64,000 nucleotides of DNA from a virus, in IMG/VR virus record IMGVR_UViG_3300009124_000002, positions 55,004 through 119,003 of that record; one strand, written 5' to 3'. Position numbers and translations under genes: made by a program. The notes beneath the pieces were generated by a model that did no database searches, was not told the DNA's origin, and saw only the letters and a list, made by a program, of their open reading frames with translations. Positions 1 to 64,000 of the stretch are shown one piece after another (the stretch's first letter is position 1; the number at the start of each line of letters is the position of its first letter).

Positions 1-429
1 AACCACTACAAGTATGTAATCCCCACCCGGTTTTCTATGCACATATTCAACTCCAGTATCTCCAACAATTTGTTTGGTGATGCAACTTAAACGGGTATTG
101 TTTATAGTAAACGAGTATTTGGCAGACTGTTTGTTAATACCACGTTTATGGCGAGAGTATAGATATCCATTATCCACATAAATGAAATTGATTTGTTGTT
201 GTAGCAACTTATTAATGATAGGGCAAACTCCAAAATGCCCAAACATAAAGTATATTGCGTCTTTTTTATAGTCTAAGTTTGGATGCGCATTCCAAGTCGC
301 GCCTTTTACAAGTGGAGTATTGGGGGTTATTAGTTTGGTCTCCTTAGCACCACTGAGGCGTAGAAAACAGTTTACTAGTTTTAATTTTCTGCTTCTTTGA
401 TTTGAATTTGCTAAAGCGATTAGTTTCAC
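1..429 (-). CDS. Glycosyltransferase-like protein, 3' end beyond window
   Basis: The frame is open from a GTG at 429 to the window edge, giving at least 143 codons, so the C-terminus is missing. The start is chosen because GTGA overlaps the TGA of the upstream gene, as at every other junction in this operon. The visible part has a Rossmann-like pattern (GHFGVCPIINKLL, then YVDNGYL). It aligns loosely with the first half of the 313-residue protein at 1668-2609: FIYVDNGYL against IVFESPAF, and KPGGDYILVVV against RPDDGYILFIL. I infer a paralogous sugar-transferase-like protein of the glycan operon. No catalytic residues can be assigned and the substrate is unknown. Confidence 0.6.
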   Translation of the reverse strand, partial: MKLIALANSNQRSRKLKLVNCFLRLSGAKETKLITPNTPLVKGATWNAHPNLDYKKDAIYFMFGHFGVCPIINKLLQQQINFIYVDNGYLYSRHKRGINKQSAKYSFTINNTRLSCITKQIVGDTGVEYVHRKPGGDYILVVV

Positions 430-1091
430 TCAGGCAACATCTCCTTATAGTATTCATACCACTCTTCTGAGTAGTCAGTATCGCGAAACTCCTTAAACCA
501 AGGTCCACCCTCAGTGTAGTGGATGTTATGAACATCAGATTTGGTTTCATACTCACCAGCAAGCCAGTTCCATTCCAGAGGAATGTCCCCGATTAGTTTC
601 TCTGATTCCAACCATTTGAATTGATGTAGTTGTAATCCGGTAGCAGTGTTCACATACTCAGGAGTCAGGTTCCAACACTTCTCGCAGTTCATGAGCATGA
701 AGGATGACCAGTTCTTCTTCTCATACTTGGTCTGAACCTGTCCGAGAAACTTCTTCTCTGACTTGGGAGTATAATCATGCTTACAGACTTGAATTGCATA
801 CTTGTCATCACGCAAGTCCCATAGTTTTGAAATGTCTGAAACCGTGAGCATATCACAATCCATAAACAGTGCCCACCCCTTGTAGTTCATCAGGTGGGGG
901 ACCATGAATCGACTGAATGAAAACTCAGTAGATGAGAGTGCATTGCGCTCCCGTGTGAAGACATCATGAAGGTTGTTCAGTGCAATGGGAGTTATCGCAA
1001 GAGGCTTGGTGCTGTTCTTAATCAGACTCCATGAAAGAGTGTTGTAAGCAGCACGTTCCTTGCTATCAAATCCAATGAATATGTTGATCAT
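426..1091 (-). CDS. GT-A fold glycosyltransferase (GT8-like)
   Basis: This 221-residue protein opens with MINIFIGFDSKE, a nucleotide-diphospho-sugar transferase start. It carries a DxD-type metal/sugar-nucleotide motif, DCDM, in the context FMDCDMLTVSDI near residue 77. The later HYTEGGPWF block resembles the conserved C-terminal His-Gly region of GT8-like enzymes. It should transfer a sugar from an NDP-sugar, but the acceptor (host surface glycan, virion protein or modified DNA base) cannot be read from sequence. ATG overlaps the stop of the methyltransferase gene upstream (ATGA), so translation is probably coupled. The family call is firm; donor and acceptor are unknown. Confidence 0.75.
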   Translation of the reverse strand: MINIFIGFDSKERAAYNTLSWSLIKNSTKPLAITPIALNNLHDVFTRERNALSSTEFSFSRFMVPHLMNYKGWALFMDCDMLTVSDISKLWDLRDDKYAIQVCKHDYTPKSEKKFLGQVQTKYEKKNWSSFMLMNCEKCWNLTPEYVNTATGLQLHQFKWLESEKLIGDIPLEWNWLAGEYETKSDVHNIHYTEGGPWFKEFRDTDYSEEWYEYYKEMLPE

Positions 1092-1702
1092 ATCTTTTTA
1101 TTTACAAAGACCATGCCAGTATCGACCATGAAGGAGATACCTTTCTTCCTCATTGACTTTACAATTGGCATGGTGGAGTTGCTTCTAAGTGATTCTGTTA
1201 AGACCTTTGATTGGTAAAGATGATACTCTTTAAATTTATCTATCCAATAAGATGCTTCTTGACAGTTGACATGGTGATACCCCTTTTTACCCGGCAAAGC
1301 ATGAGTCATAACAACATATTTGCATCTTTTCATGATGTCTACGTAGTTTGGTATATATTGCTGATCTACGTGTTCTACAAACTCAACACACCAACAAACA
1401 TCATACAAGTTAAGCGGAAGTTCCTTCACGGTCCCTTTGGTGAAATCATGAATAATGAATTTTGATTCATCAAATCTTTTGATGGTGAAGTCGCCATCAA
1501 TACCAACAACATGATTAAATCCAACTTTTAATGCCTCTTCGACCATTCCACCGGGACCACATCCAAGGTCACAAAATGACTGGCATTCTAATTCATTATG
1601 CAACCAAGTTAAAGCCCCTCGGTCAATATGAGTTAGATTAGAATGACCGCCGAGATGTTTTCCTAATTTAGAACCATCCATATCTTTTCTTGACTTCTTC
1701 AT
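1088..1702 (-). CDS. Class I SAM-dependent methyltransferase
   Basis: The 204-residue product contains the glycine-rich SAM-binding motif I in CDLGCGPGGMVEEAL (about residue 45), followed by the acidic motif GIDGD at the end of the second strand. A WCVEFVEHV stretch matches the post-II motif of small-molecule and sugar methyltransferases. It lies in an operon with glycosyltransferases, so methylation of a sugar or glycan is the most economical role; DNA methylation is not suggested because no DPPY or PCQ motif is present. The gene overlaps the upstream gene by 35 bp. A second ATG at 1681 would also work, so the start is uncertain. Confidence 0.75.
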   Translation of the reverse strand: MKKSRKDMDGSKLGKHLGGHSNLTHIDRGALTWLHNELECQSFCDLGCGPGGMVEEALKVGFNHVVGIDGDFTIKRFDESKFIIHDFTKGTVKELPLNLYDVCWCVEFVEHVDQQYIPNYVDIMKRCKYVVMTHALPGKKGYHHVNCQEASYWIDKFKEYHLYQSKVLTESLRSNSTMPIVKSMRKKGISFMVDTGMVFVNKKI

Positions 1703-2609
1703 AGCACTTCATTAGATGATTTATAGGTTTAAATGAAAGAATTTCTTTTTTGTTCCACTGCGTATAAGCAAGGTTATGCAGCCATTGTGCCCTATCAAAT
1801 TCAACAATATCATTTTCAATGCTTGAGAGGTCATGATTAGAAACCTCCCAAGCCATACAAGATGGACAAGTAGACCAAGTTGGGATTCCTTCGCAAACAC
1901 TTTCTGTCAGTGTGTTTGATGACATTCCGACCACGGCGAAGGCTCCAGCAAAATCTTCATACAATCCTCTTCCTCCCCATCCTTGTTTAGTGTGGACCCC
2001 ATCATAATTAGAACTTATCTCCAGACCATCAATTTCAAGTCTATTGATAAGATCAAGTTGCCGCTGAATAAAACAGGATGCAATAGGATGAAGTCTTATT
2101 CGTATCTTTCTGTCAGTGTGTCTTCGTATCTCCCTCAAGACTGAATCCAAATATCTAAAGTATTTCTCTGAACTATATTGCCCACCCTCCCATGCTATCT
2201 TCATTAAGGCACTATCTTCTGGCTTTTGGAGAATGAATAGAATATACCCATCATCTGGACGACACCAATCCTTGATGTCGATATTGAGATCCTCCTTAAT
2301 TTTATTCCATCTATCCGGTGGGCAGTCTTTGTTATTATATTCTCCATCATCTCTGGTATATGAATTCCATGAAAATCTATAATAATACTCTTTACCTAAT
2401 CCAATTTGCCTAAATGCCGGACTTTCAAAAACAATGACTGGCTTTCTTGATTCTCTTATGGTATCAATGCTGACTTGCTCTTCATAATTCTTTCCCTTTA
2501 TGTTATGCTGTAACCAAACATCAACATCGTCTGCCGCCGTCGCCTGTTTAATATCTGGTGGGAGAATTCTTTGGATTCTTTTCTTTAAATGTAAGTAACC
2601 AAACCTCAT
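1668..2609 (-). CDS. Glycosyltransferase-like protein (surface-glycan type)
   Basis: This 313-residue protein has two Rossmann-like halves. The N-terminal half contains RKPVIVFESPAFRQ and DDGYILFILQKP. The C-terminal half contains RIRLHPIA and a FAVVGMSSNTLTESVCEGIPTW segment, which resembles the donor-binding half of GT-B or capsule-type transferases where a small-residue loop precedes an E-x-x-x-x-G-I-P motif. Proteins of this type occur in marine T4-like phages, but their substrates are uncharacterised. The start ATG overlaps the preceding stop (ATGA). The fold assignment is by pattern only; the acceptor is unknown. The truncated gene at the window's left edge appears to be a relative. Confidence 0.6.
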   Translation of the reverse strand: MRFGYLHLKKRIQRILPPDIKQATAADDVDVWLQHNIKGKNYEEQVSIDTIRESRKPVIVFESPAFRQIGLGKEYYYRFSWNSYTRDDGEYNNKDCPPDRWNKIKEDLNIDIKDWCRPDDGYILFILQKPEDSALMKIAWEGGQYSSEKYFRYLDSVLREIRRHTDRKIRIRLHPIASCFIQRQLDLINRLEIDGLEISSNYDGVHTKQGWGGRGLYEDFAGAFAVVGMSSNTLTESVCEGIPTWSTCPSCMAWEVSNHDLSSIENDIVEFDRAQWLHNLAYTQWNKKEILSFKPINHLMKCYEEVKKRYGWF

Positions 2610-3340
2610 GTTACGAGATACTTATTTTCTGGACTCCTGAGATTGTCTTTTCTCTTGCCTTTGCAATGGTCATAGATTGAACCAAGGACACTCCATGCTT
2701 GAACATGACCAGTCCCTTTCCCTTTGAAGTTTTTCTTAGTGAATCCAATATTGTGATTTTTCACACCATGCTTTTTTTCAAATTCAATCCTCACTTGGTC
2801 AACAACATAACTATCATGCCACTCACGAAGTTGGTATATTTCATCGTTTGAATACATGTCCTGTAATCTCCTCGCCCATGATTTGGTTTGCTCATGATTC
2901 GTATTGAAGTAAAGGAATCCGCATTCCGAATACTTTCTAATCCTACCAAGATATGCCATCATGCATTCGTCTTTATGGATATTTGAACTAACCCACTCAT
3001 GGTCTATTGGTTTATAGAACACACTATCGGCATCAATGTAGATAACTCCATCATAGTCAGTTCTATTCAAGATCAGGTCAGTGTAACCATACACTTTGTA
3101 GCAAAATCTAACCCCATCGTAAAGAAATGACTCTACAGGCTTATCCTTGTTTCTCTCGACAAACTCTTTACATTCTGGAACATCTTTGAATAGGTTTACC
3201 GTCTTCCCCTTTGGGGCAATCCAATCTGCATCCTCCGTATATGTAAACAGATCAAAATCCCAATTGTATGTTTCATAGAACTTATGACCATAGTAGTCAT
3301 AGAGTTTCTTATTCAGTGATGTTACAACTGCAATCTTCAT
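2606..3340 (-). CDS. GT-A fold glycosyltransferase with DADS motif
   Basis: The 244-residue product starts MKIAVVTSLNKKLYDYYG and has the metal-binding DxD-like motif DADS in GVIYIDADSVFYKPI (about residue 100). After it come GFLYFNTNHE, matching the F-N-T/S-G acceptor region of GT-A enzymes, and HDSYVVDQV. It is a second, distinct sugar transferase in the operon beside the one at 426-1091. Its ATG overlaps the stop of the next methyltransferase gene (ATGA). Assignment to a GT-A nucleotide-sugar transferase is reasonably secure. The donor sugar and target are not identifiable, and a role in host-surface or virion glycosylation is inference from the neighbours. Confidence 0.7.
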   Translation of the reverse strand: MKIAVVTSLNKKLYDYYGHKFYETYNWDFDLFTYTEDADWIAPKGKTVNLFKDVPECKEFVERNKDKPVESFLYDGVRFCYKVYGYTDLILNRTDYDGVIYIDADSVFYKPIDHEWVSSNIHKDECMMAYLGRIRKYSECGFLYFNTNHEQTKSWARRLQDMYSNDEIYQLREWHDSYVVDQVRIEFEKKHGVKNHNIGFTKKNFKGKGTGHVQAWSVLGSIYDHCKGKRKDNLRSPENKYLVT

Positions 3341-3924
3341 TTCAGAATATCTTGAATCTTGGAAAAGGTATCATCGTCTTCTGTCCAGATAGCTAGACAA
3401 ACATCCATCACCTTTCCACATGGCTCTGTGATTAATACATTCTTCATGTCTTTTACAATGGAATAGCATCCAAAGTTTTCCCTGTCAAATCCACCATGAA
3501 TATCGTTGATGTAGTAATCATCAAACACAACAACCTTGCTTCCACTAACAGATTTGAAATCTCCAATAATAGATTCTACTCTATGGTCACCATCAATGAA
3601 TACCAAGTCAGCACTCTTTGGATTTTTCCAGAGAGTTTCTTGCGTTACGCCCTTGATCAACTCAACACGGGAAGCGTGTTCCTTTAATCTTTGCTTTACT
3701 TGAGAAACAGTGTGAACTCTCTTACCGTTTCCAACCATCTTGTGAAATTCTTGGTCAGAGAAATCGAACACATCATATCCTGTATATGTCGTATCCTTTG
3801 GTGCAGTGTCCAGCATCCATTTTGCCGTCTTGCCTTTCGCTACACCAATTTCAATGATTGATTTTGGTTTCAATTCTTCAATCAGTCTGAAGATATATCC
3901 ATATCTTGATTTTATCTCATTCAT
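3337..3924 (-). CDS. SAM-dependent methyltransferase (Methyltransf_24 type)
   Basis: This 195-residue enzyme shows motif I in SIIEIGVAKGKTAKWML (about residue 23), the second-strand acidic turn TGYDVFD, and the diagnostic DLVFIDGDHRVESIIGDF block. That block is typical of class I enzymes acting on sugars, macrocinols or related small molecules (TylF/CmcI/Methyltransf_24 group). The D-G-D-H acidic cluster usually binds a divalent metal. Its position between two glycosyltransferase genes and a ParB-like gene suggests O-methylation of a glycan made by the operon. Start and stop both overlap neighbours by four bases. Confidence 0.75.
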   Translation of the reverse strand: MNEIKSRYGYIFRLIEELKPKSIIEIGVAKGKTAKWMLDTAPKDTTYTGYDVFDFSDQEFHKMVGNGKRVHTVSQVKQRLKEHASRVELIKGVTQETLWKNPKSADLVFIDGDHRVESIIGDFKSVSGSKVVVFDDYYINDIHGGFDRENFGCYSIVKDMKNVLITEPCGKVMDVCLAIWTEDDDTFSKIQDILK

Positions 3925-4346
3925 CTTCGCTTTGGTATCTTGTCGTGTGGTATGTGAGTGTATCTCTTAATCATCTGACGTTCTGCTGTTGAGGTTATCA
4001 TGTATCCCTCAATTGCCTTATATCCGTTCTCCAATGCCCACTTGACTCTTTTGTGACCAACATGAACATATAGACCGGGAATAATCTTACCATCCTTATC
4101 TACGTTGGTTCTCTCTGGGTTATTTGGTTCTATTTCAATTCTTCTTTTAACCCACTTATGATCGTGTGTAGATACCGCAATTGGATACATCATACCTGCC
4201 TTCTGAAAGCTTTCATTGTATCCAAATTTCTCCATACGAGCATTGAGCCAAGCATCAGAGGGGAGAAAGCGAATGTCCTTTACATCAAACAGTCGAACGC
4301 AAAGTTTGATTTCTTTTGGATGGAAGTTTGCTTGTAGTATTTTCAC
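3921..4346 (-). CDS. ParB/sulfiredoxin-like protein
   Basis: The 141-residue product has the ParB-like N-terminal pattern: a conserved basic/acidic stretch, FQKAGMMYPIAVS (the G-x-x-x-P-I-x-V strand), then GLYVHVGHKRVKWALENGYKAIEGY. The last segment matches the G-H/N-x-R-x-x-A-A-x-x-x-G box of the ParB/Srx nucleotide-binding fold. No helix-turn-helix follows, so it is not a partition protein. Stand-alone ParB-like proteins are common in phages and often sit next to modification or glycan genes; their biochemistry ranges from CTPase to nuclease. Assignment rests on motif shape, and the function is unknown. Confidence 0.55.
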   Translation of the reverse strand: MKILQANFHPKEIKLCVRLFDVKDIRFLPSDAWLNARMEKFGYNESFQKAGMMYPIAVSTHDHKWVKRRIEIEPNNPERTNVDKDGKIIPGLYVHVGHKRVKWALENGYKAIEGYMITSTAERQMIKRYTHIPHDKIPKRR

Positions 4347-4684
4347 TTAGTCACACCACCACTATTGAGCCTCTCAATGTCATCATGAGAAAACTCTGCC
4401 CAATACAACTCAAAAGCAATACCATCTTCAAGCCCAATGAATTGATGAAAGACTCCCGGCTTCACCTTTGTGAAATCACCGGCACCAAGAATTGTTTCAT
4501 CAATAAGGTCACCGTTCCAGCAACGGACCATCATCTTACCAGACTCAACAAAGAAACCATTGCTCTTTGTCTGATGTCGATGTTCGCTACATTGATATCC
4601 TGCCTTGAATTCAATTCTATGAAATTCAAGACAATGATTCTTGAAGACTTCTTCTGTCTTACCCCATACCTTTCCAGCAATCAT
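4343..4684 (-). CDS. Cupin-fold protein
   Basis: This 113-residue single-domain protein shows both cupin motifs. Motif 1 is FKAGYQCSEHRHQTKSNGF, with metal-ligand-type residues in E-H-R-H, and an E-S-G turn follows. Motif 2 is GDFTKVKPGVFHQFIGLED, with the conserved G-D, P-G and H. It is close in size to phosphomannose-isomerase-like or sugar-nucleotide epimerase-like cupins, which fits its position inside a glycosyltransferase/methyltransferase operon. Whether it is an isomerase, an oxygenase or only a binding protein cannot be told. It overlaps both neighbours by four bases (ATGA). Confidence 0.65.
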   Translation of the reverse strand: MIAGKVWGKTEEVFKNHCLEFHRIEFKAGYQCSEHRHQTKSNGFFVESGKMMVRCWNGDLIDETILGAGDFTKVKPGVFHQFIGLEDGIAFELYWAEFSHDDIERLNSGGVTK

Positions 4685-4872
4685 AGTTCGTAATCTTCAT
4701 CTTCGTCATGCCCATCTATTCTTTCCATACAAAATGGACATATTGTAGGTTCATTTTCTTCGTATTCGTCATCCTCTAAATCATTCTCTACATCATAGGT
4801 CGAGTGGTTGAAATCGTGCCACTCAATAGAATATGTAGTCCGGCAGGACGGGCATGTAGTTTGAAAAAACAT
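4681..4872 (-). CDS. Small acidic zinc-ribbon protein
   Basis: A 63-residue protein with two CxxC knuckles, CPSC near residue 7 and CPFC near residue 49, separated by an Asp/Glu-rich linker, and a strongly acidic tail. This is the layout of a small zinc ribbon. The start is set at 4872, where TAATG links it to the stop of the RNR gene; an in-frame ATG five codons upstream would lie inside nrdJ. It may be co-translated with RNR, but no functional link is shown. No homologous family is recognised. Confidence 0.55.
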   Translation of the reverse strand: MFFQTTCPSCRTTYSIEWHDFNHSTYDVENDLEDDEYEENEPTICPFCMERIDGHDEDEDYEL

Positions 4873-6833
4873 TATCTTATGGGGCAAACCCCGCCCTCAC
4901 ATTCAATACCCTCAATCATTTCATTTGAGGTCTGAATCGGCGATATGGGTTTAACTTTCTTTACCATCTTCTCATATTGATCTGCATCAATTTCTTCGTA
5001 TGGTGCTTGGGTGAATCCATGATCAGAGTGAAGAAGGAACGAGACACTCTTGATATGATTTTTGAAATTCTTTGCCAACCAATCTTGAATCTCTGGAAGC
5101 TCTTCCTTGCGATAGTAGACAGTGCAGGATACCGCATTATCTGCCCACTGAGATTGAAGAGTCTTGATGAGTTCAAGTTGGTCAATGGCACTCATGTCCT
5201 TGGCGACAGTTGCATTCTCATCGAACTGACAGGGAAACTCAACAACCACGGTATCGTGATTCTCTGTTCCATCGAAGTTCTTGGCAAACTCGGTATGATA
5301 ACCAAGGTCACGACAAACATCGATAAGTGAATCGGTTGCTGCCATGCGAATACGACGAATGAAGTAATGAGAGAATGCCGGATGGACACCGGGAGTAGAA
5401 CCAGCAAGGATGCTTAATGTGCCACTAGGTTTAACGGTAGTCAACTTAATGGAGGGATTATGACCATTCTTCTCGGAGTATTTCTGGTCAAACTCACGAA
5501 GTTTCTGATAGGTATAATCCAACCAATCCATCTTATGTTGACTCTGACAGATACCAGTCACACCAAGACCAATACGCATGTTCTTGTGAACGATCTTATT
5601 GGTATCTTCATGGATGAATGGTAGCGCACATATTGCCTTCTGAGTCTTATACAGAAGCTTTGCACATTCATACATCTCTTCCTTGGATTCGATATTGTTG
5701 AGATACAGTTCACTTAGGTTACAACACTCATAGTTGCCCAGAGAGATTTCACCGCATGGATTGGTCCCCACGACGTTATCCTTATTGGTGGGATACAGTT
5801 CAGAACTGCGAAGGTTTCCGTCAGAAATACGACCATACTTTTCTGACAAGGGAAGGTTGAAAAGACCGTAAGGTTCACCATTGCCAGCATAACCTTCCCA
5901 GAGAGCATCAGATGTATGGTCATAAGAGTCACAGTAAATCGTGTTATTGGACATGGCACGGTAGTTTGGAATACCGCCCAAGTCCCAACGCTTTGCCCGA
6001 AGAAAGAGAAAGTCATCAGGATCACCAATTGCAATCTCTGCGCTTCTACGAACATTACCAGCAACAACAATGGAACCAATGATGTTATTGATATCCAGAA
6101 CATCCAGTGAGCGAAGTTTCTTACCCTCTCGACTCTTGAATACCTCACAGATTTTTGTGATACCATCAATCAGAATAGAGGGACCAGAGGCAGTGCCACC
6201 GAAACCACGAATCTTTTCACCAGCACCACGAATCAGAATGGTTGAATAGGTAAATCCTTTACCAGTCTCAAAGAATGAATCCAAGACCTTGCGAAGAAGA
6301 TATACCCAACCCTCACGGGAATCAGGAACAATGAAGTCGGCATCATTGGTTGCCTTTCCATCAAGTTCATCATGAGTAATCTCAACATCAGGTTTGATTC
6401 GAGGGAGTTCATGGACATCCTCACGGCGAACAGAAAACCCAACACCACCACCAAGCATGAGGTTCTCGAAAAGGAATGTGAATGCCTTTGGTTCATTCAT
6501 CTGAGTGAACCAGCAGTTCAGGAGAGAGTTGGCACCAAACCGTTCGACGGTAGGGGTGCCAAGTTGCCAGAGCATACGTCCAGCGAAGTTACATTTCAGA
6601 TTGAAGACATGATCAAAGAGCTTCTCTGCTTCCTTTTGTGCGTAATTGGCACCAAGGCTTTGCGCTCCATTGATGCATCTCTGAACGGTCTCATGCCATT
6701 CTTCTGTTGTGCCATCGTCCTTTAAGCGAGCATAGGTGCGCTTGTAAACGATGTAACCAAGACCATTGAATCCCCATTTCGGGGTTTTGTTTGCGTATGT
6801 TGATGCGAATTCGTCAGAGATGATATTTTCCAT
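4872..6833 (-). CDS. nrdJ: Adenosylcobalamin-dependent ribonucleoside-triphosphate reductase (class II)
   Basis: The 653-residue enzyme reduces ribonucleoside triphosphates to deoxynucleotides using a cobalamin-generated thiyl radical. It follows the monomeric Lactobacillus-type RTPR. The N-terminus has FNGLGYIVYKRTYAR. Cys107 (NCW) and Cys371 would be the reducing pair. NPCGE gives the thiyl Cys360 and catalytic Glu362. KPSGTLSILAGSTPG is the phosphate-binding loop. The C-terminal tail carries Cys645 and Cys650, spaced for re-reduction by thioredoxin. It is somewhat shorter than the about 740-residue Lactobacillus enzyme. A promoter with a dyad lies directly upstream. It belongs with ThyX, dUTPase and dCMP deaminase in phage dNTP supply. 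No intein is seen. Confidence 0.93.
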   Translation of the reverse strand: MENIISDEFASTYANKTPKWGFNGLGYIVYKRTYARLKDDGTTEEWHETVQRCINGAQSLGANYAQKEAEKLFDHVFNLKCNFAGRMLWQLGTPTVERFGANSLLNCWFTQMNEPKAFTFLFENLMLGGGVGFSVRREDVHELPRIKPDVEITHDELDGKATNDADFIVPDSREGWVYLLRKVLDSFFETGKGFTYSTILIRGAGEKIRGFGGTASGPSILIDGITKICEVFKSREGKKLRSLDVLDINNIIGSIVVAGNVRRSAEIAIGDPDDFLFLRAKRWDLGGIPNYRAMSNNTIYCDSYDHTSDALWEGYAGNGEPYGLFNLPLSEKYGRISDGNLRSSELYPTNKDNVVGTNPCGEISLGNYECCNLSELYLNNIESKEEMYECAKLLYKTQKAICALPFIHEDTNKIVHKNMRIGLGVTGICQSQHKMDWLDYTYQKLREFDQKYSEKNGHNPSIKLTTVKPSGTLSILAGSTPGVHPAFSHYFIRRIRMAATDSLIDVCRDLGYHTEFAKNFDGTENHDTVVVEFPCQFDENATVAKDMSAIDQLELIKTLQSQWADNAVSCTVYYRKEELPEIQDWLAKNFKNHIKSVSFLLHSDHGFTQAPYEEIDADQYEKMVKKVKPISPIQTSNEMIEGIECEGGVCPIR

Positions 6834-6842
6834 AATTGTTCT

Positions 6843-6895
6843 ATTTCACGTTCACTGTGAAATTATATAGTATCACAAAACTCAGTTGAAATCAA
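6843..6895 (-). promoter_or_regulatory. nrdJ promoter with overlapping dyad
   Basis: Two overlapping sigma70-like readings are possible on the minus strand: TTGATT-N17-TACTAT (-10 at 6867-6872, -35 at 6890-6895) or TTCAAC-N17-TATAAT (-10 at 6862-6867). The -35 region overlaps the end of the upstream gene. A perfect 7-bp inverted repeat, ATTTCAC / GTGAAAT (6843-6849 and 6857-6863), lies immediately downstream and touches the -10. It could be an operator or a leader hairpin. Confidence 0.55.
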
Positions 6896-7275
6896 TCAAG
6901 TTCTTGGCTATCACTTAATTTCATTTTCCAATTTGATATTTCAAGTTTTCCTAGTGGCTTTTCGATGTCCATGTCGGCAAGTCTTTCATTCTGGATAACC
7001 AATTTTGTGCCGCCGTATATAACGCCATCTCTTATCTCATACAGAAAGAAAGTGCTCTTTGTGATACCAACACGGACAAGCCTTCCGGGTCTTCCATTGA
7101 CGATCACAATGTCGTCTTCGTTGTAATCGTTTCCCAGAAAGACGAATATCCCAGCAACAAGTTTCTCAAGAGTTGACTTGAAAATAAGTGTTAATAGACC
7201 AGCAAAAAGTAACCAAGAATTATCCTTTATGAAATGCTCAACCGCGTTCTTCAGAACCGTTGTTTCGTTTTCCAT
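6892..7275 (-). CDS. Small MscS-like membrane protein
   Basis: The 127-residue product has one predicted membrane helix at about residues 18-46 (WLLFAGLLTLIFKSTLEKLVAGIFVFLG). A soluble beta-rich part follows, DDIVIVNGRPGRLVRVGITKSTFFLYEIRDG ending in a KLVIQNERL segment. Helix, then G-D-x-V-x-V-x-G-x-x-G, then an I-x-N turn, is the arrangement of the pore helix plus beta domain of MscS-type channels, here stripped to a single helix. A good ribosome site (AAGGA, five bases before ATG) fixes the start, within the 3' end of the upstream gene. It might alter host membrane physiology or act in lysis; the homology is inferred from pattern only. Confidence 0.5.
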   Translation of the reverse strand: MENETTVLKNAVEHFIKDNSWLLFAGLLTLIFKSTLEKLVAGIFVFLGNDYNEDDIVIVNGRPGRLVRVGITKSTFFLYEIRDGVIYGGTKLVIQNERLADMDIEKPLGKLEISNWKMKLSDSQELD

Positions 7276-7954
7276 TTGTTTCCTTTTGGATCATAGTTGA
7301 CTCTTCATCACTATCCATATCCAATTCAGAACGGAATGGCATTGGCTTGGTTGCAATGGAACCCGCCACAGTAGTTTCCTCCACATCACTTTCAGTCACG
7401 TAGATTTTTTGTAAAGTGTTACGATGCTCGACTTCAAAAACCGAGACATCAAAAATGGTCCCCACGGGTTGTGGTCTGTGAACCTCAACAAGTGTTCCCT
7501 TGAAGGCAAGCAACTCGCCAGTCATTGGCAGTGCAATATCATGCTTCAATTGATACATACCTTCGGGGAGGTAACCACCATCATCGACCAAGAGCCAACT
7601 CTCGCTCAGGTCCAGTTTCGTGGGGTCGATACCATAGGCTTCTTGTAGAATTCCCTTGATATCATCGTCCTCTAAATCTGTATTTTCCTTGATCAACCAG
7701 AAGGCAGCAAGGTAACGGGCAATGGTTGATTTGCCCAATGGGATTTTTGCAAGCAGACGACGAATATTGAATACCAGACGATGAAAGATTGTGTATGCTT
7801 CCTTCTCTTCCTTTGTCTCTGGTTTCTTGAGACGTTCTCCGTTCATGTCCACAACACCAGCCTTGAAGGCTGCGGTCTTCTCCCAAGGCATTGTCAGGAG
7901 TCGAAGAAACCTCAATGCATAAACCGTATCTGCGCCTCTAAGTAGTAGTCCCAT
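7238..7954 (-). CDS. Conserved T4-like marine phage protein, possibly virion-associated
   Basis: This 238-residue protein has a conserved-looking N-terminal half (MGLLLRGADTVYALRFLRLL, later HRLVFNIRRLLAKIPLGKSTIARYLAAFWLIKE). A beta-rich middle follows (GYLPEGMYQLKHDIALPMTGE, FKGTLVEVHRPQPVG) and a hydrophilic tail ends EESTMIQKETNG. I recall similar sequences throughout marine T4-like phages, but with no assigned function. An AGGA ribosome site precedes the ATG. The gene sits between a late-promoter gene and membrane proteins, so structural or lysis-related roles are possible. No enzymatic motif is visible. Confidence 0.6.
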   Translation of the reverse strand: MGLLLRGADTVYALRFLRLLTMPWEKTAAFKAGVVDMNGERLKKPETKEEKEAYTIFHRLVFNIRRLLAKIPLGKSTIARYLAAFWLIKENTDLEDDDIKGILQEAYGIDPTKLDLSESWLLVDDGGYLPEGMYQLKHDIALPMTGELLAFKGTLVEVHRPQPVGTIFDVSVFEVEHRNTLQKIYVTESDVEETTVAGSIATKPMPFRSELDMDSDEESTMIQKETNGKRNNGSEERG

Positions 7955-7955
7955 T

Positions 7956-8324
7956 TTAAATTTCCTGTAGTTCTTTTGCGATTTGTAAATCGAGCTTTGT
8001 GTTTCCCTGTTGGCTCTCTGGCAGATAGTTCAGGAAGATTAAGAATGTCTTGAGCACTGAGTGCAAGTCATCATCAATCTTAAAGAACATCATTTTGTTT
8101 GCAGCAGAGATGTCATACACATTGTAGATGGTGATGATATGATTCAGCACCAGCCTTGTATTTATCTCATTCGTATCTTTGTATTTTCTTAGCAATCGAA
8201 GGACATAACTAAACCGACTCATGTCCTCATAAAAGTCTTTTATGTCTAGACACTGATTATTTCGATAGTGCCTTGCAGCATATAGTTCAAAGTTTTTAGA
8301 TGTAAGCTCATCAAATAATCTCAC
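7956..8324 (-). CDS. Conserved hypothetical protein, GTG start, late-promoted
   Basis: A 122-residue helical protein (FELYAARHYRNNQCLDIKDFYED, YNVYDISAANKMMFFKIDDDLHSVLKTFLIFLNYLPE). The only suitable start is the GTG at 8324. A CATAAATA late-promoter variant ends five bases upstream of it, the same geometry as other late genes here. Similar small proteins occur beside the preceding gene in other T4-like marine phages as I recall, but no function is assigned. Confidence 0.6.
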   Translation of the reverse strand: MRLFDELTSKNFELYAARHYRNNQCLDIKDFYEDMSRFSYVLRLLRKYKDTNEINTRLVLNHIITIYNVYDISAANKMMFFKIDDDLHSVLKTFLIFLNYLPESQQGNTKLDLQIAKELQEI

Positions 8325-8328
8325 GAAT

Positions 8329-8601
8329 CTATTTATGAAACAAATTAAACCATGCAGTCACAAATGCCCCGGCAATCGCGACAAAGAAAGCAACCACGGT
8401 ATTAAAGAATCCCTTTTGAAACCTGAGATTCTCTTTCTGCTCAACCTCAAGTTTATTGATTCGATACTCATTGGTCTGGTTCTTCTCGATCATTCTTCTG
8501 GTATGTTTCTCAAGGTTGCTGACCTTCTCTTCGGTCCTCACACTTGTAACCAGTAACGATTCAATCTTCTCTTCCAGTTTGTTAAAACGATCTTCAGTCA
8601 T
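8329..8601 (-). CDS. Coiled-coil, C-terminally anchored membrane protein (XhlA-like)
   Basis: The 90-residue product is an N-terminal coiled coil (FNKLEEKIESLLVTSVRTEEKVSNLEKH through about residue 60) followed by one hydrophobic helix at about 64-86 (FFNTVVAFFVAIAGAFVTAWF) and a short basic end. This is the architecture of XhlA-type haemolysin/holin-accessory proteins found beside phage lysis genes. No endolysin is visible nearby, so a lysis role is a hypothesis. The ATG overlaps the upstream stop. Confidence 0.5.
   Translation of the reverse strand: MTEDRFNKLEEKIESLLVTSVRTEEKVSNLEKHTRRMIEKNQTNEYRINKLEVEQKENLRFQKGFFNTVVAFFVAIAGAFVTAWFNLFHK
8330..8337 (-). promoter_or_regulatory. Late promoter variant CATAAATA
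   Basis: The minus strand reads CATAAATA, one base from the T4 late consensus TATAAATA. It ends five bases before the GTG start of the 122-residue gene and overlaps the 3' end of the upstream gene. Support comes from the same spacing at several other late genes. Confidence 0.5.
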
Positions 8602-8869
8602 TATTTTCAGTGATTTGTATTTTCAGTTCCGTTGCATTTTCACCCTTCATCAATCGATGATATAAGTCCCTCTCAATGCTATAGGTTTTTCCGACAACCA
8701 ACTCAATCGGCATTTGATTGTCGAACTGAAGAAACCAATCAGTCCCATTCAGTATCGTGACCTCTCTGTTCCTTCTGTCTCTATGCCATACCAGTTCATC
8801 ACTATTTACATCAGCACAAAAGCATCTTTCAATGCTCTGGTCTTCGCGAATCGTATCAGTATAGGGCAT
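8594..8869 (-). CDS. Conserved hypothetical protein
   Basis: A 91-residue, mainly beta protein: SIERCFCADVNSDELVWHRD, TILNGTDWFLQFDNQMPIEL, then VGKTYSIERDLYHRLMKG. The W-H-R-D motif, the paired aromatic strands and the late H-R resemble a small cupin-like barrel found widely in marine phages, but I cannot name the family. It is linked by small overlaps to the neighbours. Confidence 0.5.
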   Translation of the reverse strand: MPYTDTIREDQSIERCFCADVNSDELVWHRDRRNREVTILNGTDWFLQFDNQMPIELVVGKTYSIERDLYHRLMKGENATELKIQITENND

Positions 8870-8871
8870 TA

Positions 8872-9396
8872 TTACCAGAAGAACTTACCGCCGCCCTCAA
8901 GACCCAATGCCTTGGCGAACCACGGCAAACGACAAGACCAATAACTTGGTTTTGTCTTATCATTTCTTGTCTCACACTTATGTCTTGCTGCGAAATTCTT
9001 ACGTGCCTCTGGATCGTTAATCTTTGCTTGCAAACCAGAGGTATCACCAAACTCTACTTTGATGACATTGCCTTTGTCATTCTTGACATAGACATAAAAC
9101 TTCTTGTTACCTCCACGTTTGGGTTTCTCTAACTCAGGTTCTTTTTGTTCCTCAATCATAGGAACATCAAGAGGCACATCCTTACCCTCATAGACCCCCA
9201 TAAGACCAATATCTGATTCTAGTAGGGTTTTGTCTTGTGAGTCTAGGAGGGCAGGATCAAGATTACGTGCCTCCTGAAAGAACAGAAGGTATGCTTCGGA
9301 ACCAATGCGAAAAATGTTATCAGAGAAAGGTATCGAGTTCTCTAGGTGATAGTCGATACCCTCTCTGACAACTTCATATTGGTCGAAATCAATCAT
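8872..9396 (-). CDS. Phage protein with C-terminal KKFYVYVKN...RLPWFAK module
   Basis: The 174-residue protein has a variable N-terminal half and a conserved C-terminal module starting at KKFYVYVKNDKGNVIKVEFG and running to ARHKCETRNDKTKPSYWSCRLP. It contains two cysteines and a D-K-T-x-P-x-Y-W-S-C-R motif. Modules of this type are, as I recall, shared between tailed phages and giant viruses (DUF5872-like), with no known function. Conservation suggests a virion or DNA-associated role. It overlaps the next gene by four bases. Confidence 0.55.
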   Translation of the reverse strand: MIDFDQYEVVREGIDYHLENSIPFSDNIFRIGSEAYLLFFQEARNLDPALLDSQDKTLLESDIGLMGVYEGKDVPLDVPMIEEQKEPELEKPKRGGNKKFYVYVKNDKGNVIKVEFGDTSGLQAKINDPEARKNFAARHKCETRNDKTKPSYWSCRLPWFAKALGLEGGGKFFW

Positions 9397-9638
9397 CTTT
9401 GACGAATCTCTCTGAAGGATTTCTTCTTAGACTCAACCTGTTGTCTCTTCTTGGAAACCATGTAGTCACGGGCTGAATCAAGATAGTCAGTAGCCTTGGT
9501 GATTTTGGACTGAACCCACTCAGGGAGATTCTCATCATCACTCAGTAGCGCATGGAGTTGCTTGGCAGCATCTTCAATAGTTCTGAGTTGAGTCTTTGCC
9601 ATCTCACCCTCATAGTCGTATTCGTTAGGATCTTTCAT
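9393..9638 (-). CDS. Conserved small helical phage protein
   Basis: An 81-residue helical protein beginning MKDPNEYDYEGEMAKTQLRTI and continuing LHALLSDDENLPEWVQSKITKATDYLDSARDYM, then a basic tail. The EYDYEGEMAK...LPEWVQSKI pattern is, from memory, widespread in marine T4-like phages, where such proteins are listed as virion components. It follows directly downstream of the large internal-protein gene in the same late transcription unit. Biochemical function is unknown. Confidence 0.6.
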   Translation of the reverse strand: MKDPNEYDYEGEMAKTQLRTIEDAAKQLHALLSDDENLPEWVQSKITKATDYLDSARDYMVSKKRQQVESKKKSFREIRQR

Positions 9639-9649
9639 TGTTTATTTGC

Positions 9650-11551
9650 TTACGAAATGTAGGCATTCAACTCATAGCGTCCAGATTCCAGACCATAGAC
9701 CTGAAACGAAACAACCTTGCGAGTTGGCTTACCACCCTTTTCAAGTTCAAGAGTGAAGCTGTTTGTCTTGCCAGCAGAAGGCTTGCGAGGACCACTTGAA
9801 ACATTGGTGAACCAGAGGTCTTCGTCAACCTTGTATCCATTTCGAGCAACAAGGTCCAGAACTTCACTCAAGGCAGAAGTGTATGAGTCATGGTAGATCT
9901 CGTAGTCACTCTTGGACTTGCGCTTTTCTTCCAACTCCTCGGTGGACTCTTCAATCTCTTCCTTGACATGACTCACAGAAACAGCACCGATTGCCTCGTA
10001 TTTTTGAACTTCAAGGGGCTTGTCAACACCTTCGACCTTTTCCTCTTCATCATCCGCATCGCTAATGCCCTTGATCATCTTCTTTGCCTTCTCATAGGCA
10101 AGTTTGCGAATCTTCTCACGAAATTCACGACGACGAGCATCGAGTCTTTCAGTCTCTTCAGGAAGGTTATCGACTACTTTGTATCCAGTGGTTGTATCCA
10201 ATGTAGCGAGCATATCATCTTCATCGGGATGATTGTCGTCATCAGCAGCAGCTTCGGCATCAGGGATGGTATCCAAGATGCTGGCAACGATTTCCTCTTC
10301 TTCCTCTTCAGTAAGAGTATCATCAAATTCGCCAAAATCTTCTTTCGTAAAGACGGCTTTAAGAAGTCCCTTAATTCCTCCGCTCTGAGTAGCCTTAAGC
10401 CATTTGATGTATCGCCTCAAACCTTTTTCGTCGAGAACATCAATGTCTTTAATATCTGCCTTAGAACCCACTTTCTTATGAAGAGCCTTTGCTTCATCAC
10501 GTAGCTTTTCAACTTCTGGATCGGCGAAAAGTTTCATCTTACCCTCTTTAAGAGTTTCCTCGCTAATACCCATTCCCTTCAGCGTATCAGTGAGATTCTG
10601 CATCCAGAAACCCAGAGTGTTCTTGGCGAACTTCTTCTTGCTCTTCTCAACTTCTTGGTCGGTCTTGGCTTGATCGGCAACAGCAAAGGAGTGGAAGTAA
10701 TCAAAGGCAGCATCACTGGTATTGAACTTCTTGTTCAGGTCAATCTTTGCCTCTTCCAACTCCTCAGTGGATTCTGAAATGTCTTGCACATCCAACACAT
10801 AGATTTTCGAGTATTTTTTGTGACCCGAATCGACGGCAATATAGAAGTCATCATCATAATCACCTTTTCTGAGATCAGCAACTGCCTTCTCAACTCCATC
10901 ATGAGAAATCGTTAAGACCACATTTGCATCAGGGTGGTTTATGATCTGCTTATCAGTCAACTTGGGCTTCTTCTTACCTTCTCCCAAATCTTCAGTAGAT
11001 TCTTCCAACTCCTCAACTGATTCTTCAACAGAGGCATATCCTTTAGCAGCAGGAACCAAAACTTTATCATAGAAGTTCCTTGCTCCACCGATCCAACCCC
11101 ACCCATCAGTTGACTTCTTGCCACCATGCTTCTTAGCCAAATTGATGAACGCATCAAGACCGGGACCAGAACCCCTATACGATTTCACGGCATCATCAAA
11201 AGAGGGGGGATTGGTAAAGTCTTCATCATCAAAGACTTTGTTTGAAGTCAACCACTTATAGGCATCTTTACCCGAAATCTTTGCTGCCTCTTCCAATTCA
11301 ACGGATTCATTCTTCTCAGGCTTCTCATCATCACCCTTCCAACCAGCATCAATCTCATCAAAGAACTTCTTCTTGTCATCACCCTTAAGTTCAGATGGTG
11401 ATTTCACACCATACTTTTTCAGAGTGTCATTGAAGAACTTCTGATAGGCTTCCTTGTCGCCGGTGGCTTCTTCAATCGCTTCTACAGACTCCCCAGCCAT
11501 GATTCGCTTGGCAGTCTCTGCTAGTTTTTTTGTAAGTTCGTCGTTATACAT
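9650..11551 (-). CDS. Large acidic repeat protein, probable internal head protein
   Basis: The 633-residue, strongly charged protein begins with a conserved module (MYNDELTKKLAETAKRIMAGES, EATGDKEAYQKFFNDTLKKYGV, KKKFFDEID). It continues with several small domains separated by acidic linkers of the type ESVEELEESTEDL or ESTEELEEA. Modules include ISGKDAYKWLTSN, a KLTDKQIINHPDANVVLTIS domain and a C-terminal beta part ending RYELNAYIS. A GATAAATA late promoter ends five bases before the ATG. Location next to the cargo operon suggests a packaged prohead-core-like protein whose acidic linkers could be protease sites. No catalytic motif is recognised. Confidence 0.6.
   Translation of the reverse strand: MYNDELTKKLAETAKRIMAGESVEAIEEATGDKEAYQKFFNDTLKKYGVKSPSELKGDDKKKFFDEIDAGWKGDDEKPEKNESVELEEAAKISGKDAYKWLTSNKVFDDEDFTNPPSFDDAVKSYRGSGPGLDAFINLAKKHGGKKSTDGWGWIGGARNFYDKVLVPAAKGYASVEESVEELEESTEDLGEGKKKPKLTDKQIINHPDANVVLTISHDGVEKAVADLRKGDYDDDFYIAVDSGHKKYSKIYVLDVQDISESTEELEEAKIDLNKKFNTSDAAFDYFHSFAVADQAKTDQEVEKSKKKFAKNTLGFWMQNLTDTLKGMGISEETLKEGKMKLFADPEVEKLRDEAKALHKKVGSKADIKDIDVLDEKGLRRYIKWLKATQSGGIKGLLKAVFTKEDFGEFDDTLTEEEEEEIVASILDTIPDAEAAADDDNHPDEDDMLATLDTTTGYKVVDNLPEETERLDARRREFREKIRKLAYEKAKKMIKGISDADDEEEKVEGVDKPLEVQKYEAIGAVSVSHVKEEIEESTEELEEKRKSKSDYEIYHDSYTSALSEVLDLVARNGYKVDEDLWFTNVSSGPRKPSAGKTNSFTLELEKGGKPTRKVVSFQVYGLESGRYELNAYIS
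9937..11310 (-). repeat. Imperfect acidic linker repeats (STEELEE units)
   Basis: Four related DNA segments encode E-S-x-E-E-L-E-E-type linkers, around 9937-9955, 10752-10775, 11003-11030 and 11289-11310. They separate the domains of the 633-residue protein. The top strand shares tcttccaactcctc in three of them. They look like linker duplications that could support domain shuffling by recombination. Confidence 0.6.
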
Positions 11552-11556
11552 GCTAC

Positions 11557-11564
11557 TATTTATC
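11557..11564 (-). promoter_or_regulatory. Late promoter variant GATAAATA
   Basis: GATAAATA on the minus strand ends five bases before the ATG of the 633-residue gene, matching the geometry of the other late genes and starting directly after the end of the ART-like gene. Confidence 0.55.
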
Positions 11565-12239
11565 TTATTTAAGTTTTGAGAGTTGGATAGTCTTCTTTAC
11601 AGCATCCTTTGGGATATATGAGACTGCATAGTTGCCGGGATCTCTTGGTTCTAGATTGGGGAGCTTCTTGCGATCCAGAACAAGAAGATATCCTTCTCCA
11701 GTGTCACGATATGCCACCAGAGCAAAGCGTCCAGCAAGGTGAACATTATCAGCAACATATGAACCATCAATGTCACTGGTGTTCCCCTTGCCTTTAGATT
11801 TCACTGAACCCTTACGAGTCAGCACATTGTATTCAGCACCAGAGATTCCACGATAAACCTCTGACTTACTGCTCTTGAGTTTGTTGAGTTTGTCTGTGAT
11901 AGCGCGAAGGTCACCTTCTGGTTCCCAGATTAGATGATCTTCTACCTTGGATTCGTTAAGGTCAAATCCTTTATATCCAAGTCTTTTATTCATCAACTTG
12001 ACGGCATCCTTATAGCTCAAGTCTTTTTCTACGTATGCCCATGATGAGCGAATCCCACCACGAACCTTGCCGTCATAATTCTGTTTCAGAACCCAGACAT
12101 AATAACCACCCTCTTCTTTTGGTCTGCCATCAAGTCTACTGTCTCTACCGAATGCATATGTTTTTCCACTTTTTGCTTTTGTGGCAGTCTTCTGATAGAC
12201 AGAGGCTCCTTCAGAAATATATTCAATGAATGTTTTCAT
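11565..12239 (-). CDS. Head-packaged protein with ADP-ribosyltransferase-like domain
   Basis: The 224-residue protein begins MKTFIEYISE, nearly identical to the ten-residue capsid-targeting sequence of T4 internal proteins (recalled as MKTYQEFIAE), with a likely gp21 cleavage after Glu10. The C-terminal half (residues 125-224) has the ART/KptA-like pattern: VYRGIS (Arg130), a GSYVADNVHLAGRFA segment where NAD-binding folds place the S/T-x-x or H/Y residue, then GYLLVLDRKKL and NYAVSYIPKDAV. No classical E-x-E is visible, so activity is uncertain. T4 also packages an ADP-ribosyltransferase (Alt). ATGA couples it to the upstream gene. The alternative is an unrelated internal protein. Confidence 0.5.
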   Translation of the reverse strand: MKTFIEYISEGASVYQKTATKAKSGKTYAFGRDSRLDGRPKEEGGYYVWVLKQNYDGKVRGGIRSSWAYVEKDLSYKDAVKLMNKRLGYKGFDLNESKVEDHLIWEPEGDLRAITDKLNKLKSSKSEVYRGISGAEYNVLTRKGSVKSKGKGNTSDIDGSYVADNVHLAGRFALVAYRDTGEGYLLVLDRKKLPNLEPRDPGNYAVSYIPKDAVKKTIQLSKLK

Positions 12240-12487
12240 CCACCCTTGTGTTTCTTCCAGAGGTCGGCATCAGTTGTCTTCTGAGTCTTTCCACCAGTGA
12301 CAAATGAATTCACCCTAGCTAAACCCCACTGTTCAGGAGTAGTGCCGGGTCGATGACCAGTTCTCCATGCACCTACACCTCTCTTGTAGACATCCCAGAG
12401 AATATCAAAGGCAATACCAGTTTCCTTTGCCTTATTCTGGACTGCCTTCTTGGGATTTGCTTCTCTGATTTGTCTAAGAGTTTTCAT
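12236..12487 (-). CDS. Small conserved phage protein (DUF5824-like)
   Basis: An 83-residue basic protein from the ATG at 12487, which overlaps the upstream stop as ATGA; an in-frame start further upstream would run into the previous gene. Core sequence: KETGIAFDILWDVYKRGVGAWRTGHRPG, TTPEQWGLARVNSFVTGG. This W-R-T-G-H-R-P-G...W-x-x-A-R-V-N-S-F signature is widespread in phages and large viruses (DUF5824-like, from memory) and has no known function. It sits among head-cargo genes, but its N-terminus (MKTLRQIREAN) is not a clear targeting sequence. Confidence 0.6.
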   Translation of the reverse strand: MKTLRQIREANPKKAVQNKAKETGIAFDILWDVYKRGVGAWRTGHRPGTTPEQWGLARVNSFVTGGKTQKTTDADLWKKHKGG

Positions 12488-12897
12488 TTTGAAAAAGCAC
12501 GGTCTTGCCAATCATATGAAACCTTGTCATCAGTGATCGGTCCACCTTTTGCCCATGTGGTGCAAGTGCGAGCAGAGTGACACTTGAAGTGATGCATCCA
12601 GCAGTATCCAAGTTCACCATCATCATCAGATGTTTCACCGGGCATACAGTCTTTCATACGAGCACTGATATCAAATGCAACACAATTGGCGCATAGAGAT
12701 TTCTTTGCTGCTTCAACAGAGGTATCCCACTTCTTTGCAATCTTCTCCCAATAGTCACCCGGTTCATCTACATTCAAGGGACCATAGGCAAACTGCTTGG
12801 TTGTGGCATCACGGTTCTTTGTGTTGAGTTTTACATCTTGTGTCGCTGGTGGACAAGGGTGTTCTTTTTCGGTAAGATATTCAGTGAATGATTTCAT
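12484..12897 (-). CDS. Cys-rich head-cargo protein with capsid-targeting-like N-terminus
   Basis: The 137-residue protein starts MKSFTEYLTE, a ten-residue T4-type capsid-targeting sequence ending in Leu-Thr-Glu, a fitting gp21 site. The body contains at least seven cysteines, mostly in SLCANCVAFD, MKDCMPG, GYCWMHHFKCHSARTCTTW and KGGP. The spacing suggests a bound metal or iron-sulfur cluster. Comparable Cys-rich proteins occur in marine T4-like phages as I recall, without proven function. Four-base overlaps with both neighbours place it firmly in the cargo operon. Confidence 0.55.
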   Translation of the reverse strand: MKSFTEYLTEKEHPCPPATQDVKLNTKNRDATTKQFAYGPLNVDEPGDYWEKIAKKWDTSVEAAKKSLCANCVAFDISARMKDCMPGETSDDDGELGYCWMHHFKCHSARTCTTWAKGGPITDDKVSYDWQDRAFSK

Positions 12898-14711
12898 TTC
12901 TTTTTCCCATAGAGTTGCTGATACTTCTTTGTGTATTTGGAAGGTTTGGTCTTGGCAGATGCATCACCGGGAGCAGGCTTGTAAGCAGATGGGTCATCTG
13001 TCGCTTTCTTTGTCTGCTTCTTGAAGTGAGATGAGCGACTCTTCTTGGTGCTCTTTGCCATCTCATCGCCCTCTGCATCCTTGGCATAGTAACGGTCTGG
13101 ACCTTGAAGATCGTCTTCTTCTTTTTCTTCTTCCAATCCAGCTTCACGAGGGTTTCGTGTCCTTCGCTCAAGGTATCTGGTGAGGTCAGGAGTAGGAACG
13201 ATCTTCGGGCGAACCCCAAACGAGGGGTTCGCCTTGTTTGTTGCCTTGTCCCTCTTGCCGCTAGAAAGATACTCGAAATGTCTGGGATAAGCCTTTGCCA
13301 GACCTCTGAGTCCCGCTAGTGTAGTGTTCAGGGCAAGTGCAATATCATCGGCATCCACGGTGTTCTCTCGCTGCCAGAGCTTGATCAACTCCCTTGCCAT
13401 CTGCTCCTGCTTCGGGTTTGGAGCAGACTCATTCACCGCAAGATTTGCCAGCTTGTCCTTGAGCCGCATCATCATCCGCCTTTTGGTTCCTGAGACTTCC
13501 AGCCCATACCGACTCCCATAGTCATCCTCCAGCTTCTTGATCAGACTCCGTGCCTGTTCCTTACTCAAGACCAGCTTGCCCCTTTCCAAAGAAAACCAAC
13601 CATCCTCCAGACCCAGAACTTCATGTCCCCATGTGGAGGCAGTGGCATCCAGTTCAGATATCTGGGCGTTGCTCAATTTGACTGTGATGGTTCCTCCTGC
13701 CTTGGGATCAAGTTTTTCTTCAATGGGTTGAAGGTCATCTTCTTTTTCTTCTTCCAATCCAGCTTCACGACGAGCAGAATAGTATGCAGCAAGTGCCATG
13801 TCGATCCTCTTCTTCTTGTCCTTACCCTTGAACTGAGGGGCATCGGACTTCACGAAGTCATCAATCCATGTCTCGACATCTGCCTTGGGATCAAGTTTCT
13901 CTTCAATAGGTTGAAGGTCTTCCAACCAACATTTGAAAGTCACCTTTTCGGCATTCTCACAGACCACAAAATTAGGTTTGCGTTCGACCACTCTGAGTTC
14001 TACACCCGCCTTTGTGACACGATCACCAATATTAAAGATGTTACCCTCAGTGTATTGTTCGCGGATATCACTTACCTTTGGAAGTGCGATGTGTTTTCGA
14101 AAGATAAAGGACTCTTTGAGACCCATACCCTTACGAATGGCATTCAAGAGTTCTTGTACTTCTCCAAAGTTCTTGGGAAGACCAGTGGCGAATAGTTCCA
14201 GATCGTTATCCGCTGCTGCGGCACGCATCTTGGATGCTGACATTCCAGAAACACCCTCTGCATCAGGATCTCTTTCACCAGCAGAGATGACCTGAATACC
14301 ATCCTTGAAGTTGTAGAATCCATCCTTTCTTTCCTTGCCGTTGTATTTGTTCAACAAGACCTTGAACTCATTCACACGGTCAGAACCAGCAACATAGACG
14401 AATTCTGTATACCCTTCCTTGTATGCACGATCAGCAATATGAAGCGCCATCTTGACATTTTTGTCCATGTAGATGTTACGAGCATGTTTTGGAAACATCT
14501 TACGCATGAACTTCACCTTGTCATTATAACTCAGTGGATTCTTCTTTGCGTCCTGTGACTGAGAAGGATAAATCTGGTAATCGTTCTTACCAGCAACCTT
14601 GGCAACCTTATCAATGAGCTTCTGATGCCCAATGGTAGGTGGATTGAAGCGACCAAAGGCAGTCACCAAGGTCTTCTTCTTTTCTTCTGTAAACTGGCTA
14701 AATGATTTCAT
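12894..14711 (-). CDS. Head-cargo fusion: NMN-adenylyltransferase-like domain plus repeat-linked modules
   Basis: A 605-residue protein beginning MKSFSQFTEE, a capsid-targeting-like decapeptide. Residues about 13-190 form a cytidylyltransferase-fold domain with AFGRFNPPTIGH (the H-x-G-H motif) and SGMSASKMR (the I-S-S-T-x-x-R-like motif), as in nicotinamide-nucleotide adenylyltransferases. Possible substrates include NMN or another nucleotide. After it come an EGNIFNIGDRV...FKCWLEDLQPIEE barrel-like module, a helical DVETWIDDF module, then a long inserted region (residues about 335-535) and a basic tail. Two linker sequences are each present twice around the insert, and base composition shifts there. 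Domain calls are by motif; NAD-related activity is inferred. Confidence 0.6.
   Translation of the reverse strand: MKSFSQFTEEKKKTLVTAFGRFNPPTIGHQKLIDKVAKVAGKNDYQIYPSQSQDAKKNPLSYNDKVKFMRKMFPKHARNIYMDKNVKMALHIADRAYKEGYTEFVYVAGSDRVNEFKVLLNKYNGKERKDGFYNFKDGIQVISAGERDPDAEGVSGMSASKMRAAAADNDLELFATGLPKNFGEVQELLNAIRKGMGLKESFIFRKHIALPKVSDIREQYTEGNIFNIGDRVTKAGVELRVVERKPNFVVCENAEKVTFKCWLEDLQPIEEKLDPKADVETWIDDFVKSDAPQFKGKDKKKRIDMALAAYYSARREAGLEEEKEDDLQPIEEKLDPKAGGTITVKLSNAQISELDATASTWGHEVLGLEDGWFSLERGKLVLSKEQARSLIKKLEDDYGSRYGLEVSGTKRRMMMRLKDKLANLAVNESAPNPKQEQMARELIKLWQRENTVDADDIALALNTTLAGLRGLAKAYPRHFEYLSSGKRDKATNKANPSFGVRPKIVPTPDLTRYLERRTRNPREAGLEEEKEEDDLQGPDRYYAKDAEGDEMAKSTKKSRSSHFKKQTKKATDDPSAYKPAPGDASAKTKPSKYTKKYQQLYGKKK
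13105..13925 (-). repeat. Duplicated linker repeats bracketing an inserted module
   Basis: Linker A (DDLQPIEEKLDPKA) is encoded at about 13702-13738 and again at about 13886-13924. Linker B (EAGLEEEKE-DD) is encoded at about 13110-13148 and 13735-13773. The top strands share runs such as ttcttcttccaatccagcttcacg. The DNA between (about 13150-13700) uses more G/C-ending codons than its surroundings. This is the pattern expected if a module entered through recombination at a duplicated linker. Confidence 0.6.
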
Positions 14712-14715
14712 TCTA

Positions 14716-15414
14716 TTATCTAATCTTCTGTTTGAAGATCTTGTAATCCATCTTTTTCACCTTTCCATCCTGTTTATAGTGTACATACAATTTACCACTA
14801 ACAGTTTTTGTGATATCAACAATCTTAACTTCGGCAACACCATCTCTATTTGTTTTCGCTGAAAAGGATTTGATATTCACGGTATCGCCGACTTTAAAAC
14901 CTTCTGTGATGTGCTTCTCCTGTTCAGCTTTCTTCAACTGAGGAAGGAGTTTCTTGGCAATACGATTAATGCCACCCTGCATCTTATCTAGTTTCTTTTC
15001 GATGCGTTCTTGTTCGCCAGCAGAAACTTCAGAACGGTCTCTACCTTTCAACAGCTTGGTGTATAGAAGATCTCTTGCTTTCTTCATGGCACGTTTCTGG
15101 AGTGTTTCGGTTGAAGCCCTCTTCTTCTTCGCCTTCTGAAGAGCACGTTGAATCTTTGCCTTGTTGCGTTTGGCAATCTGCGAACGCTTGATACGTTGTG
15201 CGCGAGTCAGTGCTTCATCCAATTCAGTCTCTTCTTCAATCTCTTCGTTCATCAACCTATCAATCTTGCTCTGAATCATCTTCTTATATCCATCAATTCC
15301 ACCATAGTTCTTGGCAATCTTTGGATCAGGATTCTTGAGGAGTGCTTTCAGATCTGCAATGTCTTCTTGCTTGGATTCGTTAAGTTCGTTTCTGAGTTCT
15401 TTGATTGATTTCAT
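14716..15414 (-). CDS. Basic DNA-binding-like internal protein
   Basis: The 232-residue protein has an N-terminal helix (MKSIKELRNELNESKQED), then a very basic helical block at about 68-170 (RAQRIKRSQIAKRNKAKIQRALQ, KKKRASTETLQKRAMKKARDLL). A C-terminal SH3-like barrel follows (EGFKVGDTVNIKSF ... GKLYVHYKQDGKVKKMDY). The long Arg/Lys helices fit packing against DNA in the head. The N-terminus is only loosely like the targeting decapeptides next door. Similar basic proteins are common in marine T4-like phages as I recall. It lies two bases from the upstream stop, within the cargo operon. Confidence 0.55.
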   Translation of the reverse strand: MKSIKELRNELNESKQEDIADLKALLKNPDPKIAKNYGGIDGYKKMIQSKIDRLMNEEIEEETELDEALTRAQRIKRSQIAKRNKAKIQRALQKAKKKRASTETLQKRAMKKARDLLYTKLLKGRDRSEVSAGEQERIEKKLDKMQGGINRIAKKLLPQLKKAEQEKHITEGFKVGDTVNIKSFSAKTNRDGVAEVKIVDITKTVSGKLYVHYKQDGKVKKMDYKIFKQKIR

Positions 15415-15415
15415 T

Positions 15416-16651
15416 TTAGTGTTCCCATCCTTTGATGATATCTGGTGAAAAATTGTTCATGGAGAATTCCAGTCTATCCACCAGTTTGACTGCTCCACCA
15501 CCGATCTTGTCAATTGCCACAAATCCTTCTTGACCCGTGACACGAAATCCATTCTTCGTGCGAACGAAGGTATCCAGTTTTTTGAGGTCATCAAGTTTTG
15601 CAATGATAAGTTTCTTTGCCACAACTACTGCATTCTGCAATTGAAAAACCAAGTCAAGGTTCTTCTGGTTTTCCGGTGAGAAGAACTTCAGGAACTCATC
15701 CCTTCTCTTCTCAACAGCAGTCTTACCTTTCTCGGTCTTTCTCTTCTCTGCTTCTTTGGCATATTTATCATTGACCCAAGCAATCATGTTCTGGACATGC
15801 TTCTTGGTATTCGTTACCTCTTCACCCCTACGGACATAGGTGTTATTGAATGTCTCAATCGTCTTTGCAAGCTCAGGGTCACCTTCAATCTGACGAAGAG
15901 TAGAACCAGAAATCTTCTGGAAGATCTTACCAGCAGTAGAGAGTGCCTTCTGAACCTTTGCAGTATCACTGGAGTTCAGGAGTGCTTTACCAGAAATGTC
16001 ACGAAGACCAGCATCTTGAAACCAGACACTTGGTGTTTGCTTGAGTTTCGATGCATCCACATCATAGGAAGCAGTCATGGACTCAAAGTCTTTACCTGCA
16101 TATGCAGTATGAAAGACCACACCAAGATTGGCTTTGGAAATCTGTTTACCCAAGGCACTGCTTGCAGGAACCGCATACACAATGGTATTGGGTTGAAAGG
16201 TCAGGTAGGATTCACCATCAATGGTTTCTTTCTTCAGGTCACTCTTCGTGAACATGATGTCCCCTTGAATGACTCCCTTGATACCAAGCTTGGGAAGTTC
16301 AGCAAGGGCAACTTTCATCTTTGCTGCAAGGTCACCAGACATATCTGCATCAATCTCTGCATCTGTCTTGTAGACCTTTGGCTCCTTGTTAAAGATACCC
16401 TTCTTGGCGACAAAGAACTTACCATCTCTTGGATCTTGACCAGCAAAAACAGCAGGAGCACCATCCCACTTCACGGTAATGTCAACCTCCTTGGATGAGT
16501 TACCAGCAAGCATATCTCTCAGAGAACGAAGAGCAAGAATAGCTTGGCGAGCACCAGAGACACCACCATAGATTACCTGATCTTCAATATGAGTCATGTG
16601 GGTATTCTTACCCACTGCTGCTTCGGAAATGAAGTCAAGGAAGGTGGTCAT
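15416..16651 (-). CDS. Head-cargo ligase-like (KxDG) nucleotidyltransferase
   Basis: From the ATG at 16651 the 411-residue protein starts MTTFLDFISE, a capsid-targeting-like decapeptide; the ATG lies one base after the upstream stop. It shows the covalent nucleotidyltransferase signature: motif I VKWDGAP with candidate AMP-accepting Lys61, a motif III-like KGVIQGDIMF, motif IV QEGFVAID around Glu375 and motif V AVKLVDRL with Lys389. That suggests an ATP-dependent DNA/RNA ligase or capping-type fold, with a large helical insert (residues about 220-360) between motifs III and IV. It may match a phage-specific unknown family (DUF6267, from memory). Ligation activity is inference. Confidence 0.6.
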   Translation of the reverse strand: MTTFLDFISEAAVGKNTHMTHIEDQVIYGGVSGARQAILALRSLRDMLAGNSSKEVDITVKWDGAPAVFAGQDPRDGKFFVAKKGIFNKEPKVYKTDAEIDADMSGDLAAKMKVALAELPKLGIKGVIQGDIMFTKSDLKKETIDGESYLTFQPNTIVYAVPASSALGKQISKANLGVVFHTAYAGKDFESMTASYDVDASKLKQTPSVWFQDAGLRDISGKALLNSSDTAKVQKALSTAGKIFQKISGSTLRQIEGDPELAKTIETFNNTYVRRGEEVTNTKKHVQNMIAWVNDKYAKEAEKRKTEKGKTAVEKRRDEFLKFFSPENQKNLDLVFQLQNAVVVAKKLIIAKLDDLKKLDTFVRTKNGFRVTGQEGFVAIDKIGGGAVKLVDRLEFSMNNFSPDIIKGWEH

Positions 16652-16652
16652 A

Positions 16653-17591
16653 TCACCAAGGGTCTCCACTGAGTTTAAGAGACGATGCCATCTTTTCAGA
16701 TTCGAATTTGAATCGAATCTTCATGATTTTCTTGGGACCAGCCTTTACTCCAATAGACTCATTTCCAATTGGCTCAAGTTCAATATCATTCTTAGAAAAA
16801 GCAGAAAGCTTATCGTTCTTGAGTGGGTCCATTGTTACTGCCTTATATGGTGCCTTTTTACCTTGTCCAGTAACTTTAACATATGGAGGATAAAGAACTT
16901 CAGCGTCCATCCAGTCATCTAAAAGATACTTTTTCAAAGAGGCTTGGTCAAACTGAAGAAGACGCTTTAGGAGGATATCGCGGAACTCTCGCATGGTTGT
17001 GACACCAGCTTCGATTGTCTGCTTTTGGATATCCTTATTGGCGCGGATAAATTGTTTCCTCGCTTTGGTTGAGGGAGGAAGGTCAAGTCGTCGGATAGTA
17101 TCTTCGGTGACATCCTTGAGAGTTGCGGCGAAGGAAGTGTTCAGGCTTCTGTCAATAGTTCCAATGCCGGGATTTTTGAAACCGATATCACCCTTGCTCT
17201 TCGTGGCTTTTGCAGATAGACCAAGAAAACCATTAGCAGGACCATCAGCAAATCGAATAAGAACATCAGTGGGATTCTTCTTCTGGTTGACTTCTTGACC
17301 AACTGCCTTGGTCATTGAGTTTGGTCTTGCGGTCCACCAGACTTGAGTGGGTTTACCTTTATAACCCGCTTTCTTTGCCCATTTAAGAAAATCAACTGCC
17401 ATTGCCTCTGCCTTACCTTTGGCATCTTCAACAGCAGCAGGTGAAGCTTGTTTTATTCTTTCTTCAAACTGCCTTCTTGCATCAGCATCAAACCAGCGAT
17501 TTCCAGCAAGGACGTATCCAACCCAAATTTCATTGATGTCTGCTAGAATTGTGTTGGCAGATTCCGATAGGTATTCTTTAAAAGATAGCAT
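16653..17591 (-). CDS. Head-cargo protein with possible PD-(D/E)XK nuclease core
   Basis: The 312-residue protein from the ATG at 17591 begins MLSFKEYLSE, a capsid-targeting-like decapeptide; two earlier in-frame starts would spoil that motif. Residues 105-130 (NPTDVLIRFADG, GFLGLSAKAT) fit the restriction-endonuclease core, with Asp109 and the S-A-K triad taking the place of E-x-K. QVWWTARPNS upstream and KGDIGFKNPG downstream may complete the active site. The N-terminal helix ANTILADINEIWVGYVLAG is typical of phage nucleases. It is the first gene of the cargo operon, behind a TATAAATA promoter. A DNase injected with the genome is plausible but unproven. Confidence 0.5.
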   Translation of the reverse strand: MLSFKEYLSESANTILADINEIWVGYVLAGNRWFDADARRQFEERIKQASPAAVEDAKGKAEAMAVDFLKWAKKAGYKGKPTQVWWTARPNSMTKAVGQEVNQKKNPTDVLIRFADGPANGFLGLSAKATKSKGDIGFKNPGIGTIDRSLNTSFAATLKDVTEDTIRRLDLPPSTKARKQFIRANKDIQKQTIEAGVTTMREFRDILLKRLLQFDQASLKKYLLDDWMDAEVLYPPYVKVTGQGKKAPYKAVTMDPLKNDKLSAFSKNDIELEPIGNESIGVKAGPKKIMKIRFKFESEKMASSLKLSGDPW

Positions 17592-17632
17592 AGTTCCCAT
17601 AAATTGCAATTGAATTGTAGCGTTACTGGAAC

Positions 17633-17640
17633 TATTTATA
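17633..17640 (-). promoter_or_regulatory. Late promoter TATAAATA for the cargo operon
   Basis: A perfect TATAAATA on the minus strand lies 41 bases before the ATG at 17591 and just before the end of gp41. It can drive the whole internal-protein block down to about 9650. Unlike most late promoters here it leaves a normal-length leader. Confidence 0.7.
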
Positions 17641-17645
17641 CAAAT

Positions 17646-19028
17646 TCATTCTTTGAGATTTGAGAAGTCGCCTGAGTTAGATTTGAATGGAGTGTGAGTC
17701 ACTGGAGAGGCACTTGTGTCTGAAACTATTCCAGAGCTTGCGTCCTCAAGGTCAAACAGCCTCATATGAGAACGATCCACGCCAACACAAAACCTTTGAT
17801 TTCTCTGTGGGTCGTTGTATCGATTCTTTAGCTGCTTGATCATAAGCTGCCCCTTAGAGGCAAGTTGATCGTTACTGATTGCAGCAATCATGAAGTCAGC
17901 AGTCGCAGGAAGACCAAATGATTCACTGGTATCTGTCAGGTCAACATCTGAACTTTTGAAACCCTCACGGGTAACCTGAGTAGCAGACCAGACAGGGACA
18001 TTAAACTCCACGGCAAGACCACGTATCTCCTCTGCAATTGCCTTGACAAAGGAGTAGGTGTTGATGGAACCACCAAGACCACGAACACGACTGGAGGCAC
18101 ATATGTTCAGGTAGTCAATGAAGATGATATCAGGAGCAAAGTTCTTCTTCATCTTCAACTCATTCAGTAGTGCTCGAAAGTGTGCAACATGAGCAGACCC
18201 TGTAGGATACTCCTTGATGACTAGCTTACCCTGAGTCTTCTGGCGAATGGAATCAATCTTGGAATCAAATATCGGCTTCGTGACATTCTCAAGGTCATCC
18301 AGAGATATGTCAAAGAGATTCGCATCAATGCGTTCAGCAATCTTTTCCTCTGCCATCTCCATTGTGATATAGAGAACATTCTTACCCTGCTGAAGAGCAG
18401 CACCAGCAAAGTGACACATCATCAGACTCTTACCAACACCAGTGCCAGCAAGGATGATATTCAGTGTCTTTCTTGGTAGACCACCCTTGGTGATGGTATT
18501 GAACATCTCAAGGTCAAAGGACTGCTTCTCCTCAACACGATGATATGCTTCATAACGGTCAGTGGCATTCTCAATGTAGTCATGACCAACATTGGTATCA
18601 AAGGTCACTGCAAGTGCTTTACTCAGGATATCTGGAATCGCTCCTTCTGCTTTGTCTTTGGTCTTACCATCAATAATTTGAATCGACTCCATGATTGCCA
18701 GATATACAGCACGGTCCTTGCACCACTTCTCAGTAGAGTCAAGCAGCCAGTCTTCATTGACATCATCTTCTTGCTTTGAGAGCGACTGTATAGCATCGAC
18801 AACTTCCTCGACGTTTGCCTTACTGAAGTCTGACTGCTCATACTCGATCTGGATGGCAGATGAGTTTGGAAGCTTGTTGTATTTTGTAATGAAGCGAAGA
18901 ATCAACTCATAGACAGTGCGAGAAGACCCTTCAAAGTATTCTGGTTTGATATGGGGAATCGCCTTGCGACAGAACGATTCGTTTTGGATTAGGTTTCTAA
19001 GAATTAGGGGTGTTAGGTTGCTGCTCAT
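17646..19028 (-). CDS. 41: Replicative DNA helicase gp41 (DnaB family)
   Basis: The 460-residue helicase unwinds the lagging-strand template at the T4-type fork. Its N-terminal all-helical domain (LIQNESFCRKAIPHIKPEYF) is followed by a RecA-like motor with Walker A AGTGVGKSLMM (about residue 195), the Walker B strand PDIIFIDYLNI and WSATQVTREG. Length and motifs match T4 gp41. It overlaps the upstream 99-residue gene by 32 bp. In relatives it lies close to uvsX, as it does here apart from inserted genes. The partner primase gp61 is not in the window. Confidence 0.92.
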   Translation of the reverse strand: MSSNLTPLILRNLIQNESFCRKAIPHIKPEYFEGSSRTVYELILRFITKYNKLPNSSAIQIEYEQSDFSKANVEEVVDAIQSLSKQEDDVNEDWLLDSTEKWCKDRAVYLAIMESIQIIDGKTKDKAEGAIPDILSKALAVTFDTNVGHDYIENATDRYEAYHRVEEKQSFDLEMFNTITKGGLPRKTLNIILAGTGVGKSLMMCHFAGAALQQGKNVLYITMEMAEEKIAERIDANLFDISLDDLENVTKPIFDSKIDSIRQKTQGKLVIKEYPTGSAHVAHFRALLNELKMKKNFAPDIIFIDYLNICASSRVRGLGGSINTYSFVKAIAEEIRGLAVEFNVPVWSATQVTREGFKSSDVDLTDTSESFGLPATADFMIAAISNDQLASKGQLMIKQLKNRYNDPQRNQRFCVGVDRSHMRLFDLEDASSGIVSDTSASPVTHTPFKSNSGDFSNLKE

Positions 19029-19296
19029 TCTCTACTTGTTCTTCCAAGATGTTGATTAGAATCTTTCCAATTGTGTCCTGCAATTCTAACATATTCTCTG
19101 CCTCTTGACAAGCCTTTCCTTTGGGTGGCGTGGTAACTTCAAAGTCAAATGTGAGCTTACACTTGTCTTCGTCATCGTCTTCATTAAAGGTGATCTTTCC
19201 AAATGCAAATTCAACATTCTTGAATTCACCTTCAGTGATTTGAATAATGGCAAGACCATTATCTGTGTTCTTTTCTGTGAGTTCGTAGTTTTTCAT
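18997..19296 (-). CDS. Conserved hypothetical protein upstream of gp41
   Basis: A 99-residue acidic protein, beta-rich in its first 70 residues (NGLAIIQITEGEFKNVEFAFGKITFNEDDDED, KLTFDFEVTTPP) with a helical C-terminus (LQDTIGKILINILEEQVENEQQ). It is located directly before gp41 and overlaps it. Its conserved position is what I recall from other T4-like marine phages. No function is recognised. Confidence 0.6.
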   Translation of the reverse strand: MKNYELTEKNTDNGLAIIQITEGEFKNVEFAFGKITFNEDDDEDKCKLTFDFEVTTPPKGKACQEAENMLELQDTIGKILINILEEQVENEQQPNTPNS

Positions 19297-19563
19297 TTAA
19301 TCATTCAGTAATACAACAGTTCCATCTTCAAGATGCTTGTGTGCCTTCTTGATTGTAGGGGCAAGTAAAGGATGTTCGCTCATCGAAGAGTGAAGAGCAT
19401 GAACACAATAAGGACAATCTGAGGAATACACCTTGTCAAGCTCCTTACGCATGATTGTTACCTCCTGTTTGATTTCAAGAGTATTTGAGAGAATCCAGCC
19501 AGCAGTTGCAAGCAAAAGCGTTCCAGCAAGACCAACAATTGTTTTAGATGTTTTATCGTTCAT
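19297..19563 (-). CDS. Membrane-anchored protein with a CPYC motif
   Basis: The 88-residue product has a short N-terminal cytoplasmic segment, one hydrophobic helix at about residues 8-27 (IVGLAGTLLLATAGWILSN), a helical stalk and then DCPYCVHALHSSMSEH. A CxxC motif on the far side of a single membrane anchor could be a thiol-redox site or bind metal. Holin-like or periplasmic roles are conceivable. ATGA couples it to the phosphoesterase gene upstream. Confidence 0.5.
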   Translation of the reverse strand: MNDKTSKTIVGLAGTLLLATAGWILSNTLEIKQEVTIMRKELDKVYSSDCPYCVHALHSSMSEHPLLAPTIKKAHKHLEDGTVVLLND

Positions 19564-20138
19564 ATTTCATAAACTTCGTTTATATCTATTCCGCGATATT
19601 TTATGCCATTTAGTTCGCTTGTTATAGATTTATGATGATGCCCAGCTACTACAATTTTGGGCTTTCTTACTTCTAACATAGCTTGTAAGAGGTTTCTGGT
19701 AGCAGAATTGTCGTATATTTTATACACATATTCAGCAAAACTTTGAGGTATATCGTGCGCGACTAATATGTTTTTATCGCTTCTCTCCCAAGCTTCAAGG
19801 CATTGTTTCATTTGGTTACAGTTAAGTTCTTCATCTTCCCACCAATTGACTTCAGGAGTTCTCCAATCCTTGTCTATGCTATCTGCTCCGCTAACAAAAA
19901 ATATATCGTCAAATTCTCCGAAATCTCCCATATACCCTTTAATCATGGGAGCTTCGCGCCTTTTGTCGTGGTTCCCGCAGAAAAAATATAGATTATCAGG
20001 GAAGTTTTCGTTTAACTCGTCAGAAGAAATGAATCCTACTCCGAAATCCCCCACTTGGATAACCTTATCTTTCGGGTAACGTGCGGCGATAGATTTGGCG
20101 AAATGGTGGTCGCCGTGTATGTCTCCTAAAAAAATCAT
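19560..20138 (-). CDS. Calcineurin-like metallophosphoesterase
   Basis: The start is set at the ATG at 20138, giving 192 residues that begin directly with the first catalytic motif MIFLGDIHGDHH; an upstream in-frame start would overlap thyX. The remaining metal-binding motifs are in order: VGDFG, FFCGNHD, LVAHD and VVAGHHH. This is a complete two-metal phosphoesterase. Targets could be nucleotides, phosphoproteins or nucleic acids. The compact size fits YfcE- or phage serine/threonine-phosphatase-like enzymes. A second phosphoesterase lies at 24666-25187. Confidence 0.8.
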   Translation of the reverse strand: MIFLGDIHGDHHFAKSIAARYPKDKVIQVGDFGVGFISSDELNENFPDNLYFFCGNHDKRREAPMIKGYMGDFGEFDDIFFVSGADSIDKDWRTPEVNWWEDEELNCNQMKQCLEAWERSDKNILVAHDIPQSFAEYVYKIYDNSATRNLLQAMLEVRKPKIVVAGHHHKSITSELNGIKYRGIDINEVYEI

Positions 20139-20145
20139 TCTTAAT

Positions 20146-20838
20146 TCATAGTCCAAAAGCAGTAATGGTATGTTCAAATGGATTGCCTTCAATATTCTTC
20201 ACCAAGTCAAGCATCATCTGAGCAATCTCACGAATCTCTTTCTGAGCTTCCGGTTTGTTTCGCAATCCCTGAAAGTGATAGAATGATCTCCAGTTGAACA
20301 TCACATCTGACGTAATCCTGCTATTGTAGGTCTTGAAGAATCGAGCAGATTCCTTGGCACGTTTGCGACCCAGAACAGGTTCAAGATCAGCAACACATTG
20401 GTGATAAAGGTCATTTCCTTTTCTGGTATATTGTTCTAAAACCTCAGTCCAGTATTCTGTTGGAAACGGAAACTCATTTCCGTTAATATCCCTTGGCACA
20501 ATGGGCGGGGGAGATTTCTTAATACCAGCCCAATCATCAGGCACAATATACTTGTCTTCTTTCAGTTCCTTGTATCGAGCAGATTCAGCATTTAATGACA
20601 CTCCGATACGATGTTTAAGAAGGTGAATATGACTAGCAATATCGCAATCGACCAGAAAGTGCAGAGAAGACTTCTCGAAAGGTGTGTGGTGACCCTCTTT
20701 AGCGAGGAAGCTGAGTAGTTGCGGTATTCTGTTTCGTTTCTCATCTGTAATCTCTCGACTGGTGGAAGTCCATGCGCTACAGGCATGAACCTCATCATCA
20801 CCGTAGTATCCGATAAGTTCTACTGTATTATTGTTCAT
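20146..20838 (-). CDS. thyX: Flavin-dependent thymidylate synthase ThyX
   Basis: The 230-residue enzyme makes dTMP from dUMP using methylene-tetrahydrofolate, FAD and NADPH. It starts at the ATG at 20838, which overlaps the preceding stop by one base (TAATG). The family signature appears as KHRIGVSLNAESARY, a variant of R-H-R-x-x-S-x-N-E-x-S-x-R-Y, after a FEKSSLHFLVDC segment. The later VMFNWRSFYHFQGLR block holds the conserved C-terminal folate/FAD-binding Arg. It works with RNR, dUTPase and dCMP deaminase in phage dTTP supply. Confidence 0.9.
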   Translation of the reverse strand: MNNNTVELIGYYGDDEVHACSAWTSTSREITDEKRNRIPQLLSFLAKEGHHTPFEKSSLHFLVDCDIASHIHLLKHRIGVSLNAESARYKELKEDKYIVPDDWAGIKKSPPPIVPRDINGNEFPFPTEYWTEVLEQYTRKGNDLYHQCVADLEPVLGRKRAKESARFFKTYNSRITSDVMFNWRSFYHFQGLRNKPEAQKEIREIAQMMLDLVKNIEGNPFEHTITAFGL

Positions 20839-21074
20839 TAAACTTCTTCCAATGGGCAATGTTCACTTACTACTTCAATTTCTGCGTAATCAAAAAGCTC
20901 GTATCCGTGCAGCTTGAACACGGCGTCTTCAAAAACAACTTTGCCTTCAAGGTCGTAATATTCGTGATTTGCGAGAATCATTCTCGCCGTGATAGTGTCG
21001 CCCTCATAGATGTCAACACCATTCTTGTCCTTGAGTCCAGCGGGGGTGCGTAGATCGCGCTCTTGTTCTTTCAT
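20838..21074 (-). CDS. YopX-like small protein
   Basis: A 78-residue protein from the ATG at 21074, containing RTPAGLKDKNGVDIYEGDTI, the G-L-K-D-K-N-G-x-x-I-Y-E-G-D signature of the YopX family of phage proteins. A beta-rich remainder follows (GKVVFEDAVFKLHGYEL). Function is unknown. A consensus sigma70 promoter lies just upstream, its -10 ending nine bases before the ATG, which fixes the start and predicts a nearly leaderless transcript. thyX follows with TAATG overlap. Confidence 0.7.
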   Translation of the reverse strand: MKEQERDLRTPAGLKDKNGVDIYEGDTITARMILANHEYYDLEGKVVFEDAVFKLHGYELFDYAEIEVVSEHCPLEEV

Positions 21075-21083
21075 TGTCCAACA

Positions 21084-21112
21084 ATTATACCGGACTTCCA
21101 ATCCAGTGTCAA
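21084..21112 (-). promoter_or_regulatory. Consensus sigma70 promoter (TTGACA-N17-TATAAT)
   Basis: Minus strand: -35 TTGACA at 21107-21112, 17-bp spacer, -10 TATAAT at 21084-21089. Both boxes match the bacterial consensus exactly. The start codon of the YopX-like gene is nine bases further. The promoter should give strong host-RNA-polymerase-dependent early expression of the YopX-like gene, thyX and following genes. Confidence 0.85.
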
Positions 21113-21121
21113 CCGTTCATC

Positions 21122-21622
21122 TCATTTGAAAATCCTGCGAATGTTCTCGTCGTCAATGTCAAATCCCTTTTTCAAGTATCTAGTCATTCTTCTTGCTTGA
21201 ATGATATTTCGATTCACAGTCTCTGGCATTCCTGCAAACCACTTTTCACTTCCACCAGTATAGACCAATTTCTTAGCATGAAGATGTGTGAAAAAATCGG
21301 GATGATGGCAACATTCTCCAAGGTTGTCTTTGGCAATACTACACACAGTATAATCGAAACACTCAATAGTTTCTTGTGGCGTTGCGCCCATGTGAAGCAA
21401 GTCATAAACCTTTCCTTCAAATTCAATTGAGTCACCAAGTCTTAGTTTCTTGACATGAGTGCCGCCTTTACTCAGCAATGTCTCTACTGCTCTTTCTCTT
21501 TCAGATTCAGTAGCAAAGAAGACATCAATGTCCTTTGGTGTTGTGTTTAAAAGCTCTGCAAGAACAGCACCACCAGCAACCCAACAGTGAGAATCAAAAT
21601 GGCTTAGGAAACTCTGAATCAT
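21122..21622 (-). CDS. Nucleotidyltransferase-fold protein (Pol beta / CCA-like)
   Basis: The 166-residue protein has the minimal nucleotidyltransferase signature: WVAGGAV (the G-G of the N-terminal loop, residues 17-18) followed after about 14 residues by the two metal-binding aspartates in DIDVFF. A third strand (FEGKVYDLLHM) could supply the last carboxylate. DCC-type tRNA nucleotidyltransferase heads and antitoxin-type MNT proteins share this layout; it lacks the tRNA-binding body. ATGA couples it to dUTPase. The substrate is unknown. Confidence 0.6.
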   Translation of the reverse strand: MIQSFLSHFDSHCWVAGGAVLAELLNTTPKDIDVFFATESERERAVETLLSKGGTHVKKLRLGDSIEFEGKVYDLLHMGATPQETIECFDYTVCSIAKDNLGECCHHPDFFTHLHAKKLVYTGGSEKWFAGMPETVNRNIIQARRMTRYLKKGFDIDDENIRRIFK

Positions 21623-22047
21623 TTTCCAGAAGAACCAAATCCACCCATACCACGATGAGTAGGATTGAAAAAATCATCAACTACTTCAAGTTCAAATGGA
21701 TCAACTCGCTCAAAGATGATTTGAGCAATACGATCCCCTTTCTTGAATTCAAATGGATCTTCACTGGTATTCAACAGAACAACCCCAATTTCATTGCGAT
21801 ATCCAGAATCAACTACACCAGCAAGAACATCAATACCATTCTTAACTGCAAGCCCAGAACGTGGGGCAATACGACCATAGTAACCGCGAGGAATTGCCAT
21901 TGCGATTCCCGTCTTTACAATGGTTCGAAATCCAGAAAAGACCTTGCCATCTTCATTAGCATAAATGTCCCATCCAGCATCATCTTCATGTGCCTTCGTT
22001 GGTACGAGTGCGTCGTCAGACAATTTTTTTATAGATACAATATTCAT
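21619..22047 (-). CDS. dut: dUTPase
   Basis: The 142-residue trimeric dUTPase hydrolyses dUTP to dUMP, the ThyX substrate, and keeps uracil out of DNA. Its five family motifs are visible in order: DDAGWDIYA, PRSGLAVKNG, GVVDSGYRNEIGV, GDRIAQIIFE and, at the C-terminus, the P-loop-like RGMGGFGSSGK. Length is typical. It lies one base after the 50-residue coiled-coil gene and is coupled to the nucleotidyltransferase gene. Confidence 0.93.
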   Translation of the reverse strand: MNIVSIKKLSDDALVPTKAHEDDAGWDIYANEDGKVFSGFRTIVKTGIAMAIPRGYYGRIAPRSGLAVKNGIDVLAGVVDSGYRNEIGVVLLNTSEDPFEFKKGDRIAQIIFERVDPFELEVVDDFFNPTHRGMGGFGSSGK

Positions 22048-22048
22048 T

Positions 22049-22201
22049 CTATCTGTTCAATAAAGCATTGAGTTGTTTCACGTCTTCAATTACTTCTTCA
22101 AGGAAGAAGTTAAAGGTCTTATTCTCCTGAAGGTAGACTCGCTCCTTCTGAAGTTTGTTCTCCAAGTCCTTTGCTCTTTTTTGTATCTCTTGAATTTTCA
22201 T
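22049..22201 (-). CDS. Small coiled-coil protein
   Basis: A 50-residue ORF, MKIQEIQKRAKDLENKLQKE and onward, with regular heptads through to LLNR. It lies one base before dut and overlaps an 59-residue reading frame in another phase that starts upstream at 22298. Coding potential is suggested by the clean amphipathic pattern. No family is recognised. Confidence 0.5.
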   Translation of the reverse strand: MKIQEIQKRAKDLENKLQKERVYLQENKTFNFFLEEVIEDVKQLNALLNR

Positions 22202-22298
22202 GGTTCTTATTCCCAAATATTGTATCATAGTTATCTCGAAACTTCTGACTGAAACAGTTTCGTGGAGAATCGCCCTTGCCGTTTGTTGACTTGCTCAT
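22119..22298 (-). CDS. Small conserved GKGDSPR-type phage protein
   Basis: A 59-residue frame beginning MSKSTNGKGDSPRNCFSQKF and continuing RDNYDTIFGNK. The G-K-G-D-S-P-R...F-x-x-N-Y-D-x-I-F pattern is, from memory, one of the commonest tiny proteins of tailed phages, usually 35-45 residues. Here the reading frame continues past the conserved part and overlaps the 50-residue coiled-coil gene for 83 bases. The N-terminal part looks genuine; the tail may be incidental. Confidence 0.6.
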   Translation of the reverse strand: MSKSTNGKGDSPRNCFSQKFRDNYDTIFGNKNHENSRDTKKSKGLGEQTSEGASLPSGE

Positions 22299-22303
22299 TT
22301 ATT

Positions 22304-23335
22304 TCAATCTTCAAGCATTGGTGAATGTGCAACAGTGAATTTCTGACGAATCACTTCGGCAAAGTCTGTATTATCTATAATGGGCTTCCAGAAGTCTCCC
22401 TTCATGGTATCTGCTGCTCGACAATTGCTGGCAGCAAGTTCCTTCTTGGTTGCAGGATCGATGGGCATATACCAACCATTCTTTGGCTTGATAACATGAC
22501 CAGTCTGTAGTGCAACATCCAGAAGACCAGACCACTTTTCAATTCCACCTTCCCAAGAAACTGAAATTGGAATCTTGGACTTCTCACGAACAAAGCGAGA
22601 CTTCTCGACATTGATTACAAAGTGATAACCCTGAATCTCAGTTCCAACCTTATCCTGCTGGCGACCAATGATCCAGATGTTATCAGCGGAGTAGTATGCA
22701 CCGGTTCCACCAGATACGATGTCCTTGGGGAACATACCCTGTTCCTTGTAGGTATGATTGATCGTCAGAAGAGGAATGTCCTTCATTGCCAAGTGAGGAG
22801 TCAGCATACGAAAGAGAGACTTCAATGCCTTGGCGCGGGTCATGTCAGCAACACTCTTTTCATTCAGGGCATCCTCAACCTCTTTCTTAGAAGCGACATT
22901 ACCAATAGAGTCAATGACAATGACAACCTTCTCATCACGCTTGAGTTCATTCAACTGATGAATCAAGTCGAACTTCAGAACCTCAATGTCAGTGACAGGA
23001 GTATGAAGAACACGATCCGTATCGATACCAAAGGATTCAAAGTATGATTGTGGCGAACCAAATTCACTATCATAGAACAGCAATGCTGCATCATCATACT
23101 TCTTGAGATATGCAGATGCCATTAGCAGTGCAAAGGATGTCTTGAAGTGTTTGCTTGGTCCTGCCAGCATTGTGTGACCGGGAGCAAGACCACCATCAAG
23201 TGAACCAGACAATGCCACATTGAGCATTGGAACTGAGGTTGGAATCATGTCCTTCTTGGTGAAGAACTTTGAGTCAGTGAGAACAGAGACGTTCTCAACC
23301 TTACTTGATTTTTTGAGTCTATCGATTAGTGACAT
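22304..23335 (-). CDS. uvsX: UvsX RecA-like recombinase
   Basis: The 343-residue protein forms filaments on single-stranded DNA and drives T4-type recombination-dependent replication. It has Walker A AGPSKHFKTSFA (about residue 58), Walker B KVVIVIDSIG, the PLLTINHTY strand and the DNA-binding loop region SGGTGAYYSADNIW. Length and motifs are those of T4 UvsX (about 390 residues) and shorter marine versions. Partner UvsY is at 47993-48439 and helicase gp41 is downstream. Confidence 0.93.
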   Translation of the reverse strand: MSLIDRLKKSSKVENVSVLTDSKFFTKKDMIPTSVPMLNVALSGSLDGGLAPGHTMLAGPSKHFKTSFALLMASAYLKKYDDAALLFYDSEFGSPQSYFESFGIDTDRVLHTPVTDIEVLKFDLIHQLNELKRDEKVVIVIDSIGNVASKKEVEDALNEKSVADMTRAKALKSLFRMLTPHLAMKDIPLLTINHTYKEQGMFPKDIVSGGTGAYYSADNIWIIGRQQDKVGTEIQGYHFVINVEKSRFVREKSKIPISVSWEGGIEKWSGLLDVALQTGHVIKPKNGWYMPIDPATKKELAASNCRAADTMKGDFWKPIIDNTDFAEVIRQKFTVAHSPMLED

Positions 23336-23338
23336 AGT

Positions 23339-23791
23339 TTAGATATTGATTTTACGGTATTCTACTTTTGCTTCTTTGAAGAATTCTGCTGCTCTCATTG
23401 TGGATGACATCCATTGTGGGGAAGCTTCCATTGTATTTACAATGACTCTCTTGATGCCTACCTGAATAACAGTCTTGGCGCATTCATGACAAACGGGAAG
23501 ACCATACACATAAAGAGTGGTGCCGTTCAGACACTTTCCTTTCCTTGCAGCAGTGCAGATTGCATTCACCTCTGCATGAACAGTGTAATTGTATTTCACG
23601 ACACGGTTTTCAAATCTTTCACCTGTATCTTGAAATCCACGGGGAAAGCCATTATATCCCATAGAGACAACATCATGACTTGGACCTTCTTCAGCAATCA
23701 CTGCACCAATCTTGGTTGTATCTTTAGACCAAGATGAGATGTGTTTTGCGAGCTCAAGGAACTTACGGTTCCACTTTTGCTCAGAGGTCAT
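23339..23791 (-). CDS. cd: dCMP deaminase
   Basis: The start is set at the ATG at 23791 (MTSEQKWNRKFLELAKHIS), matching other phage deaminases; an upstream in-frame start would run through the neighbouring small gene. The 150-residue enzyme converts dCMP to dUMP. Zinc site: HAEVNAI and PVCHECAKTVIQ give the H-A-E and P-x-x-x-C-x-x-C motifs; GAVIAEEG and MGYNGFPRG are also conserved. It overlaps the upstream small gene by 11 bases. With dUTPase it feeds ThyX. Confidence 0.9.
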   Translation of the reverse strand: MTSEQKWNRKFLELAKHISSWSKDTTKIGAVIAEEGPSHDVVSMGYNGFPRGFQDTGERFENRVVKYNYTVHAEVNAICTAARKGKCLNGTTLYVYGLPVCHECAKTVIQVGIKRVIVNTMEASPQWMSSTMRAAEFFKEAKVEYRKINI

Positions 23792-23954
23792 TGGTTTTGT
23801 TTCGTTGTTCTTCACAAGCTTCGGCAATATATTCACAGTATTCTTGGAGGGTTTTGAGGTTAATGGACGAGACGGTAGAAAGACCATATTTGTCAATCAT
23901 TTGTTTTAATTCATTTGCCTTGACCATAATCTTGTGATGTGATGTTTCTTCCAT
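23781..23954 (-). CDS. Small conserved protein upstream of dCMP deaminase
   Basis: A 57-residue ORF, MEETSHHKIMVKANELKQMI, then DKYGLSTVSSINLKTLQEYCEYI and an acidic end. The ATG at 23954 is preferred over an internal ATG (23927) because the HHKIMVKA part looks conserved and a promoter -10 ends seven bases upstream, predicting a leaderless transcript. It overlaps the deaminase start. Function is unknown. Confidence 0.6.
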   Translation of the reverse strand: MEETSHHKIMVKANELKQMIDKYGLSTVSSINLKTLQEYCEYIAEACEEQRNKTNDL

Positions 23955-23961
23955 TTCAATT

Positions 23962-23990
23962 ATTATACACTATTTTGAGGGAGAAGTAAA
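23962..23990 (-). promoter_or_regulatory. Sigma70-like promoter (TTTACT-N17-TATAAT)
   Basis: -35 TTTACT at 23985-23990, 17-bp spacer, -10 TATAAT at 23962-23967 on the minus strand. The -35 lies within the end of the upstream gene. The ATG of the 57-residue gene is seven bases after the -10. Confidence 0.65.
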
Positions 23991-24521
23991 CCACTTAGGT
24001 GTAGGGCGTTTTGTCCAGACCATCTTGAATCTCTTCTGTTTGGTCTTGTAGAAAGAACGATAGGAATTGATTGGATCTGGTCCCATGCATTCTGGATTTG
24101 AACTCATTGCCAAGCGGAATGGAGTCATTCCTGCAATTGGAATTGAATTTGGGCAATCTGCAAGGGCATCGATAAGCTTGGTCTCAGTGACATGAGTCTT
24201 TCCGTATCGATGAGTGTACTCCTCACACAAAGCGACAAAGAGTTCAAAATGCCAATAGTAATTGTCACTGCTTTCTCTTGTCCAAATAGCGCATGGGTGA
24301 TTGTAAGAGACGCACTGATACATTTGATTCTCACGGGCATCAGGCAGAACCCATGTGCGATGTTTGCGACCATTGCGAACCTGAATCTGCTCAGTGCCAT
24401 CCAGCATACGATGAGCAGTAGATAGCATCTGAGCAGATTCTAGGATCATCTTGACAACGTGCTTGTCACAGTGTTCACGGGCAGCAATCTCAGGGTTTTC
24501 ATTCAAGACAAAGATGTTCAT
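23970..24521 (-). CDS. Pyrimidine-dimer-glycosylase-like phage protein
   Basis: The 183-residue protein starts MNIFVLNENPEIAAREHCDKHVVKMILE, a conserved pattern of phage proteins that I recall being placed with the endonuclease V-type pyrimidine dimer glycosylases (Pyr_excise family). Later blocks are HRTWVLPDARENQMYQCVSYNHPC, SSDNYYWHFELF and TPFRLAMSSNPECMG. No catalytic Thr2 like that of T4 DenV is present, so repair activity should not be assumed. A consensus-type promoter sits ten bases before the ATG. Confidence 0.55.
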   Translation of the reverse strand: MNIFVLNENPEIAAREHCDKHVVKMILESAQMLSTAHRMLDGTEQIQVRNGRKHRTWVLPDARENQMYQCVSYNHPCAIWTRESSDNYYWHFELFVALCEEYTHRYGKTHVTETKLIDALADCPNSIPIAGMTPFRLAMSSNPECMGPDPINSYRSFYKTKQKRFKMVWTKRPTPKWFTSPSK

Positions 24522-24531
24522 AATAAAAGAG

Positions 24532-24560
24532 ATTATACACTATTGTCAGTCATCAGTCAA
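24532..24560 (-). promoter_or_regulatory. Sigma70 promoter (TTGACT-N17-TATAAT)
   Basis: -35 TTGACT at 24555-24560 and -10 TATAAT at 24532-24537 with 17-bp spacing on the minus strand. The -35 overlaps the stop codon of a 35-residue gene. The next ATG (24521) is ten bases downstream of the -10. Confidence 0.8.
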
Positions 24561-24664
24561 TGGTTGATTTCAAACTTACCCCAGACTTGATTCCAGACCT
24601 GATTTTTGGGTGTCCCTTTTTCCTTGAAAGGAAACGGAAGATCTGGTTTACGCCTGTTTCTCAT
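24557..24664 (-). CDS. 35-residue basic protein
   Basis: ATG at 24664, one base after the stop region of the phosphoesterase gene, encoding MRNRRKPDLPFPFKEKGTPK and ending WGKFEINH. The composition (basic start, Trp-rich N-Q-V-W repeats) and tight spacing suggest a real small gene. No family is recognised. Confidence 0.5.
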   Translation of the reverse strand: MRNRRKPDLPFPFKEKGTPKNQVWNQVWGKFEINH

Positions 24665-24665
24665 C

Positions 24666-25187
24666 TTAGTAATTTTTGGTTGCTTCTATGATTTCCTCAA
24701 AGTCAATTGGCGTTTGATTTATTTGCTCGACGCTCACATTAAAATAGCGCAAGTCTGGTTTGCCATCAAGCAAAACTTTTCGTGCGTGAATGTGACCGTG
24801 AATGTTGGCTTTGCACCAATCCGCAATAGATTCTGGATGGACCGGAATGTGTGTTAAGATAAACTTAAATAGCTTATGACTTCCGCGAATATCTTTAAAG
24901 TGTTTTAAATAGTCTTTGGCTTTGAAGATGTCATGGTTTCCTTTGATTAGAATTTTACGACCGTTTAATCTATCAAGAATATCAAGTCCTTTTCTGCCAA
25001 TTGCGACATCGCCAAGGTGATAAACTTTATCGTCTTTTCCAACAACACGATTCCAGTTATCGGTCATTATTTGGTCACCTTCCTCTGAATTTGAAGCCCA
25101 AGGACGCATCAACTCACCAGATTCTGTGGCAAATCTGTAGCAGTTATTGTGACAGAAATGAGTATCTGAAATGAGGAATGTTTTCAA
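24666..25187 (-). CDS. Metallophosphoesterase (YfcE/Mre11-like)
   Basis: The 173-residue enzyme has the full calcineurin-like motif series: FLISDTHFCH, HLGDVAIG, LIKGNHD, FILTHIP and IHGHIHA. The short length and D-T-H start resemble bacterial phosphodiesterases acting on cyclic nucleotides or phage-encoded phosphatases. The substrate is unknown. It is distinct in sequence from the phosphoesterase at 19560-20138. It belongs to a run of tightly spaced early genes (26332 to 24557). Confidence 0.75.
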   Translation of the reverse strand: MKTFLISDTHFCHNNCYRFATESGELMRPWASNSEEGDQIMTDNWNRVVGKDDKVYHLGDVAIGRKGLDILDRLNGRKILIKGNHDIFKAKDYLKHFKDIRGSHKLFKFILTHIPVHPESIADWCKANIHGHIHARKVLLDGKPDLRYFNVSVEQINQTPIDFEEIIEATKNY

Positions 25188-25190
25188 AAC

Positions 25191-25457
25191 TCACAGTTCC
25201 TCACTTATGTATTTTAATGCCAGTTCTTTGGAACCGCAAACGTATCGATCCTCGTAACCACCCTTCATTGTCCGAAACAGAATCCAGTTGGGGCTATAGA
25301 CACGAACCTCACCATCCAGAGTTCTAGCACGACAGAAGGTTGCGTATCGGTATTTCTTGTCTTGACTGAGACCAGTATTAATTCCATAAACTTGATCAAG
25401 GTCTGCTTCTTGCAGTGCCTCGATCAAGTCTTCTAGGATTTCTTCACGCTTGCTCAT
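25191..25457 (-). CDS. Hypothetical early protein
   Basis: An 88-residue product from the ATG at 25457, which overlaps the upstream stop region; an upstream TTG would also be in frame. It has a helical start (MSKREEILEDLIEALQEADLD) and a beta-rich remainder (YRYATFCRARTLDGEVRVYSPNWILFRTMKGG). No motif is recognised. Confidence 0.55.
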   Translation of the reverse strand: MSKREEILEDLIEALQEADLDQVYGINTGLSQDKKYRYATFCRARTLDGEVRVYSPNWILFRTMKGGYEDRYVCGSKELALKYISEEL

Positions 25458-25725
25458 TGACAAACTCTTTCAAGAATTCAATTTCCTTCTCAACATCCTC
25501 TTCGGTAAGGTAACCATTCACCTTACTGCCCCACTCAGGAACTTCTTCAAGGTCACCAGAGGGACCATAGAAACCAATCTCGTAGTGACCCTCCCTGCCC
25601 CCATAAGACCAATCATGACGAATCACAGAGGCTTTACAGCCATTACCCAAATCGACAATGGCTTGAATGGCATCCAGACCAAATGCCGAACCCATCTTTT
25701 CAAATTGCAATTCATTGAATTTCAT
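25444..25725 (-). CDS. Conserved hypothetical early protein
   Basis: A 93-residue protein starting at the ATG at 25725, two bases after the upstream stop. Its core, QAIVDLGNGCKASVIRHDWSYGGREGHYEIG, matches a small protein I recall from many phages (x-A-I-V-x-F-x-N-G-x-x-A-S-V-I-R-H...Y-G-G). The C-terminus is helical and acidic. Function is unknown. Confidence 0.6.
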   Translation of the reverse strand: MKFNELQFEKMGSAFGLDAIQAIVDLGNGCKASVIRHDWSYGGREGHYEIGFYGPSGDLEEVPEWGSKVNGYLTEEDVEKEIEFLKEFVNEQA

Positions 25726-25726
25726 T

Positions 25727-25957
25727 TTATCGCTTGTTCTTGTTTTTCTCATACCAATATTTTCCTGAATCCCGGAGCATTTCATTGCTGTTTCGGATAT
25801 GCTCTAGTTCTGCCTTGATCGTCTCATAGAGCGATTCCGCAAACCGTAGTTTGTTCTCTTCAGCGAGATCTTTAAGTTCATCAACCATGTGAATGACATG
25901 GTCGATGTAGGGACACGTATTTGCCGGGATGGGCGGGGATTCATCTTTTTTGTTCAT
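25727..25957 (-). CDS. Hypothetical helical early protein
   Basis: A 76-residue mainly helical protein (HVIHMVDELKDLAEENKLRFAESLYETIKAELEHIRNS) coupled by ATGA to the gene upstream. Its position in the early cluster and clean helix pattern support it being real. Nothing further can be assigned. Confidence 0.5.
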   Translation of the reverse strand: MNKKDESPPIPANTCPYIDHVIHMVDELKDLAEENKLRFAESLYETIKAELEHIRNSNEMLRDSGKYWYEKNKNKR

Positions 25958-26157
25958 GAATTATCTATGTTCTCAAGCACATCCTCCAAGAAGTCAACTT
26001 CAGACTTCTTTTGAATCAGTTTTTCTCGCACTTCACTGGCAAGCCATTTCTTGTCGTGCATTCGACGTTTGAACTGCTCCCAACCCACGCACTGTTCCCC
26101 AGCAACAACTAGTTGAAAGAGTTTCATTCTATCTTCAGGTTTCATTTCGTTTTTCAT
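25954..26157 (-). CDS. Hypothetical early protein
   Basis: A 67-residue protein from the ATG at 26157, one base after the upstream stop (MKNEMKPEDRMKLFQLVVAG). It has a helical core and a C-terminal coiled coil (KLIQKKSEVDFLEDVLENI). An earlier in-frame start would overlap the whole 3' half of the upstream gene. No family is known. Confidence 0.5.
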   Translation of the reverse strand: MKNEMKPEDRMKLFQLVVAGEQCVGWEQFKRRMHDKKWLASEVREKLIQKKSEVDFLEDVLENIDNS

Positions 26158-26158
26158 A

Positions 26159-26332
26159 TCAATCCTCCACTTCCAATTCAACAACATACCAATTATCGCA
26201 GTAACGCAGGTTTTCCTTATACTTTCCATTAGCAGCTTCGTTAGCCTTATCTTCCGAAGAAAACAAAGAAACCAAAGAAACCAACTCAGTGCCTGAGTAG
26301 TTATACTCTTTGAACAATCCGTAAACTTTCAT
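26159..26332 (-). CDS. Hypothetical early protein, promoter-proximal
   Basis: A 57-residue protein from the ATG at 26332 (MKVYGLFKEYNYSGTELVSL), ending WYVVELEVED. It looks like a small alpha/beta fold. It is the first gene behind a TTGACA-N17-TAGTAT promoter whose -10 ends seven bases before the ATG, so the mRNA should be leaderless. Function is unknown. Confidence 0.55.
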   Translation of the reverse strand: MKVYGLFKEYNYSGTELVSLVSLFSSEDKANEAANGKYKENLRYCDNWYVVELEVED

Positions 26333-26339
26333 AATTTTG

Positions 26340-26368
26340 ATACTATTAGATTTTTTGTTGTATGTCAA
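26340..26368 (-). promoter_or_regulatory. Sigma70 promoter (TTGACA-N17-TAGTAT)
   Basis: -35 TTGACA at 26363-26368, 17-bp spacer, -10 TAGTAT at 26340-26345 on the minus strand. The start codon follows seven bases after the -10. It can drive the run of small early genes down to about 24557. Confidence 0.75.
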
Positions 26369-26370
26369 GT

Positions 26371-26592
26371 TTATTGCCCACTCATGACAAATGTGGACTT
26401 GTCGAGGCGAGCGACATACCTCTGACCAACACCACCTTGAGCAACACCATCACGCCTCCAAGGGATGATGGTCACAAAGGCAGAGTTCCCCTCAATCTCA
26501 TCAACGCGAACAATCGCGCCAAAGTTCTCAATGATGTCACCAACCTTGATGTTGGTCTTGTAGTTGGGTTTGAGTTTCATATCGGTATTCAT
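26371..26592 (-). CDS. Hypothetical small beta protein
   Basis: A 73-residue protein (MNTDMKLKPNYKTNIKVGDI..., IVRVDEIEGNSAFVTIIPW, QRYVARLDKSTFVM) with an SH3-like barrel pattern. It is located between two early promoters. The start at 26592 or four codons later cannot be separated. Function is unknown. Confidence 0.5.
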   Translation of the reverse strand: MNTDMKLKPNYKTNIKVGDIIENFGAIVRVDEIEGNSAFVTIIPWRRDGVAQGGVGQRYVARLDKSTFVMSGQ

Positions 26593-26607
26593 AATTCAAT
26601 TCATTTC

Positions 26608-26934
26608 TTAGCTGATACCAGACCAACGAACCCTGCTGAAGTCACCAGTGAAGATGTTCCCGCGAGAGAAATTAGTGGCGGGAGCCTTCCATGAAGCTGC
26701 CTTGAGAATGTCGCCCTTGGCAAATCCCTTCTTGGGGTTGTCCTTCTTGGCAACAAACCCAACCACGCTCCTCTGATTCCCAGAGTCAACGAAAACCTTG
26801 TCGTAGTTGCGACCAGAATCGTCAAGGTGAAAGGTGTATCCAAGGCGAATTCCAGAAGGGCGATTGGCATCCTGCTTGCCCCAATCGTTTCGAATGTGGG
26901 AGAGGAGGTTGTTCAGTGCTTTTTCGTAGCTCAT
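26608..26934 (-). CDS. Hypothetical protein behind promoter module copy 1
   Basis: A 108-residue protein. The ATG at 26934 is chosen because GAGAAAG precedes it by six bases; an ATG at 26949 (MRKNAMSYEK) is closer to the predicted transcript start and also possible. The first half is helical (SYEKALNNLLSHIRNDWG), the second basic and beta-rich (SVVGFVAKKDNPKKGFAKGDILKAASW). GC content is higher than in most of the window. No family is recognised. Confidence 0.5.
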   Translation of the reverse strand: MSYEKALNNLLSHIRNDWGKQDANRPSGIRLGYTFHLDDSGRNYDKVFVDSGNQRSVVGFVAKKDNPKKGFAKGDILKAASWKAPATNFSRGNIFTGDFSRVRWSGIS

Positions 26935-26949
26935 AGCGTTCTTTCTCAT

Positions 26950-27020
26950 TACGAGAAAGATTCTGCCTGAAGATCGCGGATCCGACAACCCCTAAAAGCA
27001 CTTTTTTTCACTTTTTTCGT
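26950..27020 (-). promoter_or_regulatory. Conserved promoter module, copy 1
   Basis: On the minus strand, two A-tracts each followed by GTG lead into GGGG, then -35 TTGTCG (26983-26988), a 17-bp spacer, -10 CAGAAT (26960-26965) and the initial-transcribed stretch CTTTCTCGTA. The same arrangement recurs at 40160-40232 and 42386-42445, so it is a repeated regulatory cassette rather than a chance promoter. Confidence 0.75.
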
Positions 27021-27033
27021 AAGCTCCGCAGTA

Positions 27034-27585
27034 TTAGGAACTTACAACTTTCAGGAGAAAATCCACGATATTTTCAGTGTTTTCATGGGTTTCATGTGGC
27101 ATCTCGATCACGCATCCCTTCTCCTCTCCGAAAAGGGTCTGTTTTGGTCCGAACTCCGTGATAATATTCTGGACCTTGGTGCGGACTGTGGAGATGAACC
27201 TTTCGGGCTGACTCGAGCCTCTCTCGGCGTATCTCCGCTCCCTCTCGGCGTCCGAGACCGTCAGGTGGAGGATGGTCAGATCATCACCGCAGGAGGAAAA
27301 GAAAGTCTTGTTGTTTAGACGATCTCCTTCTCCCACGATCACTTCATTCGGTTTCCCAGAAACGAACTTGACTGCTTCAGGGCAAACCGCCATGGACAAG
27401 CGATCGGTTCCACTGAAAGTCTCGCCCTCTTCATACTTACCAAGCACACGAATGTTGCCTGATATATGAGTGTCAAGGAGATTGACAGGTCGATCCGAGG
27501 TCCACCCATCAAAACGACTCATGAATTCCTTCATGACCGTAGACTTGCCGGAGCCGGGAAGTCCAATGAGATAAACAACCTTCAT
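27034..27585 (-). CDS. P-loop kinase, candidate DNA-base kinase
   Basis: The 183-residue protein begins MKVVYLIGLPGSGKST, with Walker A at residues 8-16, and ends as a small nucleoside-kinase-like fold. EVIVGEGDRLN is a Walker B-like strand and ERERRYAERGSSQ is a lid-type Arg cluster. It is coupled by ATGA to the TET/JBP dioxygenase gene. Comparative genomics of phage TET/JBP and 5-hydroxymethyluracil systems links such stand-alone kinases to phosphorylation of hydroxymethyl bases in DNA. That substrate is inferred from context; a nucleotide or polynucleotide kinase remains possible. Confidence 0.65.
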   Translation of the reverse strand: MKVVYLIGLPGSGKSTVMKEFMSRFDGWTSDRPVNLLDTHISGNIRVLGKYEEGETFSGTDRLSMAVCPEAVKFVSGKPNEVIVGEGDRLNNKTFFSSCGDDLTILHLTVSDAERERRYAERGSSQPERFISTVRTKVQNIITEFGPKQTLFGEEKGCVIEMPHETHENTENIVDFLLKVVSS

Positions 27586-28988
27586 GCGAAGAAATCGTCA
27601 AGTGTGCTTACTTGTTGGCGAGCTTCGGGGTGATATTGTTTGAGCATATCCTCGCCACCTCGGTCAGCAAGATAATCATACCATTCACCCTCATCCCACA
27701 TTGAAGGAGAAACTCCATTCCAAAATGGTTTCCAGAGAGGATGTTCCTCATTCTTGCGGCGATCATCAACGTATTGCTTACGAAGTGCTTCGTATTCCCA
27801 TGAGCCAAGCTTGTCCATATCTTCACGAAAATAGAAGACCAACGACATACGCAACATGTCTTCATCACCAGAATCAGGCGCAGAGATCGGAGTATTACCA
27901 TGAATGATTCTCATGTTATCAATCAGCAGTAGATCTCCCGGTCGAATGTTGATTGCTGCACGAACTTCTGGTGTTACCAGATAACCACCTTTCCAATCTT
28001 TACCGTCCTTGGTCACAACTGTGAGGTTGGAATACCCAGCATTCAAAGAACCGGCATCACGATGACAAGCCATGCGAGCATTGCGATCCTTGCTTGTGGT
28101 GTTAACAGTAATTGTAGTGAATGTGGTGTCTTCTCCGATTAGAAAGCGATTGTCAAGACGATCAGCAAACTCTTTCTGTTTTGCCCATCTTTCAGGAAGC
28201 AATCGCTTGAACTCAGCTTCAAGTTTGCGGGCAAAGGGGTAGCACTTATCAAACTGCTCTCGGTTATGATCGGTGTAAGCTGTTGCGCGACCATAAGGAA
28301 TCCGAGGATACCGACCATAGAAACCAGCAATGCCAGACCAGATTGGAGTAGCGTAACTGGTAGCAGAAACAAACTCTTTTCTCAGCTTCTTCGAGTATGC
28401 TTTAGCATCATCAATAGACATACCAATCATCTTCTCAAGAGCCAACGGGAAGAAACCTTCGTATGTCCCAAACTCTTTCTCAACTCGAGAGCGCAACCAC
28501 ACCTCACCGCGAGTCTCATACTTTTTGTTTTGGTGCTGTTGAAAGATGTTATCAAGAGGATCATCGCCATCGATAGACTGTGGTTGACCTTGTTCAAAGT
28601 GAGCAAGAATATCTTGCTGATAAGGAGTCACCCAATCTCTATTCCCGTCCTTGTCACCTCTGGGACCAGCTGCATGCCCACGGTTATTGGATTCAACAGC
28701 AGCTTCATACAGACCATCGAAAGCGCCAAGCTGTTCTTCCGGCGTGAACGTGCCTTTGCGAAACTTAAAGGCAACGCAATCTTCACCTAGCTCATCTCCG
28801 GCATCGAAGCCATTCTTTGGCAAGTAGAAATCAGCATCGCTATCAACAAGAATATCGTATGATCCCTCATCAACCAACTTACCAAGAAGGTCATCTTCAT
28901 TAACCACAAATTGGGCAATATAGACATCTTGACCCTCATCGCCTTTGAACTTCTTCCACTTCCGACCGTTTTTTTCGATTATTTCCAT
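27582..28988 (-). CDS. TET/JBP-type 2-oxoglutarate/Fe(II) dioxygenase
   Basis: The 468-residue protein has the double-stranded beta-helix core in its C-terminal third. The iron ligands fit H309-x-D311 (ACHRDAGSLNAGYSNL) and His363 (IIHGNTPI), with Arg380 (MLRMSLVFYFRE) for 2-oxoglutarate; GGYLV and IRPGDLLLIDN are the usual strands. The sequence around H-R-D-A-G-S-L-N-x-G-Y-S-N-L is that of phage TET/JBP enzymes, which hydroxylate 5-methylcytosine or thymine in DNA. The N-terminal about 280 residues hold no recognised domain. It is flanked by a P-loop kinase and an amino acid:DNA transferase-like gene. No C5-cytosine methyltransferase is in the window, so thymine or 5mC as substrate is open. 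Confidence 0.75.
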   Translation of the reverse strand: MEIIEKNGRKWKKFKGDEGQDVYIAQFVVNEDDLLGKLVDEGSYDILVDSDADFYLPKNGFDAGDELGEDCVAFKFRKGTFTPEEQLGAFDGLYEAAVESNNRGHAAGPRGDKDGNRDWVTPYQQDILAHFEQGQPQSIDGDDPLDNIFQQHQNKKYETRGEVWLRSRVEKEFGTYEGFFPLALEKMIGMSIDDAKAYSKKLRKEFVSATSYATPIWSGIAGFYGRYPRIPYGRATAYTDHNREQFDKCYPFARKLEAEFKRLLPERWAKQKEFADRLDNRFLIGEDTTFTTITVNTTSKDRNARMACHRDAGSLNAGYSNLTVVTKDGKDWKGGYLVTPEVRAAINIRPGDLLLIDNMRIIHGNTPISAPDSGDEDMLRMSLVFYFREDMDKLGSWEYEALRKQYVDDRRKNEEHPLWKPFWNGVSPSMWDEGEWYDYLADRGGEDMLKQYHPEARQQVSTLDDFFA

Positions 28989-29003
28989 ATCTGTTATATT
29001 CTA

Positions 29004-30017
29004 CTAAACTATGAACTTATCCAACCCAATATCATTTATCTCATTCGAGAAGGTGCCTCTATGATCAATCTTCCCACTATCAAGGAAGAGAGACATCTTA
29101 CCCTTATTCACACAATTTGTCAAGTATTCTTCTCGTAGAGTTTCTCTCCTTGCGTCCCACATAGGTTGCCAATCAATACCGAACCAATTGTCTCCCTCAA
29201 CCTTCTGAATCTCTTCAGCCTGTCGGTCAATGTAGTATCCAAGGTAGCGACCATTGCGAACTCGAAACAACTTCTTGAACGAACACAGACATGTTTCCAT
29301 GGCAAAATAATCTGCCTTGTCTGCTACATTAGGAAATCTCTTCCTCACTTCAGCCAGCATCTCTGCTGCCCTTGAATTCAACATAGAAAGTTGGTCCTTG
29401 TTTAGTCTCTGATTGACCCACTCGTCTTCACCAACAGCATAGCAAAGACCATTGCGATGAGAACGGCTTCCTGAGTAGTCATGCAACCAAAGATTGTCAA
29501 CATCCAGATTCACCTTGGCGCATTGCTTTAGAGTCTGAAGGTAGAACCATGAAGTGTAACGTCCGAACTTGTGCCAACCATTGACCTGCTCCCACAGGTT
29601 CTGAAAGGTTTGATTTGCATCATCAGTCAAATGCTCAGAAAACCTTTCGTGTTGCGTCTTATCGCCAACCCATTCCTTGTAAGACTCAAACTGATCAGCC
29701 AAATGCCCCTTGTTCCATTTGGTGTCCGTTTGATAGCGCAACCGACTGTAGTTTTCGTTGTTCCACTCACGAAGACGTTCAACACCTACCAACTCCATAT
29801 CAGGAAATTCATTCCAGATGAGGTAAGCTGTGGGGAAGTGATACGTTGTCCCATACAACCAAACCAACCAATACTTTTGCTCAAGATTGTATTCAAACCG
29901 ATCAAAGAAATAGTTGGTCATGTAGAGAGCAGAGTCGCAATCATCTAACTCAAGGGACCAACCAAACCAATTGATGAATGCTTCTTCTCTGTTTTCTTTA
30001 AGTCTGTAATCCATCAT
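29004..30017 (-). CDS. Amino acid:DNA transferase-like protein (aGPT-Pplase clade 3)
   Basis: The 337-residue protein carries FGWSLELDDCDSALYMTNYFFDRF, EYNLEQKYWLVWLYGTTYHFPTA and RYQTDTKWNKGH. I recognise these as the family named alpha-glutamyl/putrescinyl thymine pyrophosphorylase clade 3. Members have been re-described as amino acid:DNA transferases that attach an amino acid or amine to an activated hydroxymethyl-pyrimidine in DNA. Later conserved parts: WLHDYSGSRSHRNGLCYAVG and FAMETCLCSFKKLFRVRNGRYLGYYIDR. It is coupled by ATGA to the GNAT gene and 15 bases upstream of the dioxygenase gene. Family recognition is fairly strong; donor and base are unknown. Confidence 0.7.
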   Translation of the reverse strand: MMDYRLKENREEAFINWFGWSLELDDCDSALYMTNYFFDRFEYNLEQKYWLVWLYGTTYHFPTAYLIWNEFPDMELVGVERLREWNNENYSRLRYQTDTKWNKGHLADQFESYKEWVGDKTQHERFSEHLTDDANQTFQNLWEQVNGWHKFGRYTSWFYLQTLKQCAKVNLDVDNLWLHDYSGSRSHRNGLCYAVGEDEWVNQRLNKDQLSMLNSRAAEMLAEVRKRFPNVADKADYFAMETCLCSFKKLFRVRNGRYLGYYIDRQAEEIQKVEGDNWFGIDWQPMWDARRETLREEYLTNCVNKGKMSLFLDSGKIDHRGTFSNEINDIGLDKFIV

Positions 30018-30658
30018 AGAAACGCATCTATTGTAACTGGTTCTGCGATACTTTCAAGAGAATTTCTGAGCCATGAATCACCAACAGCCTTGATTGCCCC
30101 AAGAACCTTCTCTGTTTTCTTGACGCCAAATCCATGAGACTCAAGGGATTCATTTAAAAATTGACACACAACCTTGGCGTCTGGAACGGCAAGTTTCGGA
30201 GACGCTATAGCTTTCTCTCGAAACTCAAGTTGTTCCTTGCGGGTTGGGAAAAGTGGCTGGTCGCTGCGCAATGAGCCAGAACGATCCACTGCCCAGAACA
30301 CAAGACCGTTTCGATTATGCCATGTCACAGAAGTTGGAGTACATGATAACTTCAATCTTCTCATACCCGAGTTGTATGCATCAGCCATGACTTCCTCCCA
30401 TATGCGACTTGCATATCCATTGCCTTCTTTGCCTTCGATTGTGACTATCTCATAAAGGTTAATATACTTCGACCTTTGGCTGTATGTGGCAAATACAAGG
30501 GCGACGACTTCTCCGTTATCCTTTAGTGCAAAGGGAGGGTGCTTATCATAATTCTTGAAGCGATACCAGAGGCTATGAGCAGCAGAAAGAAACTTGGTGT
30601 TCTTTCCCGGCGAAGACTCATTGATAATATCCTCGGTGTTTTTAATTCTTTCTATCAT
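30014..30658 (-). CDS. GNAT-family acyltransferase of the modification cassette
   Basis: The 214-residue protein has the GNAT core: a beta strand INLYEIVTIE, then the acetyl-CoA pyrophosphate loop GKEGNGYASRIWEEVM (compare Q/R-x-x-G-x-G/A), then a helix and RRLKLSCTPTSVTWHNRNGLVFW, the usual W/Y-H-x-x-x-G-F region. In phage hypermodification clusters GNAT proteins acylate the amine attached to the base; that is the inferred role here. The C-terminal about 60 residues are helical and unassigned. It overlaps both neighbours as ATGA. Confidence 0.65.
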   Translation of the reverse strand: MIERIKNTEDIINESSPGKNTKFLSAAHSLWYRFKNYDKHPPFALKDNGEVVALVFATYSQRSKYINLYEIVTIEGKEGNGYASRIWEEVMADAYNSGMRRLKLSCTPTSVTWHNRNGLVFWAVDRSGSLRSDQPLFPTRKEQLEFREKAIASPKLAVPDAKVVCQFLNESLESHGFGVKKTEKVLGAIKAVGDSWLRNSLESIAEPVTIDAFL

Positions 30659-31326
30659 CGCTGCAAGTCCTTTATTTGATTCTCTTCAATAAAGTCTCTG
30701 TGCATGTCCATTATGGTTCTTTGTGCGCTATATTGACGAAACATTTCGCACTTCTGGGGATTAACCAAACCAGCTCGAAGAGCGATATCTTTGGTTGAGG
30801 TAAAAACAACATCACTGTCATTGAACACTGTTTTCCAAAGAGGTCTTGCCTCATTACGATATGCCCAAATCATTTTAGACGCATGAAGTTCAATCACTGC
30901 CATACTACTAGGGCGAAAGAAAGTGAGTGGGTTCTTATCGTTCTCAAGCGCACGAAGAATAAGCTCGCTGTCATTTTTGGTTTCAGTCTTGTAACACCAT
31001 TTGTCTGGTGGTTCCTGAGATATGACGCCATTGTGAACTATGGAGATTTGTCCATTGCTAAATGGTTGATTGTATCTTAGGTCTGATGTTGAGTATCGAA
31101 TGTGACCAATAAGAGAAACGCTTCCATCAGAATCAATCACCCGATTAAGGTCAAACGTATCAAGAAACTCTTCTGACGGAACGCTTTCCTTGAATGTTTT
31201 CAATACACCATCAACCACATAACTGATTCCTGTTGCGTGTTTTCCGCGAATCATAGACTGTTGGAAGATCCTTTGAATCAACCCAACGTCTGCCTGTTTC
31301 ATTTGTATTCCGATTACTGCGCACAT
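30655..31326 (-). CDS. Class II glutamine amidotransferase (stand-alone glutaminase domain)
   Basis: The 223-residue protein starts Met-Cys (MCAVIGIQ), so Cys2 would become the N-terminal nucleophile; this fixes the start at 31326. Other Ntn-glutaminase motifs are RGKHATGISY, IGHIRYSTSD (glutamine-binding Arg), IVHNGVIS (oxyanion Asn-Gly) and NDSELI (substrate Asp). No synthetase domain is attached, so the ammonia acceptor must be another protein. In the cassette it may amidate a carboxylate on a DNA-attached amino acid; this is inference. It overlaps the AEP-like gene by 13 bases. Confidence 0.75.
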   Translation of the reverse strand: MCAVIGIQMKQADVGLIQRIFQQSMIRGKHATGISYVVDGVLKTFKESVPSEEFLDTFDLNRVIDSDGSVSLIGHIRYSTSDLRYNQPFSNGQISIVHNGVISQEPPDKWCYKTETKNDSELILRALENDKNPLTFFRPSSMAVIELHASKMIWAYRNEARPLWKTVFNDSDVVFTSTKDIALRAGLVNPQKCEMFRQYSAQRTIMDMHRDFIEENQIKDLQR

Positions 31327-32246
31327 AAAACGTGTTGTATTGCTCTGTCTGCTTCTGCTTCCATAGGTCTGTTCTTATACCATGCACCCGATTGGTTGTC
31401 TATCTCTCGGCACAAGGCGGCGATTTCATAACAAGTTATGGGATAACCTCTGCGAATAGCTTTACTTGCGATGCTGGTCATTATCCGATACATGTGTCGA
31501 TACCAACCAGTGCCGGAGATCAAAAAGTATTGTTCGACTAATTCTCTGTTGATAAACGGGCAATCTTGCCAACCAACCCAACTGTATTCTCTGTTCGTAA
31601 GTGTTCCCAGTTTAGATTGCATGACCTTTCTTTGCATATCCTCAGGCAACCCATGAACAAGTGTCTGTGGCTGAGTGTTTACGAAAGGATGCTTTCGCAT
31701 AAAAGCAAATGGATTCAAGTATTCGCCTTTGTGCGTGAAGATGAAATTGTGAGCACCGGGGTATCGGGCAGGAACGTAATACATTCGACTGACATCTTTG
31801 GTTTGCTTATCGCCCATTGTCGCAAACTCAGTGTTCATAGCATGCCAAAAGTGACGTAGTTTATCAGCAAGCACCACGCCATTGAAAGGAAGGACAACAC
31901 GAAACTTTGGGTGATCTTCGGTAGACGAAGCAGTTGAGTAGCACACATAATAGTAGTCTGAGAAGACCACCAGTGCATCATCAAAAGAACCCTCATACTC
32001 ATCAACATCAAGTGCTGCCCAACCATTCCATGAAACCACATTGTCGTTTGCTCGAGTTGTCCCTTCCTTGTATGAGGCAGGGCTGATTAACGCCGATCCT
32101 CTTTTTCTGTCTCCTCTTTTGGGCTTGTAACCTGGCTGCTCGCTAAGGGAATACAACAATTTCTCAAAGCCTTCGAAGGAATCGAAAGACATCTTTCGAT
32201 GAGTCTTGTTATCAAAGATACCCTGAAAGAGTGTTAGCGAAGTCAT
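31314..32246 (-). CDS. AEP primase/PrimPol-like protein
   Basis: The 310-residue protein from the ATG at 32246 contains a likely archaeo-eukaryotic primase core. GWAALDVDEYEG gives h-h-D-h-D (Asp80, Asp82), CYSTASSTEDHPKFRVVLPF gives the s-x-H motif (His112) plus a basic residue, and TKDVSRMYYVPARYPGAH holds a third acidic residue (Asp151). The C-terminal about 100 residues are helical. It starts within a few bases of the gp43 stop, behind its own -10, and continues into the modification cassette. It could prime or translesion-copy modified DNA, or supplement gp61, which is not seen here. No zinc finger is visible. Confidence 0.55.
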   Translation of the reverse strand: MTSLTLFQGIFDNKTHRKMSFDSFEGFEKLLYSLSEQPGYKPKRGDRKRGSALISPASYKEGTTRANDNVVSWNGWAALDVDEYEGSFDDALVVFSDYYYVCYSTASSTEDHPKFRVVLPFNGVVLADKLRHFWHAMNTEFATMGDKQTKDVSRMYYVPARYPGAHNFIFTHKGEYLNPFAFMRKHPFVNTQPQTLVHGLPEDMQRKVMQSKLGTLTNREYSWVGWQDCPFINRELVEQYFLISGTGWYRHMYRIMTSIASKAIRRGYPITCYEIAALCREIDNQSGAWYKNRPMEAEADRAIQHVLCAQ

Positions 32247-32252
32247 GCCTCT

Positions 32253-32280
32253 ATTATACCTCAAACAAAGAAATCTTCAA
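32253..32280 (-). promoter_or_regulatory. Promoter of the AEP/modification operon (TTGAAG-N16-TATAAT)
   Basis: -10 TATAAT at 32253-32258 with a weaker -35 TTGAAG at 32275-32280 inside the last codons of gp43. Six bases, AGAGGC, separate the -10 from the ATG; exactly the same AGAGGC-ATG follows the -10 of the gp55 gene. The transcript should be essentially leaderless. Confidence 0.6.
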
Positions 32281-34771
32281 GAGTTACAATCTTCTCCGGT
32301 GCCCAGCCAATCGCATCAAGAACGAACTTCAGTGGCTCAAGAAATGCTTTCTCAAACTGTAGGTCATGATTGATGTATTTCTCCAACCCAAACTCTTCAG
32401 GCAGAACTGAGTTGAACGCAATGACATTTTCGCGAATAGGGTTTGGGATATGCAAGTAGACATACTTCATCTTGTCTCCGTTACGAATAGACTCAAACCG
32501 ATTCTGAAGACCGTTTTTCTTCAGGTGGTGATTGTAGAGAAGTGACGCTCGAACGTGCATTGGAGTCCCCTTGTCGTAGATATTAAGGTTGTCTTGATAG
32601 TTGGTCACGTTTGACACGCCACGGGGAAAGGCGATCTTCTCGACCGGGATCTCACGAAAGGCTTTCTTGAAGTCAGCGATTGCTGCTTGTGTCGTTTCCT
32701 CATCGGTGGTAAGGATAATCTTAAACATCTCCTTCATCGCTTCCCGGCAGACTTGAGGTGTTGAAGACTTGACTGCCTCGATGCCCATGATCTTCAGTTT
32801 TGGTTTTGCATACTGAACACCCTCACTGTTGTGAACATTCAGGATGTATCGTTTCTTGGCAGTCCAGATACCACGGTCAGCAATCACTTCCCGTGCCATG
32901 ACCATACGATTCTTGTATGAGTTCATGGTCACTGCAAAACGCTCAAACGCTTTCTTCAGAACAGGCTCGATTGCAGTTGAACCAAGTTCATCAAGGAACG
33001 CAACCGGGTCTTTTGGTTTTGCTTTTTGAATAACATCGTTGACATTCACATAAACAGAGTCAGTGTCAATCGCAACCACTCGGTCTTTGTCCTCACCAAG
33101 TGCTTTGTTAAGGTATGCATTCAGTTCTTTCTCTGCATACCGAATCACAGACTGACCTGTCAGAGTCACGCCTTCAGCAATACGCAAGTCAAAGTATCGA
33201 AACCATATGTTGCCCATTGCGCCATACAAGGAGTTGAGTAGAATCTTCACTGCCATCTGCTCAGTCTCACAACGAGCAATCTCTCTTTCAATCGATGGGC
33301 TTGACCCCTCTTGCTCCATGCGTTGTTGTGCCTTGAGCATTTGCTGTTTGATCATGACACGCTTGTCATACAACTCCTGAATGATCTCAGGAATGATACC
33401 CTGCTTGTCCTTACGATAGCATGAACCATTTGCAGCAACAGAAACATCATCTTCAGTAAGGCAACTATCTGCCTCAAGCACCTTGTCAGGATTCAATCCA
33501 TCGATACGAGTATGCGGTATCAAAGTCTCTGGTGACATATTGCATTGAATGATGATGTTGGGATACAGAGAGTTCAAGTCAAAGGACATCACCCAATCAT
33601 GAAGACCAACATGAGGTTCCTTGACATACCCACCAGTGAATCCCGTCCGATGATGCTTCTTGCTTGGAGGAATTGCGACCTTCTGTTGCGCCAATCTGCG
33701 AAAGATGATAGAGTCCCAGATACCCACGGTCCCAAGTGTGTCGCTATAGTTTACGCCACCAAGGTATGCCATCGTCAGAACCAGATTGATAAGACCAACC
33801 TTGTCTTCCATCTTCTCAATCAACTCAACGTCCACGATATTGTAGTCAACGAAACGCTGATAGTCCTGCTCATAGAGTTTCTTGAGTGACCCCAAGTCAG
33901 TGTAGTCTACCTTCTTTGTGCCAAGCACAACATTAGCAATGTGATCAAGCTTGTATGATTCTTGATTGCCATACTTGTAACCGAACTTCTTGAACAGGTC
34001 TAGGTAGTCCAACTGTTCGATACCCTTGATCTCAAAGGCAAGTTGTTCCTTGCCCATCATCTTGATAGTCTTAGCATCATACAACCCCCATGGCGAGAGC
34101 TTCTTTGCCTCTTTTGCCCCTAAGACGTTTACAATGCGATTTACAATGTAAGGGATATCAAAGAACCGAGTGTTCCACCCAGTAATAATGTCTGGTGTGT
34201 GATCCTTGTTTGACCACCAAGCAAGGAAAGACTGGAGCATAGAGACTTCATCGGGGTATTCGTAGTATTCGATCTGAAGCCCAGTGGTGGTTTGATGTGG
34301 GTTGTAGCTCTTACCAAAACCCCAGATGCGATAGATGTCTTCTCGACTCGACTTCAAGGCGATAGTGAGGATCTCTTGATTGGCGATATGCGGATGAGGA
34401 AACCCATCATCATATGCAGTCTCAATGTCAATGTAAACAACATCGACGTTCCTTGGTTCAAACTCAATCTTGCCGGGAAACCTCGACTGAATGAATGCTG
34501 GAATGTGTCTGTCATTACCATGAATGGTATATCCATCGACACCCTCATACAATTTGATAAACTCACCCGCCTCACGCATGGTGTTGAACTTCATAGGCTC
34601 AAGCGAGGAACCAGCAAGGGATTGCCATTGAGAGGGTGAGGAGTTTTTGGATTCAAGGTAGAGTGTGGGCTTGAACGAAACCCTTTCCTCAACTCGCTTT
34701 CCTTGATTGTCGTATCCTCGGTAGAGGATCTTGTTTCCGTATTTGCAAATGGAAGTGTAAAACCCGGTCAT
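32261..34771 (-). CDS. 43: DNA polymerase gp43 (family B)
   Basis: The 836-residue replicative polymerase carries the 3'-5' exonuclease (VVYIDIETAYDDG as Exo I, ITGWNTRFFDIPY as Exo II, YNIVDVELIEKM as Exo III). The polymerase motifs follow: SFDLNSLYPNII (motif A), KILLNSLYGAMGN (motif B) and AIDTDSVYVN (motif C). The C-terminal LEDFF tail fits a clamp-binding peptide. Length is near T4 gp43 (898). Start is set at 34771; an ATG two codons earlier falls upstream of the expected transcript start. A terminator and promoter lie directly before it. Confidence 0.95.
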   Translation of the reverse strand: MTGFYTSICKYGNKILYRGYDNQGKRVEERVSFKPTLYLESKNSSPSQWQSLAGSSLEPMKFNTMREAGEFIKLYEGVDGYTIHGNDRHIPAFIQSRFPGKIEFEPRNVDVVYIDIETAYDDGFPHPHIANQEILTIALKSSREDIYRIWGFGKSYNPHQTTTGLQIEYYEYPDEVSMLQSFLAWWSNKDHTPDIITGWNTRFFDIPYIVNRIVNVLGAKEAKKLSPWGLYDAKTIKMMGKEQLAFEIKGIEQLDYLDLFKKFGYKYGNQESYKLDHIANVVLGTKKVDYTDLGSLKKLYEQDYQRFVDYNIVDVELIEKMEDKVGLINLVLTMAYLGGVNYSDTLGTVGIWDSIIFRRLAQQKVAIPPSKKHHRTGFTGGYVKEPHVGLHDWVMSFDLNSLYPNIIIQCNMSPETLIPHTRIDGLNPDKVLEADSCLTEDDVSVAANGSCYRKDKQGIIPEIIQELYDKRVMIKQQMLKAQQRMEQEGSSPSIEREIARCETEQMAVKILLNSLYGAMGNIWFRYFDLRIAEGVTLTGQSVIRYAEKELNAYLNKALGEDKDRVVAIDTDSVYVNVNDVIQKAKPKDPVAFLDELGSTAIEPVLKKAFERFAVTMNSYKNRMVMAREVIADRGIWTAKKRYILNVHNSEGVQYAKPKLKIMGIEAVKSSTPQVCREAMKEMFKIILTTDEETTQAAIADFKKAFREIPVEKIAFPRGVSNVTNYQDNLNIYDKGTPMHVRASLLYNHHLKKNGLQNRFESIRNGDKMKYVYLHIPNPIRENVIAFNSVLPEEFGLEKYINHDLQFEKAFLEPLKFVLDAIGWAPEKIVTLEDFFV

Positions 34772-34779
34772 GAGCATAC

Positions 34780-34808
34780 ATTATATACTAAAGCGGCAGG
34801 GAAGACAA
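34780..34808 (-). promoter_or_regulatory. gp43 promoter (TTGTCT-N17-TATAAT)
   Basis: -35 TTGTCT at 34803-34808, 17-bp spacer, -10 TATAAT at 34780-34785 on the minus strand. The -35 sits in the loop of the terminator hairpin that ends the hsp20 transcript. The ATG is eight bases past the -10. Confidence 0.7.
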
Positions 34809-34826
34809 GTAGTGATCCCTGCCGCT
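34792..34826 (-). terminator. Hairpin terminator between hsp20 and gp43
   Basis: An 11-bp perfect stem, AGCGGCAGGGA paired with TCCCTGCCGCT (34792-34802 / 34816-34826), loop 13 nt, lies 16 bases after the hsp20 stop. On the minus strand only a short T-rich stretch follows, so termination may be partial. The structure overlaps the gp43 promoter. Confidence 0.6.
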
Positions 34827-34842
34827 ATTGCCTCAATTTGAA

Positions 34843-35259
34843 TTAAGAACGAATGTTCAACTTCTTCGGCTTTTCGGCTTCAGGAACGATACGCTGAAGC
34901 TCAACACCAACAATACCATTCTTGTAATAAGAACCAGTAGGAGTAATGTGCTCACCCAAACGAAAGCACTTAGTGAACTTACGTGCAGCAATGCCTTTCG
35001 TTTGATATTTGCGATCATCCTTCTCTTTCTTATCACCAGTAATGGTCAGTGTATTGTCTTTCCACTCAACATCCAAATCCTCTGGTCCGAAACCAGCAAC
35101 TGCCAATTCAATGGCAGAATTGTCGTCATCAATATTTATGACGTTATATGGAGGGAATGAAGTGGATTCGTCTCTGGACTGAGAGTAGGAGAGTGAATTG
35201 AAGAGTTCTTCAAAACCAATCCAGTTAGACGGATACGATGAATACTTAGATACGGTCAT
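34843..35259 (-). CDS. hsp20: Small heat shock protein (Hsp20)
   Basis: The 138-residue alpha-crystallin-domain chaperone has PPYNVINIDDDNSAIELAVAGF (first strands), the A-G-F/V-x-x-E-D-L-D-V block, NTLTITGDK and the closing GIVGVELQRIVPE (the G-V-L-x-V/I motif). Phage Hsp20s are a hallmark of marine T4-like phages and are thought to protect or fold phage proteins such as those of the capsid. AAAGG is placed seven bases before the ATG. It is located between regA and gp43, as in relatives. Confidence 0.9.
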   Translation of the reverse strand: MTVSKYSSYPSNWIGFEELFNSLSYSQSRDESTSFPPYNVINIDDDNSAIELAVAGFGPEDLDVEWKDNTLTITGDKKEKDDRKYQTKGIAARKFTKCFRLGEHITPTGSYYKNGIVGVELQRIVPEAEKPKKLNIRS

Positions 35260-35351
35260 TTGTTTACCTTTCTTTCGACAAGGTTATTGTATTACGACTG
35301 ACCCCATCATTGGGCATCAGAAGTTCGCTCCCATTCGGGCAGCAAATTTAT

Positions 35352-35774
35352 TTAGCTTTTCTTTACATTGCCAATTGTGTATTTGGCTTGTAGATTCCAC
35401 ACCTTCTTATCTCGGTGAGGAATGATCTTAATCTGTCTCAGTGTAGTTGTCTCTGTTGGTCTCTCTTTGATTTCAAGCAGACCCCAATCAGAAAGCAATA
35501 CAGCAATGGTGTTACGACGAGCAAAGTCATCCTTCGTGAAGTTGGATGGTTTGCCATCGAGCATAAACAGTTCCTTGAAATGCACAATGAAGTATCTCCC
35601 TTGTTTGTGAAGAATATGACAACTCTGATACAGAGTGTTTTCTTCTTTCCTTGAGGCAACCCCAATACGAGTAAGTGTCTCTCGTATCTTGAGAAAGTCA
35701 TCAGGATCACCAAGCGATACTTCCAGCATATCTGCTGGAGTCCATTTCATAACTTCTTCGTCGTTATTCACCAT
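35352..35774 (-). CDS. regA: RegA translational repressor
   Basis: The 140-residue protein matches T4 RegA closely in pattern: DPDDFLKIRETLTRIGVAS, LYQSCHILHKQGRYFIVHFKELFMLDG, RNTIAVLLSDWGLLEI and the end YTIGN. It binds start regions of early mRNAs and represses their translation. About 16 extra N-terminal residues (MVNNDEEVMKWTPADM) precede the T4-like start. A TATAAATA late promoter lies seven bases before its ATG, suggesting late-phase expression. Confidence 0.92.
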   Translation of the reverse strand: MVNNDEEVMKWTPADMLEVSLGDPDDFLKIRETLTRIGVASRKEENTLYQSCHILHKQGRYFIVHFKELFMLDGKPSNFTKDDFARRNTIAVLLSDWGLLEIKERPTETTTLRQIKIIPHRDKKVWNLQAKYTIGNVKKS

Positions 35775-35781
35775 GTATTTC

Positions 35782-35789
35782 TATTTATA
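35782..35789 (-). promoter_or_regulatory. Late promoter TATAAATA of regA
   Basis: A perfect TATAAATA on the minus strand directly follows the gp62 stop codon and ends seven bases before the regA ATG. It would add gp55-dependent late expression to any read-through from gp44-gp62. Confidence 0.65.
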
Positions 35790-36200
35790 CTATTTGCCTC
35801 CTTGAGACATAGAACTAACGACATCTTTGATTTGTTCTTTAGTCAGAACAGAAATTGCCTCGCGAGCTCTCTGAGAAGAGTATGAGTATCGCTTCATGAA
35901 ACACTCAACAGTGTGATCATCGGCAATCGCTTTGGCGAACTTAGCAAAACGCTTTCTTGGTTTAACGCTGCTCTTCAAAAAGTCATACTGCATCTTCGGC
36001 GGCAAGTGATGATGTTGATTCATCTCATTAGCAAAGAAAACAGTATCCATGAAGTTCGAAAGAGAACGGTTTACCAAAAAGGCTGAGTAAGACTTTGATG
36101 GTGAGTCAGGATCAAGTTCATCTTCAAGCGCATTGAATCCATCGAAGAGACTCTTCTTGCTTGCTGAGTTGATGCTGTTTACAAATTCAAATGGATTCAT
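35790..36200 (-). CDS. 62: Clamp-loader subunit gp62
   Basis: The 136-residue small subunit of the sliding-clamp loader. Recognisable parts: MNPFEFVNSINSASKKSLF, NRSLSNFMDTVFFANEMNQHHHLPPKMQYDFL and RFAKFAKAIADDHTVECFMKRYSYS. The NRxLS...D...A-N-x-M-N pattern is shared with T4 gp62 (187 residues), though this version is shorter. Start is the ATG at 36200, overlapping the gp44 stop as ATGA; a GTG two codons earlier is less likely. It acts with gp44. Confidence 0.88.
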   Translation of the reverse strand: MNPFEFVNSINSASKKSLFDGFNALEDELDPDSPSKSYSAFLVNRSLSNFMDTVFFANEMNQHHHLPPKMQYDFLKSSVKPRKRFAKFAKAIADDHTVECFMKRYSYSSQRAREAISVLTKEQIKDVVSSMSQGGK

Positions 36201-37132
36201 TTCCACTTCACCTTTACCATCAATTCAGTCAGGCATGCCATCAAATTGATTTCTTTATCAGCCACAAAAGCTGACTTGTAGCTGTAATCAGCGATGATTA
36301 GAATAGATTCAGCAACTGATTCTGTGGTCATATATTGACTTAGATTGTCATACAAAGCTCTGAATGTAACGGTGCCATCAAGCACGTTATTGTTCGCCAC
36401 CCACTTGCGGATGTCGCCAAACTTCTTCTCGCGCAGCATGCCCATCATCTCATGAATAGACTCATCGGATACCGAGATAAGAACGTCTGGGGTAATCTTA
36501 CCTGTGGTGCTGTGCCGTTGACACTCATTCAGAACACGACGCCAGTCAGGAGCGTGTTTCATGATCAGGTCAACTAGAACCTTGGTGTCATACTCAACTC
36601 CCTCTTTCTTGAGGATATCTTCGAGTCGCCGAAGGAAAGTGGCACAAAGCTTTTGTAGCTCGCTTTTCTTGAAGTTGAAGTCAAAACCCGAACACCGGGA
36701 GTGTAGTGGCTCAATGATTCTGTTCTTGAAGTTACAAGTCAGAATGAATCGACAGTTTGCGCTAAACTCTTCAATGAAAGCACGAAGGGCGGGTTGAGTT
36801 GAGTTTGCATTTAGGTAATCTGCTTCATCCAGAATCACAACACGATACCCACCAGTCAGAGACATGCTTGATGCAAAATTTTTGATCTTGTTGCGGAGCG
36901 TATCAATGCCACTCTCTTCAGAGCAGTTCACTAGAAGGTATTCAAGATTCAACTCATTACAGAGTGCCTTGGCGACAGTAGTCTTCCCAAGACCAGCAGT
37001 CCCAGAAAAGAGCATGTTCGGAAGTTCACCTGAACTAACAAACCCCTTGAAGGTGTTCAGGATATCGGCGGGAAGAATGATGTCTTCAATGATTTGTGGG
37101 CGATACTTTTCGACCCAGAGGAATTCTTTCAT
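36197..37132 (-). CDS. 44: Clamp-loader ATPase gp44
   Basis: The 311-residue AAA+ ATPase loads gp45 onto DNA. MKEFLWVEKYRPQIIEDIILP is the family start; Walker A is SGTAGLGKTTVAKA; Walker B is VVILDEADYLN (DEAD-type); the SRC motif is in LHSRCSGF. Near-identical in layout to T4 gp44 (319 residues). The promoter upstream leaves only about eight bases between -10 and ATG. Confidence 0.95.
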   Translation of the reverse strand: MKEFLWVEKYRPQIIEDIILPADILNTFKGFVSSGELPNMLFSGTAGLGKTTVAKALCNELNLEYLLVNCSEESGIDTLRNKIKNFASSMSLTGGYRVVILDEADYLNANSTQPALRAFIEEFSANCRFILTCNFKNRIIEPLHSRCSGFDFNFKKSELQKLCATFLRRLEDILKKEGVEYDTKVLVDLIMKHAPDWRRVLNECQRHSTTGKITPDVLISVSDESIHEMMGMLREKKFGDIRKWVANNNVLDGTVTFRALYDNLSQYMTTESVAESILIIADYSYKSAFVADKEINLMACLTELMVKVKWK

Positions 37133-37140
37133 ATTGTAGT

Positions 37141-37170
37141 ATTATATCAAAAAGGTTGGTGGCTAGTCAA
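37141..37170 (-). promoter_or_regulatory. gp44 promoter (TTGACT-N18-TATAAT)
   Basis: -35 TTGACT at 37165-37170 and -10 TATAAT at 37141-37146 with 18-bp spacing on the minus strand. The -35 lies in a short palindrome (CTAGTC...GACTAG). The ATG of gp44 begins eight bases after the -10. Confidence 0.75.
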
Positions 37171-37205
37171 GAGACTAGTAAGGCTACCACCATCACCATC
37201 CCATA

Positions 37206-37517
37206 TCAGTCAGCACCTTCAGCGGTGACTTCTTCTCCTTGTTTTGCTTGCTCCTCTACCTCTTCTTCAGTGGTTGCCTCAGTCTTTGGAGCATTCTCCT
37301 CCAAAAATGCTTGCAGACGTTCACCAAGGGTTCCTACGTTTTTCAACTCATTGAGTTCAAATGCACCACGACGGGATGCTGCTTTAAGAACTTCAACGGT
37401 GAAAGCAATATCACTCAAAGAGATACTTGCCTTTTGTTCCTTTGGTTCCCATCCATCCTTTACGGTGGATGCCCCTTCTTCCACTTGTTCTGTTTCTTTA
37501 TCCATATCTTTATCCAT
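37206..37517 (-). CDS. Conserved hypothetical protein between gp45 and gp44
   Basis: A 103-residue protein from the ATG at 37517, overlapping the gp45 stop region. It has an acidic start (MDKDMDKETEQVEEGA) and end. The core ASISLSDIAFTVEVLKAASRRGAFELNELKNVGTLGERLQAFLEE is a conserved block that I recall from the same position in other marine T4-like phages (I-x-D-I-x-x-V-V-x-V-I-x-x-x-S-x-R-G-A-F). Function is unknown; an association with the clamp is only positional. Confidence 0.65.
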   Translation of the reverse strand: MDKDMDKETEQVEEGASTVKDGWEPKEQKASISLSDIAFTVEVLKAASRRGAFELNELKNVGTLGERLQAFLEENAPKTEATTEEEVEEQAKQGEEVTAEGAD

Positions 37518-38184
37518 TGAATGTTGATGCCTTATCCACTGCGATGAAGTATTCAACTTTGGTATCGTCAGCAGTATTTGCCCATTTACTTATAAGCTTT
37601 GAACTAATTTGAACCAGATAGTCGCCAGCCACCAAGGACAAGTTGTTGAGGTCAAAGTGCATGTCAAAGGCAACTTTGCTCTCATGATCAAGTTCAATGC
37701 TGAACTCATTTGAAGACTTGTCCTTATCGTTCAAGGTTGAAAAACGAGTCTTTCCTTTACCCTTAGAATGAATATGGCAAAAACTACACCCAAGAGTGCG
37801 AGCAGCTGTATCAATAGTCTGCCGATCAGGGTGAGTGATAACCAACTCAACATCAACAGATGGCAAGGCGATATCCTTCGGGGGAGTCTCGAGAGTTGCC
37901 GTCTCTGCTCTGGTATAGCGCACTCGCTGATTCCCAGACTTCATGATCACTAACCTGTCATCAAACTCAAGGTCAGCGTCATCAAGGATCTTGTAAATCG
38001 CTAGGAAGTTCTTGAGATTGTAGATACCAAACTCTTGTGGGAAGGTTTCTTCAATAGTAGCACTTCCGAGGACAGTGCGTGAACTGGAGATGGTCTTGAG
38101 CGTGGATCCCGGTTTGATCAGGATATTGTCGTTAATGAGAGAGAAGTTCTCGAGGATTCGTTTAGTGTTATTCGATAGTTTCAT
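37510..38184 (-). CDS. 45: Sliding clamp gp45
   Basis: The 224-residue DNA-polymerase processivity clamp, also the activator of late transcription with gp55. MKLSNNTKRILENFSLINDNILIKPG is the T4-type start; the beta-rich body includes GIYNLKNFLAIYKILDDADLEF and ELDHESKVAFDMHFDLNNLSLVAGDY. Length equals T4 gp45 (228). It overlaps the upstream gene by four bases. Confidence 0.93.
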   Translation of the reverse strand: MKLSNNTKRILENFSLINDNILIKPGSTLKTISSSRTVLGSATIEETFPQEFGIYNLKNFLAIYKILDDADLEFDDRLVIMKSGNQRVRYTRAETATLETPPKDIALPSVDVELVITHPDRQTIDTAARTLGCSFCHIHSKGKGKTRFSTLNDKDKSSNEFSIELDHESKVAFDMHFDLNNLSLVAGDYLVQISSKLISKWANTADDTKVEYFIAVDKASTFNG

Positions 38185-38567
38185 ATGTCAAATGTTAACT
38201 GGTTAGGATCTATTGTATCGCAATCTTTAGTTTTGTCAAGTTCAAGCATGAAGAACAAACAACAAGCAGCATGTGCCGCATGATGGTATCCAGATTCAGG
38301 ATCACTTTCTTCTCCCCTTTGTAGTGCCCACATATGTCTTTGTGCGGCAGCAAAGTATCGAGTCCATGCACTATCCAGCTTCTTCCAGTTGTTGGGAGAA
38401 TACTTCTTAGCACCAAAGGTCAAAACCCTGACAGTCTCTTCAAGGGCATGTGGGGGAATCAACGAGTAGTCAGGCTTCTCTGAATCATACTTGGTGCCTA
38501 TCTCATCTTCATCACGAACAAATTGCGTGATTCTGGTGATGATTTGGTTTTGTTGTTTTTTAGTCAT
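38181..38567 (-). CDS. dNTP pyrophosphohydrolase-like protein (DUF5664 / dATP-dGTP diphosphohydrolase N-terminal type)
   Basis: The 128-residue protein from the ATG at 38567 contains GTKYDSEKPDYSLIPPHALEETVRVLTFGAKKYSPNNWKKL and AQRHMWALQRGEESDPESGYHHAAHAACCLFFMLEL. That is the all-helical pattern of the family I recall as dATP/dGTP diphosphohydrolase N-terminal domain (DUF5664). It may trim specific dNTPs, which would matter if the phage uses modified bases. The ATG sits only four bases past the T-tract of a strong terminator, an unusual arrangement. ATGA overlaps gp45. Confidence 0.65.
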   Translation of the reverse strand: MTKKQQNQIITRITQFVRDEDEIGTKYDSEKPDYSLIPPHALEETVRVLTFGAKKYSPNNWKKLDSAWTRYFAAAQRHMWALQRGEESDPESGYHHAAHAACCLFFMLELDKTKDCDTIDPNQLTFDI

Positions 38568-38571
38568 GGTG

Positions 38572-38604
38572 AAAAAAAGGGAGAGGGGAGAAATCCCCTC
38601 TCCC
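38572..38604 (-). terminator. Strong rho-independent terminator
   Basis: Minus strand: stem GGGAGAGGGGA / TCCCCTCTCCC (11 bp, loop 4 nt) followed by seven T residues. It lies nine bases after the stop of the HTH gene. The next start codon follows four bases after the T-tract, so downstream expression needs read-through. Confidence 0.9.
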
Positions 38605-38612
38605 AATCACGA

Positions 38613-38894
38613 TTAGCGCGAGATCTGGTAAACTCCAAACGGAGCCAGCATGTCTCGGTAACCACGGGTCATACCCAAGGCATAACGAGTCACAGTGTGC
38701 CCCTTGGAGTTAGTGCGCTTGTTAGCATAGACATCGACAATCGCCCTCTTCTCAGAGAGATAGGAACGCAAATCGGAAACCGTGGCGGTGGGATTTGCAA
38801 TCTTCAACTGAGTCTTGATCTCCCCGGCAGTGAATTGCTTGCCAGCGGCGAGATGGTTGTAGAGACGTTCGATGTTAGTGGCAGACTTGCTCAT
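38613..38894 (-). CDS. Winged-helix/HTH-type small protein
   Basis: The 93-residue basic protein starts MSKSATNIERLYNHLAAGKQFTAGEIKTQLKI, then ANPTATVSDLRSYLSEKRAIVDVYANKR, the pattern of a winged helix with recognition helix around residues 38-52 and a beta wing. Similar small proteins are common in phages, where they are suspected transcriptional regulators. It is flanked upstream by a perfect 8-bp inverted repeat that could be its operator and downstream by a strong terminator. Confidence 0.65.
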   Translation of the reverse strand: MSKSATNIERLYNHLAAGKQFTAGEIKTQLKIANPTATVSDLRSYLSEKRAIVDVYANKRTNSKGHTVTRYALGMTRGYRDMLAPFGVYQISR

Positions 38895-38935
38895 ACTTTA
38901 CTATTTTCTTTCTTGTTTTGTTCTTGTTTGTTAGA

Positions 38936-38956
38936 TTCGATACAACAGGTATCGAA
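38936..38956. promoter_or_regulatory. Perfect inverted repeat upstream of the HTH gene
   Basis: TTCGATAC-AACAG-GTATCGAA: an 8-bp perfect dyad with 5-nt centre, between the CobS-like stop (38961) and the HTH start (38894). No T-tract follows on the minus strand, so an operator or RNA-processing hairpin is more likely than a terminator. Confidence 0.5.
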
Positions 38957-38960
38957 ATTG

Positions 38961-40142
38961 TTAGAGAGTTTCATCAACGGACTCAGCGGCAGCAGGGACT
39001 TCATCGCCCAGCTTGTCGTAAAGGTCATTGAAGGAATCCTTGGTATCATTGTCAAAGCGGCGAATGCAGAATTCAATCGACTTCTTCTCATCTTGAAAGA
39101 TGGAGTAGGTCTGGACAATGTGGCAGAGACGACGGGTTGAGATAAACTCTTCAACTCCTCCATCCTCAAAGGTCTTGCGAATCACTTCGCTCCATGCAGT
39201 GAGTTTGTCGGCAAACTTCTCGACCACACACTCAAACTTCTCCATGTGCTTTTTGACAATCTTGGTTTCAACAGCACGGGAAGGATAAGGCTGTTCAAGA
39301 GTTGCAGGGAATCGCTCAAGGAAAGCATCATCGATGATACCAGCAGCACTGTAGCGACCATCATCAGAACCGCGTCCCTTGGTGTTAGCAGTAGCGACAA
39401 CAGTGAAACCAGCTGCGGGAGAAACAACCTCACCAGTCTTCTTGACCAGCACTGGCTTGCCTTCCAGAACACCTTGGAGACACATAATCTTGTTGGTGCC
39501 TCGATCAATCTCATCAATGAGAAGAACAGCACCAGATTCCATTGCCTTGAGAACCGGACCTTTCTGAAAAACAGTCTCTCCATTGATGAGACGAAACCCG
39601 CCAATCAGGTCATCCTCATCAGTCTCAGGGGAAATCTGGACACGAACATACTCACGCCCCAATTGAGCACAAGCCTGTTCGACCATGAAGGTCTTGCCGT
39701 TGCCAGAGAGACCAGCAATGTAGAAGGGAAAGAACTGCTCGCTCTTCAGAGCAGTCTTCAAATCCTTGAAGTGACCCCAAGGGACAAAGGTATCGTCCTT
39801 GGAGGGAATGAAAACGGAGTCATTGATCACAGAGGAAACGCTCGCAGCAAGAGCCATCGATGCAGGAGCCTCTTGAACCGGAGCCGGGATGGTCTCAGTC
39901 TTGCGCTTTGCCCTTGGTGCAGCCTTTGCTTTGGTCTTTGTTGGAGTCCCGAACGACCACTGTCCGCGATCAACTCGAGTCATGTGCTTTGCAACCATGG
40001 ACCTAGCTTGGGGATCAGTCAAACCAAGAGCCATGCCTTCTCGGACTAGATCCTTCAGAGGATAGAGATCAAGATCTCCATAGGCTTTCACGATAGAGGT
40101 CTTCAGGGATTCGAACTGGATGTTGTCTTTAGCGGGTTTCAT
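38961..40142 (-). CDS. cobS: CobS/MoxR-type AAA+ ATPase
   Basis: The 393-residue ATPase from the ATG at 40142 has Walker A IAGLSGNGKTFMVEQ, QISPETDEDDLIGGFRL, Walker B GAVLLIDEIDRG and sensor-1 FTVVATANTKGRG, followed by AFLERFPATLEQPYP. The N-terminal part (GLTDPQARSMVAKHMTRVDRG) is the usual phage CobS extension. CobS normally works with CobT in cobalt insertion, but the phage pair lacks CobN and is better read as a MoxR/VWA chaperone-like system. The VWA partner is encoded directly upstream. It is driven by promoter module copy 2. Confidence 0.85.
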   Translation of the reverse strand: MKPAKDNIQFESLKTSIVKAYGDLDLYPLKDLVREGMALGLTDPQARSMVAKHMTRVDRGQWSFGTPTKTKAKAAPRAKRKTETIPAPVQEAPASMALAASVSSVINDSVFIPSKDDTFVPWGHFKDLKTALKSEQFFPFYIAGLSGNGKTFMVEQACAQLGREYVRVQISPETDEDDLIGGFRLINGETVFQKGPVLKAMESGAVLLIDEIDRGTNKIMCLQGVLEGKPVLVKKTGEVVSPAAGFTVVATANTKGRGSDDGRYSAAGIIDDAFLERFPATLEQPYPSRAVETKIVKKHMEKFECVVEKFADKLTAWSEVIRKTFEDGGVEEFISTRRLCHIVQTYSIFQDEKKSIEFCIRRFDNDTKDSFNDLYDKLGDEVPAAAESVDETL

Positions 40143-40159
40143 AATGTAAGGGTCTTTCA

Positions 40160-40232
40160 ATCTACGAGAGAGATTCTAATCCATTTCAGAGGGCAAGACA
40201 ACCCCTCAGAGCACTTTTTTTCACTTTTTTTT
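40160..40232 (-). promoter_or_regulatory. Conserved promoter module, copy 2
   Basis: Same arrangement as copy 1: two A-tract/GTG units, CTCTGAGGGG, -35 TTGTCT (40196-40201), 17-bp spacer, -10 TAGAAT (40173-40178), then CTCTCTCGTAG. The ATG of the CobS-like gene is about 30 bases past the -10. Confidence 0.75.
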
Positions 40233-40261
40233 CCATGCGTAAGTTGTTGATTTTTAGCGGT

Positions 40262-42385
40262 TTAGGAGATAATGTCCGAAAACACATTCAAAAACCGCCG
40301 AGAATCTTTGCGATTCTTGGTCGAATTCTTGAACTTCTTCATCAAATTCCGAACACTTTTCTTGTCACTGGCATCGAAGGTATCGGAACCAAGATCAAGC
40401 TCATCATCTTCAATCTCAAGTTTGGCAGAATTCATCATGAAATAGTGGTCATACCCAAGGGCATTAGGAGCATGAGCGAATCCCTCTTTTCTAAGACTCT
40501 TCTTCAAATTTTCACCATCATTGATTCTCCAAGTCTGACTAGAAAGGTCGGAACGATTACCAACACGGTATCCAACCAGAGTGATATCAACCTCTTTGCA
40601 AAGTGCCGCAAACATTTGGGTAGTGCTACCGTATCTTCTAGAATCTACCCCACTTCCAAAATCAACGGTAATGCGAGAGGGGCAGCAGGACATTGAATCA
40701 CCATCAGTGAGAAACAGCGCAATCGTTTTCTGAATTCGATGAGTCTTTTGAAAACGTCGAATGATAGCGGCACTGATGACAATTGTTGAATCCAGTGGAG
40801 TTCCATGCATCCGTTCAATGAACGACTGATCACGGAAGTAGCCTTCCGAAACTGGTGCCCATAGCCGAAAACATGCTTCTTCAAACTCACCCTTTTTCAA
40901 GCGAGAGTTGACCAATTCAAAAACATTGGTTGAGGAAAAATCCAATTCGTTTTTCTTCCCAGCGTCACTAGGATTGGCGCAATGACCACAAGTGAACCCA
41001 TAGACTTCAAATGGAATACCAACCTTTTTGCAGAACCAGACCATGTTCAATGTTTGCTCGACAACTTCTTGCATGTATGAACCCATCGAGGAGGAGTAGT
41101 CAACAACCATCACCATTCCATGATCCTTGGCATTGGCAAGATTAGTGACACTCTGAAAGATATCGTCATCAATCTTGTAGCGATGGAGGGCATTCACGTT
41201 CAGACGACCATTACGAGAAACAGTAGCACGTTGATATTGATAAGCCGCCTTTTTGCGTTCGAATTGAGTGATGAGGTATTGAATTTGCTTTTCTTGCTTT
41301 TTCTTGAAGACCTTGAACTTACCTCTCTTTTCTGGACTCAGGAGAACCGCCTCGATCCATGGATTATTCTTTTGATACTCACGACGGGATTCTTTCACAT
41401 CCTCGTAAGAGTGCACCATATCCAGCAAACGCTTGTCAGAAGGAACATATAGAAGTCCTTCAGCATTCTCATCGATATTGTCTTCAAGGTGCTTTTCCAT
41501 TTGCTTCAGCGTATCGCTCTTGAAGTCTTCAAGGTTGCCACCGGAATCACCAGCACCATCATTGATAGAAGAGTCACCATCTTGCTGTTCACCATCTTGG
41601 TCATCGTCAGCATCAGCGGGAGAACCATCACCGTCTTGGTCTTGGTCATCACCATCTTGCTTCTCAGCAGAATCATCAGTCTCGCCTTCTTGCTCCTCAC
41701 CAGAACTGGAAGAATCTTGCTCATCACCATCTTGCTGTTCGCCCTCGCCCCCATCACCGGAGGGAGAATCAGTAACCTCTTCTTCTTCCCCTTGGTCATC
41801 AGTATCACCGGAATCCTCGTTCTGTTGATTCTCTTGGTCTTGCTTGATTGAGGAAACCAATTCTTTGGCAAGGTCAAAGGCTTCCTCTGGAGTCTCAGCA
41901 GCATAGCACCGATCATAAAAGTCCCTTTCCTCATCAGTCAAAGGGACATCAATGTGTTCTCCACACTTGGCATGGAGGTTCACCTTGTCGATCTTCTTCA
42001 TTGAAGAAAGGTCTGCTGGAAGTTCAATAACATCATCCAGCAATCGCTTGCGTCCATTGTGAAAGGAACGAATCAAACCGGGGAACTGCTCTTGAATCTT
42101 TCGCTCAATCCGAATATCCTCAGTGACATTCAGGGCATCGAAATACTCAACACCAACTTCCTCCTTCCACCTGTCGAGTAGATCGACTGGAGTACTCTTT
42201 GCATGAGAAACCTCATGCCCAATCACGTAGTCAAGAAAGTCAGTATCCTTGAAGTCCCACATTGGGAGAGTCAGAATCCGATTCTTTACATCGAAAGTTG
42301 CTGTACGTTGATTGGTCTGACGGACCTCGATATTCTCGGTGGCGAGCAGCTTTGCCAGTTTCGTTTTTGATTCTTTAACTTTCAC
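40262..42385 (-). CDS. cobT: CobT-like protein with VWA domain and HExxH-like motif
   Basis: About 707 residues from a GTG at 42385; an ATG at 42394 lies inside the -10 box and so upstream of the expected transcript start. The N-terminal part has VIGHEVSHA (H-E-x-x-H, zinc-peptidase-like, about residue 55). The middle (about 205-290) is an Asp/Glu/Gln/Ser-rich low-complexity linker. The C-terminal half has the VWA MIDAS motif MVVDYSSSMGSY and FLTDGDSMSC. Partner of the CobS-like AAA+ ATPase immediately downstream. The pair may remodel a phage or host complex; cobalamin synthesis is unlikely. Confidence 0.8.
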   Translation of the reverse strand: MKVKESKTKLAKLLATENIEVRQTNQRTATFDVKNRILTLPMWDFKDTDFLDYVIGHEVSHAKSTPVDLLDRWKEEVGVEYFDALNVTEDIRIERKIQEQFPGLIRSFHNGRKRLLDDVIELPADLSSMKKIDKVNLHAKCGEHIDVPLTDEERDFYDRCYAAETPEEAFDLAKELVSSIKQDQENQQNEDSGDTDDQGEEEEVTDSPSGDGGEGEQQDGDEQDSSSSGEEQEGETDDSAEKQDGDDQDQDGDGSPADADDDQDGEQQDGDSSINDGAGDSGGNLEDFKSDTLKQMEKHLEDNIDENAEGLLYVPSDKRLLDMVHSYEDVKESRREYQKNNPWIEAVLLSPEKRGKFKVFKKKQEKQIQYLITQFERKKAAYQYQRATVSRNGRLNVNALHRYKIDDDIFQSVTNLANAKDHGMVMVVDYSSSMGSYMQEVVEQTLNMVWFCKKVGIPFEVYGFTCGHCANPSDAGKKNELDFSSTNVFELVNSRLKKGEFEEACFRLWAPVSEGYFRDQSFIERMHGTPLDSTIVISAAIIRRFQKTHRIQKTIALFLTDGDSMSCCPSRITVDFGSGVDSRRYGSTTQMFAALCKEVDITLVGYRVGNRSDLSSQTWRINDGENLKKSLRKEGFAHAPNALGYDHYFMMNSAKLEIEDDELDLGSDTFDASDKKSVRNLMKKFKNSTKNRKDSRRFLNVFSDIIS

Positions 42386-42445
42386 GAGAGACATTCTGCC
42401 TGAAATCTCGATATCAGACAACACTTTTAGAGAACTTTTTTACGT
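42386..42445 (-). promoter_or_regulatory. Conserved promoter module, copy 3
   Basis: -35 TTGTCT (42416-42421), 17-bp spacer, -10 CAGAAT (42393-42398), then GTCTCTCGTG. An A-tract with GTTCTC and AAAAGTG lies upstream, a less exact version of copies 1 and 2. The predicted transcript begins about at the GTG start codon of the CobT-like gene. Confidence 0.7.
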
Positions 42446-42466
42446 TACCGTTAAAGGTGTTGATTT

Positions 42467-44185
42467 TCAACAACTTACGATCATCTGAGAGAAGTGATTT
42501 GGCTTCCGAAACTCGATTTTTCGCTCGAACTTGCCTTCCAGAACATCCTTTTTGTGTGAAATCACGAACACCCGAGTGTCTTCATCCAGCGTCTTGAGTA
42601 TCTTCTGAAGGTTTTCAACTCCATCCGTATCCAGCGAAGAATCGAAAATCTCATCCAGAATCAGGAGATTGGTGTTCACGCTATTCTTCATCTTGGCGAC
42701 CTGACGCCAAGCAAAGAGAAGTGCCAAATCAATTCTCTGTTTTTCACCTTCACTGAATGAAGCATAGGCAAAGTTGTCTCGATGCCTTGAGCGAATGGTT
42801 TCATTGAATGCTTCATCAAGCTGAAACGAAACGAAGAAATCCAGAACACCAAGATACGAATTGATCAATCGATTCATGACCGGGAGATACTGACGAATCA
42901 CTTTGGTTTTGATTCCGGTATCCTTGAGCATCTCTGCAATCACTTCATTGTATCTCTTGGCATCCATCTCAGATGCCCTTTGATTTAGCAATTCATCCTT
43001 GGCGTTTACATCAGCAAGTAATGCTGCTTGTGCCTTACTCACATCTGCACCACTATTGTTCTGAATCTTGGATTGAAGTTTTGAAATTTGATTTTGGTAT
43101 CCATCAATTGCTCGATTGTTTGCTGTAATACTGTGTTTTACCTGAGTAAGATCTGTATGCACGACGTTGATCTTTTCGATCTTATCTGAAATTTTACTTA
43201 AGGTATCTGTGGCAAAATCATAAGCATCCTGAACTCCATGGGCTTTGACCTTCAACTCATCGAGCTTTACTTTCTTAAACACATCATCAATTGATTGTGT
43301 ACAAGTTGGACATTGTGAATTTTCTTCATACATCTTGATCTGTTTGCCAAGATCTTTCATTCGATGCCGAACCTCTGATTTAGATTCTTCTATCTTTTGA
43401 TTTTCTTCCTTAAGAGTCTTCATCTCAGTAAGCACACTTTCGATATTCCTATCATAATGCTCTTGAAGATTACTATTCTCTCCCATCAGTGCATCGATGT
43501 GAGATTGGAGCTCTTTTACATCTCTCTCATATTCATGAACCTTTTGTTCATCAATCCCCATCAATTCTTGAATATGATCAGATTGAAGTGATATGCGACT
43601 CTTGAGGTTTTCAACCTTTGTTTCCAGCCCATCAATCCTGCCACGTAAAGCAAGGTTGCGTTCCTTTACCAATCCATTCATCTTCGTGAAGATACCGATA
43701 TCCAGAAGGTCTTCAATGACTTCTCTTCTGGCATTTGCAGACAACTGCATGAATGGAACGAAGCTACTTGAACCAAGAACGACCACCTGATGAAAGGTTT
43801 TGTGATTCAATTTCAAGATGTTCGTTTCCAGCACCTTCTGGTAATCCCGTGAATGCGATTCCTGATTCATCAGTTTGCCGTTCAACCAGATTTCAAAAGT
43901 GTTTGGTTTGATACCACGAACAACTTTGTATTCCGCACCACCAACAGAAAACTCAACTTGAACTTCACAGTTCTTTTGGTTGATGCTGTTCAGCAGTTGA
44001 GGCTTATTGATGTTGCGGTGAGGTTTCCCAAACAGTGCAAAACTCAATGCATCCAGCATAGTGGATTTACCGGAACCATTGGAACCAATCACCAGAGAGG
44101 AACGGAATGCCTCAAGATTGATTCGTGTTGGTGTATCGCCAGTGCTTAGGAAGTTTTTGTATTGTATAGATTTAAAGCAAATCAT
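42467..44185 (-). CDS. 46: Recombination endonuclease subunit gp46 (SbcC/Rad50-like)
   Basis: The 572-residue SMC-type ATPase has Walker A VIGSNGSGKSTMLDALSF near the N-terminus, a long coiled coil (residues about 165-430) with a zinc-hook-like CPTC at about 294-297, the signature FSEGEKQRIDLALLFAW and Walker B LLILDEIFDSSLD with VISHKKD. It forms the Mre11/Rad50-type complex with gp47 for end resection and host DNA breakdown. The start overlaps the gp47 stop as TAATG. Confidence 0.94.
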   Translation of the reverse strand: MICFKSIQYKNFLSTGDTPTRINLEAFRSSLVIGSNGSGKSTMLDALSFALFGKPHRNINKPQLLNSINQKNCEVQVEFSVGGAEYKVVRGIKPNTFEIWLNGKLMNQESHSRDYQKVLETNILKLNHKTFHQVVVLGSSSFVPFMQLSANARREVIEDLLDIGIFTKMNGLVKERNLALRGRIDGLETKVENLKSRISLQSDHIQELMGIDEQKVHEYERDVKELQSHIDALMGENSNLQEHYDRNIESVLTEMKTLKEENQKIEESKSEVRHRMKDLGKQIKMYEENSQCPTCTQSIDDVFKKVKLDELKVKAHGVQDAYDFATDTLSKISDKIEKINVVHTDLTQVKHSITANNRAIDGYQNQISKLQSKIQNNSGADVSKAQAALLADVNAKDELLNQRASEMDAKRYNEVIAEMLKDTGIKTKVIRQYLPVMNRLINSYLGVLDFFVSFQLDEAFNETIRSRHRDNFAYASFSEGEKQRIDLALLFAWRQVAKMKNSVNTNLLILDEIFDSSLDTDGVENLQKILKTLDEDTRVFVISHKKDVLEGKFERKIEFRKPNHFSQMIVSC

Positions 44186-45255
44186 TATGCAGCATCAAGT
44201 GTCTGTGCCTCATTGTAGAAGGACTGAAGGATTGCCTTGATTCTCTCCTTGTCGAGATCCGTCTCAATTGCATCCACGTAGGAGTCCAGCAATGTTGAGG
44301 TATCCTCAAGTGAGACTGAAGTATCCGAAATGGCATCGCCCGTGAACTCTTCAAAGCTCTCAATGATTTTAAGATCAAATGGCTCATGCGACTGTATTGT
44401 ATCTATAAACTTGTCAAACTGAAACGGGTCTTTCTTATTGACCACTACCACCTTCACAAAGCAGTTCTTGATTTCATCTGAAGGCGGAACGGGTTGCGTT
44501 TTCGAATCATCAAATTCAACTCGATGAAACAGACGATGTGGATTCACAATTCTTTCCAGTGAACGTGTCTCGGTATCCAAGACATGAAATGCTTTCTCAT
44601 CAACGGCATCACTCCATGTCAACTGATATTGTGTTCCCAGATACTTCACATTGTCCTTCTCACTCGCAGTGTGATAGTGACCACTCAGGACCATCTCGTA
44701 ACGAGAAAAGAGTTTATGATCCATGCCATGACTCTTGATATCTGCATTACCAAGATACTTGAATCCCTCAAGTTCAAGATGACCCATCAAGATAGGGGCA
44801 GCGGCAGTCTTGACAAACTCCATGCATTGCTCCTGATTGTCTTCGGTAATCCAAGGGAGCATTGCCACATCCAGACCAGAATCAAAGTGAAGGATTGCTG
44901 GTTCCATGTGGACCTTGATGCAATCGTAATGAACCAACTGCTCTGTCAGTGAACAAAGGTCATTGGTATTCTTCCAGTAGACATCATGGTTACCGGGAAC
45001 GATATGCATCGTGATACCAAGTCTTTCAAGTTGGTCTATGAACATCTCACGATTCCGTTTCAGCACCTTGTAGTTGACAAACTTGCGATGCTCAAAGTAA
45101 TCGCCCAGATGAAGGATGGTCTTGATGCCATTCTCCTCACAGTAAGGAAAGAAGACATCACAATAGAACTTCTCCATGTAATCAAGGAAGATATCACTTC
45201 CATTCTTTACACCAGAGTGCGTGTCGTTTAGGATTGCAACTTTGTTACTTTGCAT
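44185..45255 (-). CDS. 47: Recombination endonuclease subunit gp47 (SbcD/Mre11-like)
   Basis: The 356-residue metallophosphoesterase nuclease shows ILNDTHSGVKNGS, HLGDYFEHR, IVPGNHDVYW, ILMGHLELEG and VLSGHYHTAS in order, the Mre11-type motif set. Length fits T4 gp47 (339). Directly upstream of gp46 and translationally coupled to it. The short kinase-like remnant lies before its start. Confidence 0.94.
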   Translation of the reverse strand: MQSNKVAILNDTHSGVKNGSDIFLDYMEKFYCDVFFPYCEENGIKTILHLGDYFEHRKFVNYKVLKRNREMFIDQLERLGITMHIVPGNHDVYWKNTNDLCSLTEQLVHYDCIKVHMEPAILHFDSGLDVAMLPWITEDNQEQCMEFVKTAAAPILMGHLELEGFKYLGNADIKSHGMDHKLFSRYEMVLSGHYHTASEKDNVKYLGTQYQLTWSDAVDEKAFHVLDTETRSLERIVNPHRLFHRVEFDDSKTQPVPPSDEIKNCFVKVVVVNKKDPFQFDKFIDTIQSHEPFDLKIIESFEEFTGDAISDTSVSLEDTSTLLDSYVDAIETDLDKERIKAILQSFYNEAQTLDAA

Positions 45256-45324
45256 ATGAAGTATTCAAGCAGTTCATGGAGTGGTCTTACCCGACCCCGG
45301 TTGTCCAAAGATGGAGATAATCAT
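45256..45324 (-). pseudogene. Truncated P-loop kinase remnant
   Basis: An ATG at 45324, overlapping the gp55 stop as ATGA, starts MIISIFGQPGSGKTTP and then meets a stop at 45274-45276. The Walker A is intact. One base over, the frame continues HELLEYFICKV up to the gp47 start, as expected for the helix after a P-loop. The simplest reading is a kinase gene reduced to its first about 25 codons by deletion and frameshift. A functional 16-residue peptide is less likely. Confidence 0.6.
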
Positions 45325-45896
45325 TTCATGAAAGGCTCAAGGGTGTTCTCATTGGAAGCGAGTTTCTTTTTCTTACGAACCTTCTTTCCAAACTCCTTGA
45401 TCTTGGAATCCCTATCACGAATCTTATCAGCACGGGAACGAAGACGTTCTACGATACCCTGACCCTGAACCATATCACCATCAAAGTCACCAAAGTTCTC
45501 GATGCCAGCATGTTCCTTGTAGAGTTCCTTGATATCCTGATGTTTCTTTTCTTTGGAGATCCTACGCAGAAAGGCATAGTAGGATATCTGTGTGAAATAA
45601 GCAAAGGCGTTGGGGTTACCAGTGCGAGTAGTCTTGGTTACATCGTAATTGTTGATTGCTTTAATGCAATTCTCTACTGCATCACTAACCATTTCATCAC
45701 GGTAGGTGTAGCAAGCAAAATTGGGTTTATGGGAAAGACCTTCTGCAATCTTGAGAAAGCAAGTTCCGATATATTCAGTAACGATAGGAGCAGATTTACC
45801 AACTTCCTTTGAGGCATTTACGGAATTGACATACTTAACCACTGCACCTGAGAATTCTTTGTTGTTAACATAATGATTCGGTTTTTCATTTTTCAT
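45321..45896 (-). CDS. 55: Late-transcription sigma factor gp55
   Basis: The 191-residue T4-type late sigma factor directs host RNA polymerase to TATAAATA promoters, which are abundant in this window. Recognisable regions: NNKEFSGAVVKYVNS, IGTCFLKIAEGLSHKPNFACYTYRDEMVSDAVENCIKAINNYDV (region 2-like) and NPNAFAYFTQISYYAFLRRISKEKK, ending in a basic tail. Promoter TTGTCG-N17-TAGAAT upstream leaves six bases before ATG. Works with gp45 and, in T4, gp33 (not seen). Confidence 0.92.
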   Translation of the reverse strand: MKNEKPNHYVNNKEFSGAVVKYVNSVNASKEVGKSAPIVTEYIGTCFLKIAEGLSHKPNFACYTYRDEMVSDAVENCIKAINNYDVTKTTRTGNPNAFAYFTQISYYAFLRRISKEKKHQDIKELYKEHAGIENFGDFDGDMVQGQGIVERLRSRADKIRDRDSKIKEFGKKVRKKKKLASNENTLEPFMK

Positions 45897-45902
45897 GCCT
45901 CT

Positions 45903-45931
45903 ATTCTATACCATATCAGAGTATCCGACAA
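45903..45931 (-). promoter_or_regulatory. gp55 promoter (TTGTCG-N17-TAGAAT)
   Basis: -35 TTGTCG at 45926-45931, 17-bp spacer, -10 TAGAAT at 45903-45908 on the minus strand. AGAGGC then ATG follow. The -35 is one half of a palindrome shared with a plus-strand -35 (45938-45943). Confidence 0.7.
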
Positions 45932-45937
45932 GGGGGC

Positions 45938-45966
45938 TTGTCTTGCCTTGACTTGTAATGTATAAT
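45938..45966 (+). promoter_or_regulatory. Divergent plus-strand promoter (TTGTCT-N17-TATAAT)
   Basis: On the plus strand TTGTCT (45938-45943), 17 bp, TATAAT (45961-45966). It is back-to-back with the gp55 promoter. No plus-strand gene lies within 1.8 kb, so a transcript would be antisense to the 130-residue gene and uvsW. Confidence 0.5.
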
Positions 45967-45994
45967 CGATTCGTGCTGTTTGGGGGTTCTTGAG

Positions 45995-46387
45995 TTAATT
46001 TCTCCACCTCTCACCGAAACCTAAAGGTCCAAGGTCTGGTGATGATCCTTTGGGTTCATCTAAAGAAGATTTGATATCATTGGTGTCAGCTGAATATAGG
46101 GAAGCAAAAGCAGTGAGTGTAAGTATGTAAACTCTTTTAAGGTTAGTTGTAGCAGTTGATCTGCTGACGATATTTCTCTCATGGAAGATAAAAGTAGTAT
46201 CTATGTTCTCTGGAACGTATGGCACTAGTCTCATCTTAAAGTCTCTCTCTAAGAATTCCAATACGCCATACACTTCAATGTAACCATTGCTGTAGTTGTA
46301 ATCAATCTCTTCACCGATCACCCTTGATCCATCCACTAGCGTGTAGACACAAATGTCAACACTGTTTATAAAATCTTCATCATACAT
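45995..46387 (-). CDS. Conserved hypothetical protein downstream of uvsW
   Basis: A 130-residue protein from the ATG at 46387, overlapping the uvsW stop (TGATG). The first 80 residues (VDICVYTLVDGSRVIGEEIDYNYSNGYIEVYGVLEFL) have an Sm/SH3-like barrel pattern. The tail is flexible with SSPDLGPLGFGERW. Position next to uvsW is conserved in relatives as I recall. Function is unknown. Confidence 0.6.
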   Translation of the reverse strand: MYDEDFINSVDICVYTLVDGSRVIGEEIDYNYSNGYIEVYGVLEFLERDFKMRLVPYVPENIDTTFIFHERNIVSRSTATTNLKRVYILTLTAFASLYSADTNDIKSSLDEPKGSSPDLGPLGFGERWRN

Positions 46388-47841
46388 CACTTTACCTCCA
46401 CTTCAAAGATTGAAAAATCAAAGTTTTGTTTTTCGTAGATCTTAACTCTTTCTACGGCATGATTCATAGTGTAGTTCTTTCTCGATTTCCAGCTTAGGTT
46501 GTCACTGATATCATAAACCTTAGTTGGTTTATCGTGGTTTCCTTTTCGGAGTCCACGACCAATTGACTGTAGCACACGTATCTGAGATTTTGTTGGTGCA
46601 GCGAACACAATGTTATTTAGGTTCCGTATATTGATGCCAGTAGAGAATGTCCCCATTGATGCAACAATGATGGCATTGGTTTCTTGCTCAGTGATTTCGC
46701 GAATGCGTTCTCTCTGGTCTACTGATACTGCACCCGATACAAAGAACACTTTACGTTCTCCTGCTCTTGCCTGAAGTTGGTCAAACAAAGGTTTACCATG
46801 TTTGGCAACAAGGTTGTAAAGCACCAGTGAGTTGCCAGTCTGATCAAGTGTTAGATTGCAGATGAAGCGATTCCTTGCTTCATTGGTTACCAGAAACTCG
46901 ATCTCCTCCTGATACTTCTTCTTACCAAATGCCTTTCTTACTTCATCTGAGTACTTGAGGACAAGGCAGGATACCTTGAGTTGTGCCAGTGTGTCATTTT
47001 CAATTAACTCCTTTGTAGAAGTGACATGATAAGGATCGCCAAAGTGACCAGTCAGGACAAGTTCATGCACCTTGGTTCCATCTAGTGTTCCTGTTGTCCC
47101 AATACGATAAGAAGCATTCTCCAGCATACCCATAATCTTGTTCAATGACTTTGCCTTGAAGGTATGCGCTTCGTCACCAATGACTCCACCAAACTGTCTA
47201 AACCAATCTGGTGGGCATAGGATTGCTGATTGCCATGTAGTGATAACAACTCTCTGCTCAAACATGATTTTGTCTTTGCCTGAGTAGATACGATGAACAT
47301 TCTCTGGGACGGGAAATCCATTCACCTTTGAGTAATCTTGAAAGTCCTTATACATCTGTTCAACCAGTGATGTAGTTGGAACCACGATAAGAAACTTGTC
47401 TTCCTCTGTAGCAAGGAAGTAACGCATCAGCAGATAGATGATTAGAGACTTACCAGAACCTGTTGGTGAAACAAGGATTGCCCTACGCTTTACCACTCCA
47501 TGATTCCAAGCCTGAATCTGATAGTCTCTTGGTTGAAATGGCAATTGCGTTTCTAGATGCGGAGTATCTGGTTCTGGCGGGAAGATGTTCTCATTAACCT
47601 TGAGTTTGTATCCCTGAGTCTCAGAGAAACGAATAAGGTCATTCACCAGACCATAGGGGAGGATACCATTGACTCGATTGAAGATTCGTATCTTGCCATC
47701 CCAGATCTTGTTTCGAAACGAAGGAACAAATTTGTATCCCGGTGCATAGAAAGTGTAGTGGTCAGCAATCTCCATAAGAACCCCTTGGTCATCGCATTCA
47801 AGCATGACAAAGGCTTCGTTTCTCTTATGGACTTCAATCAT
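46387..47841 (-). CDS. uvsW: UvsW DNA/RNA helicase
   Basis: The 484-residue superfamily 2 helicase unwinds branched DNA and R-loops, controlling origin use in T4. Motifs: RDYQIQAWNHG (Q-like), Walker A SPTGSGKSLII, GVIGDEAHTFKA (DEAH), GTTGTLDG (motif III), IIVASMGTFSTGINIRN (V) and QSIGRGLRKG (VI). Length is near T4 UvsW (503). A plus-strand late promoter lies just outside its start. Confidence 0.94.
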   Translation of the reverse strand: MIEVHKRNEAFVMLECDDQGVLMEIADHYTFYAPGYKFVPSFRNKIWDGKIRIFNRVNGILPYGLVNDLIRFSETQGYKLKVNENIFPPEPDTPHLETQLPFQPRDYQIQAWNHGVVKRRAILVSPTGSGKSLIIYLLMRYFLATEEDKFLIVVPTTSLVEQMYKDFQDYSKVNGFPVPENVHRIYSGKDKIMFEQRVVITTWQSAILCPPDWFRQFGGVIGDEAHTFKAKSLNKIMGMLENASYRIGTTGTLDGTKVHELVLTGHFGDPYHVTSTKELIENDTLAQLKVSCLVLKYSDEVRKAFGKKKYQEEIEFLVTNEARNRFICNLTLDQTGNSLVLYNLVAKHGKPLFDQLQARAGERKVFFVSGAVSVDQRERIREITEQETNAIIVASMGTFSTGINIRNLNNIVFAAPTKSQIRVLQSIGRGLRKGNHDKPTKVYDISDNLSWKSRKNYTMNHAVERVKIYEKQNFDFSIFEVEVK

Positions 47842-47849
47842 TATAAATA
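47842..47849 (+). promoter_or_regulatory. Plus-strand late promoter TATAAATA
   Basis: A perfect TATAAATA in the plus orientation begins one base beyond the uvsW start and ends six bases before the GTG of a plus-strand ORF, the same spacing as the minus-strand late genes. Confidence 0.65.
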
Positions 47850-47855
47850 TCTAGC

Positions 47856-47996
47856 GTGAAGAAAACTGTAAGACTACGAGAGATTTACGAAGAAGCCTAC
47901 AGAAGAAACAAAGCGAATCCCGCACTTGATATCCATGAAATGGTTCTTGAAATCATCAAAAGATGGAAATCAGAAGGTTACATCATCATTAGTTAG
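47856..47996 (+). CDS. 46-residue plus-strand protein with its own late promoter
   Basis: A GTG-initiated ORF on the strand opposite to all other genes, filling the uvsW-uvsY gap: MKKTVRLREIYEEAYRRNKA, NPALDIHEMVLEIIKRWKSE, GYIIIS. It is an amphipathic, basic helical protein. TATAAATA ends six bases before the GTG, so the transcript should be leaderless. The stop overlaps the uvsY stop tail to tail. Compact fit between neighbours and promoter spacing argue that it is real. No family is known. Confidence 0.65.
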   Translation: MKKTVRLREIYEEAYRRNKANPALDIHEMVLEIIKRWKSEGYIIIS

Positions 47997-48439
47997 GCAC
48001 CAGCAGTAAACTTCTTCCAATCGATTATATTTCGGATATTCTGGTGACGCCACTTGATGTTGTCCATGATATCAATCAGAGTATCGATGATGACTTTTTG
48101 ATACTCAATCTGAGATTCAATCTTAGTGAGTTCGGGGTCAGTCTTATAGTAATGATCCATGTTGGTCTTGAGTGGTTTGGTCATACCATCAAAGGGATCA
48201 TACTTCCATCCTCTTTCCTCAATGTCAGTCTTGGTCATCTTCCCTTCAAAGTAAAGCCACTTGTCCTTCTTTGAGGAATCGAATTCCATCTGCTTCTTTT
48301 TCAAATTCAATTTTGCAGTGCTGAGAAGAGAGAGATACTTCGCATGAAGTTTTGCGGACTTGATGGACGTTTCGTCTAGGTTGATATTGTCAATCTGGGA
48401 GTCCTTCTCCCACATGCCCAGAATTTCGTCTAATGTCAT
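47993..48439 (-). CDS. uvsY: UvsY recombination mediator
   Basis: The 148-residue protein loads UvsX onto gp32-coated single-stranded DNA. Pattern as T4 UvsY (137 residues): MTLDEILGMWEKDSQIDNINLDETSIKSAKLHAKYL, a basic middle (LNLKKKQMEFDSSKKDKWLYFEGKM) and the C-terminal helix IIDTLIDIMDNIKWRHQNIRNIIDWKKF. Located next to uvsW as in relatives. A homing endonuclease gene is inserted three bases upstream. Confidence 0.88.
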   Translation of the reverse strand: MTLDEILGMWEKDSQIDNINLDETSIKSAKLHAKYLSLLSTAKLNLKKKQMEFDSSKKDKWLYFEGKMTKTDIEERGWKYDPFDGMTKPLKTNMDHYYKTDPELTKIESQIEYQKVIIDTLIDIMDNIKWRHQNIRNIIDWKKFTAGA

Positions 48440-48442
48440 ATT

Positions 48443-49132
48443 TTATATATGCCTGCAATTCTCAAAGTGGTAGCGTTTCATGTTCGAAATGCTACCTTCT
48501 TTTCCACAATGCGGGCAAGTGGTTTTTGGCTTGGGTTTACCCTTACGTGCTTCACTCATTTTCCTCTTGGTTTCTTCAGAGAACTTTTTGCCATAATTTG
48601 GGCTCTTTTCACCCATATATTTGCCCTTACGTGCTTCACTCTGTTTCCTCTTGGATTCTTCAGTGCGTTTTTTGCCCTTCTTGGCATCACTCTGTTTCCT
48701 CTTGGTTTCTTCAGAATGTGTTTTACCATAATTTGGGTTCTTTTCAACACTCTTGGCTTCCCTCATTTTCCTCTTGGTTTCTTCAGAATGCTTTTTGCCC
48801 TTACGTGCTTCACTCTGTTTCCTCTTGGTTTCTTCAGAGAACTTTTTACCCTCATTTGTATTACCACCTTGTCCTTCTTCCGGTGTCATATTTGCAAAAT
48901 CTTTAGATTCTACAATATTCCATTTATAAGAGTAATCCAAGGCGACCTTCTTGAATTCTTCCTTATCTTCAGTTTGGAAAAGAACCTCTGTGGTCACATC
49001 ATTCCCGTGTTTCTTTAAGTGACGACTCCAATGTTTACCAGAGCCTCTATAAGCATATGGATCTTCTGACTCTGTTTTACCAAGGTATTTGAGACCCGTG
49101 AGATTGTGGGTCTTGAGGTATAAATAAATCAT
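48443..49132 (-). CDS. GIY-YIG homing endonuclease with NUMOD3 repeats
   Basis: The 229-residue protein has an N-terminal GIY-YIG-type nuclease (IYLYLKTHNLTGLKYLGKT, with RGSGKHW) to about residue 90. It is followed by five to six NUMOD3 DNA-binding repeats of the form S-E-E-T-K-R-K-x-S-E-A-R-K-G-K, and a C-terminal zinc-knuckle-like CPHCGKEG...HFENC. This is the Seg/mob type of free-standing phage homing endonuclease. It sits between uvsY and the tube-like gene and is a probable mobile element; its cognate site is likely nearby in phages lacking it. Confidence 0.85.
   Translation of the reverse strand: MIYLYLKTHNLTGLKYLGKTESEDPYAYRGSGKHWSRHLKKHGNDVTTEVLFQTEDKEEFKKVALDYSYKWNIVESKDFANMTPEEGQGGNTNEGKKFSEETKRKQSEARKGKKHSEETKRKMREAKSVEKNPNYGKTHSEETKRKQSDAKKGKKRTEESKRKQSEARKGKYMGEKSPNYGKKFSEETKRKMSEARKGKPKPKTTCPHCGKEGSISNMKRYHFENCRHI
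48545..48850 (-). repeat. NUMOD3 tandem repeats
   Basis: The top strand repeats segments such as tttcctcttggtttcttcaga, spaced mostly about 45-60 bases apart, coding for S-E-E-T-K-R-K-type units of the homing endonuclease. Near-identity between units suggests recent repeat expansion or homogenisation. Confidence 0.75.
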
Positions 49133-49203
49133 GCTGCATACCTTTCTTTAAATGCTGTAAGTGTAGAGTCCTTGGGGATTGGTACTCCCGCGAAGGACTT
49201 CAA
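49129..49203 (-). CDS. Possible 24-residue ORF before the homing endonuclease
   Basis: A TTG-initiated frame, MKSFAGVPIPKDSTLTAFKE RYAA, ending with ATGA overlap into the endonuclease start. It looks like the N-terminus of a longer protein, possibly the upstream fragment of a gene split by the endonuclease insertion. The TTG is only three bases after TATAAATA, which is awkward for translation, so coding status is doubtful. Confidence 0.3.
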   Translation of the reverse strand: MKSFAGVPIPKDSTLTAFKERYAA

Positions 49204-49206
49204 TTC

Positions 49207-49214
49207 TATTTATA
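49207..49214 (-). promoter_or_regulatory. Late promoter TATAAATA before the homing endonuclease
   Basis: A perfect TATAAATA on the minus strand lies about 74 bases before the endonuclease ATG and just after the tube-like gene. It would give late expression of the endonuclease and uvsY. Confidence 0.6.
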
Positions 49215-49227
49215 CAAATCAATTCTT

Positions 49228-49698
49228 TCAGATTATGGAAAACCGGTCATAGCGAAAGGTAACGTCTGCTTGAAGATACTCAACATCTTGGGTTTGAGTA
49301 GAGAACTCAACACCACTCAGTGTTGTAGGGAATGCATTCAGAAACTGAAACTGCTTGTTTATATTGTTGTGGCTGGTAAGGACCGTAAGAATCATATCAG
49401 AAACAGTGATGCTTTTCTTAGTGACGTTATTTTGAATCCAATTGTAGATCTCACTGTAGTTCTTCATGCTCTCATCAATCATGAAGCGACAACTCATGGT
49501 GCCATACTCTACTCTTTCACCGGGAATATATCCAATGTTGCCTCTGTAGGAAGTAGCAACTTCACCAAGCGAGAGATCTGGAATAGTGAAACTGGTCAGG
49601 AAGTATTCAACATTCGCATACTTAGTGAAATCAATCCCCAACTTGAATCCAGTTGGTGAAAGCAAATTGAAGTTATCTGTGAGTGTGCTATCTGCCAT
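49228..49698 (-). CDS. Tail-tube-like virion protein
   Basis: The 156-residue protein has the tube-fold pattern also seen in gp19 at 54766-55290: FNLLSPTGFKLGID (first strand), TSFTIPDLSLGEVATSYRGNIGYIPGERVEYGTMSCRFMIDESMKNYSEIYNWI, then a long insert and YLQADVTFRYDRF. Marine T4-like phages encode such a second protein after gp23, annotated as a virion protein as I recall. It may cap or start the tube. A late promoter six bases before its ATG separates it from gp23. Confidence 0.65.
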   Translation of the reverse strand: MADSTLTDNFNLLSPTGFKLGIDFTKYANVEYFLTSFTIPDLSLGEVATSYRGNIGYIPGERVEYGTMSCRFMIDESMKNYSEIYNWIQNNVTKKSITVSDMILTVLTSHNNINKQFQFLNAFPTTLSGVEFSTQTQDVEYLQADVTFRYDRFSII

Positions 49699-49704
49699 AT
49701 GAAG

Positions 49705-49712
49705 TATTTATA
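49705..49712 (-). promoter_or_regulatory. Late promoter TATAAATA of the tube-like gene
   Basis: A perfect minus-strand TATAAATA starting directly in the T-tract of the gp23 terminator and ending six bases before the ATG. Confidence 0.75.
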
Positions 49713-49742
49713 AAAAAAGGGAGTCCCCTTTCGAGGACTCCC
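49712..49742 (-). terminator. Terminator after gp23
   Basis: Minus strand: stem GGGAGTCC / GGACTCCC (8 bp, 8-nt loop) followed by seven T residues, 30 bases after the gp23 stop. The T-tract runs into the next late promoter. Confidence 0.88.
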
Positions 49743-49771
49743 ATGAGTTTACTTACTTACCTATCCTAAGA

Positions 49772-51034
49772 TTAGGAAGGATCAGAGATGTTGATGTTCT
49801 CAACAACGAATCGACGGTAGTAAGGATTGTCATCACCAGCAGAAGCACCAGTACCAACAGTTCCAGCAACAAGAGGATTATGGGCAGTGCCATAGCGGGT
49901 CTTGAAGGCAATACGAGGCTGGAAGTTTTCTTCACCAACGCCTTTGACCATTGTCAAAGGAACGTAAGGAGCATAGAAGAAACCAGCATCGTAAGGATTG
50001 CTACCACGATAACCAACATTGACAACACCAGCAGAGGCGTAAGGGTCAACGTAGATCTTCATGTTACCAATGGAACCAACGAGTGTGTTCTGACCGTAGT
50101 CGGAAGTAACATTGGAACCAACACCAGTGCTGTCGAGCTTACCAGTAGCGGCAAGAGCGGAAGCAACATCAGCGTGAACGATGGCGAGGTTACCCTTACC
50201 ACGGCGTGTCTGACTGAAGATTGTGTTGGCTTCAAGGTCCAACTGGAACAACAGGGCTTGGAACTTCTCAATAGCCCAACGACCATCAGCATCGATAGCA
50301 AGGTCGAAGATACCAGCAGTGGAGAGACCAGTCTGCTGGGCACCGGGCTTGGCAGCATAGTCGAGTTCACCAATAATTTCTCTGTTGATTTCAGCAAGAA
50401 TCTCCTGAGAGAGAATATTGGCGAGTTCGCTTTCGGCATCAAGACCATGAACAGCCTTGAGATCCTGAGCGAGTTCCATTGTGTATTCAGCCTTCAGGGC
50501 GCGAGTCTTAGCAGTAACTGTGCATTTCTCGATTGTGAAACCCATGTTAGCAAGGATATCACCTTCAGCATTAGCTGTATCAAGACCTTTACCAGTGTCG
50601 CCATCACCAGAGAAGTAACGGTCAGCAGAATCGAAGAGAGCTTCAGTGTCAGCAGTGGTAACAGTGTTAGTGCTAGACGAGTCATCCTCATTGTAGCGAG
50701 CCTTCATTGCAAAGATGAGACCTGTAGGACCAGTCATGGGCTGGACACCACAGACATCATAAGCAATCAAAGAAGGCATGGCGCGACGAACGAGGCTAAT
50801 GAGAACGGGGTCACCGTTTGCAGCAGAAGCAGCAACCGAGCCACCACCGGCAGCAGCAGCAGCATCTTCAGTGATGAAGTTAGAAAGCGCAGCAGCCTGC
50901 TTGCGGGATTCAACTTCGGTGTTTTCGAGAAGCTGTGCAGTAACAGCCTTACGATGTGCATCCTTGATAGCAGGAGCTTCGGGATGCTCAAGGATGGACT
51001 TCCATTTTTCGATATTTGCTTGTGAATTAAACAT
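49772..51034 (-). CDS. 23: Major capsid protein gp23
   Basis: The 420-residue HK97-fold capsid protein. The N-terminal part (MFNSQANIEKWKSILEHPEAPAIKDAHRKAVTAQLLENTE) is the scaffold-facing segment. SNFITE followed by DAAAAAG at residue 56 fits the gp21 cleavage site (T4 cleaves after Glu65). PVLISLVRRAMPSLIAYDVCGVQPMTGPTGLIFAM is the strongly conserved T4-type core, and FKTRYGTAHNPL closes the protein. Shorter than T4 gp23 (521). Followed by a clear terminator. Confidence 0.96.
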   Translation of the reverse strand: MFNSQANIEKWKSILEHPEAPAIKDAHRKAVTAQLLENTEVESRKQAAALSNFITEDAAAAAGGGSVAASAANGDPVLISLVRRAMPSLIAYDVCGVQPMTGPTGLIFAMKARYNEDDSSSTNTVTTADTEALFDSADRYFSGDGDTGKGLDTANAEGDILANMGFTIEKCTVTAKTRALKAEYTMELAQDLKAVHGLDAESELANILSQEILAEINREIIGELDYAAKPGAQQTGLSTAGIFDLAIDADGRWAIEKFQALLFQLDLEANTIFSQTRRGKGNLAIVHADVASALAATGKLDSTGVGSNVTSDYGQNTLVGSIGNMKIYVDPYASAGVVNVGYRGSNPYDAGFFYAPYVPLTMVKGVGEENFQPRIAFKTRYGTAHNPLVAGTVGTGASAGDDNPYYRRFVVENINISDPS

Positions 51035-51076
51035 TTTTTTGGATTCTTTCTAGTAGTTTACGGTTTGGGTTTTTAA

Positions 51077-52108
51077 TTATTTGAACAAACGACTCAGTGA
51101 ATCATGATACTGTTTCATCTCGGGAGAAAGCCCATCAGTGATGTCTTTCTTTTCTTCACCTTCAATGATTTGCTTAGTCTCAATGATCTCATCGTTACCT
51201 TCATTCAATTCTTTTTCTTCAGGCTTGTTTGAGAAATAGGATTCCTTGATTGTCTTGACCTTCTTGGTGAAGGTATCGACATCAACAAACTCTACATCTT
51301 CAACAAGGGAAGCAAGCTTGACACTCTGTGTAGTTGCAAGATTTTCGGACGCTTCAGAGAGAATCTTCTCGCGAGAGAGTTTCTCAACTTGTTCCTTGAG
51401 TTCGGCAACAGCACTAGTGCTTTCTTGCAGTTGACTTTCGAGTTCAAGAGCCTTGGCTTCAACCTCCTCATAGAGATCGACTTTGGACTCAGGCACTTCG
51501 ATGTAGTTTTCTGTAAAGACAGTCTTCAGAGCAGTCATGAAGTCTTCAGTCAATTCGGAACGAAGACCAGCATCAATAGCAACTTCATTCTCCTTGACCC
51601 ATTCAGTGACAACGTAGTCAAGATAGGAGTTAACCTTCTCGGCAAGATCAGCGCGAATGGATTCAGTTTCTTCAGTCAGCTTCACTTCATACTCAGACTC
51701 CAACTTCTCAGTGGCTTCACGAAGTTTGGAAGTGAAGGCAGCTTCAAAGATGACGGAGGCTTTATCCTTGAAGTCCTCAGTGAGACCTTCAGTGGAGTTA
51801 ACAAGAACATCAAGGTCTTCCTTATAAGAAGCCTTCAGTTCTTCTTCCTCTTCTTCCTCTTCTTCCTCGTCGCCATGCTCCATTTCTTTCACAGACTTCT
51901 TGGCTTCAGAGACTTCTTCTTCCTCTTCTTCCTCACCAGCTTCGCCGTCGCCTTCTTCCTCATCTTCATGAGCAACTTCGACCTTGGCTGTCTTTTCTTC
52001 TACATCTTTCTTGGCTTCTTCGATAGACGCAGTTTCTTCAGTTGTTTCCTCAACAAGTTCTGCATCATTCTGAAGCTCTTCCTCAACAGGGTTTTGTTTT
52101 TCTTCCAT
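51077..52108 (-). CDS. 22: Prohead core scaffold gp22
   Basis: The 343-residue scaffold protein has a very acidic N-terminal third with long Glu runs, then helical coiled coils (TEDFKDKASVIFEAAFTSKLREATEKLESEYEVKL) and the C-terminal MKQYHDSLSRLFK that is typical of T4-type gp22 ends. It is degraded by gp21 during maturation. Located between gp21 and gp23 as in T4. A purine-rich AGAAAG ribosome site precedes the ATG. Confidence 0.9.
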   Translation of the reverse strand: MEEKQNPVEEELQNDAELVEETTEETASIEEAKKDVEEKTAKVEVAHEDEEEGDGEAGEEEEEEEVSEAKKSVKEMEHGDEEEEEEEEEELKASYKEDLDVLVNSTEGLTEDFKDKASVIFEAAFTSKLREATEKLESEYEVKLTEETESIRADLAEKVNSYLDYVVTEWVKENEVAIDAGLRSELTEDFMTALKTVFTENYIEVPESKVDLYEEVEAKALELESQLQESTSAVAELKEQVEKLSREKILSEASENLATTQSVKLASLVEDVEFVDVDTFTKKVKTIKESYFSNKPEEKELNEGNDEIIETKQIIEGEEKKDITDGLSPEMKQYHDSLSRLFK

Positions 52109-52128
52109 GTTAGTATACTTCTTTCTGA

Positions 52129-52776
52129 TTAGAGTTTTGAGAGGAAATCTTCGAAGACGTTTTTTTGCGCTTCAGCAAGCTGTGCCGAAGAAGCCTTCTT
52201 GATCTCAGTCTCGTATTCTTCAATTTGTCGAGCAGTCAGTTTTCCGTTGTCCCAAACCCAGTCCACGCCTTCCATGATGCCATTTACAAAGGCACCGGGA
52301 GCGGAGGGGTCTTGAACGATGTCAACTGTAGAAAGCACGAAGTCGTTATTAACGCGACTCACACCATCTTTCATCTCGACTGTTCCCATACCACGACTAG
52401 AGACACCCAACTTCACTCCACCTTCAACGAGTCCTTTCACAATTTTACCCATCGGTGTATCGAGTATGAGTGCCTTTCCAACAACATCATCACCGTTCCA
52501 TTTCAGTTCAGTGATGCGATGTGAAACTTTATCAAGGTTAATCGTAGGTCCATCTGGGTGATTCAACTCACCAACAGCACGACCTGTTTTCACCTGTTCA
52601 GAGATATACTTGTTGACTGCGCCCTCAAGTATGTTCTTTTCGTAAATTCTATTGTTGCGATTCTTCTTGTTCGCTTGCATGAACACACCCTCAATGAAGA
52701 CATTCTTTGCTCCATTCTTACCTTCAATGATGGTGTATCCAAGGTCTTGTTCGATGTGTTCTGAAATTAGTTTCAT
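52129..52776 (-). CDS. 21: Prohead protease gp21
   Basis: The 215-residue serine protease from the ATG at 52776 (MKLISEHIEQDLGYTIIEGKNG) cleaves scaffold, capsid and internal proteins after (L/I/F)-x-E motifs. Catalytic residues fit His in VGELNHPDG and Ser in LGVSSRGMG, the herpes-assemblin-like pair of T4 gp21. Length equals T4 gp21 (212). A small hairpin with an AGAAAAG loop lies just before the start. It is the expected processing enzyme of the cargo proteins at 11565-17591. Confidence 0.93.
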   Translation of the reverse strand: MKLISEHIEQDLGYTIIEGKNGAKNVFIEGVFMQANKKNRNNRIYEKNILEGAVNKYISEQVKTGRAVGELNHPDGPTINLDKVSHRITELKWNGDDVVGKALILDTPMGKIVKGLVEGGVKLGVSSRGMGTVEMKDGVSRVNNDFVLSTVDIVQDPSAPGAFVNGIMEGVDWVWDNGKLTARQIEEYETEIKKASSAQLAEAQKNVFEDFLSKL

Positions 52777-52777
52777 A

Positions 52778-52806
52778 GGTGTTACTTTTCTTAACACAGG
52801 TGTTAC
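52778..52806 (-). promoter_or_regulatory. Hairpin/direct repeat in the gp21 ribosome-binding region
   Basis: GGTGTTAC occurs twice on the top strand (52778-52785 and 52799-52806). In the mRNA, GTGTTA / TAACAC form a 6-bp stem whose loop is AGAAAAG, a purine-rich Shine-Dalgarno-like run, ending three bases before the gp21 ATG. It could tune gp21 translation. Confidence 0.35.
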
Positions 52807-53159
52807 TCATCAAAGTCTGTTTGAAGTGCTACAAATTGTTCTTCCGAGGTTTTAGTCTTGCCCTTATCTTGACCAGTTCCCTTGATCTTGACCTTATTAC
52901 CAACATATCCAATTACGATACCTTCGAAGTGGACCTCTGGACCAAAGCTATCACCATCATGGATATAAACCTTGTCACCATTTTTAAACTCTCTTTTTGC
53001 TTCAGTGACAGATTCATTGAACCTCTTTTGGGCAACTGCTACTTTACGAGCATCAAGTGCATTCGAAACCTTGTCTGCAATAATTGCGTCGAACTGCTCT
53101 TTGGCTTTTGTTTGATTGCCACTTGTAATGCTCTGTAGTAAATCTTTGATTTCGCTCAT
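52803..53159 (-). CDS. Prohead core protein (gp67/gp68-like)
   Basis: The 118-residue protein starts MSEIKDLLQSITSGNQTKAKEQFDAIIADKVSNALDARKVAVAQ, the helical pattern of small prohead core proteins placed before gp21 in T4-like phages. An SH3-like KNGDKVYIHDGDSFG...GIVIGYVGNKVKI module follows. It was called gp68-like by position and N-terminal pattern. A TATAAATA ends six bases before its ATG. Confidence 0.65.
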   Translation of the reverse strand: MSEIKDLLQSITSGNQTKAKEQFDAIIADKVSNALDARKVAVAQKRFNESVTEAKREFKNGDKVYIHDGDSFGPEVHFEGIVIGYVGNKVKIKGTGQDKGKTKTSEEQFVALQTDFDE

Positions 53160-53165
53160 ATCTTC

Positions 53166-53173
53166 TATTTATA
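53166..53173 (-). promoter_or_regulatory. Late promoter TATAAATA (gp68-like/gp21/gp22/gp23)
   Basis: A perfect minus-strand TATAAATA ending six bases before the ATG at 53159, upstream of the head assembly block gp68-like to gp23. Confidence 0.75.
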
Positions 53174-53193
53174 ATATTTGATTCTTCCAATTG

Positions 53194-54693
53194 TTAAAAT
53201 TCGCCCTCTTCAGGCTCTTCAATCTCACCGGATTTCTTCTCGTCTTCGATTTCCTTCTTCAGTTTCTCGATGGTTTCATCGTCCTGACGAAGAATATTGC
53301 GACGAATCCAGTCATTAGAGTAGTAGGTGCCGACATACTCACCAAGCTGGGCAAGCATCTCTATACGTTCACGAAGAATTTCCATTTCCTTGAGTTCAGA
53401 AAAATAGTTATCCTCCAGAAAGTCGAGTGTGATATCTTCACGAATCGATTCCCAATCTTTCTCAGTCACCACACCCTTGAGAAGCAACTGCACCTTCAGG
53501 GTATCCAGAATAAGATGAGAGAACTTCTTACGAAGCTTATCAATGAACTTCTGAAAGCGAACTTCTTCACGGTTGATTTCCGTGGCACGACCAACAGTAA
53601 ATGCTGCATCAGTTTCCAGACGACCAATCGGAACATTCAGTGCCTTGTAAAGCTTTCTCTGGAAAAAGATGACATCATCAATCTGACCAAGATTCTCACC
53701 ACCGGGAAGAGTGGTGATCTCAGTGCCTCTTCCACCTTCTTTACGTGGTAGCCAGAAGTCTTCAAGCATTGCCATTGACTTACGGTCATCACGAATCTGT
53801 CCAGTATCGACATCATAGACCAACTTATTACGATACTTGGACATGATGCTCTGGACGTATTGTTCTGCTTTACCTTTCGCAAGGTTGCCGACATCAACAT
53901 AGAAGATACGCCTTTCAGGAGCACGGGAAATACGATAAATTACCAAGGCATCTTCCAGCATTCTCAACTGATTGATGATCTTGATTGCCTTGTGGCAGTA
54001 GGAAATTGTTTTCTCTCCGGTCTCATCTACGAGACCAGATGGGCAGTAGATGACTGCGTTCTTGTCTACCTTGATTCCGCTTGTTGCGTTTCCTGATTCA
54101 TAGTCACCATACACAAAGTATTCAGCAGTGACTTCTTCAGTCTGCACACCAGTAGTCTTATCTTGCTTTGTGGTAATCTCTTTGACCTTACGAATTGCAG
54201 TAGGGTCAACCTTACGCATTTCCTGAATACCAAGTTTTGGATTCTTTGGGTCAACCATCAGGTGATAATAGAGTCTCCCGTCCACATACCATGAGCGAAA
54301 GATATCTGCTGCCATCTGATTGAAACTCAAAAGCTTCAGGACATGATTGAACTGGTCAATGATTTCTTCCTTTACCTCATCAGGTTGGTCAAGGTCTTCA
54401 AGAATGATTGAGAGAGGGGAACTGTTCTCACCACTGGCAATTGCTTGGTCAACAATATCAGAAATTGCTTGGTCTACTTCTGGTTGGGAGGCGCACCAAC
54501 GATAGCGGCGAATTAAGTCATTTTCATTGGTAACCTGAGTACCACCAAGGTCAATATATTGACCGTAATATCCACCAGCAGCAGATGTTATGATTGCGTC
54601 GTCATTCTGGTCTGGAACCAATGCAGGCAGTTCCTTTTTTTCTTGACGAGACGCTTTGATCTTCTTAGTTATTTCAAATCCAAACAGTTCCAT
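53194..54693 (-). CDS. 20: Portal protein gp20
   Basis: The 499-residue portal forms the dodecameric DNA entry/exit ring. Conserved parts: RRYRWCASQPEVDQAISDIVDQAI, VDGRLYYHLMVDPKNPKLGIQEMRKVDP, RISRAPERRIFYVDVGNLAKGKAEQYVQ and LDVPIGRLE-like LNVPIGRLETDAAF. Length is close to T4 gp20 (524). A late promoter sits six bases before the ATG. The acidic C-terminus EDEKKSGEIEEPEEGEF is typical. Confidence 0.95.
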   Translation of the reverse strand: MELFGFEITKKIKASRQEKKELPALVPDQNDDAIITSAAGGYYGQYIDLGGTQVTNENDLIRRYRWCASQPEVDQAISDIVDQAIASGENSSPLSIILEDLDQPDEVKEEIIDQFNHVLKLLSFNQMAADIFRSWYVDGRLYYHLMVDPKNPKLGIQEMRKVDPTAIRKVKEITTKQDKTTGVQTEEVTAEYFVYGDYESGNATSGIKVDKNAVIYCPSGLVDETGEKTISYCHKAIKIINQLRMLEDALVIYRISRAPERRIFYVDVGNLAKGKAEQYVQSIMSKYRNKLVYDVDTGQIRDDRKSMAMLEDFWLPRKEGGRGTEITTLPGGENLGQIDDVIFFQRKLYKALNVPIGRLETDAAFTVGRATEINREEVRFQKFIDKLRKKFSHLILDTLKVQLLLKGVVTEKDWESIREDITLDFLEDNYFSELKEMEILRERIEMLAQLGEYVGTYYSNDWIRRNILRQDDETIEKLKKEIEDEKKSGEIEEPEEGEF

Positions 54694-54699
54694 ATTCTA

Positions 54700-54707
54700 T
54701 ATTTATA
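54700..54707 (-). promoter_or_regulatory. Late promoter TATAAATA of gp20
   Basis: A perfect minus-strand TATAAATA ending six bases before the gp20 ATG, directly after a hairpin that follows gp19. Confidence 0.75.
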
Positions 54708-54712
54708 TGGTC

Positions 54713-54744
54713 TGGAGTGGGTGACCCGAAGACCACCCACTCCA
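54713..54744 (-). terminator. Hairpin after gp19
   Basis: An 11-bp perfect stem, TGGAGTGGGTG / CACCCACTCCA (54713-54723 and 54734-54744), loop 10 nt, 21 bases after the gp19 stop. No T-tract follows on the minus strand, so termination could be weak or the hairpin could serve as an RNA stabiliser. Confidence 0.55.
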
Positions 54745-54765
54745 TGTAACCATTACTTTATTTGT

Positions 54766-55290
54766 TTAGGAAGTAACACCAGCCGCTTCCCAGTATTGAT
54801 ACTGAAGTTCAACAGTATATTCCTCGATAGTATCATTCGTCTCGTAATTCAATTCAATCTGAGAGATATTCGTAGGAAACACACCACGGAACTCAATCTG
54901 CTTAATAACAGCATCGTCCTTATCAAGCTGTTGGACAGTCATGTCAGTCTGATATTCGGTAGGGTTGGCAATGCCAACATTCGCAACATGCTCATTGATG
55001 CTGTTCATCCAGCGTTCAAAGGCATTACGTGTTACGAAACCGGTATCATTGATAACAGTGATTGTCCAAGGCTCAAAGGTTCTGTCACCAGCAATCTTGA
55101 GCTTGCGTCCACGGTATGGAACTTCAATCGGAGCCATGACACTGGCAGGGAGAGCAGCACCCTTGATCAAGAATGATGCAAGTTCAGCATCACCCTGTGC
55201 AGTTGCCGGGAAGTTACAAATCACCTTGAAGAGATTTGGTCTTGCTCCACCACCAGCCAGTTTTGCTTTGAAATCATCGATATTAGCCAT
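54766..55290 (-). CDS. 19: Tail tube protein gp19
   Basis: The 174-residue tube subunit matches T4 gp19 (163 residues) in pattern: ARPNLFKVICNFP, KGAALPASVMAPIEVPYRGRKLKIAGDRTFEPWTITVINDTGF, KQIEFRGVFPTNISQIELNYETNDTIEEYTVELQYQYWE. It stacks in hexameric rings inside the sheath. An AGAGAAAG ribosome site precedes the ATG. The related protein at 49228-49698 is a divergent paralogue. Confidence 0.95.
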   Translation of the reverse strand: MANIDDFKAKLAGGGARPNLFKVICNFPATAQGDAELASFLIKGAALPASVMAPIEVPYRGRKLKIAGDRTFEPWTITVINDTGFVTRNAFERWMNSINEHVANVGIANPTEYQTDMTVQQLDKDDAVIKQIEFRGVFPTNISQIELNYETNDTIEEYTVELQYQYWEAAGVTS

Positions 55291-55323
55291 AATAGTATTC
55301 TTTCTCTTTAACTATTTAGTCGA

Positions 55324-58125
55324 TTAACCCTGTCCACCAGCAATTTCAGTGAACTCAACTCCAGTGCGCGTGGCAATGAAGTTCAGGGTAATGAAGTTGA
55401 TACTACGTGCTGGCTTGATATAGATGTCAGCAACGAAACGATTGGAATCGATGACCTGTCCTGTATTGTTTGTCTCGTCACAAACAACCAAGAAGTCAGT
55501 GATACCACGACGACCCTTAACGTCACGAAGGAATGGCTCAACCATGTTACGGAACATGGCGCGAGTAAACTCATCGTTCAGTTCAAAGAGTTGATACTTG
55601 GAAGCAGTCGCAATTGCCTTTTCAAGAACAATGAACAAACGGCGAACATTGATTCTATCGAAGGCAGAAGGCTTGCTCTGAGCAGTCTTGTCACCAAAGA
55701 GAAGAATACCCTGACCGGGGAAGGAAACAATCGGATTGATTCGCTTCTTGTAGAGGGAATCTCTTTGAGCTTGATTCGGATTGATTTTCAACTTGGCAAC
55801 ATCCAGAAGCTGACCGCGATTGTAACCAGCAGGAGAGAACCAAGGATCATTGGTATCGTCAGTGCGAGCACAAAGACCAGCCATGTGACCAGCAGCTTGA
55901 ATATACTCATACTTGTCAGAATACTTGTTGTAGACATACAATGGACTTGAATCAAACACAAGATAATTGCTATTAAGATTCAAGGTCTCATCATAGAATT
56001 CTTCAACATCGCGAGTAGAGTTTGATGTAACTGGAGGTGAAATGAATCCAACACAATCCTTACGCGTATTACAGATAGTGTTAATTGCTTTAGGGACTGT
56101 TGTATCACCATCAACCATTTGTCTTGAAAAGAGAAGGCTCACATCAATAGTCTCTGCATCCTCAAACTTATCGAGACCAGTAACCACACTAGCAACATCA
56201 GGAGAAGCATCCTTACCACCCTCAAGACGAAGAATCTCAACAGTGTTATTTGCAACACTTGGAGCAGTAATGGCATATTGGCTAAGGTTGATTCTATGGA
56301 ACTTGGCAACACGCAATGTGACACCAAAACCATATGTGGATTTCAGTGTCTCAGAACCGAAGTTAAGTAAGTCTCCACCGTAAAGACCCGGCAACAACCC
56401 AGTTAAATCAGTCACTATGGAGCCATAATACGTATTGATGTTTTTCAGGTAACCTCCATCATGCTTCACGGAACCATCCATGATTAGATAAACGCCATCC
56501 TTGTTATTTTGGGGAATACTAGCCACGACTGAACTAGAAGCATTGAACCATGTTTCCAGTGTAAAATTACCACCCATGGTTGGATAGATAGTACTATTCG
56601 AAATACCAGTCTGAAAACTATCGAATGTCAATGTCTCATCTGAATCTTCACCACCCTCAGATCCAAGTTCTTCTGGGATCAGATAAGGCTGTATGTTCGT
56701 GAATGGAATACCAGTAACACCGCTTGATGAGAGTTCACCACCAGTGCCTGTTGCCAGAGCAAGGTTCGAATCGCTTGCAGTTCCTTCAGGAATATTGATG
56801 TTAATCCACTCAACATAATATGCATCATTATCAAGCTGAGTAACGTCATCAGCGAAGTCATTGATAATGATAACATCATTGGCAGACAGACCATCATTAA
56901 TGTTGGTAGCCTTGAATGATTTCCATGTTCCAGCAGAGTTTCTGAGGAGCATTTCACCCTGATTGGAGTAGATAGCAGCAGCATGACTTGTCCCGCCGTC
57001 ATCATTGTTCCACCAAGACTGAGATGTGAATGCTGTTGGAACACCGTGATCAAGATCCTGTGATGCAGGGAAATCATCTTCGGTAACACCACTGTCGATT
57101 GTCATCTTCTTATCTGCCAAGGTGCTCAATTCACTATCAATCAGGAAGAACTTGTCAACAACATTAGTTGCAGTTGATGCCATTCCGGGTTGAAAGTTAT
57201 TGTAGCGGTCTTCGGAGTCTTGAGTGCGGTCAAATGAGTTTACAAAGAACTCAGCATTGCTGATGTAAATCCAATTTGAATCGCGATTGATAACCTCAAG
57301 GAAGTAGTTAGTGCTACCATCATCCTTCTTGGCATCCTTTAGAAGAGAAAGCCCTTTATAGGATTCGAGGATAGTATTTGCTGTTCCACTGATGCCACCA
57401 CCTTGGTCAAAGATGACAATGTTAATTTCATCATTAACAGCAGGAGTTGCACCAAGCGTGTCAATTGCCCACTGTGTAGATGTTGGTTTTGGAAACAATC
57501 CATTCAAAGGTGCAGCAGCTTCTTGTGGTGAAGTTGCAACTTCATATGTGATGGCAATGTTGTTACCCAAAGAACCGGGAAAACGCGCTGCCCAGTCAAA
57601 CCCAGCAACTGCATCAATTGGTTCGTTTGTCCCTTGACTGTCCCCATCGCCGCCGCTTCCACCAATCTCACTCCTAGTGACAACAGTGGGAAGTGAGAGT
57701 GCATCAAACGCATCGTCGTTTTCGATGTATGCGCCAATATCAGCACCGGCTTCATCATCATTGAAGCCAAAAAGAATTTCGTTTCTTTTGTTGACACCAT
57801 CATTGGTTTGTGCTGCTCTCAACTGAGCCGCATTTCTGGCATTCACCAGATTATTGGACTCTGAGCTTTTGACTGCACGAACCACACGAAGAGCATTTCC
57901 GTATTTCAGGAAGGAAGCAGCTTCAAGGTAAGACTTTTGGTTGTTAGTTGTTGGAGGACCGAAAACCTCAACCAACTCTGTCTCGGAAGAGATCAGCGTT
58001 GGCTGGTTTACCGGACCCCATGTAAAATCTCCGACGTATCCACCAATAGATGTGGAAACAGCGGGAATAACATTGGTGAGATCGAGTTCATTGACATCGA
58101 CCCCCGGTGATACTAGGAATCCCAT
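55324..58125 (-). CDS. 18: Tail sheath protein gp18, enlarged
   Basis: At 933 residues this contractile sheath protein is much longer than T4 gp18 (659). The N-terminus (SPGVDVNELDLTNVIPAVSTSIGGYVGDFTWGPVNQP) and C-terminus (INPIVSFPGQGILLFGDKTAQSKPSAFDRINVRRLFIVLEKAI, FLRDVKGRRGITDFLVVCDETNN) are standard. The extra length lies in the middle (about residues 110-560), rich in Gly, Asp, Ser and Thr, presumably surface domains. Purine-rich AGAGAGAAAG precedes the ATG. Confidence 0.94.
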   Translation of the reverse strand: MGFLVSPGVDVNELDLTNVIPAVSTSIGGYVGDFTWGPVNQPTLISSETELVEVFGPPTTNNQKSYLEAASFLKYGNALRVVRAVKSSESNNLVNARNAAQLRAAQTNDGVNKRNEILFGFNDDEAGADIGAYIENDDAFDALSLPTVVTRSEIGGSGGDGDSQGTNEPIDAVAGFDWAARFPGSLGNNIAITYEVATSPQEAAAPLNGLFPKPTSTQWAIDTLGATPAVNDEINIVIFDQGGGISGTANTILESYKGLSLLKDAKKDDGSTNYFLEVINRDSNWIYISNAEFFVNSFDRTQDSEDRYNNFQPGMASTATNVVDKFFLIDSELSTLADKKMTIDSGVTEDDFPASQDLDHGVPTAFTSQSWWNNDDGGTSHAAAIYSNQGEMLLRNSAGTWKSFKATNINDGLSANDVIIINDFADDVTQLDNDAYYVEWININIPEGTASDSNLALATGTGGELSSSGVTGIPFTNIQPYLIPEELGSEGGEDSDETLTFDSFQTGISNSTIYPTMGGNFTLETWFNASSSVVASIPQNNKDGVYLIMDGSVKHDGGYLKNINTYYGSIVTDLTGLLPGLYGGDLLNFGSETLKSTYGFGVTLRVAKFHRINLSQYAITAPSVANNTVEILRLEGGKDASPDVASVVTGLDKFEDAETIDVSLLFSRQMVDGDTTVPKAINTICNTRKDCVGFISPPVTSNSTRDVEEFYDETLNLNSNYLVFDSSPLYVYNKYSDKYEYIQAAGHMAGLCARTDDTNDPWFSPAGYNRGQLLDVAKLKINPNQAQRDSLYKKRINPIVSFPGQGILLFGDKTAQSKPSAFDRINVRRLFIVLEKAIATASKYQLFELNDEFTRAMFRNMVEPFLRDVKGRRGITDFLVVCDETNNTGQVIDSNRFVADIYIKPARSINFITLNFIATRTGVEFTEIAGGQG

Positions 58126-58192
58126 ATTTGTTTATCTTTCTCTCTTAGGTTAATTATAAGTGTTTGAATCATTACAAGGTGTTCATGTCATC

Positions 58193-58200
58193 TATTTATA
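58193..58200 (-). promoter_or_regulatory. Late promoter TATAAATA upstream of gp18
   Basis: A perfect minus-strand TATAAATA downstream of gp17. Six bases later there is an ATG that opens only a four-codon frame (MNTL, 58172-58186). The gp18 ATG is a further about 46 bases on. Confidence 0.7.
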
Positions 58201-58213
58201 ATTTTTCGTTCTT

Positions 58214-59821
58214 TCAGAGGTTATGCCATTCCTGTCTCTGTCGAAGCATCTCCTCATACTCATAATTAGTGGTATCTCCTGCGGGAGCAGAGAAAAACCC
58301 AGCAGGAACCATATCATCCTCAATCTCCTTGGAACGATCCGCATAGAGCATGGATTTGAAATCCAATTCCTCCACCATATCACCAAAGGCATCACTGGAT
58401 GCAAACCATGAGAACAGGACAAGGTTCATCACCAAGTCATCGTGATTACCTTCTGTTGCTGAGTAGGAACCACCCCTTGCAGAAAAGCAGCTAAGTTCTT
58501 CGATTGTGTCTGCATCACGTATCTCAATTTTACTCATCTCAATCAAGTCCTTGAGATTACTACAACCAATTCTTTTGATTCTCTTGGTCATCGTAATACC
58601 AATCCCACCACGCTTGATTGAAGACTCCACAAAGGTGTTCTCATACTCATGCTCATAGTAGACTGCATTACAAACTACCTGACCAGCATCATTGCTTTCA
58701 ATCAGGACCATTGCCTCATTATAGAGGTTTGCAATCTTCACAATGATATCAGGAAACAGCAGTGGTGAGACCATGTTGTTTCGATAGACACAAACTTGCT
58801 TGAATGGTCTTGCAGTTATATCAATGATATTGAAGGTAGAATAGTCCTGCCCACGACCACGACTGGTATCTACTGCCATGATGTATCGATGACCCTCTTC
58901 GGGTTTGTCATAGAATCTCAGACCCAAATCTTCTTTGTATTCTATTGCAGTTTTTGCCTTTAACCCCAGAAGTTTATCAGTAGCAATCAGGGTATCCGAA
59001 TGACCTATTGCAGCATTGCCAAACTCTTGATCGAATTGTAGCTGTGATGTGTTTGCGATTGTTTGTTTCTTCCATTCCTCATCTCGACCGGGAACATCCC
59101 ACCAATCCACACGAAATGGTTTGAAGTCATTTGTTCCCTGAATAGCACCCTGCCAGATATTATAGAACACATTACCAATACCGTTCATTGTGGAAGTAAT
59201 GATGACTTTAGTGGTTTTACCAGAGGTGATAACAGGATAGGTGGAGGTATAGAACTTGTTTGCTTGTTCCACGAATGCAAACTCATCAAGGAACAGAAGA
59301 TTGATAGAGAGACCACGAATTGAACTACCAGAGGTTGCTGCTGCAATGATCTCACTGTTATTTGAAAACTCAATGTTACCTTTATTGAGTGCTCGACATC
59401 CCGGCTGAAGAAAGAATGGAAGATTCTCCAATGCCAGAGTCACACGGGAAAGCATCTCCCTTGCAGTAGCACCTTTGTTTGCCAGAATCGCAATGGTCTT
59501 CTCTGGGTGAAAAATTGCATACCAGAGGATATAACCAACACTTGAAATGGATTTACCGGATTGACGACAAGCAAGAACAATAGAGAAACGATTGTCATTG
59601 AAGTGTTGAAACATCTTTCTCTGGTATGGATATGGAGAGAATGGAACCAGACCTTTATCAAGGTGAATGATTCTCATGTAGTTTTCTATAAAGTATGCGG
59701 GACATGCCATGCACTTTGCATACTCTTGAACCTCTTCTTTGGTGAAGGATTGCTCGACGCCGTCCCTCTTCACGCGAGGGTTGCCGAGATATCCAAGGTC
59801 ATTGTTCTGAACTCTCTGCAT
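58214..59821 (-). CDS. 17: Large terminase subunit gp17
   Basis: The 535-residue packaging motor has an ATPase with Walker A ACRQSGKSISS, Walker B LLFLDEFAF and the coupling motif ITSTMNG, then the RNase H-like nuclease with IMAVDTSRGRGQDYS (first Asp), VLIESNDAGQ and a C-terminal Asp (GNHDDLVMNLVL). Length is near T4 gp17 (610). Overlaps the end of gp16 by 23 bases. Confidence 0.96.
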   Translation of the reverse strand: MQRVQNNDLGYLGNPRVKRDGVEQSFTKEEVQEYAKCMACPAYFIENYMRIIHLDKGLVPFSPYPYQRKMFQHFNDNRFSIVLACRQSGKSISSVGYILWYAIFHPEKTIAILANKGATAREMLSRVTLALENLPFFLQPGCRALNKGNIEFSNNSEIIAAATSGSSIRGLSINLLFLDEFAFVEQANKFYTSTYPVITSGKTTKVIITSTMNGIGNVFYNIWQGAIQGTNDFKPFRVDWWDVPGRDEEWKKQTIANTSQLQFDQEFGNAAIGHSDTLIATDKLLGLKAKTAIEYKEDLGLRFYDKPEEGHRYIMAVDTSRGRGQDYSTFNIIDITARPFKQVCVYRNNMVSPLLFPDIIVKIANLYNEAMVLIESNDAGQVVCNAVYYEHEYENTFVESSIKRGGIGITMTKRIKRIGCSNLKDLIEMSKIEIRDADTIEELSCFSARGGSYSATEGNHDDLVMNLVLFSWFASSDAFGDMVEELDFKSMLYADRSKEIEDDMVPAGFFSAPAGDTTNYEYEEMLRQRQEWHNL

Positions 59822-60212
59822 CTATGACGACTTCATTCTTCAGTATCTTCTGTAGTTCACTTGTGGAACCAACAAAGATAGCATTATTATTGGTGACTTC
59901 CTGTTTCTTCTCTTCCTCCTTATGGAGAGCCTTGCGCTCCTTCTGGAGTTTCATGAGTTCAGTGGTCATGTCACTGGTGTTCTTGATCATCTGAGAGACA
60001 ACTTCAAATGCTCTTGGGTGTTCAGCTTCCATTGCCAGCCCCATAGCAGCATCAATAGCCCCTTCTGCACGGTCAATCAGACTCTTGAACTTCTCGCGGG
60101 AATACTCATAGTCTTCCTCTGCATCACGAACAGTTTCAGACTCTTTTGGTTTCACCGCAGGTTTCTGTGGCATGTGTTTCTCAAGATTCTTTGTGATGTC
60201 ATCTTTGTTCAT
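59799..60212 (-). CDS. 16: Small terminase subunit gp16
   Basis: The 137-residue subunit recognises or regulates packaging with gp17. It has a charged N-terminus, then central helices EYSREKFKSLIDRAEGAIDAAMGLAMEAEHPRAFEVVSQMIKNTSDMTTELMKLQKE, the T4 gp16-type coiled-coil oligomerisation core, and a C-terminal NAIFVGSTSELQKIL. Position before gp17 is canonical. Confidence 0.88.
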   Translation of the reverse strand: MNKDDITKNLEKHMPQKPAVKPKESETVRDAEEDYEYSREKFKSLIDRAEGAIDAAMGLAMEAEHPRAFEVVSQMIKNTSDMTTELMKLQKERKALHKEEEKKQEVTNNNAIFVGSTSELQKILKNEVVIDAESSEQ

Positions 60213-60448
60213 GTTAAAACTAATTGAGAACTATCTGTGAGAACTACACGATTATCATCACTCAAGATTAAGAAGGTGAATTCTACACTGGAATCCACAC
60301 CGAAATCCACGCGGGTAAGAACAGCGGTTACTCTGCCTACTTCTTGAAGTTCACTGGTGATATTTGAGACCCTTTGTAAAAGACCACGAACAGCATTGGT
60401 CTTTTTAAAAACAACTGTGATAGGGTTTCTAGTTTCAGATTCCATCAT
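60209..60448 (-). CDS. Hypothetical protein between gp15 and gp16
   Basis: A 79-residue protein from ATG 60448 (or 60445), overlapping the end of gp15 and coupled by ATGA to gp16. Core: ITVVFKKTNAVRGLLQRVSNITSELQEVGRVTAVLTRVDFG. A small alpha/beta protein; no family is recognised. Confidence 0.55.
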   Translation of the reverse strand: MMESETRNPITVVFKKTNAVRGLLQRVSNITSELQEVGRVTAVLTRVDFGVDSSVEFTFLILSDDNRVVLTDSSQLVLT

Positions 60449-61184
60449 CACTATCAGTTATGACTCTTGGGATACTATCATCGCTTTCAGAGTCAGCAGT
60501 ATATCCAACCTCCTCAAGAAATCCATCATTACCCTTATCAAAGAAGTCAATATCAACATCCAAGATAATAGCCTGTTCACTGACACCACCAGCAAATTTG
60601 ACCTTCACTGAAAAGGTCAGGGTATATACAATCAACTGGCGAGCTGTAAAGTCTCCTTCATACTCATTTGAGAATGAAGTTCCAGTAAGAACAATCGGGA
60701 CATCAGTGCGACTTCCCGGTCCCTCAAAATCCTTGACAGTGACTGTATATTCAGGTGCAAATGTTGGTAGAATCTGCTCAACAATCTGAAGTGCTTCATC
60801 TTGTGTCTTGGACATGATATTCAGGTCCATTGTTATAATGTAGGGAACGCTTTGACGAACTGTTCTCCTTCTCGTCTCGTCGCCATTCGTCATCGCAAAT
60901 GTTCTCTTGTTTCCCTTGTTCAACTTCTGAGAGGAATCATAAGAGATATCTGATATTTCAAAACTCATACGAGGAAGCTTGATTGCAATTGCTTGCTCTT
61001 CAAGTTTCTCTAGTTCATCAATACGTGCCAGAAACTTCTCAAGGGGACCATATGCAAGAGGAACCTTGGTGGCAGAGAGAACACGATCACCACTCGTCTT
61101 TCGAACCTGAATGTTATTGAACAGACTGCCGAAAACAGAGACTGTTTTGCGAATGGTTTTGTTATAAAAATATGCTCCTAACAT
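60435..61184 (-). CDS. 15: Tail sheath terminator gp15
   Basis: The 249-residue protein caps the tail and joins it to the neck. MLGAYFYNKTIRKTVSVFGSLFNNIQVRK, LPRMSFEISDISYDSSQKLNKGNK, SVPYIITMDLNIMSKTQDEALQIVEQILP and PEYTVTVKDFEG match the T4 gp15 pattern (272 residues). Start overlaps the gp14 stop (TAATG). Confidence 0.92.
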   Translation of the reverse strand: MLGAYFYNKTIRKTVSVFGSLFNNIQVRKTSGDRVLSATKVPLAYGPLEKFLARIDELEKLEEQAIAIKLPRMSFEISDISYDSSQKLNKGNKRTFAMTNGDETRRRTVRQSVPYIITMDLNIMSKTQDEALQIVEQILPTFAPEYTVTVKDFEGPGSRTDVPIVLTGTSFSNEYEGDFTARQLIVYTLTFSVKVKFAGGVSEQAIILDVDIDFFDKGNDGFLEEVGYTADSESDDSIPRVITDSDDGI

Positions 61185-62095
61185 TAGTCAGTAAAATTGA
61201 TTTCTCCAAAAGGATTGGTCTCTGTGAAGTCAACAAAGTCATTACCAATCGTTTCGAATTGATTGTTCTGTGCTTGAGCGTCTACCTCCTCTAGTGCAGT
61301 CATGTCATCAGTAACAGCAGTGACAGGACGAGTTGCCCCACTACGCTGCCCAATAAGGTTACCAACAGATCCAGCAGTTACCTGCCAGAAGGTATCGCTA
61401 CCATTATCAGAATCGCGAGTCTGGACAACCTTAATTGTTGTGGTGCTAACAGAGGCAACTTCACCAGTAATTGTTGTATCAGAATCAAGAACTTGCGTGA
61501 CTTCTTCGCCATACTGGAATGTTCCACTGCCGGATGTAGTGGAGATTGTGAGGATGCTTCTGAAGGCTTCATTGCGTTCAACATCATCAATCTCAAGAAC
61601 ACCAGTATCGATTTGCTCATTACCATACTCAAAGAGTTCACAAGTGAGTTCATATGTGGGGAGATTCTGAAGTTGGTAGAAAGGCGAATCACCAACTGCA
61701 TACTTGATTTCAAAGAGTCCGTTAACAAGAGGAAAGTAAATCAAGTCACCTTCTGCTGGTCTTACAGATTGAGTAACCTTGAATCGCCCAACAAGTTCTT
61801 CCCATCTCTTACGAGCAACAACCAGCTTGACCTGATCGCGAATCTCTAGACCAAACTTTGAAATGAATTGACCATCGCCCTCGAAACCATCAACATTTGA
61901 GACATACATCTCAACCTTGAATGCATCACCAAACTTTGACTGGATTGTCTCGTTGAGAATGGTATCTCGATTGACGATGTTTCGAGGAAGATAGTAAACC
62001 TCATGACCATAAATTTGCAAAGCTTCAATGATTAGATTCTCTTGAAGTCTCTGCTCGTTAGTGGTCCCAAGGGAGATGTAAGGATTACGCGGCAT
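61184..62095 (-). CDS. 14: Neck protein gp14
   Basis: The 303-residue head completion/neck protein begins MPRNPYISLGTTNEQRLQENLIIEALQIYGHEVYYLPR and continues with DAFKVEMYVSNVDGFEGDGQFISKFGLEIRDQVKLVVARKRW and a GDLIYFPLVNGLFEIKYA region, all T4 gp14-like (256 residues in T4). The C-terminal part is extended. Located three bases after gp13. Confidence 0.93.
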   Translation of the reverse strand: MPRNPYISLGTTNEQRLQENLIIEALQIYGHEVYYLPRNIVNRDTILNETIQSKFGDAFKVEMYVSNVDGFEGDGQFISKFGLEIRDQVKLVVARKRWEELVGRFKVTQSVRPAEGDLIYFPLVNGLFEIKYAVGDSPFYQLQNLPTYELTCELFEYGNEQIDTGVLEIDDVERNEAFRSILTISTTSGSGTFQYGEEVTQVLDSDTTITGEVASVSTTTIKVVQTRDSDNGSDTFWQVTAGSVGNLIGQRSGATRPVTAVTDDMTALEEVDAQAQNNQFETIGNDFVDFTETNPFGEINFTD

Positions 62096-62098
62096 ATC

Positions 62099-62851
62099 TT
62101 ATCCTACGAAGAAGTCGGGTGGATCTTCGTGATTCAACCTCAACTGTTCTTCTAGCTTTTCGATTTCTGCATTTGCATCATCAAAGGTCTGACGACCGTT
62201 CAGTGTAACTCCACCGGGAAGCTGAATACCTTCAAACTTAATGAGGTTCAAGCCCCACTGTCTCTTGAAGAGTGCTGTGACATACCTCTTCAGCCACATA
62301 TCATTATAGACATTAGTATAGGTCTCTGGGTCAAGCGTTTCGTATCCCTCAAAGACAATGTATTGCCCAGCAGTAATATCTGTTCCCCAGCGAATAGAGT
62401 CGAGTTTTACAATATTCTGATGCCTGTTAAATGTAACCTGTTCAGTAACACCATTAATCTTCAGATCAATCAGTGACATATACTGCTTCGTCAACTCATA
62501 CGAAAGTAAATCGCCGGGATCACGAAGACCAAAGAGGTCGTTCATATGAAGCTGATAGTCAATAGAGAAATCACCAACAGAAGAATTGGCACCCTTTACA
62601 GGAAGCACTCTTCGAATATACAGGAGACTTTCTGGAACAGTGATATATTCATTGGTAATATCAGCAGCAGTGACTTCATGTTTACGGTAGTTCCGAACAA
62701 TGGCATCACTGTGATACTCTTGGTAATACTGAATTGCCTCATCGATTCGGTCCTCCATCTGATCGTCATCTAGATTGACTTCAATCACTGGATGACCAAG
62801 AGCACGAAGGCAATAGTCTGAAAGTGCTGTTCTGGAACTTGGTGTTGCCAT
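62099..62851 (-). CDS. 13: Neck protein gp13
   Basis: The 250-residue neck protein starts MATPSSRTALSDYCLRALGHPVIEVNLDDDQMEDRIDEAIQYYQEYHSDA, then YRKHEVTAADITNEYITVPESLLYIRRVLPV and MWLKRYVTALFKRQWGLNLIKFEG, the marine T4 gp13 pattern. Works with gp14 to join head and tail. First gene of the neck/packaging unit behind two late promoters. Confidence 0.93.
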   Translation of the reverse strand: MATPSSRTALSDYCLRALGHPVIEVNLDDDQMEDRIDEAIQYYQEYHSDAIVRNYRKHEVTAADITNEYITVPESLLYIRRVLPVKGANSSVGDFSIDYQLHMNDLFGLRDPGDLLSYELTKQYMSLIDLKINGVTEQVTFNRHQNIVKLDSIRWGTDITAGQYIVFEGYETLDPETYTNVYNDMWLKRYVTALFKRQWGLNLIKFEGIQLPGGVTLNGRQTFDDANAEIEKLEEQLRLNHEDPPDFFVG

Positions 62852-62864
62852 AATGGTTTATTGA

Positions 62865-62921
62865 TTAAAGGTCTGCCTTACTTGTGCTATTTACTGTGGA
62901 TGTTGCTACTGTTTCAGCCAT
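62865..62921 (-). CDS. Possible 18-residue late leader peptide
   Basis: An ATG at 62921, five bases after GATAAATA, opens an 18-codon frame (MAETVATSTVNSTSKADL) that ends 13 bases before the gp13 ATG. Geometry equals that of true late genes, so it may be translated as a leader, but no homologue is recognised and it could be incidental. Confidence 0.35.
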   Translation of the reverse strand: MAETVATSTVNSTSKADL

Positions 62922-62926
62922 ATTTC

Positions 62927-62934
62927 TATTTATC
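62927..62934 (-). promoter_or_regulatory. Late promoter variant GATAAATA upstream of gp13
   Basis: GATAAATA on the minus strand, the second of two late promoters before gp13, five bases before the 18-codon ORF. Confidence 0.55.
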
Positions 62935-62992
62935 CTGTTAATCTATCAGAGGGTTTCATTCACAGATGAAACTCAAGTAACCATTGGTTTCT

Positions 62993-63562
62993 CTATTTAT
63001 ACAATCTCTCATATCCTCCAGCAAGAAAGTCTTCATAATGCAGGAAGTATATCAACTCAGCATGTTCTGGAGACAAATCCATTTCTACCTTGTTCTCTGT
63101 CTTATTTCTGTGTGGAATTGGAATTCTCTCATTGGTGCTTGGGTGATACACTATTAGGTTGTGCTTTTCTAGTTCCTCTTCCAGATTCTCGACACGAATA
63201 ACACAATCATGATCTCGATAGATTACAGTCACGGGCATACACACTGGTTGTTTTGAGTGAGTATAAAGCCATTTCTCGAAATCTATTTTTTCATGATGAT
63301 TATAGTGCCACCAGTATTGACTAATCACACGTTCATATGGATTACGGACTGGCAGGATTTTTTTGTATATGTTCTTGACATCATCAGGAACACCAATCGA
63401 GTGTCTGCTGACACGAGTAATCTGGCGATAGTTGTAGTCGGGATTTTCACCAGCAATCGGATAGAATTTCCCACGATTGTTGGAAAAGTAGGCTTGAATC
63501 GTTGACGAGTAATTCTTGAACGGAGTGTATATCACCACCTTATGCTCATGTGAGTATATCAT
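62993..63562 (-). CDS. Sulfotransferase-like protein
   Basis: The 189-residue protein has the PAPS-binding pattern: IYTPFKNYSSTIQAYF (5'-phosphosulfate loop, compare T-P-K-x-G-S/A-S-T) and KILPVRNPYERVISQYWWHY (3'-phosphate-binding R-N-P-Y-x-R). A C-terminal L-x-Y-E-D-F-L-x-G-G-Y end follows. Likely transfers sulfate to a carbohydrate or protein; the acceptor is unknown. It lies next to a glycosyltransferase-like gene. The frame overlaps the upstream gene. Confidence 0.7.
   Translation of the reverse strand: MIYSHEHKVVIYTPFKNYSSTIQAYFSNNRGKFYPIAGENPDYNYRQITRVSRHSIGVPDDVKNIYKKILPVRNPYERVISQYWWHYNHHEKIDFEKWLYTHSKQPVCMPVTVIYRDHDCVIRVENLEEELEKHNLIVYHPSTNERIPIPHRNKTENKVEMDLSPEHAELIYFLHYEDFLAGGYERLYK
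62994..63001 (-). promoter_or_regulatory. Late promoter TATAAATA embedded in the sulfotransferase stop
   Basis: The last codons of the sulfotransferase gene, TAT AAA TAG, form a perfect TATAAATA(G). A weak 7-bp hairpin (GTTTCAT / ATGAAAC, 62953-62972) lies between this and the next promoter. Confidence 0.6.
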
Positions 63563-64000
63563 AATAATTCGGAAATTCTGATTTTAAAAACTCCAACTTG
63601 GTTGATCCATTACATGGATCTCCAGCATAGTGTACATTTTTGCTTTTATCGAGGTTTATGTTTTCTATTTTATGCTGCTCTATGTAATAAATCAAAAAGT
63701 GATCTTCCAATAAAGAAGTGTTTGATGCTTCATTATAATTGAAATAGGTATTCAAAAAGCTCTGCTCAAAGAAATACTCTTTTTGCCATAAATGAGTTAT
63801 GAACTTAACATTGGTAAAATGTCTAGCCATAGCAACCGAAGCTAACATCAGAAACTGTCCAGCGTTAAATGGTTTTATTTTTAGTTCTTCTAGTCGCTTT
63901 ATTTTTTCTTTTGTATATCGAGTTATGTTGTGGTATTTAGAGTTGTGAATTTCGTAACCGCAGCCTTCGTGCATCAGCGAGTATATTTTATGATCTTCTA
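63546..64000 (-). CDS. Glycosyltransferase-like protein, 5' end beyond window
   Basis: The frame is open to the right edge, so only the C-terminal about 150 residues are present. Visible parts: HEGCGYEIHNSKYHNITRYTKEKIKRLEELKIKPFNAGQFLMLASVAMARHF and TSLLEDHFLIYYIEQHK. The P-F-N-A-G-Q-F segment and L-L-E-D-H resemble the acceptor-binding half of GT-A glycosyltransferases. The DxD motif, if present, lies outside the window. With the neighbouring sulfotransferase it may decorate a glycan. Confidence 0.55.
   Translation of the reverse strand, partial: EDHKIYSLMHEGCGYEIHNSKYHNITRYTKEKIKRLEELKIKPFNAGQFLMLASVAMARHFTNVKFITHLWQKEYFFEQSFLNTYFNYNEASNTSLLEDHFLIYYIEQHKIENINLDKSKNVHYAGDPCNGSTKLEFLKSEFPNYYDILT

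Follow-up and report, generated by a model that had tools for sequence, protein, structure and literature searches.

Thymidine hypermodification in the phages ViI, phiW-14 and M6 is said to have been described by Lee et al. in 2018 and 2022. These pathways combine 5-hydroxymethyl-deoxyuridine (5hmdU) in DNA with a DNA kinase, an amine transfer of the amino acid:DNA transferase (ADDT) type and further tailoring, and the same combination is predicted for the marine T4-like phage studied here (record G000, 119 kb, possibly incomplete). On the minus strand at positions 27034–31326 of the window, i.e. the whole stretch of 64,000 nucleotides that was analysed, five side-by-side genes encode KIN, TET, ADDT, GNATw and GAT2 (Table 1). 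While 5hmdU is made at the nucleotide level by a ThyA-type enzyme in ViI (thyA) and phiW-14 (dUMP-HMase), a TET/JBP dioxygenase is predicted to act on the DNA itself in our phage. In comparison to ViI, phiW-14 and M6, the kinase belongs to Ploopntkinase3 and not to HMUD1, HMUD2 or HMUDK_hel, and the cassette adds GAT2 and GNATw. The ADDT is homologous to theirs over nearly its whole length (in phiW-14, a phage of Delftia, the ADDT is gp109), and the enzymes of ViI and phiW-14 likewise bear polymerase-like tails of their own.

The Rhodococcus phage Tonitrus has a five-gene thymine set, also known by prediction only, with TET/JBP, 5-hmU DNA kinase and transferase in one block; in contrast to our cassette it contains ParB-like and aGPT-Pplase2 genes, and no GNAT, glutaminase or clamp tails were reported (PMC11955845). 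Pathways combining a closely related TET with a TAGT glycosyltransferase (loci L009-L014; PF20691) carry clamp-type tails on both enzymes but decorate with a sugar instead of an amine and lack the kinase, ADDT, GNAT and GAT2. The α-glucosyltransferase of T4, likewise an enzyme that modifies DNA, binds gp45, the sliding clamp of the phage (Sommer 2004; PMC13216743), a contact only predicted for our phage; however, it is one enzyme of hmC glucosylation without an obvious tail, whereas here three successive enzymes end in a polymerase-type tail. Phages are also known to encode pairs of a glutamine-synthetase-fold amidoligase and a GATase (Iyer 2009, cited in PMC10580990). Exactly such a pair is found in sister cassettes (type B), where it is embedded in a DNA-modification operon, while in our phage the GATase is retained and no ligase could be detected.

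Table 1 Features of the cassette and its genomic surroundings (window coordinates).
Feature	Position	Strand	Support or remark
KIN, P-loop nucleotide kinase family 3 (Ploopntkinase3), predicted 5-hydroxymethyl-dU DNA kinase	27034..27585 (183 aa)	-	PF18751 3.6e-15
TET, TET/JBP 2OG-Fe(II) dioxygenase, predicted thymine hydroxylase	27582..28988 (468 aa)	-	PF12851 1.2e-15, phrog_24024 1e-147
C-terminus of TET, TLDDFFA, predicted to bind the sliding clamp	27585..27605	-	
ADDT, amino acid:DNA transferase, predicted to swap the activated hydroxyl for an amine	29004..30017 (337 aa)	-	PF18724 1.5e-25
C-terminus of ADDT, GLDKFIV, predicted to bind the clamp	29007..29027	-	
GNATw, acyltransferase with GNAT fold, predicted to act on the installed amine	30014..30658 (214 aa)	-	PF00583 2.5e-6
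C-terminus of GNATw, TIDAFL, predicted to bind the clamp	30017..30034	-	low-pLDDT tail
GAT2, stand-alone class II glutaminase	30655..31326 (223 aa)	-	PF13522 (GATase_6) 2.4e-7; conserved C-terminal DLQ
PrimPol-like stand-alone primase domain	31314..32246	-	phrog_9765 DNA primase 3.4e-48; longest frame starts 32264
gp43 DNA polymerase, reference for clamp peptide	32261..34777	-	tail TLEDFFV (32264-32284)
gp45-type sliding clamp, predicted docking platform	37510..38184	-	PF09116 1.7e-5; second search 4.5e-7
gp55 late sigma factor, second reference for clamp peptide	45321..45896	-	tail TLEPFMK (45324-45344); phrog_234 1.9e-50
ThyX, flavin-dependent thymidylate synthase for the ordinary supply of dTMP	20146..20859	-	PF02511 3.6e-30

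A first-pass annotation of this DNA had predicted a hypermodification cassette of five mostly overlapping genes, inserted between gp43 and uvsX. The cassette is real, with matching Pfam families and catalytic residues, and the set is not due to chance, as it recurs in 18 distant loci. In these loci (L025-L042) GAT2 lies beside GNATw in 18/18, and ADDT, TET and KIN are present wherever the contig continues. The overlaps amount to 4 bp each at KIN/TET, ADDT/GNATw and GNATw/GAT2 and to 13 bp between GAT2 and the next gene, but TET and ADDT are separated by a 15 bp gap. The next gene encodes a PrimPol-like primase and was left unmentioned, although the span of 27034-32246 given for the cassette includes it. 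We do not regard it as a sixth cassette member: it shares the operon but is independently found beside gp43 or uvsX, either adjoining gp43 or sitting between KIN and uvsX in relatives. The location between gp43 and uvsX is correct for our record, where uvsX (22304-23335) is not adjacent to the cassette but separated from it by ~4 kb with small ORFs, a dCMP deaminase and a phosphoesterase; according to gene-order comparison, the module occupies several other places in relatives. In the sister form (type B, 80 loci) the amidoligase (AMLIG) is inserted after GAT2, together with GNATr (80/80), GAT2 (79), TET (74), ADDT (71) and KIN (64). A homologue of the ParB-like protein of the sister loci was not detected in our record.

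All but one of the family assignments made from the sequence alone were confirmed. TET matches the Tet_JBP profile with 57.6 bits (cut-off 34.9), and H309-x-D311, H363 and R380, forming the HxD...H iron triad and the 2OG-binding arginine, are invariant in 11 homologues and align with TET2. GNATw retains its assignment with the Acetyltransf_1 match; its AlphaFold model has a pLDDT of 93 with a C-terminal tail of low pLDDT, and its Foldseek matches are GNATs. GAT2 is a class II glutaminase with Cys2 as nucleophile: Cys2, R27 G28, H75 R77 Y78 S79, H98 N99 G100 and D119 as well as the C-terminal D and Q are invariant in 18 homologues, and PurF/GlmS profiles match. Only the label “aGPT-Pplase clade 3” had to be replaced, since the aGPT-Pplase3 profile reaches merely 25.9 bits (8e-6; cut-off 25) compared with 90.7 bits for ADDT (cut-off 26.2, residues 37-252). 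The protein is ~28% identical to Ackermannviridae ADDTs over nearly the whole length and 26% identical to the ViI homologue over 345 aligned residues. KIN is a P-loop kinase as annotated and accompanies the cassette in relatives. Its Pfam matches are limited to PF18751 and generic P-loop families and include none of the characterised 5-hmdU DNA kinase families HMUD1, HMUD2 and HMUDK_hel (PF18748, PF18747 and PF18723), which the kinases of ViI and phiW-14 do match. It should act on DNA, yet it carries no clamp-type tail; this and its position outside the characterised families speak against a clamp-docked pathway.

What is new here, as judged from the protein sequences, is that TET, ADDT and GNATw share their predicted clamp tail with gp43 and gp55 of the same phage. 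The tail pattern occurs in exactly these five of 150 genes of G000 with ~0.15 expected, a count that is partly circular on its own, the pattern having been derived from the window's own proteins. Identity is 57-71% within the tail versus 15-29% in the 10 residues before it. In T4, the tails of gp43, gp55 and gp33 bind gp45 and are interchangeable (PMC2988020). Because three enzymes end in the tail that the DNA polymerase appears to use for the clamp, the sequences suggest that the phage DNA is modified directly behind the replication fork, for which no binding data are available.

The pattern was fixed before it was applied to a 153.9-kb relative (G001), where it retrieved gp43, ADDT, GNATw, TET and one 96-aa ORF, and to C48C1, where it retrieved gp43, TET, a D12 adenine methyltransferase and one baseplate-like protein. 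In the type-B loci it was present in 8/8 polymerases and 0/648 background ORFs; a strict fit was found for TET in 39/69, ADDT in 19/66 and GNATr in 4/79, the remaining enzymes having variants such as TLEDMF and GLEALW or no tail. TAGT glycosyltransferases carry a clamp-type tail as well. In phiW-14, ViI and Cygsa01 the hypermodification enzymes share the lineage-specific tail of their own polymerase, whereas the homologues in M6 lack a polymerase-type tail and so do the enzymes of an unrelated type of phage that shares the cassette (L039/L040).

ThyX is encoded by the phage, while neither a ThyA-type hydroxymethylase nor a cytosine-C5 methyltransferase could be detected; therefore, thymine is the likely target base. 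ThyX is found in relatives too, and ThyA was detected only in Caulobacter phage Cr30, which like Stenotrophomonas phage DLP_6 has a related TET. A nucleotide-level origin of 5hmdU was thus rejected, as was a route via 5-methylcytosine, and TET is left as the predicted source, its oxidation of DNA being inferred. Together with the conserved gene set and the shared polymerase-type tails, these absences support the hypermodification reading. Some phage TETs reportedly act on 5mC in C5 hypermodification (Burke et al. 2021), and in phage P12024L a DNA methyltransferase is annotated next to TET, so that TET could act on 5-methylcytosine from the host or an undetected phage methyltransferase and the decorated base could be cytosine. 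We consider this very unlikely, as no C5-MTase (PF00145) was detected in eight records, three of them complete genomes, and the known occurrence of the ADDT and kinase families is in pathways of thymidine modification (PMC6449724). That the enzymes modify free nucleotides or RNA is hardly credible: GNAT and GAT2 families often use small molecules and activity on DNA was not shown, but ADDT and TET/JBP are DNA enzyme families, the common tails suggest contact with gp45 on DNA, and the nucleotide-level dUMP hydroxymethylase of phiW-14 has no tail. GAT2, with the amidoligase of the relatives, might also be a metabolic or cell-surface module travelling with the DNA genes by chance. Pairs of an amidoligase and a GATase in phages have been interpreted as auxiliary metabolic genes or as modifying the cell wall (PMC10945688, PMC10580990), and 161 phages have similar stand-alone GATases. 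Such a separate role appears quite unlikely given that GAT2 lies within the operon in 18/18 loci, usually with a few bases of overlap with GNATw, and AMLIG co-occurs with TET, ADDT and KIN in nearly all of the 80 loci. The final amidation proposed in the first-pass annotation is plausible for the amidoligase-bearing sister form, but in our record, which may be incomplete, neither profile nor homology searches detected an amidoligase or other amide-forming ligase as partner, and no gene fusion hinting at one was found.

With the same chemistry, the tails could have a different binding partner in replication or transcription or be incidental. Binding data are missing, and a few unrelated proteins match the pattern, namely the baseplate-like protein and the 96-aa ORF mentioned above and two other phiW-14 proteins. 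The T4 α-glucosyltransferase contacts gp45 without an obvious C-terminal motif of this type; it is a precedent for docking only and not for the tail. Still, the absence of docking is unlikely, though not negligibly so: gp43 and gp55 have the tail as well, and in T4 the corresponding proteins use it to bind gp45; from lineage to lineage it changes in step with the tail of the polymerase; and M6 and L039/L040, in which a gp45 could not be detected, lack it.

We therefore regard a thymine-hypermodification pathway docked on the clamp at the replication fork as the probable reading, with chemistry, clamp binding and timing inferred. In this pathway ordinary thymidine would be incorporated first, as ThyX is present. 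From its family, TET would hydroxylate the thymine methyl group to 5-hydroxymethyl-dU, KIN may then phosphorylate the hydroxyl, and ADDT, judged by its ViI/M6-type relatives, would displace the phosphate with an amine. GNATw is inferred from fold and co-occurrence to acylate this amine, and GAT2 may free ammonia from glutamine for either an amine-forming or an amide-forming step. TET, ADDT and GNATw would dock on gp45 by their C-terminal peptides, as expected of gp43 and gp55, and the steps would take place on nascent DNA. The final base, the role of the glutaminase and clamp binding itself are unproven. It is possible but doubtful that the three clamp-bound enzymes build a base with glutamine nitrogen supplied by GAT2, for example N-acylated 5-aminomethyl-deoxyuridine or an amidoligase-extended form in the sister phages, and that hypermodification enzymes of T4-like phages dock on the clamp as a rule. 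To our knowledge, no base with nitrogen from glutamine through a GAT2-type enzyme has been seen in DNA so far.

How phages densely modify new DNA ahead of host nucleases and how they coordinate multi-step base chemistry are open questions, and successive enzymes with one clamp-binding tail in common would be a concrete answer to both. The tail is also a sequence signature for further DNA-modifying enzymes, which has already found an adenine methyltransferase and TET-associated glycosyltransferases, and new DNA bases would be expected from the steps of glutaminase and amidoligase. Signature and predicted bases may be of use in studies of restriction and anti-phage defence and in enzyme mining.

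The IMG/VR phage record containing the window (G000; 119,003 bp, window 55004-119003) encodes the T4-type replication proteins gp43, gp44, gp45, gp62, regA, gp46/47, gp55 and uvsX. Downstream of gp43, one minus-strand operon runs in the order gp43, PrimPol-like primase, class II glutaminase (GAT2), GNAT (GNATw), amino acid:DNA transferase (ADDT), TET/JBP dioxygenase (TET) and P-loop kinase (KIN). The ORF map thus bears out the first-pass annotation, which had predicted the last five as a DNA-base hypermodification cassette. The families proposed there were confirmed by Pfam and PHROGs, except that the transferase belongs to ADDT (PF18724, 1.5e-25) and not to aGPT-Pplase3 (8e-6). The primase-like gene was rejected as a cassette member, since it is commonly found next to gp43 and uvsX whatever the cassette. 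The TET residues H309, D311, H363 and R380, also named in that annotation, align with TET2 and do not vary among 11 homologues. TET/JBP homologues in records H22, H23 and H25 (DLP_6, Cr30, S-CBWM1) are labelled "SNF2 DNA repair protein", likely a misannotation that has spread. GAT2 has the nucleophile Cys2 and the glutamine-site residues, and GNATw is a confident GNAT fold (AlphaFold pLDDT 93; Foldseek). In a C-terminal DLQ motif of GAT2, D and Q are invariant in an alignment of 18 sequences.

Features of the phage and its relatives, with C-terminal tails
Feature	Location	Strand	Tail or remark
Primase-like gene	window 31314-32246	-	within the predicted cassette span, undescribed in the first-pass annotation
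TET	G000		TLDDFFA
ADDT	G000		GLDKFIV
GNATw	G000		TIDAFL
gp43	G000		TLEDFFV
gp55	G000		TLEPFMK
DLQ motif of GAT2	window about 30658-30670		kept nearly always with GNATw, in many amidoligase-type proteins
NUMOD3-repeat homing-endonuclease-like protein	window 48443-49132		probably free-standing homing endonuclease
Glycosyltransferase- and methyltransferase-like block	window 426-4346; G000:C1:51482-55432		no role assigned
Cellular-type genes between phage genes (L004/L005)	G000:C1:37878-44072		outside window
D12-class adenine DNA methyltransferase, phage C48C1	L044:33480-34364		TLDAFFG; directly after gp43 (TLEDFFG)
96-aa ORF, relative	L132:4569-4859		SLEGFM; size close to gp33

The cellular-type run (DUF1501, PSCyt2/PSD1 cytochrome protein, signal peptidase S26, MotA/TolQ/ExbB), typical of Planctomycetes and relatives, is either a product of chimeric assembly or host DNA that was captured, and it gives a hint at the host.

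A GNATw search returned 18 independent IMG/VR loci (about 51-69% identity). GAT2 directly precedes GNATw in 18/18, usually overlapping by a few bases, and ADDT, TET and KIN share the block wherever the contig extends far enough. The cassette position varies among these genomes, and two loci (L039/L040) come from another type of phage, whose portal and head genes are lambda/Mu-like; the five genes therefore travel together as one block. In a sister form, GNATw is replaced by a glutamine-synthetase-fold amidoligase and another GNAT, often with an added ParB-like protein. Among 80 amidoligase loci, that GNAT was present in 80, GAT2 in 79, TET in 74, ADDT in 71 and KIN in 64. The amidoligase is weak in Pfam (0.001-0.007); its AlphaFold model (pLDDT 89.6) matches YbdK, glutamine synthetase, glutamate-cysteine ligase and PafA.

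The strict tail pattern, [STGA][LIVM][DE]xF[FLMIV] lying in the C-terminal 12 residues, occurs in exactly 5 of 150 selected G000 genes, those for TET, ADDT, GNATw, gp43 and gp55, with about 0.15 expected from internal density. Since it was derived from G000 proteins themselves, it was tested in other genomes. Matches were gp43, ADDT, GNATw, TET and one 96-aa ORF in a 153.9-kb relative (G001, 205 ORFs), and gp43, TET, the D12-class methyltransferase and a probable baseplate protein in C48C1 (complete, 228 ORFs). The ORF at L132 is possibly an unrecognised clamp-binding coactivator. In amidoligase loci, the pattern was found in 8/8 polymerases and 0/648 background ORFs, and strictly in 39/69 TET and 19/66 ADDT; most others carry variants such as TLEDMF and GLEALW, which go together within one locus. 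Between homologues, tails are 57-71% identical, a value inflated by pattern-based selection, compared with 15-29% for the 10 preceding residues.

Enzymes of known hypermodification systems carry tails like that of their own polymerase. In phiW-14, the putrescinyl-thymine phage, such tails end gp43 (KLGAFFV), gp33 (SLGGFAAT) and gp55 (SIARFMV) as well as gp109 (ADDT, GLGSFFR), gp72 (HMUDK_hel, TLAQFAP) and gp37 (kinase homologue, GLGGFFKG); such a tail is absent from the dUMP hydroxymethylase. ViI has VNLLSMMGKKG (polymerase), SVNLMSLLKR (ADDT), SVSLLGLMRKA (HMUD2) and SVNLLDRLKKPE (HMUDK_hel), and Cygsa01 has SVMDFFS, DLMGFFQ, SVLDLF and NVFDLF. Hypermodification homologues in M6 lack the tail, and the 39 kb examined of that phage showed neither a clamp nor a polymerase of T4 type; homologues in L039/L040, S-CBWM1 and HTVC112P also lack it, and gp45 was not detected there. 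The C-termini of T4 gp43, gp55 and gp33 are similar, interchangeable and bind gp45, the sliding clamp (reviews; PMC2988020), which is also bound by T4 alpha-glucosyltransferase (PMC13216743). Our limited literature search found no description of hypermodification enzymes bearing this shared tail. The favoured reading, inferred without binding data, is that TET, ADDT and GNATw are docked on gp45.

No C5-methyltransferase was found in the 8 records searched; ThyA was found only in Cr30, and ThyX in G000 and most relatives. The target is likely thymine in DNA, as it is for JBP. In the inferred chemistry, TET would convert T into 5hmdU, KIN would phosphorylate it, ADDT would form an amine adduct from phospho-5hmdU and GNATw would N-acylate this adduct, with GAT2 supplying glutamine-derived ammonia. 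Since GAT2 is retained whether or not the cassette has the ligase, an enzyme common to both forms, for instance ADDT, may use its ammonia; the gene constantly next to GAT2, however, is GNATw or the amidoligase. In L009-L014, TET adjoins TAGT glycosyltransferases instead, which also bear the tail. With GNATw, amidoligase or TAGT partners depending on the locus, TET would thus be, as judged from gene content, a common entry step before alternative decorations.
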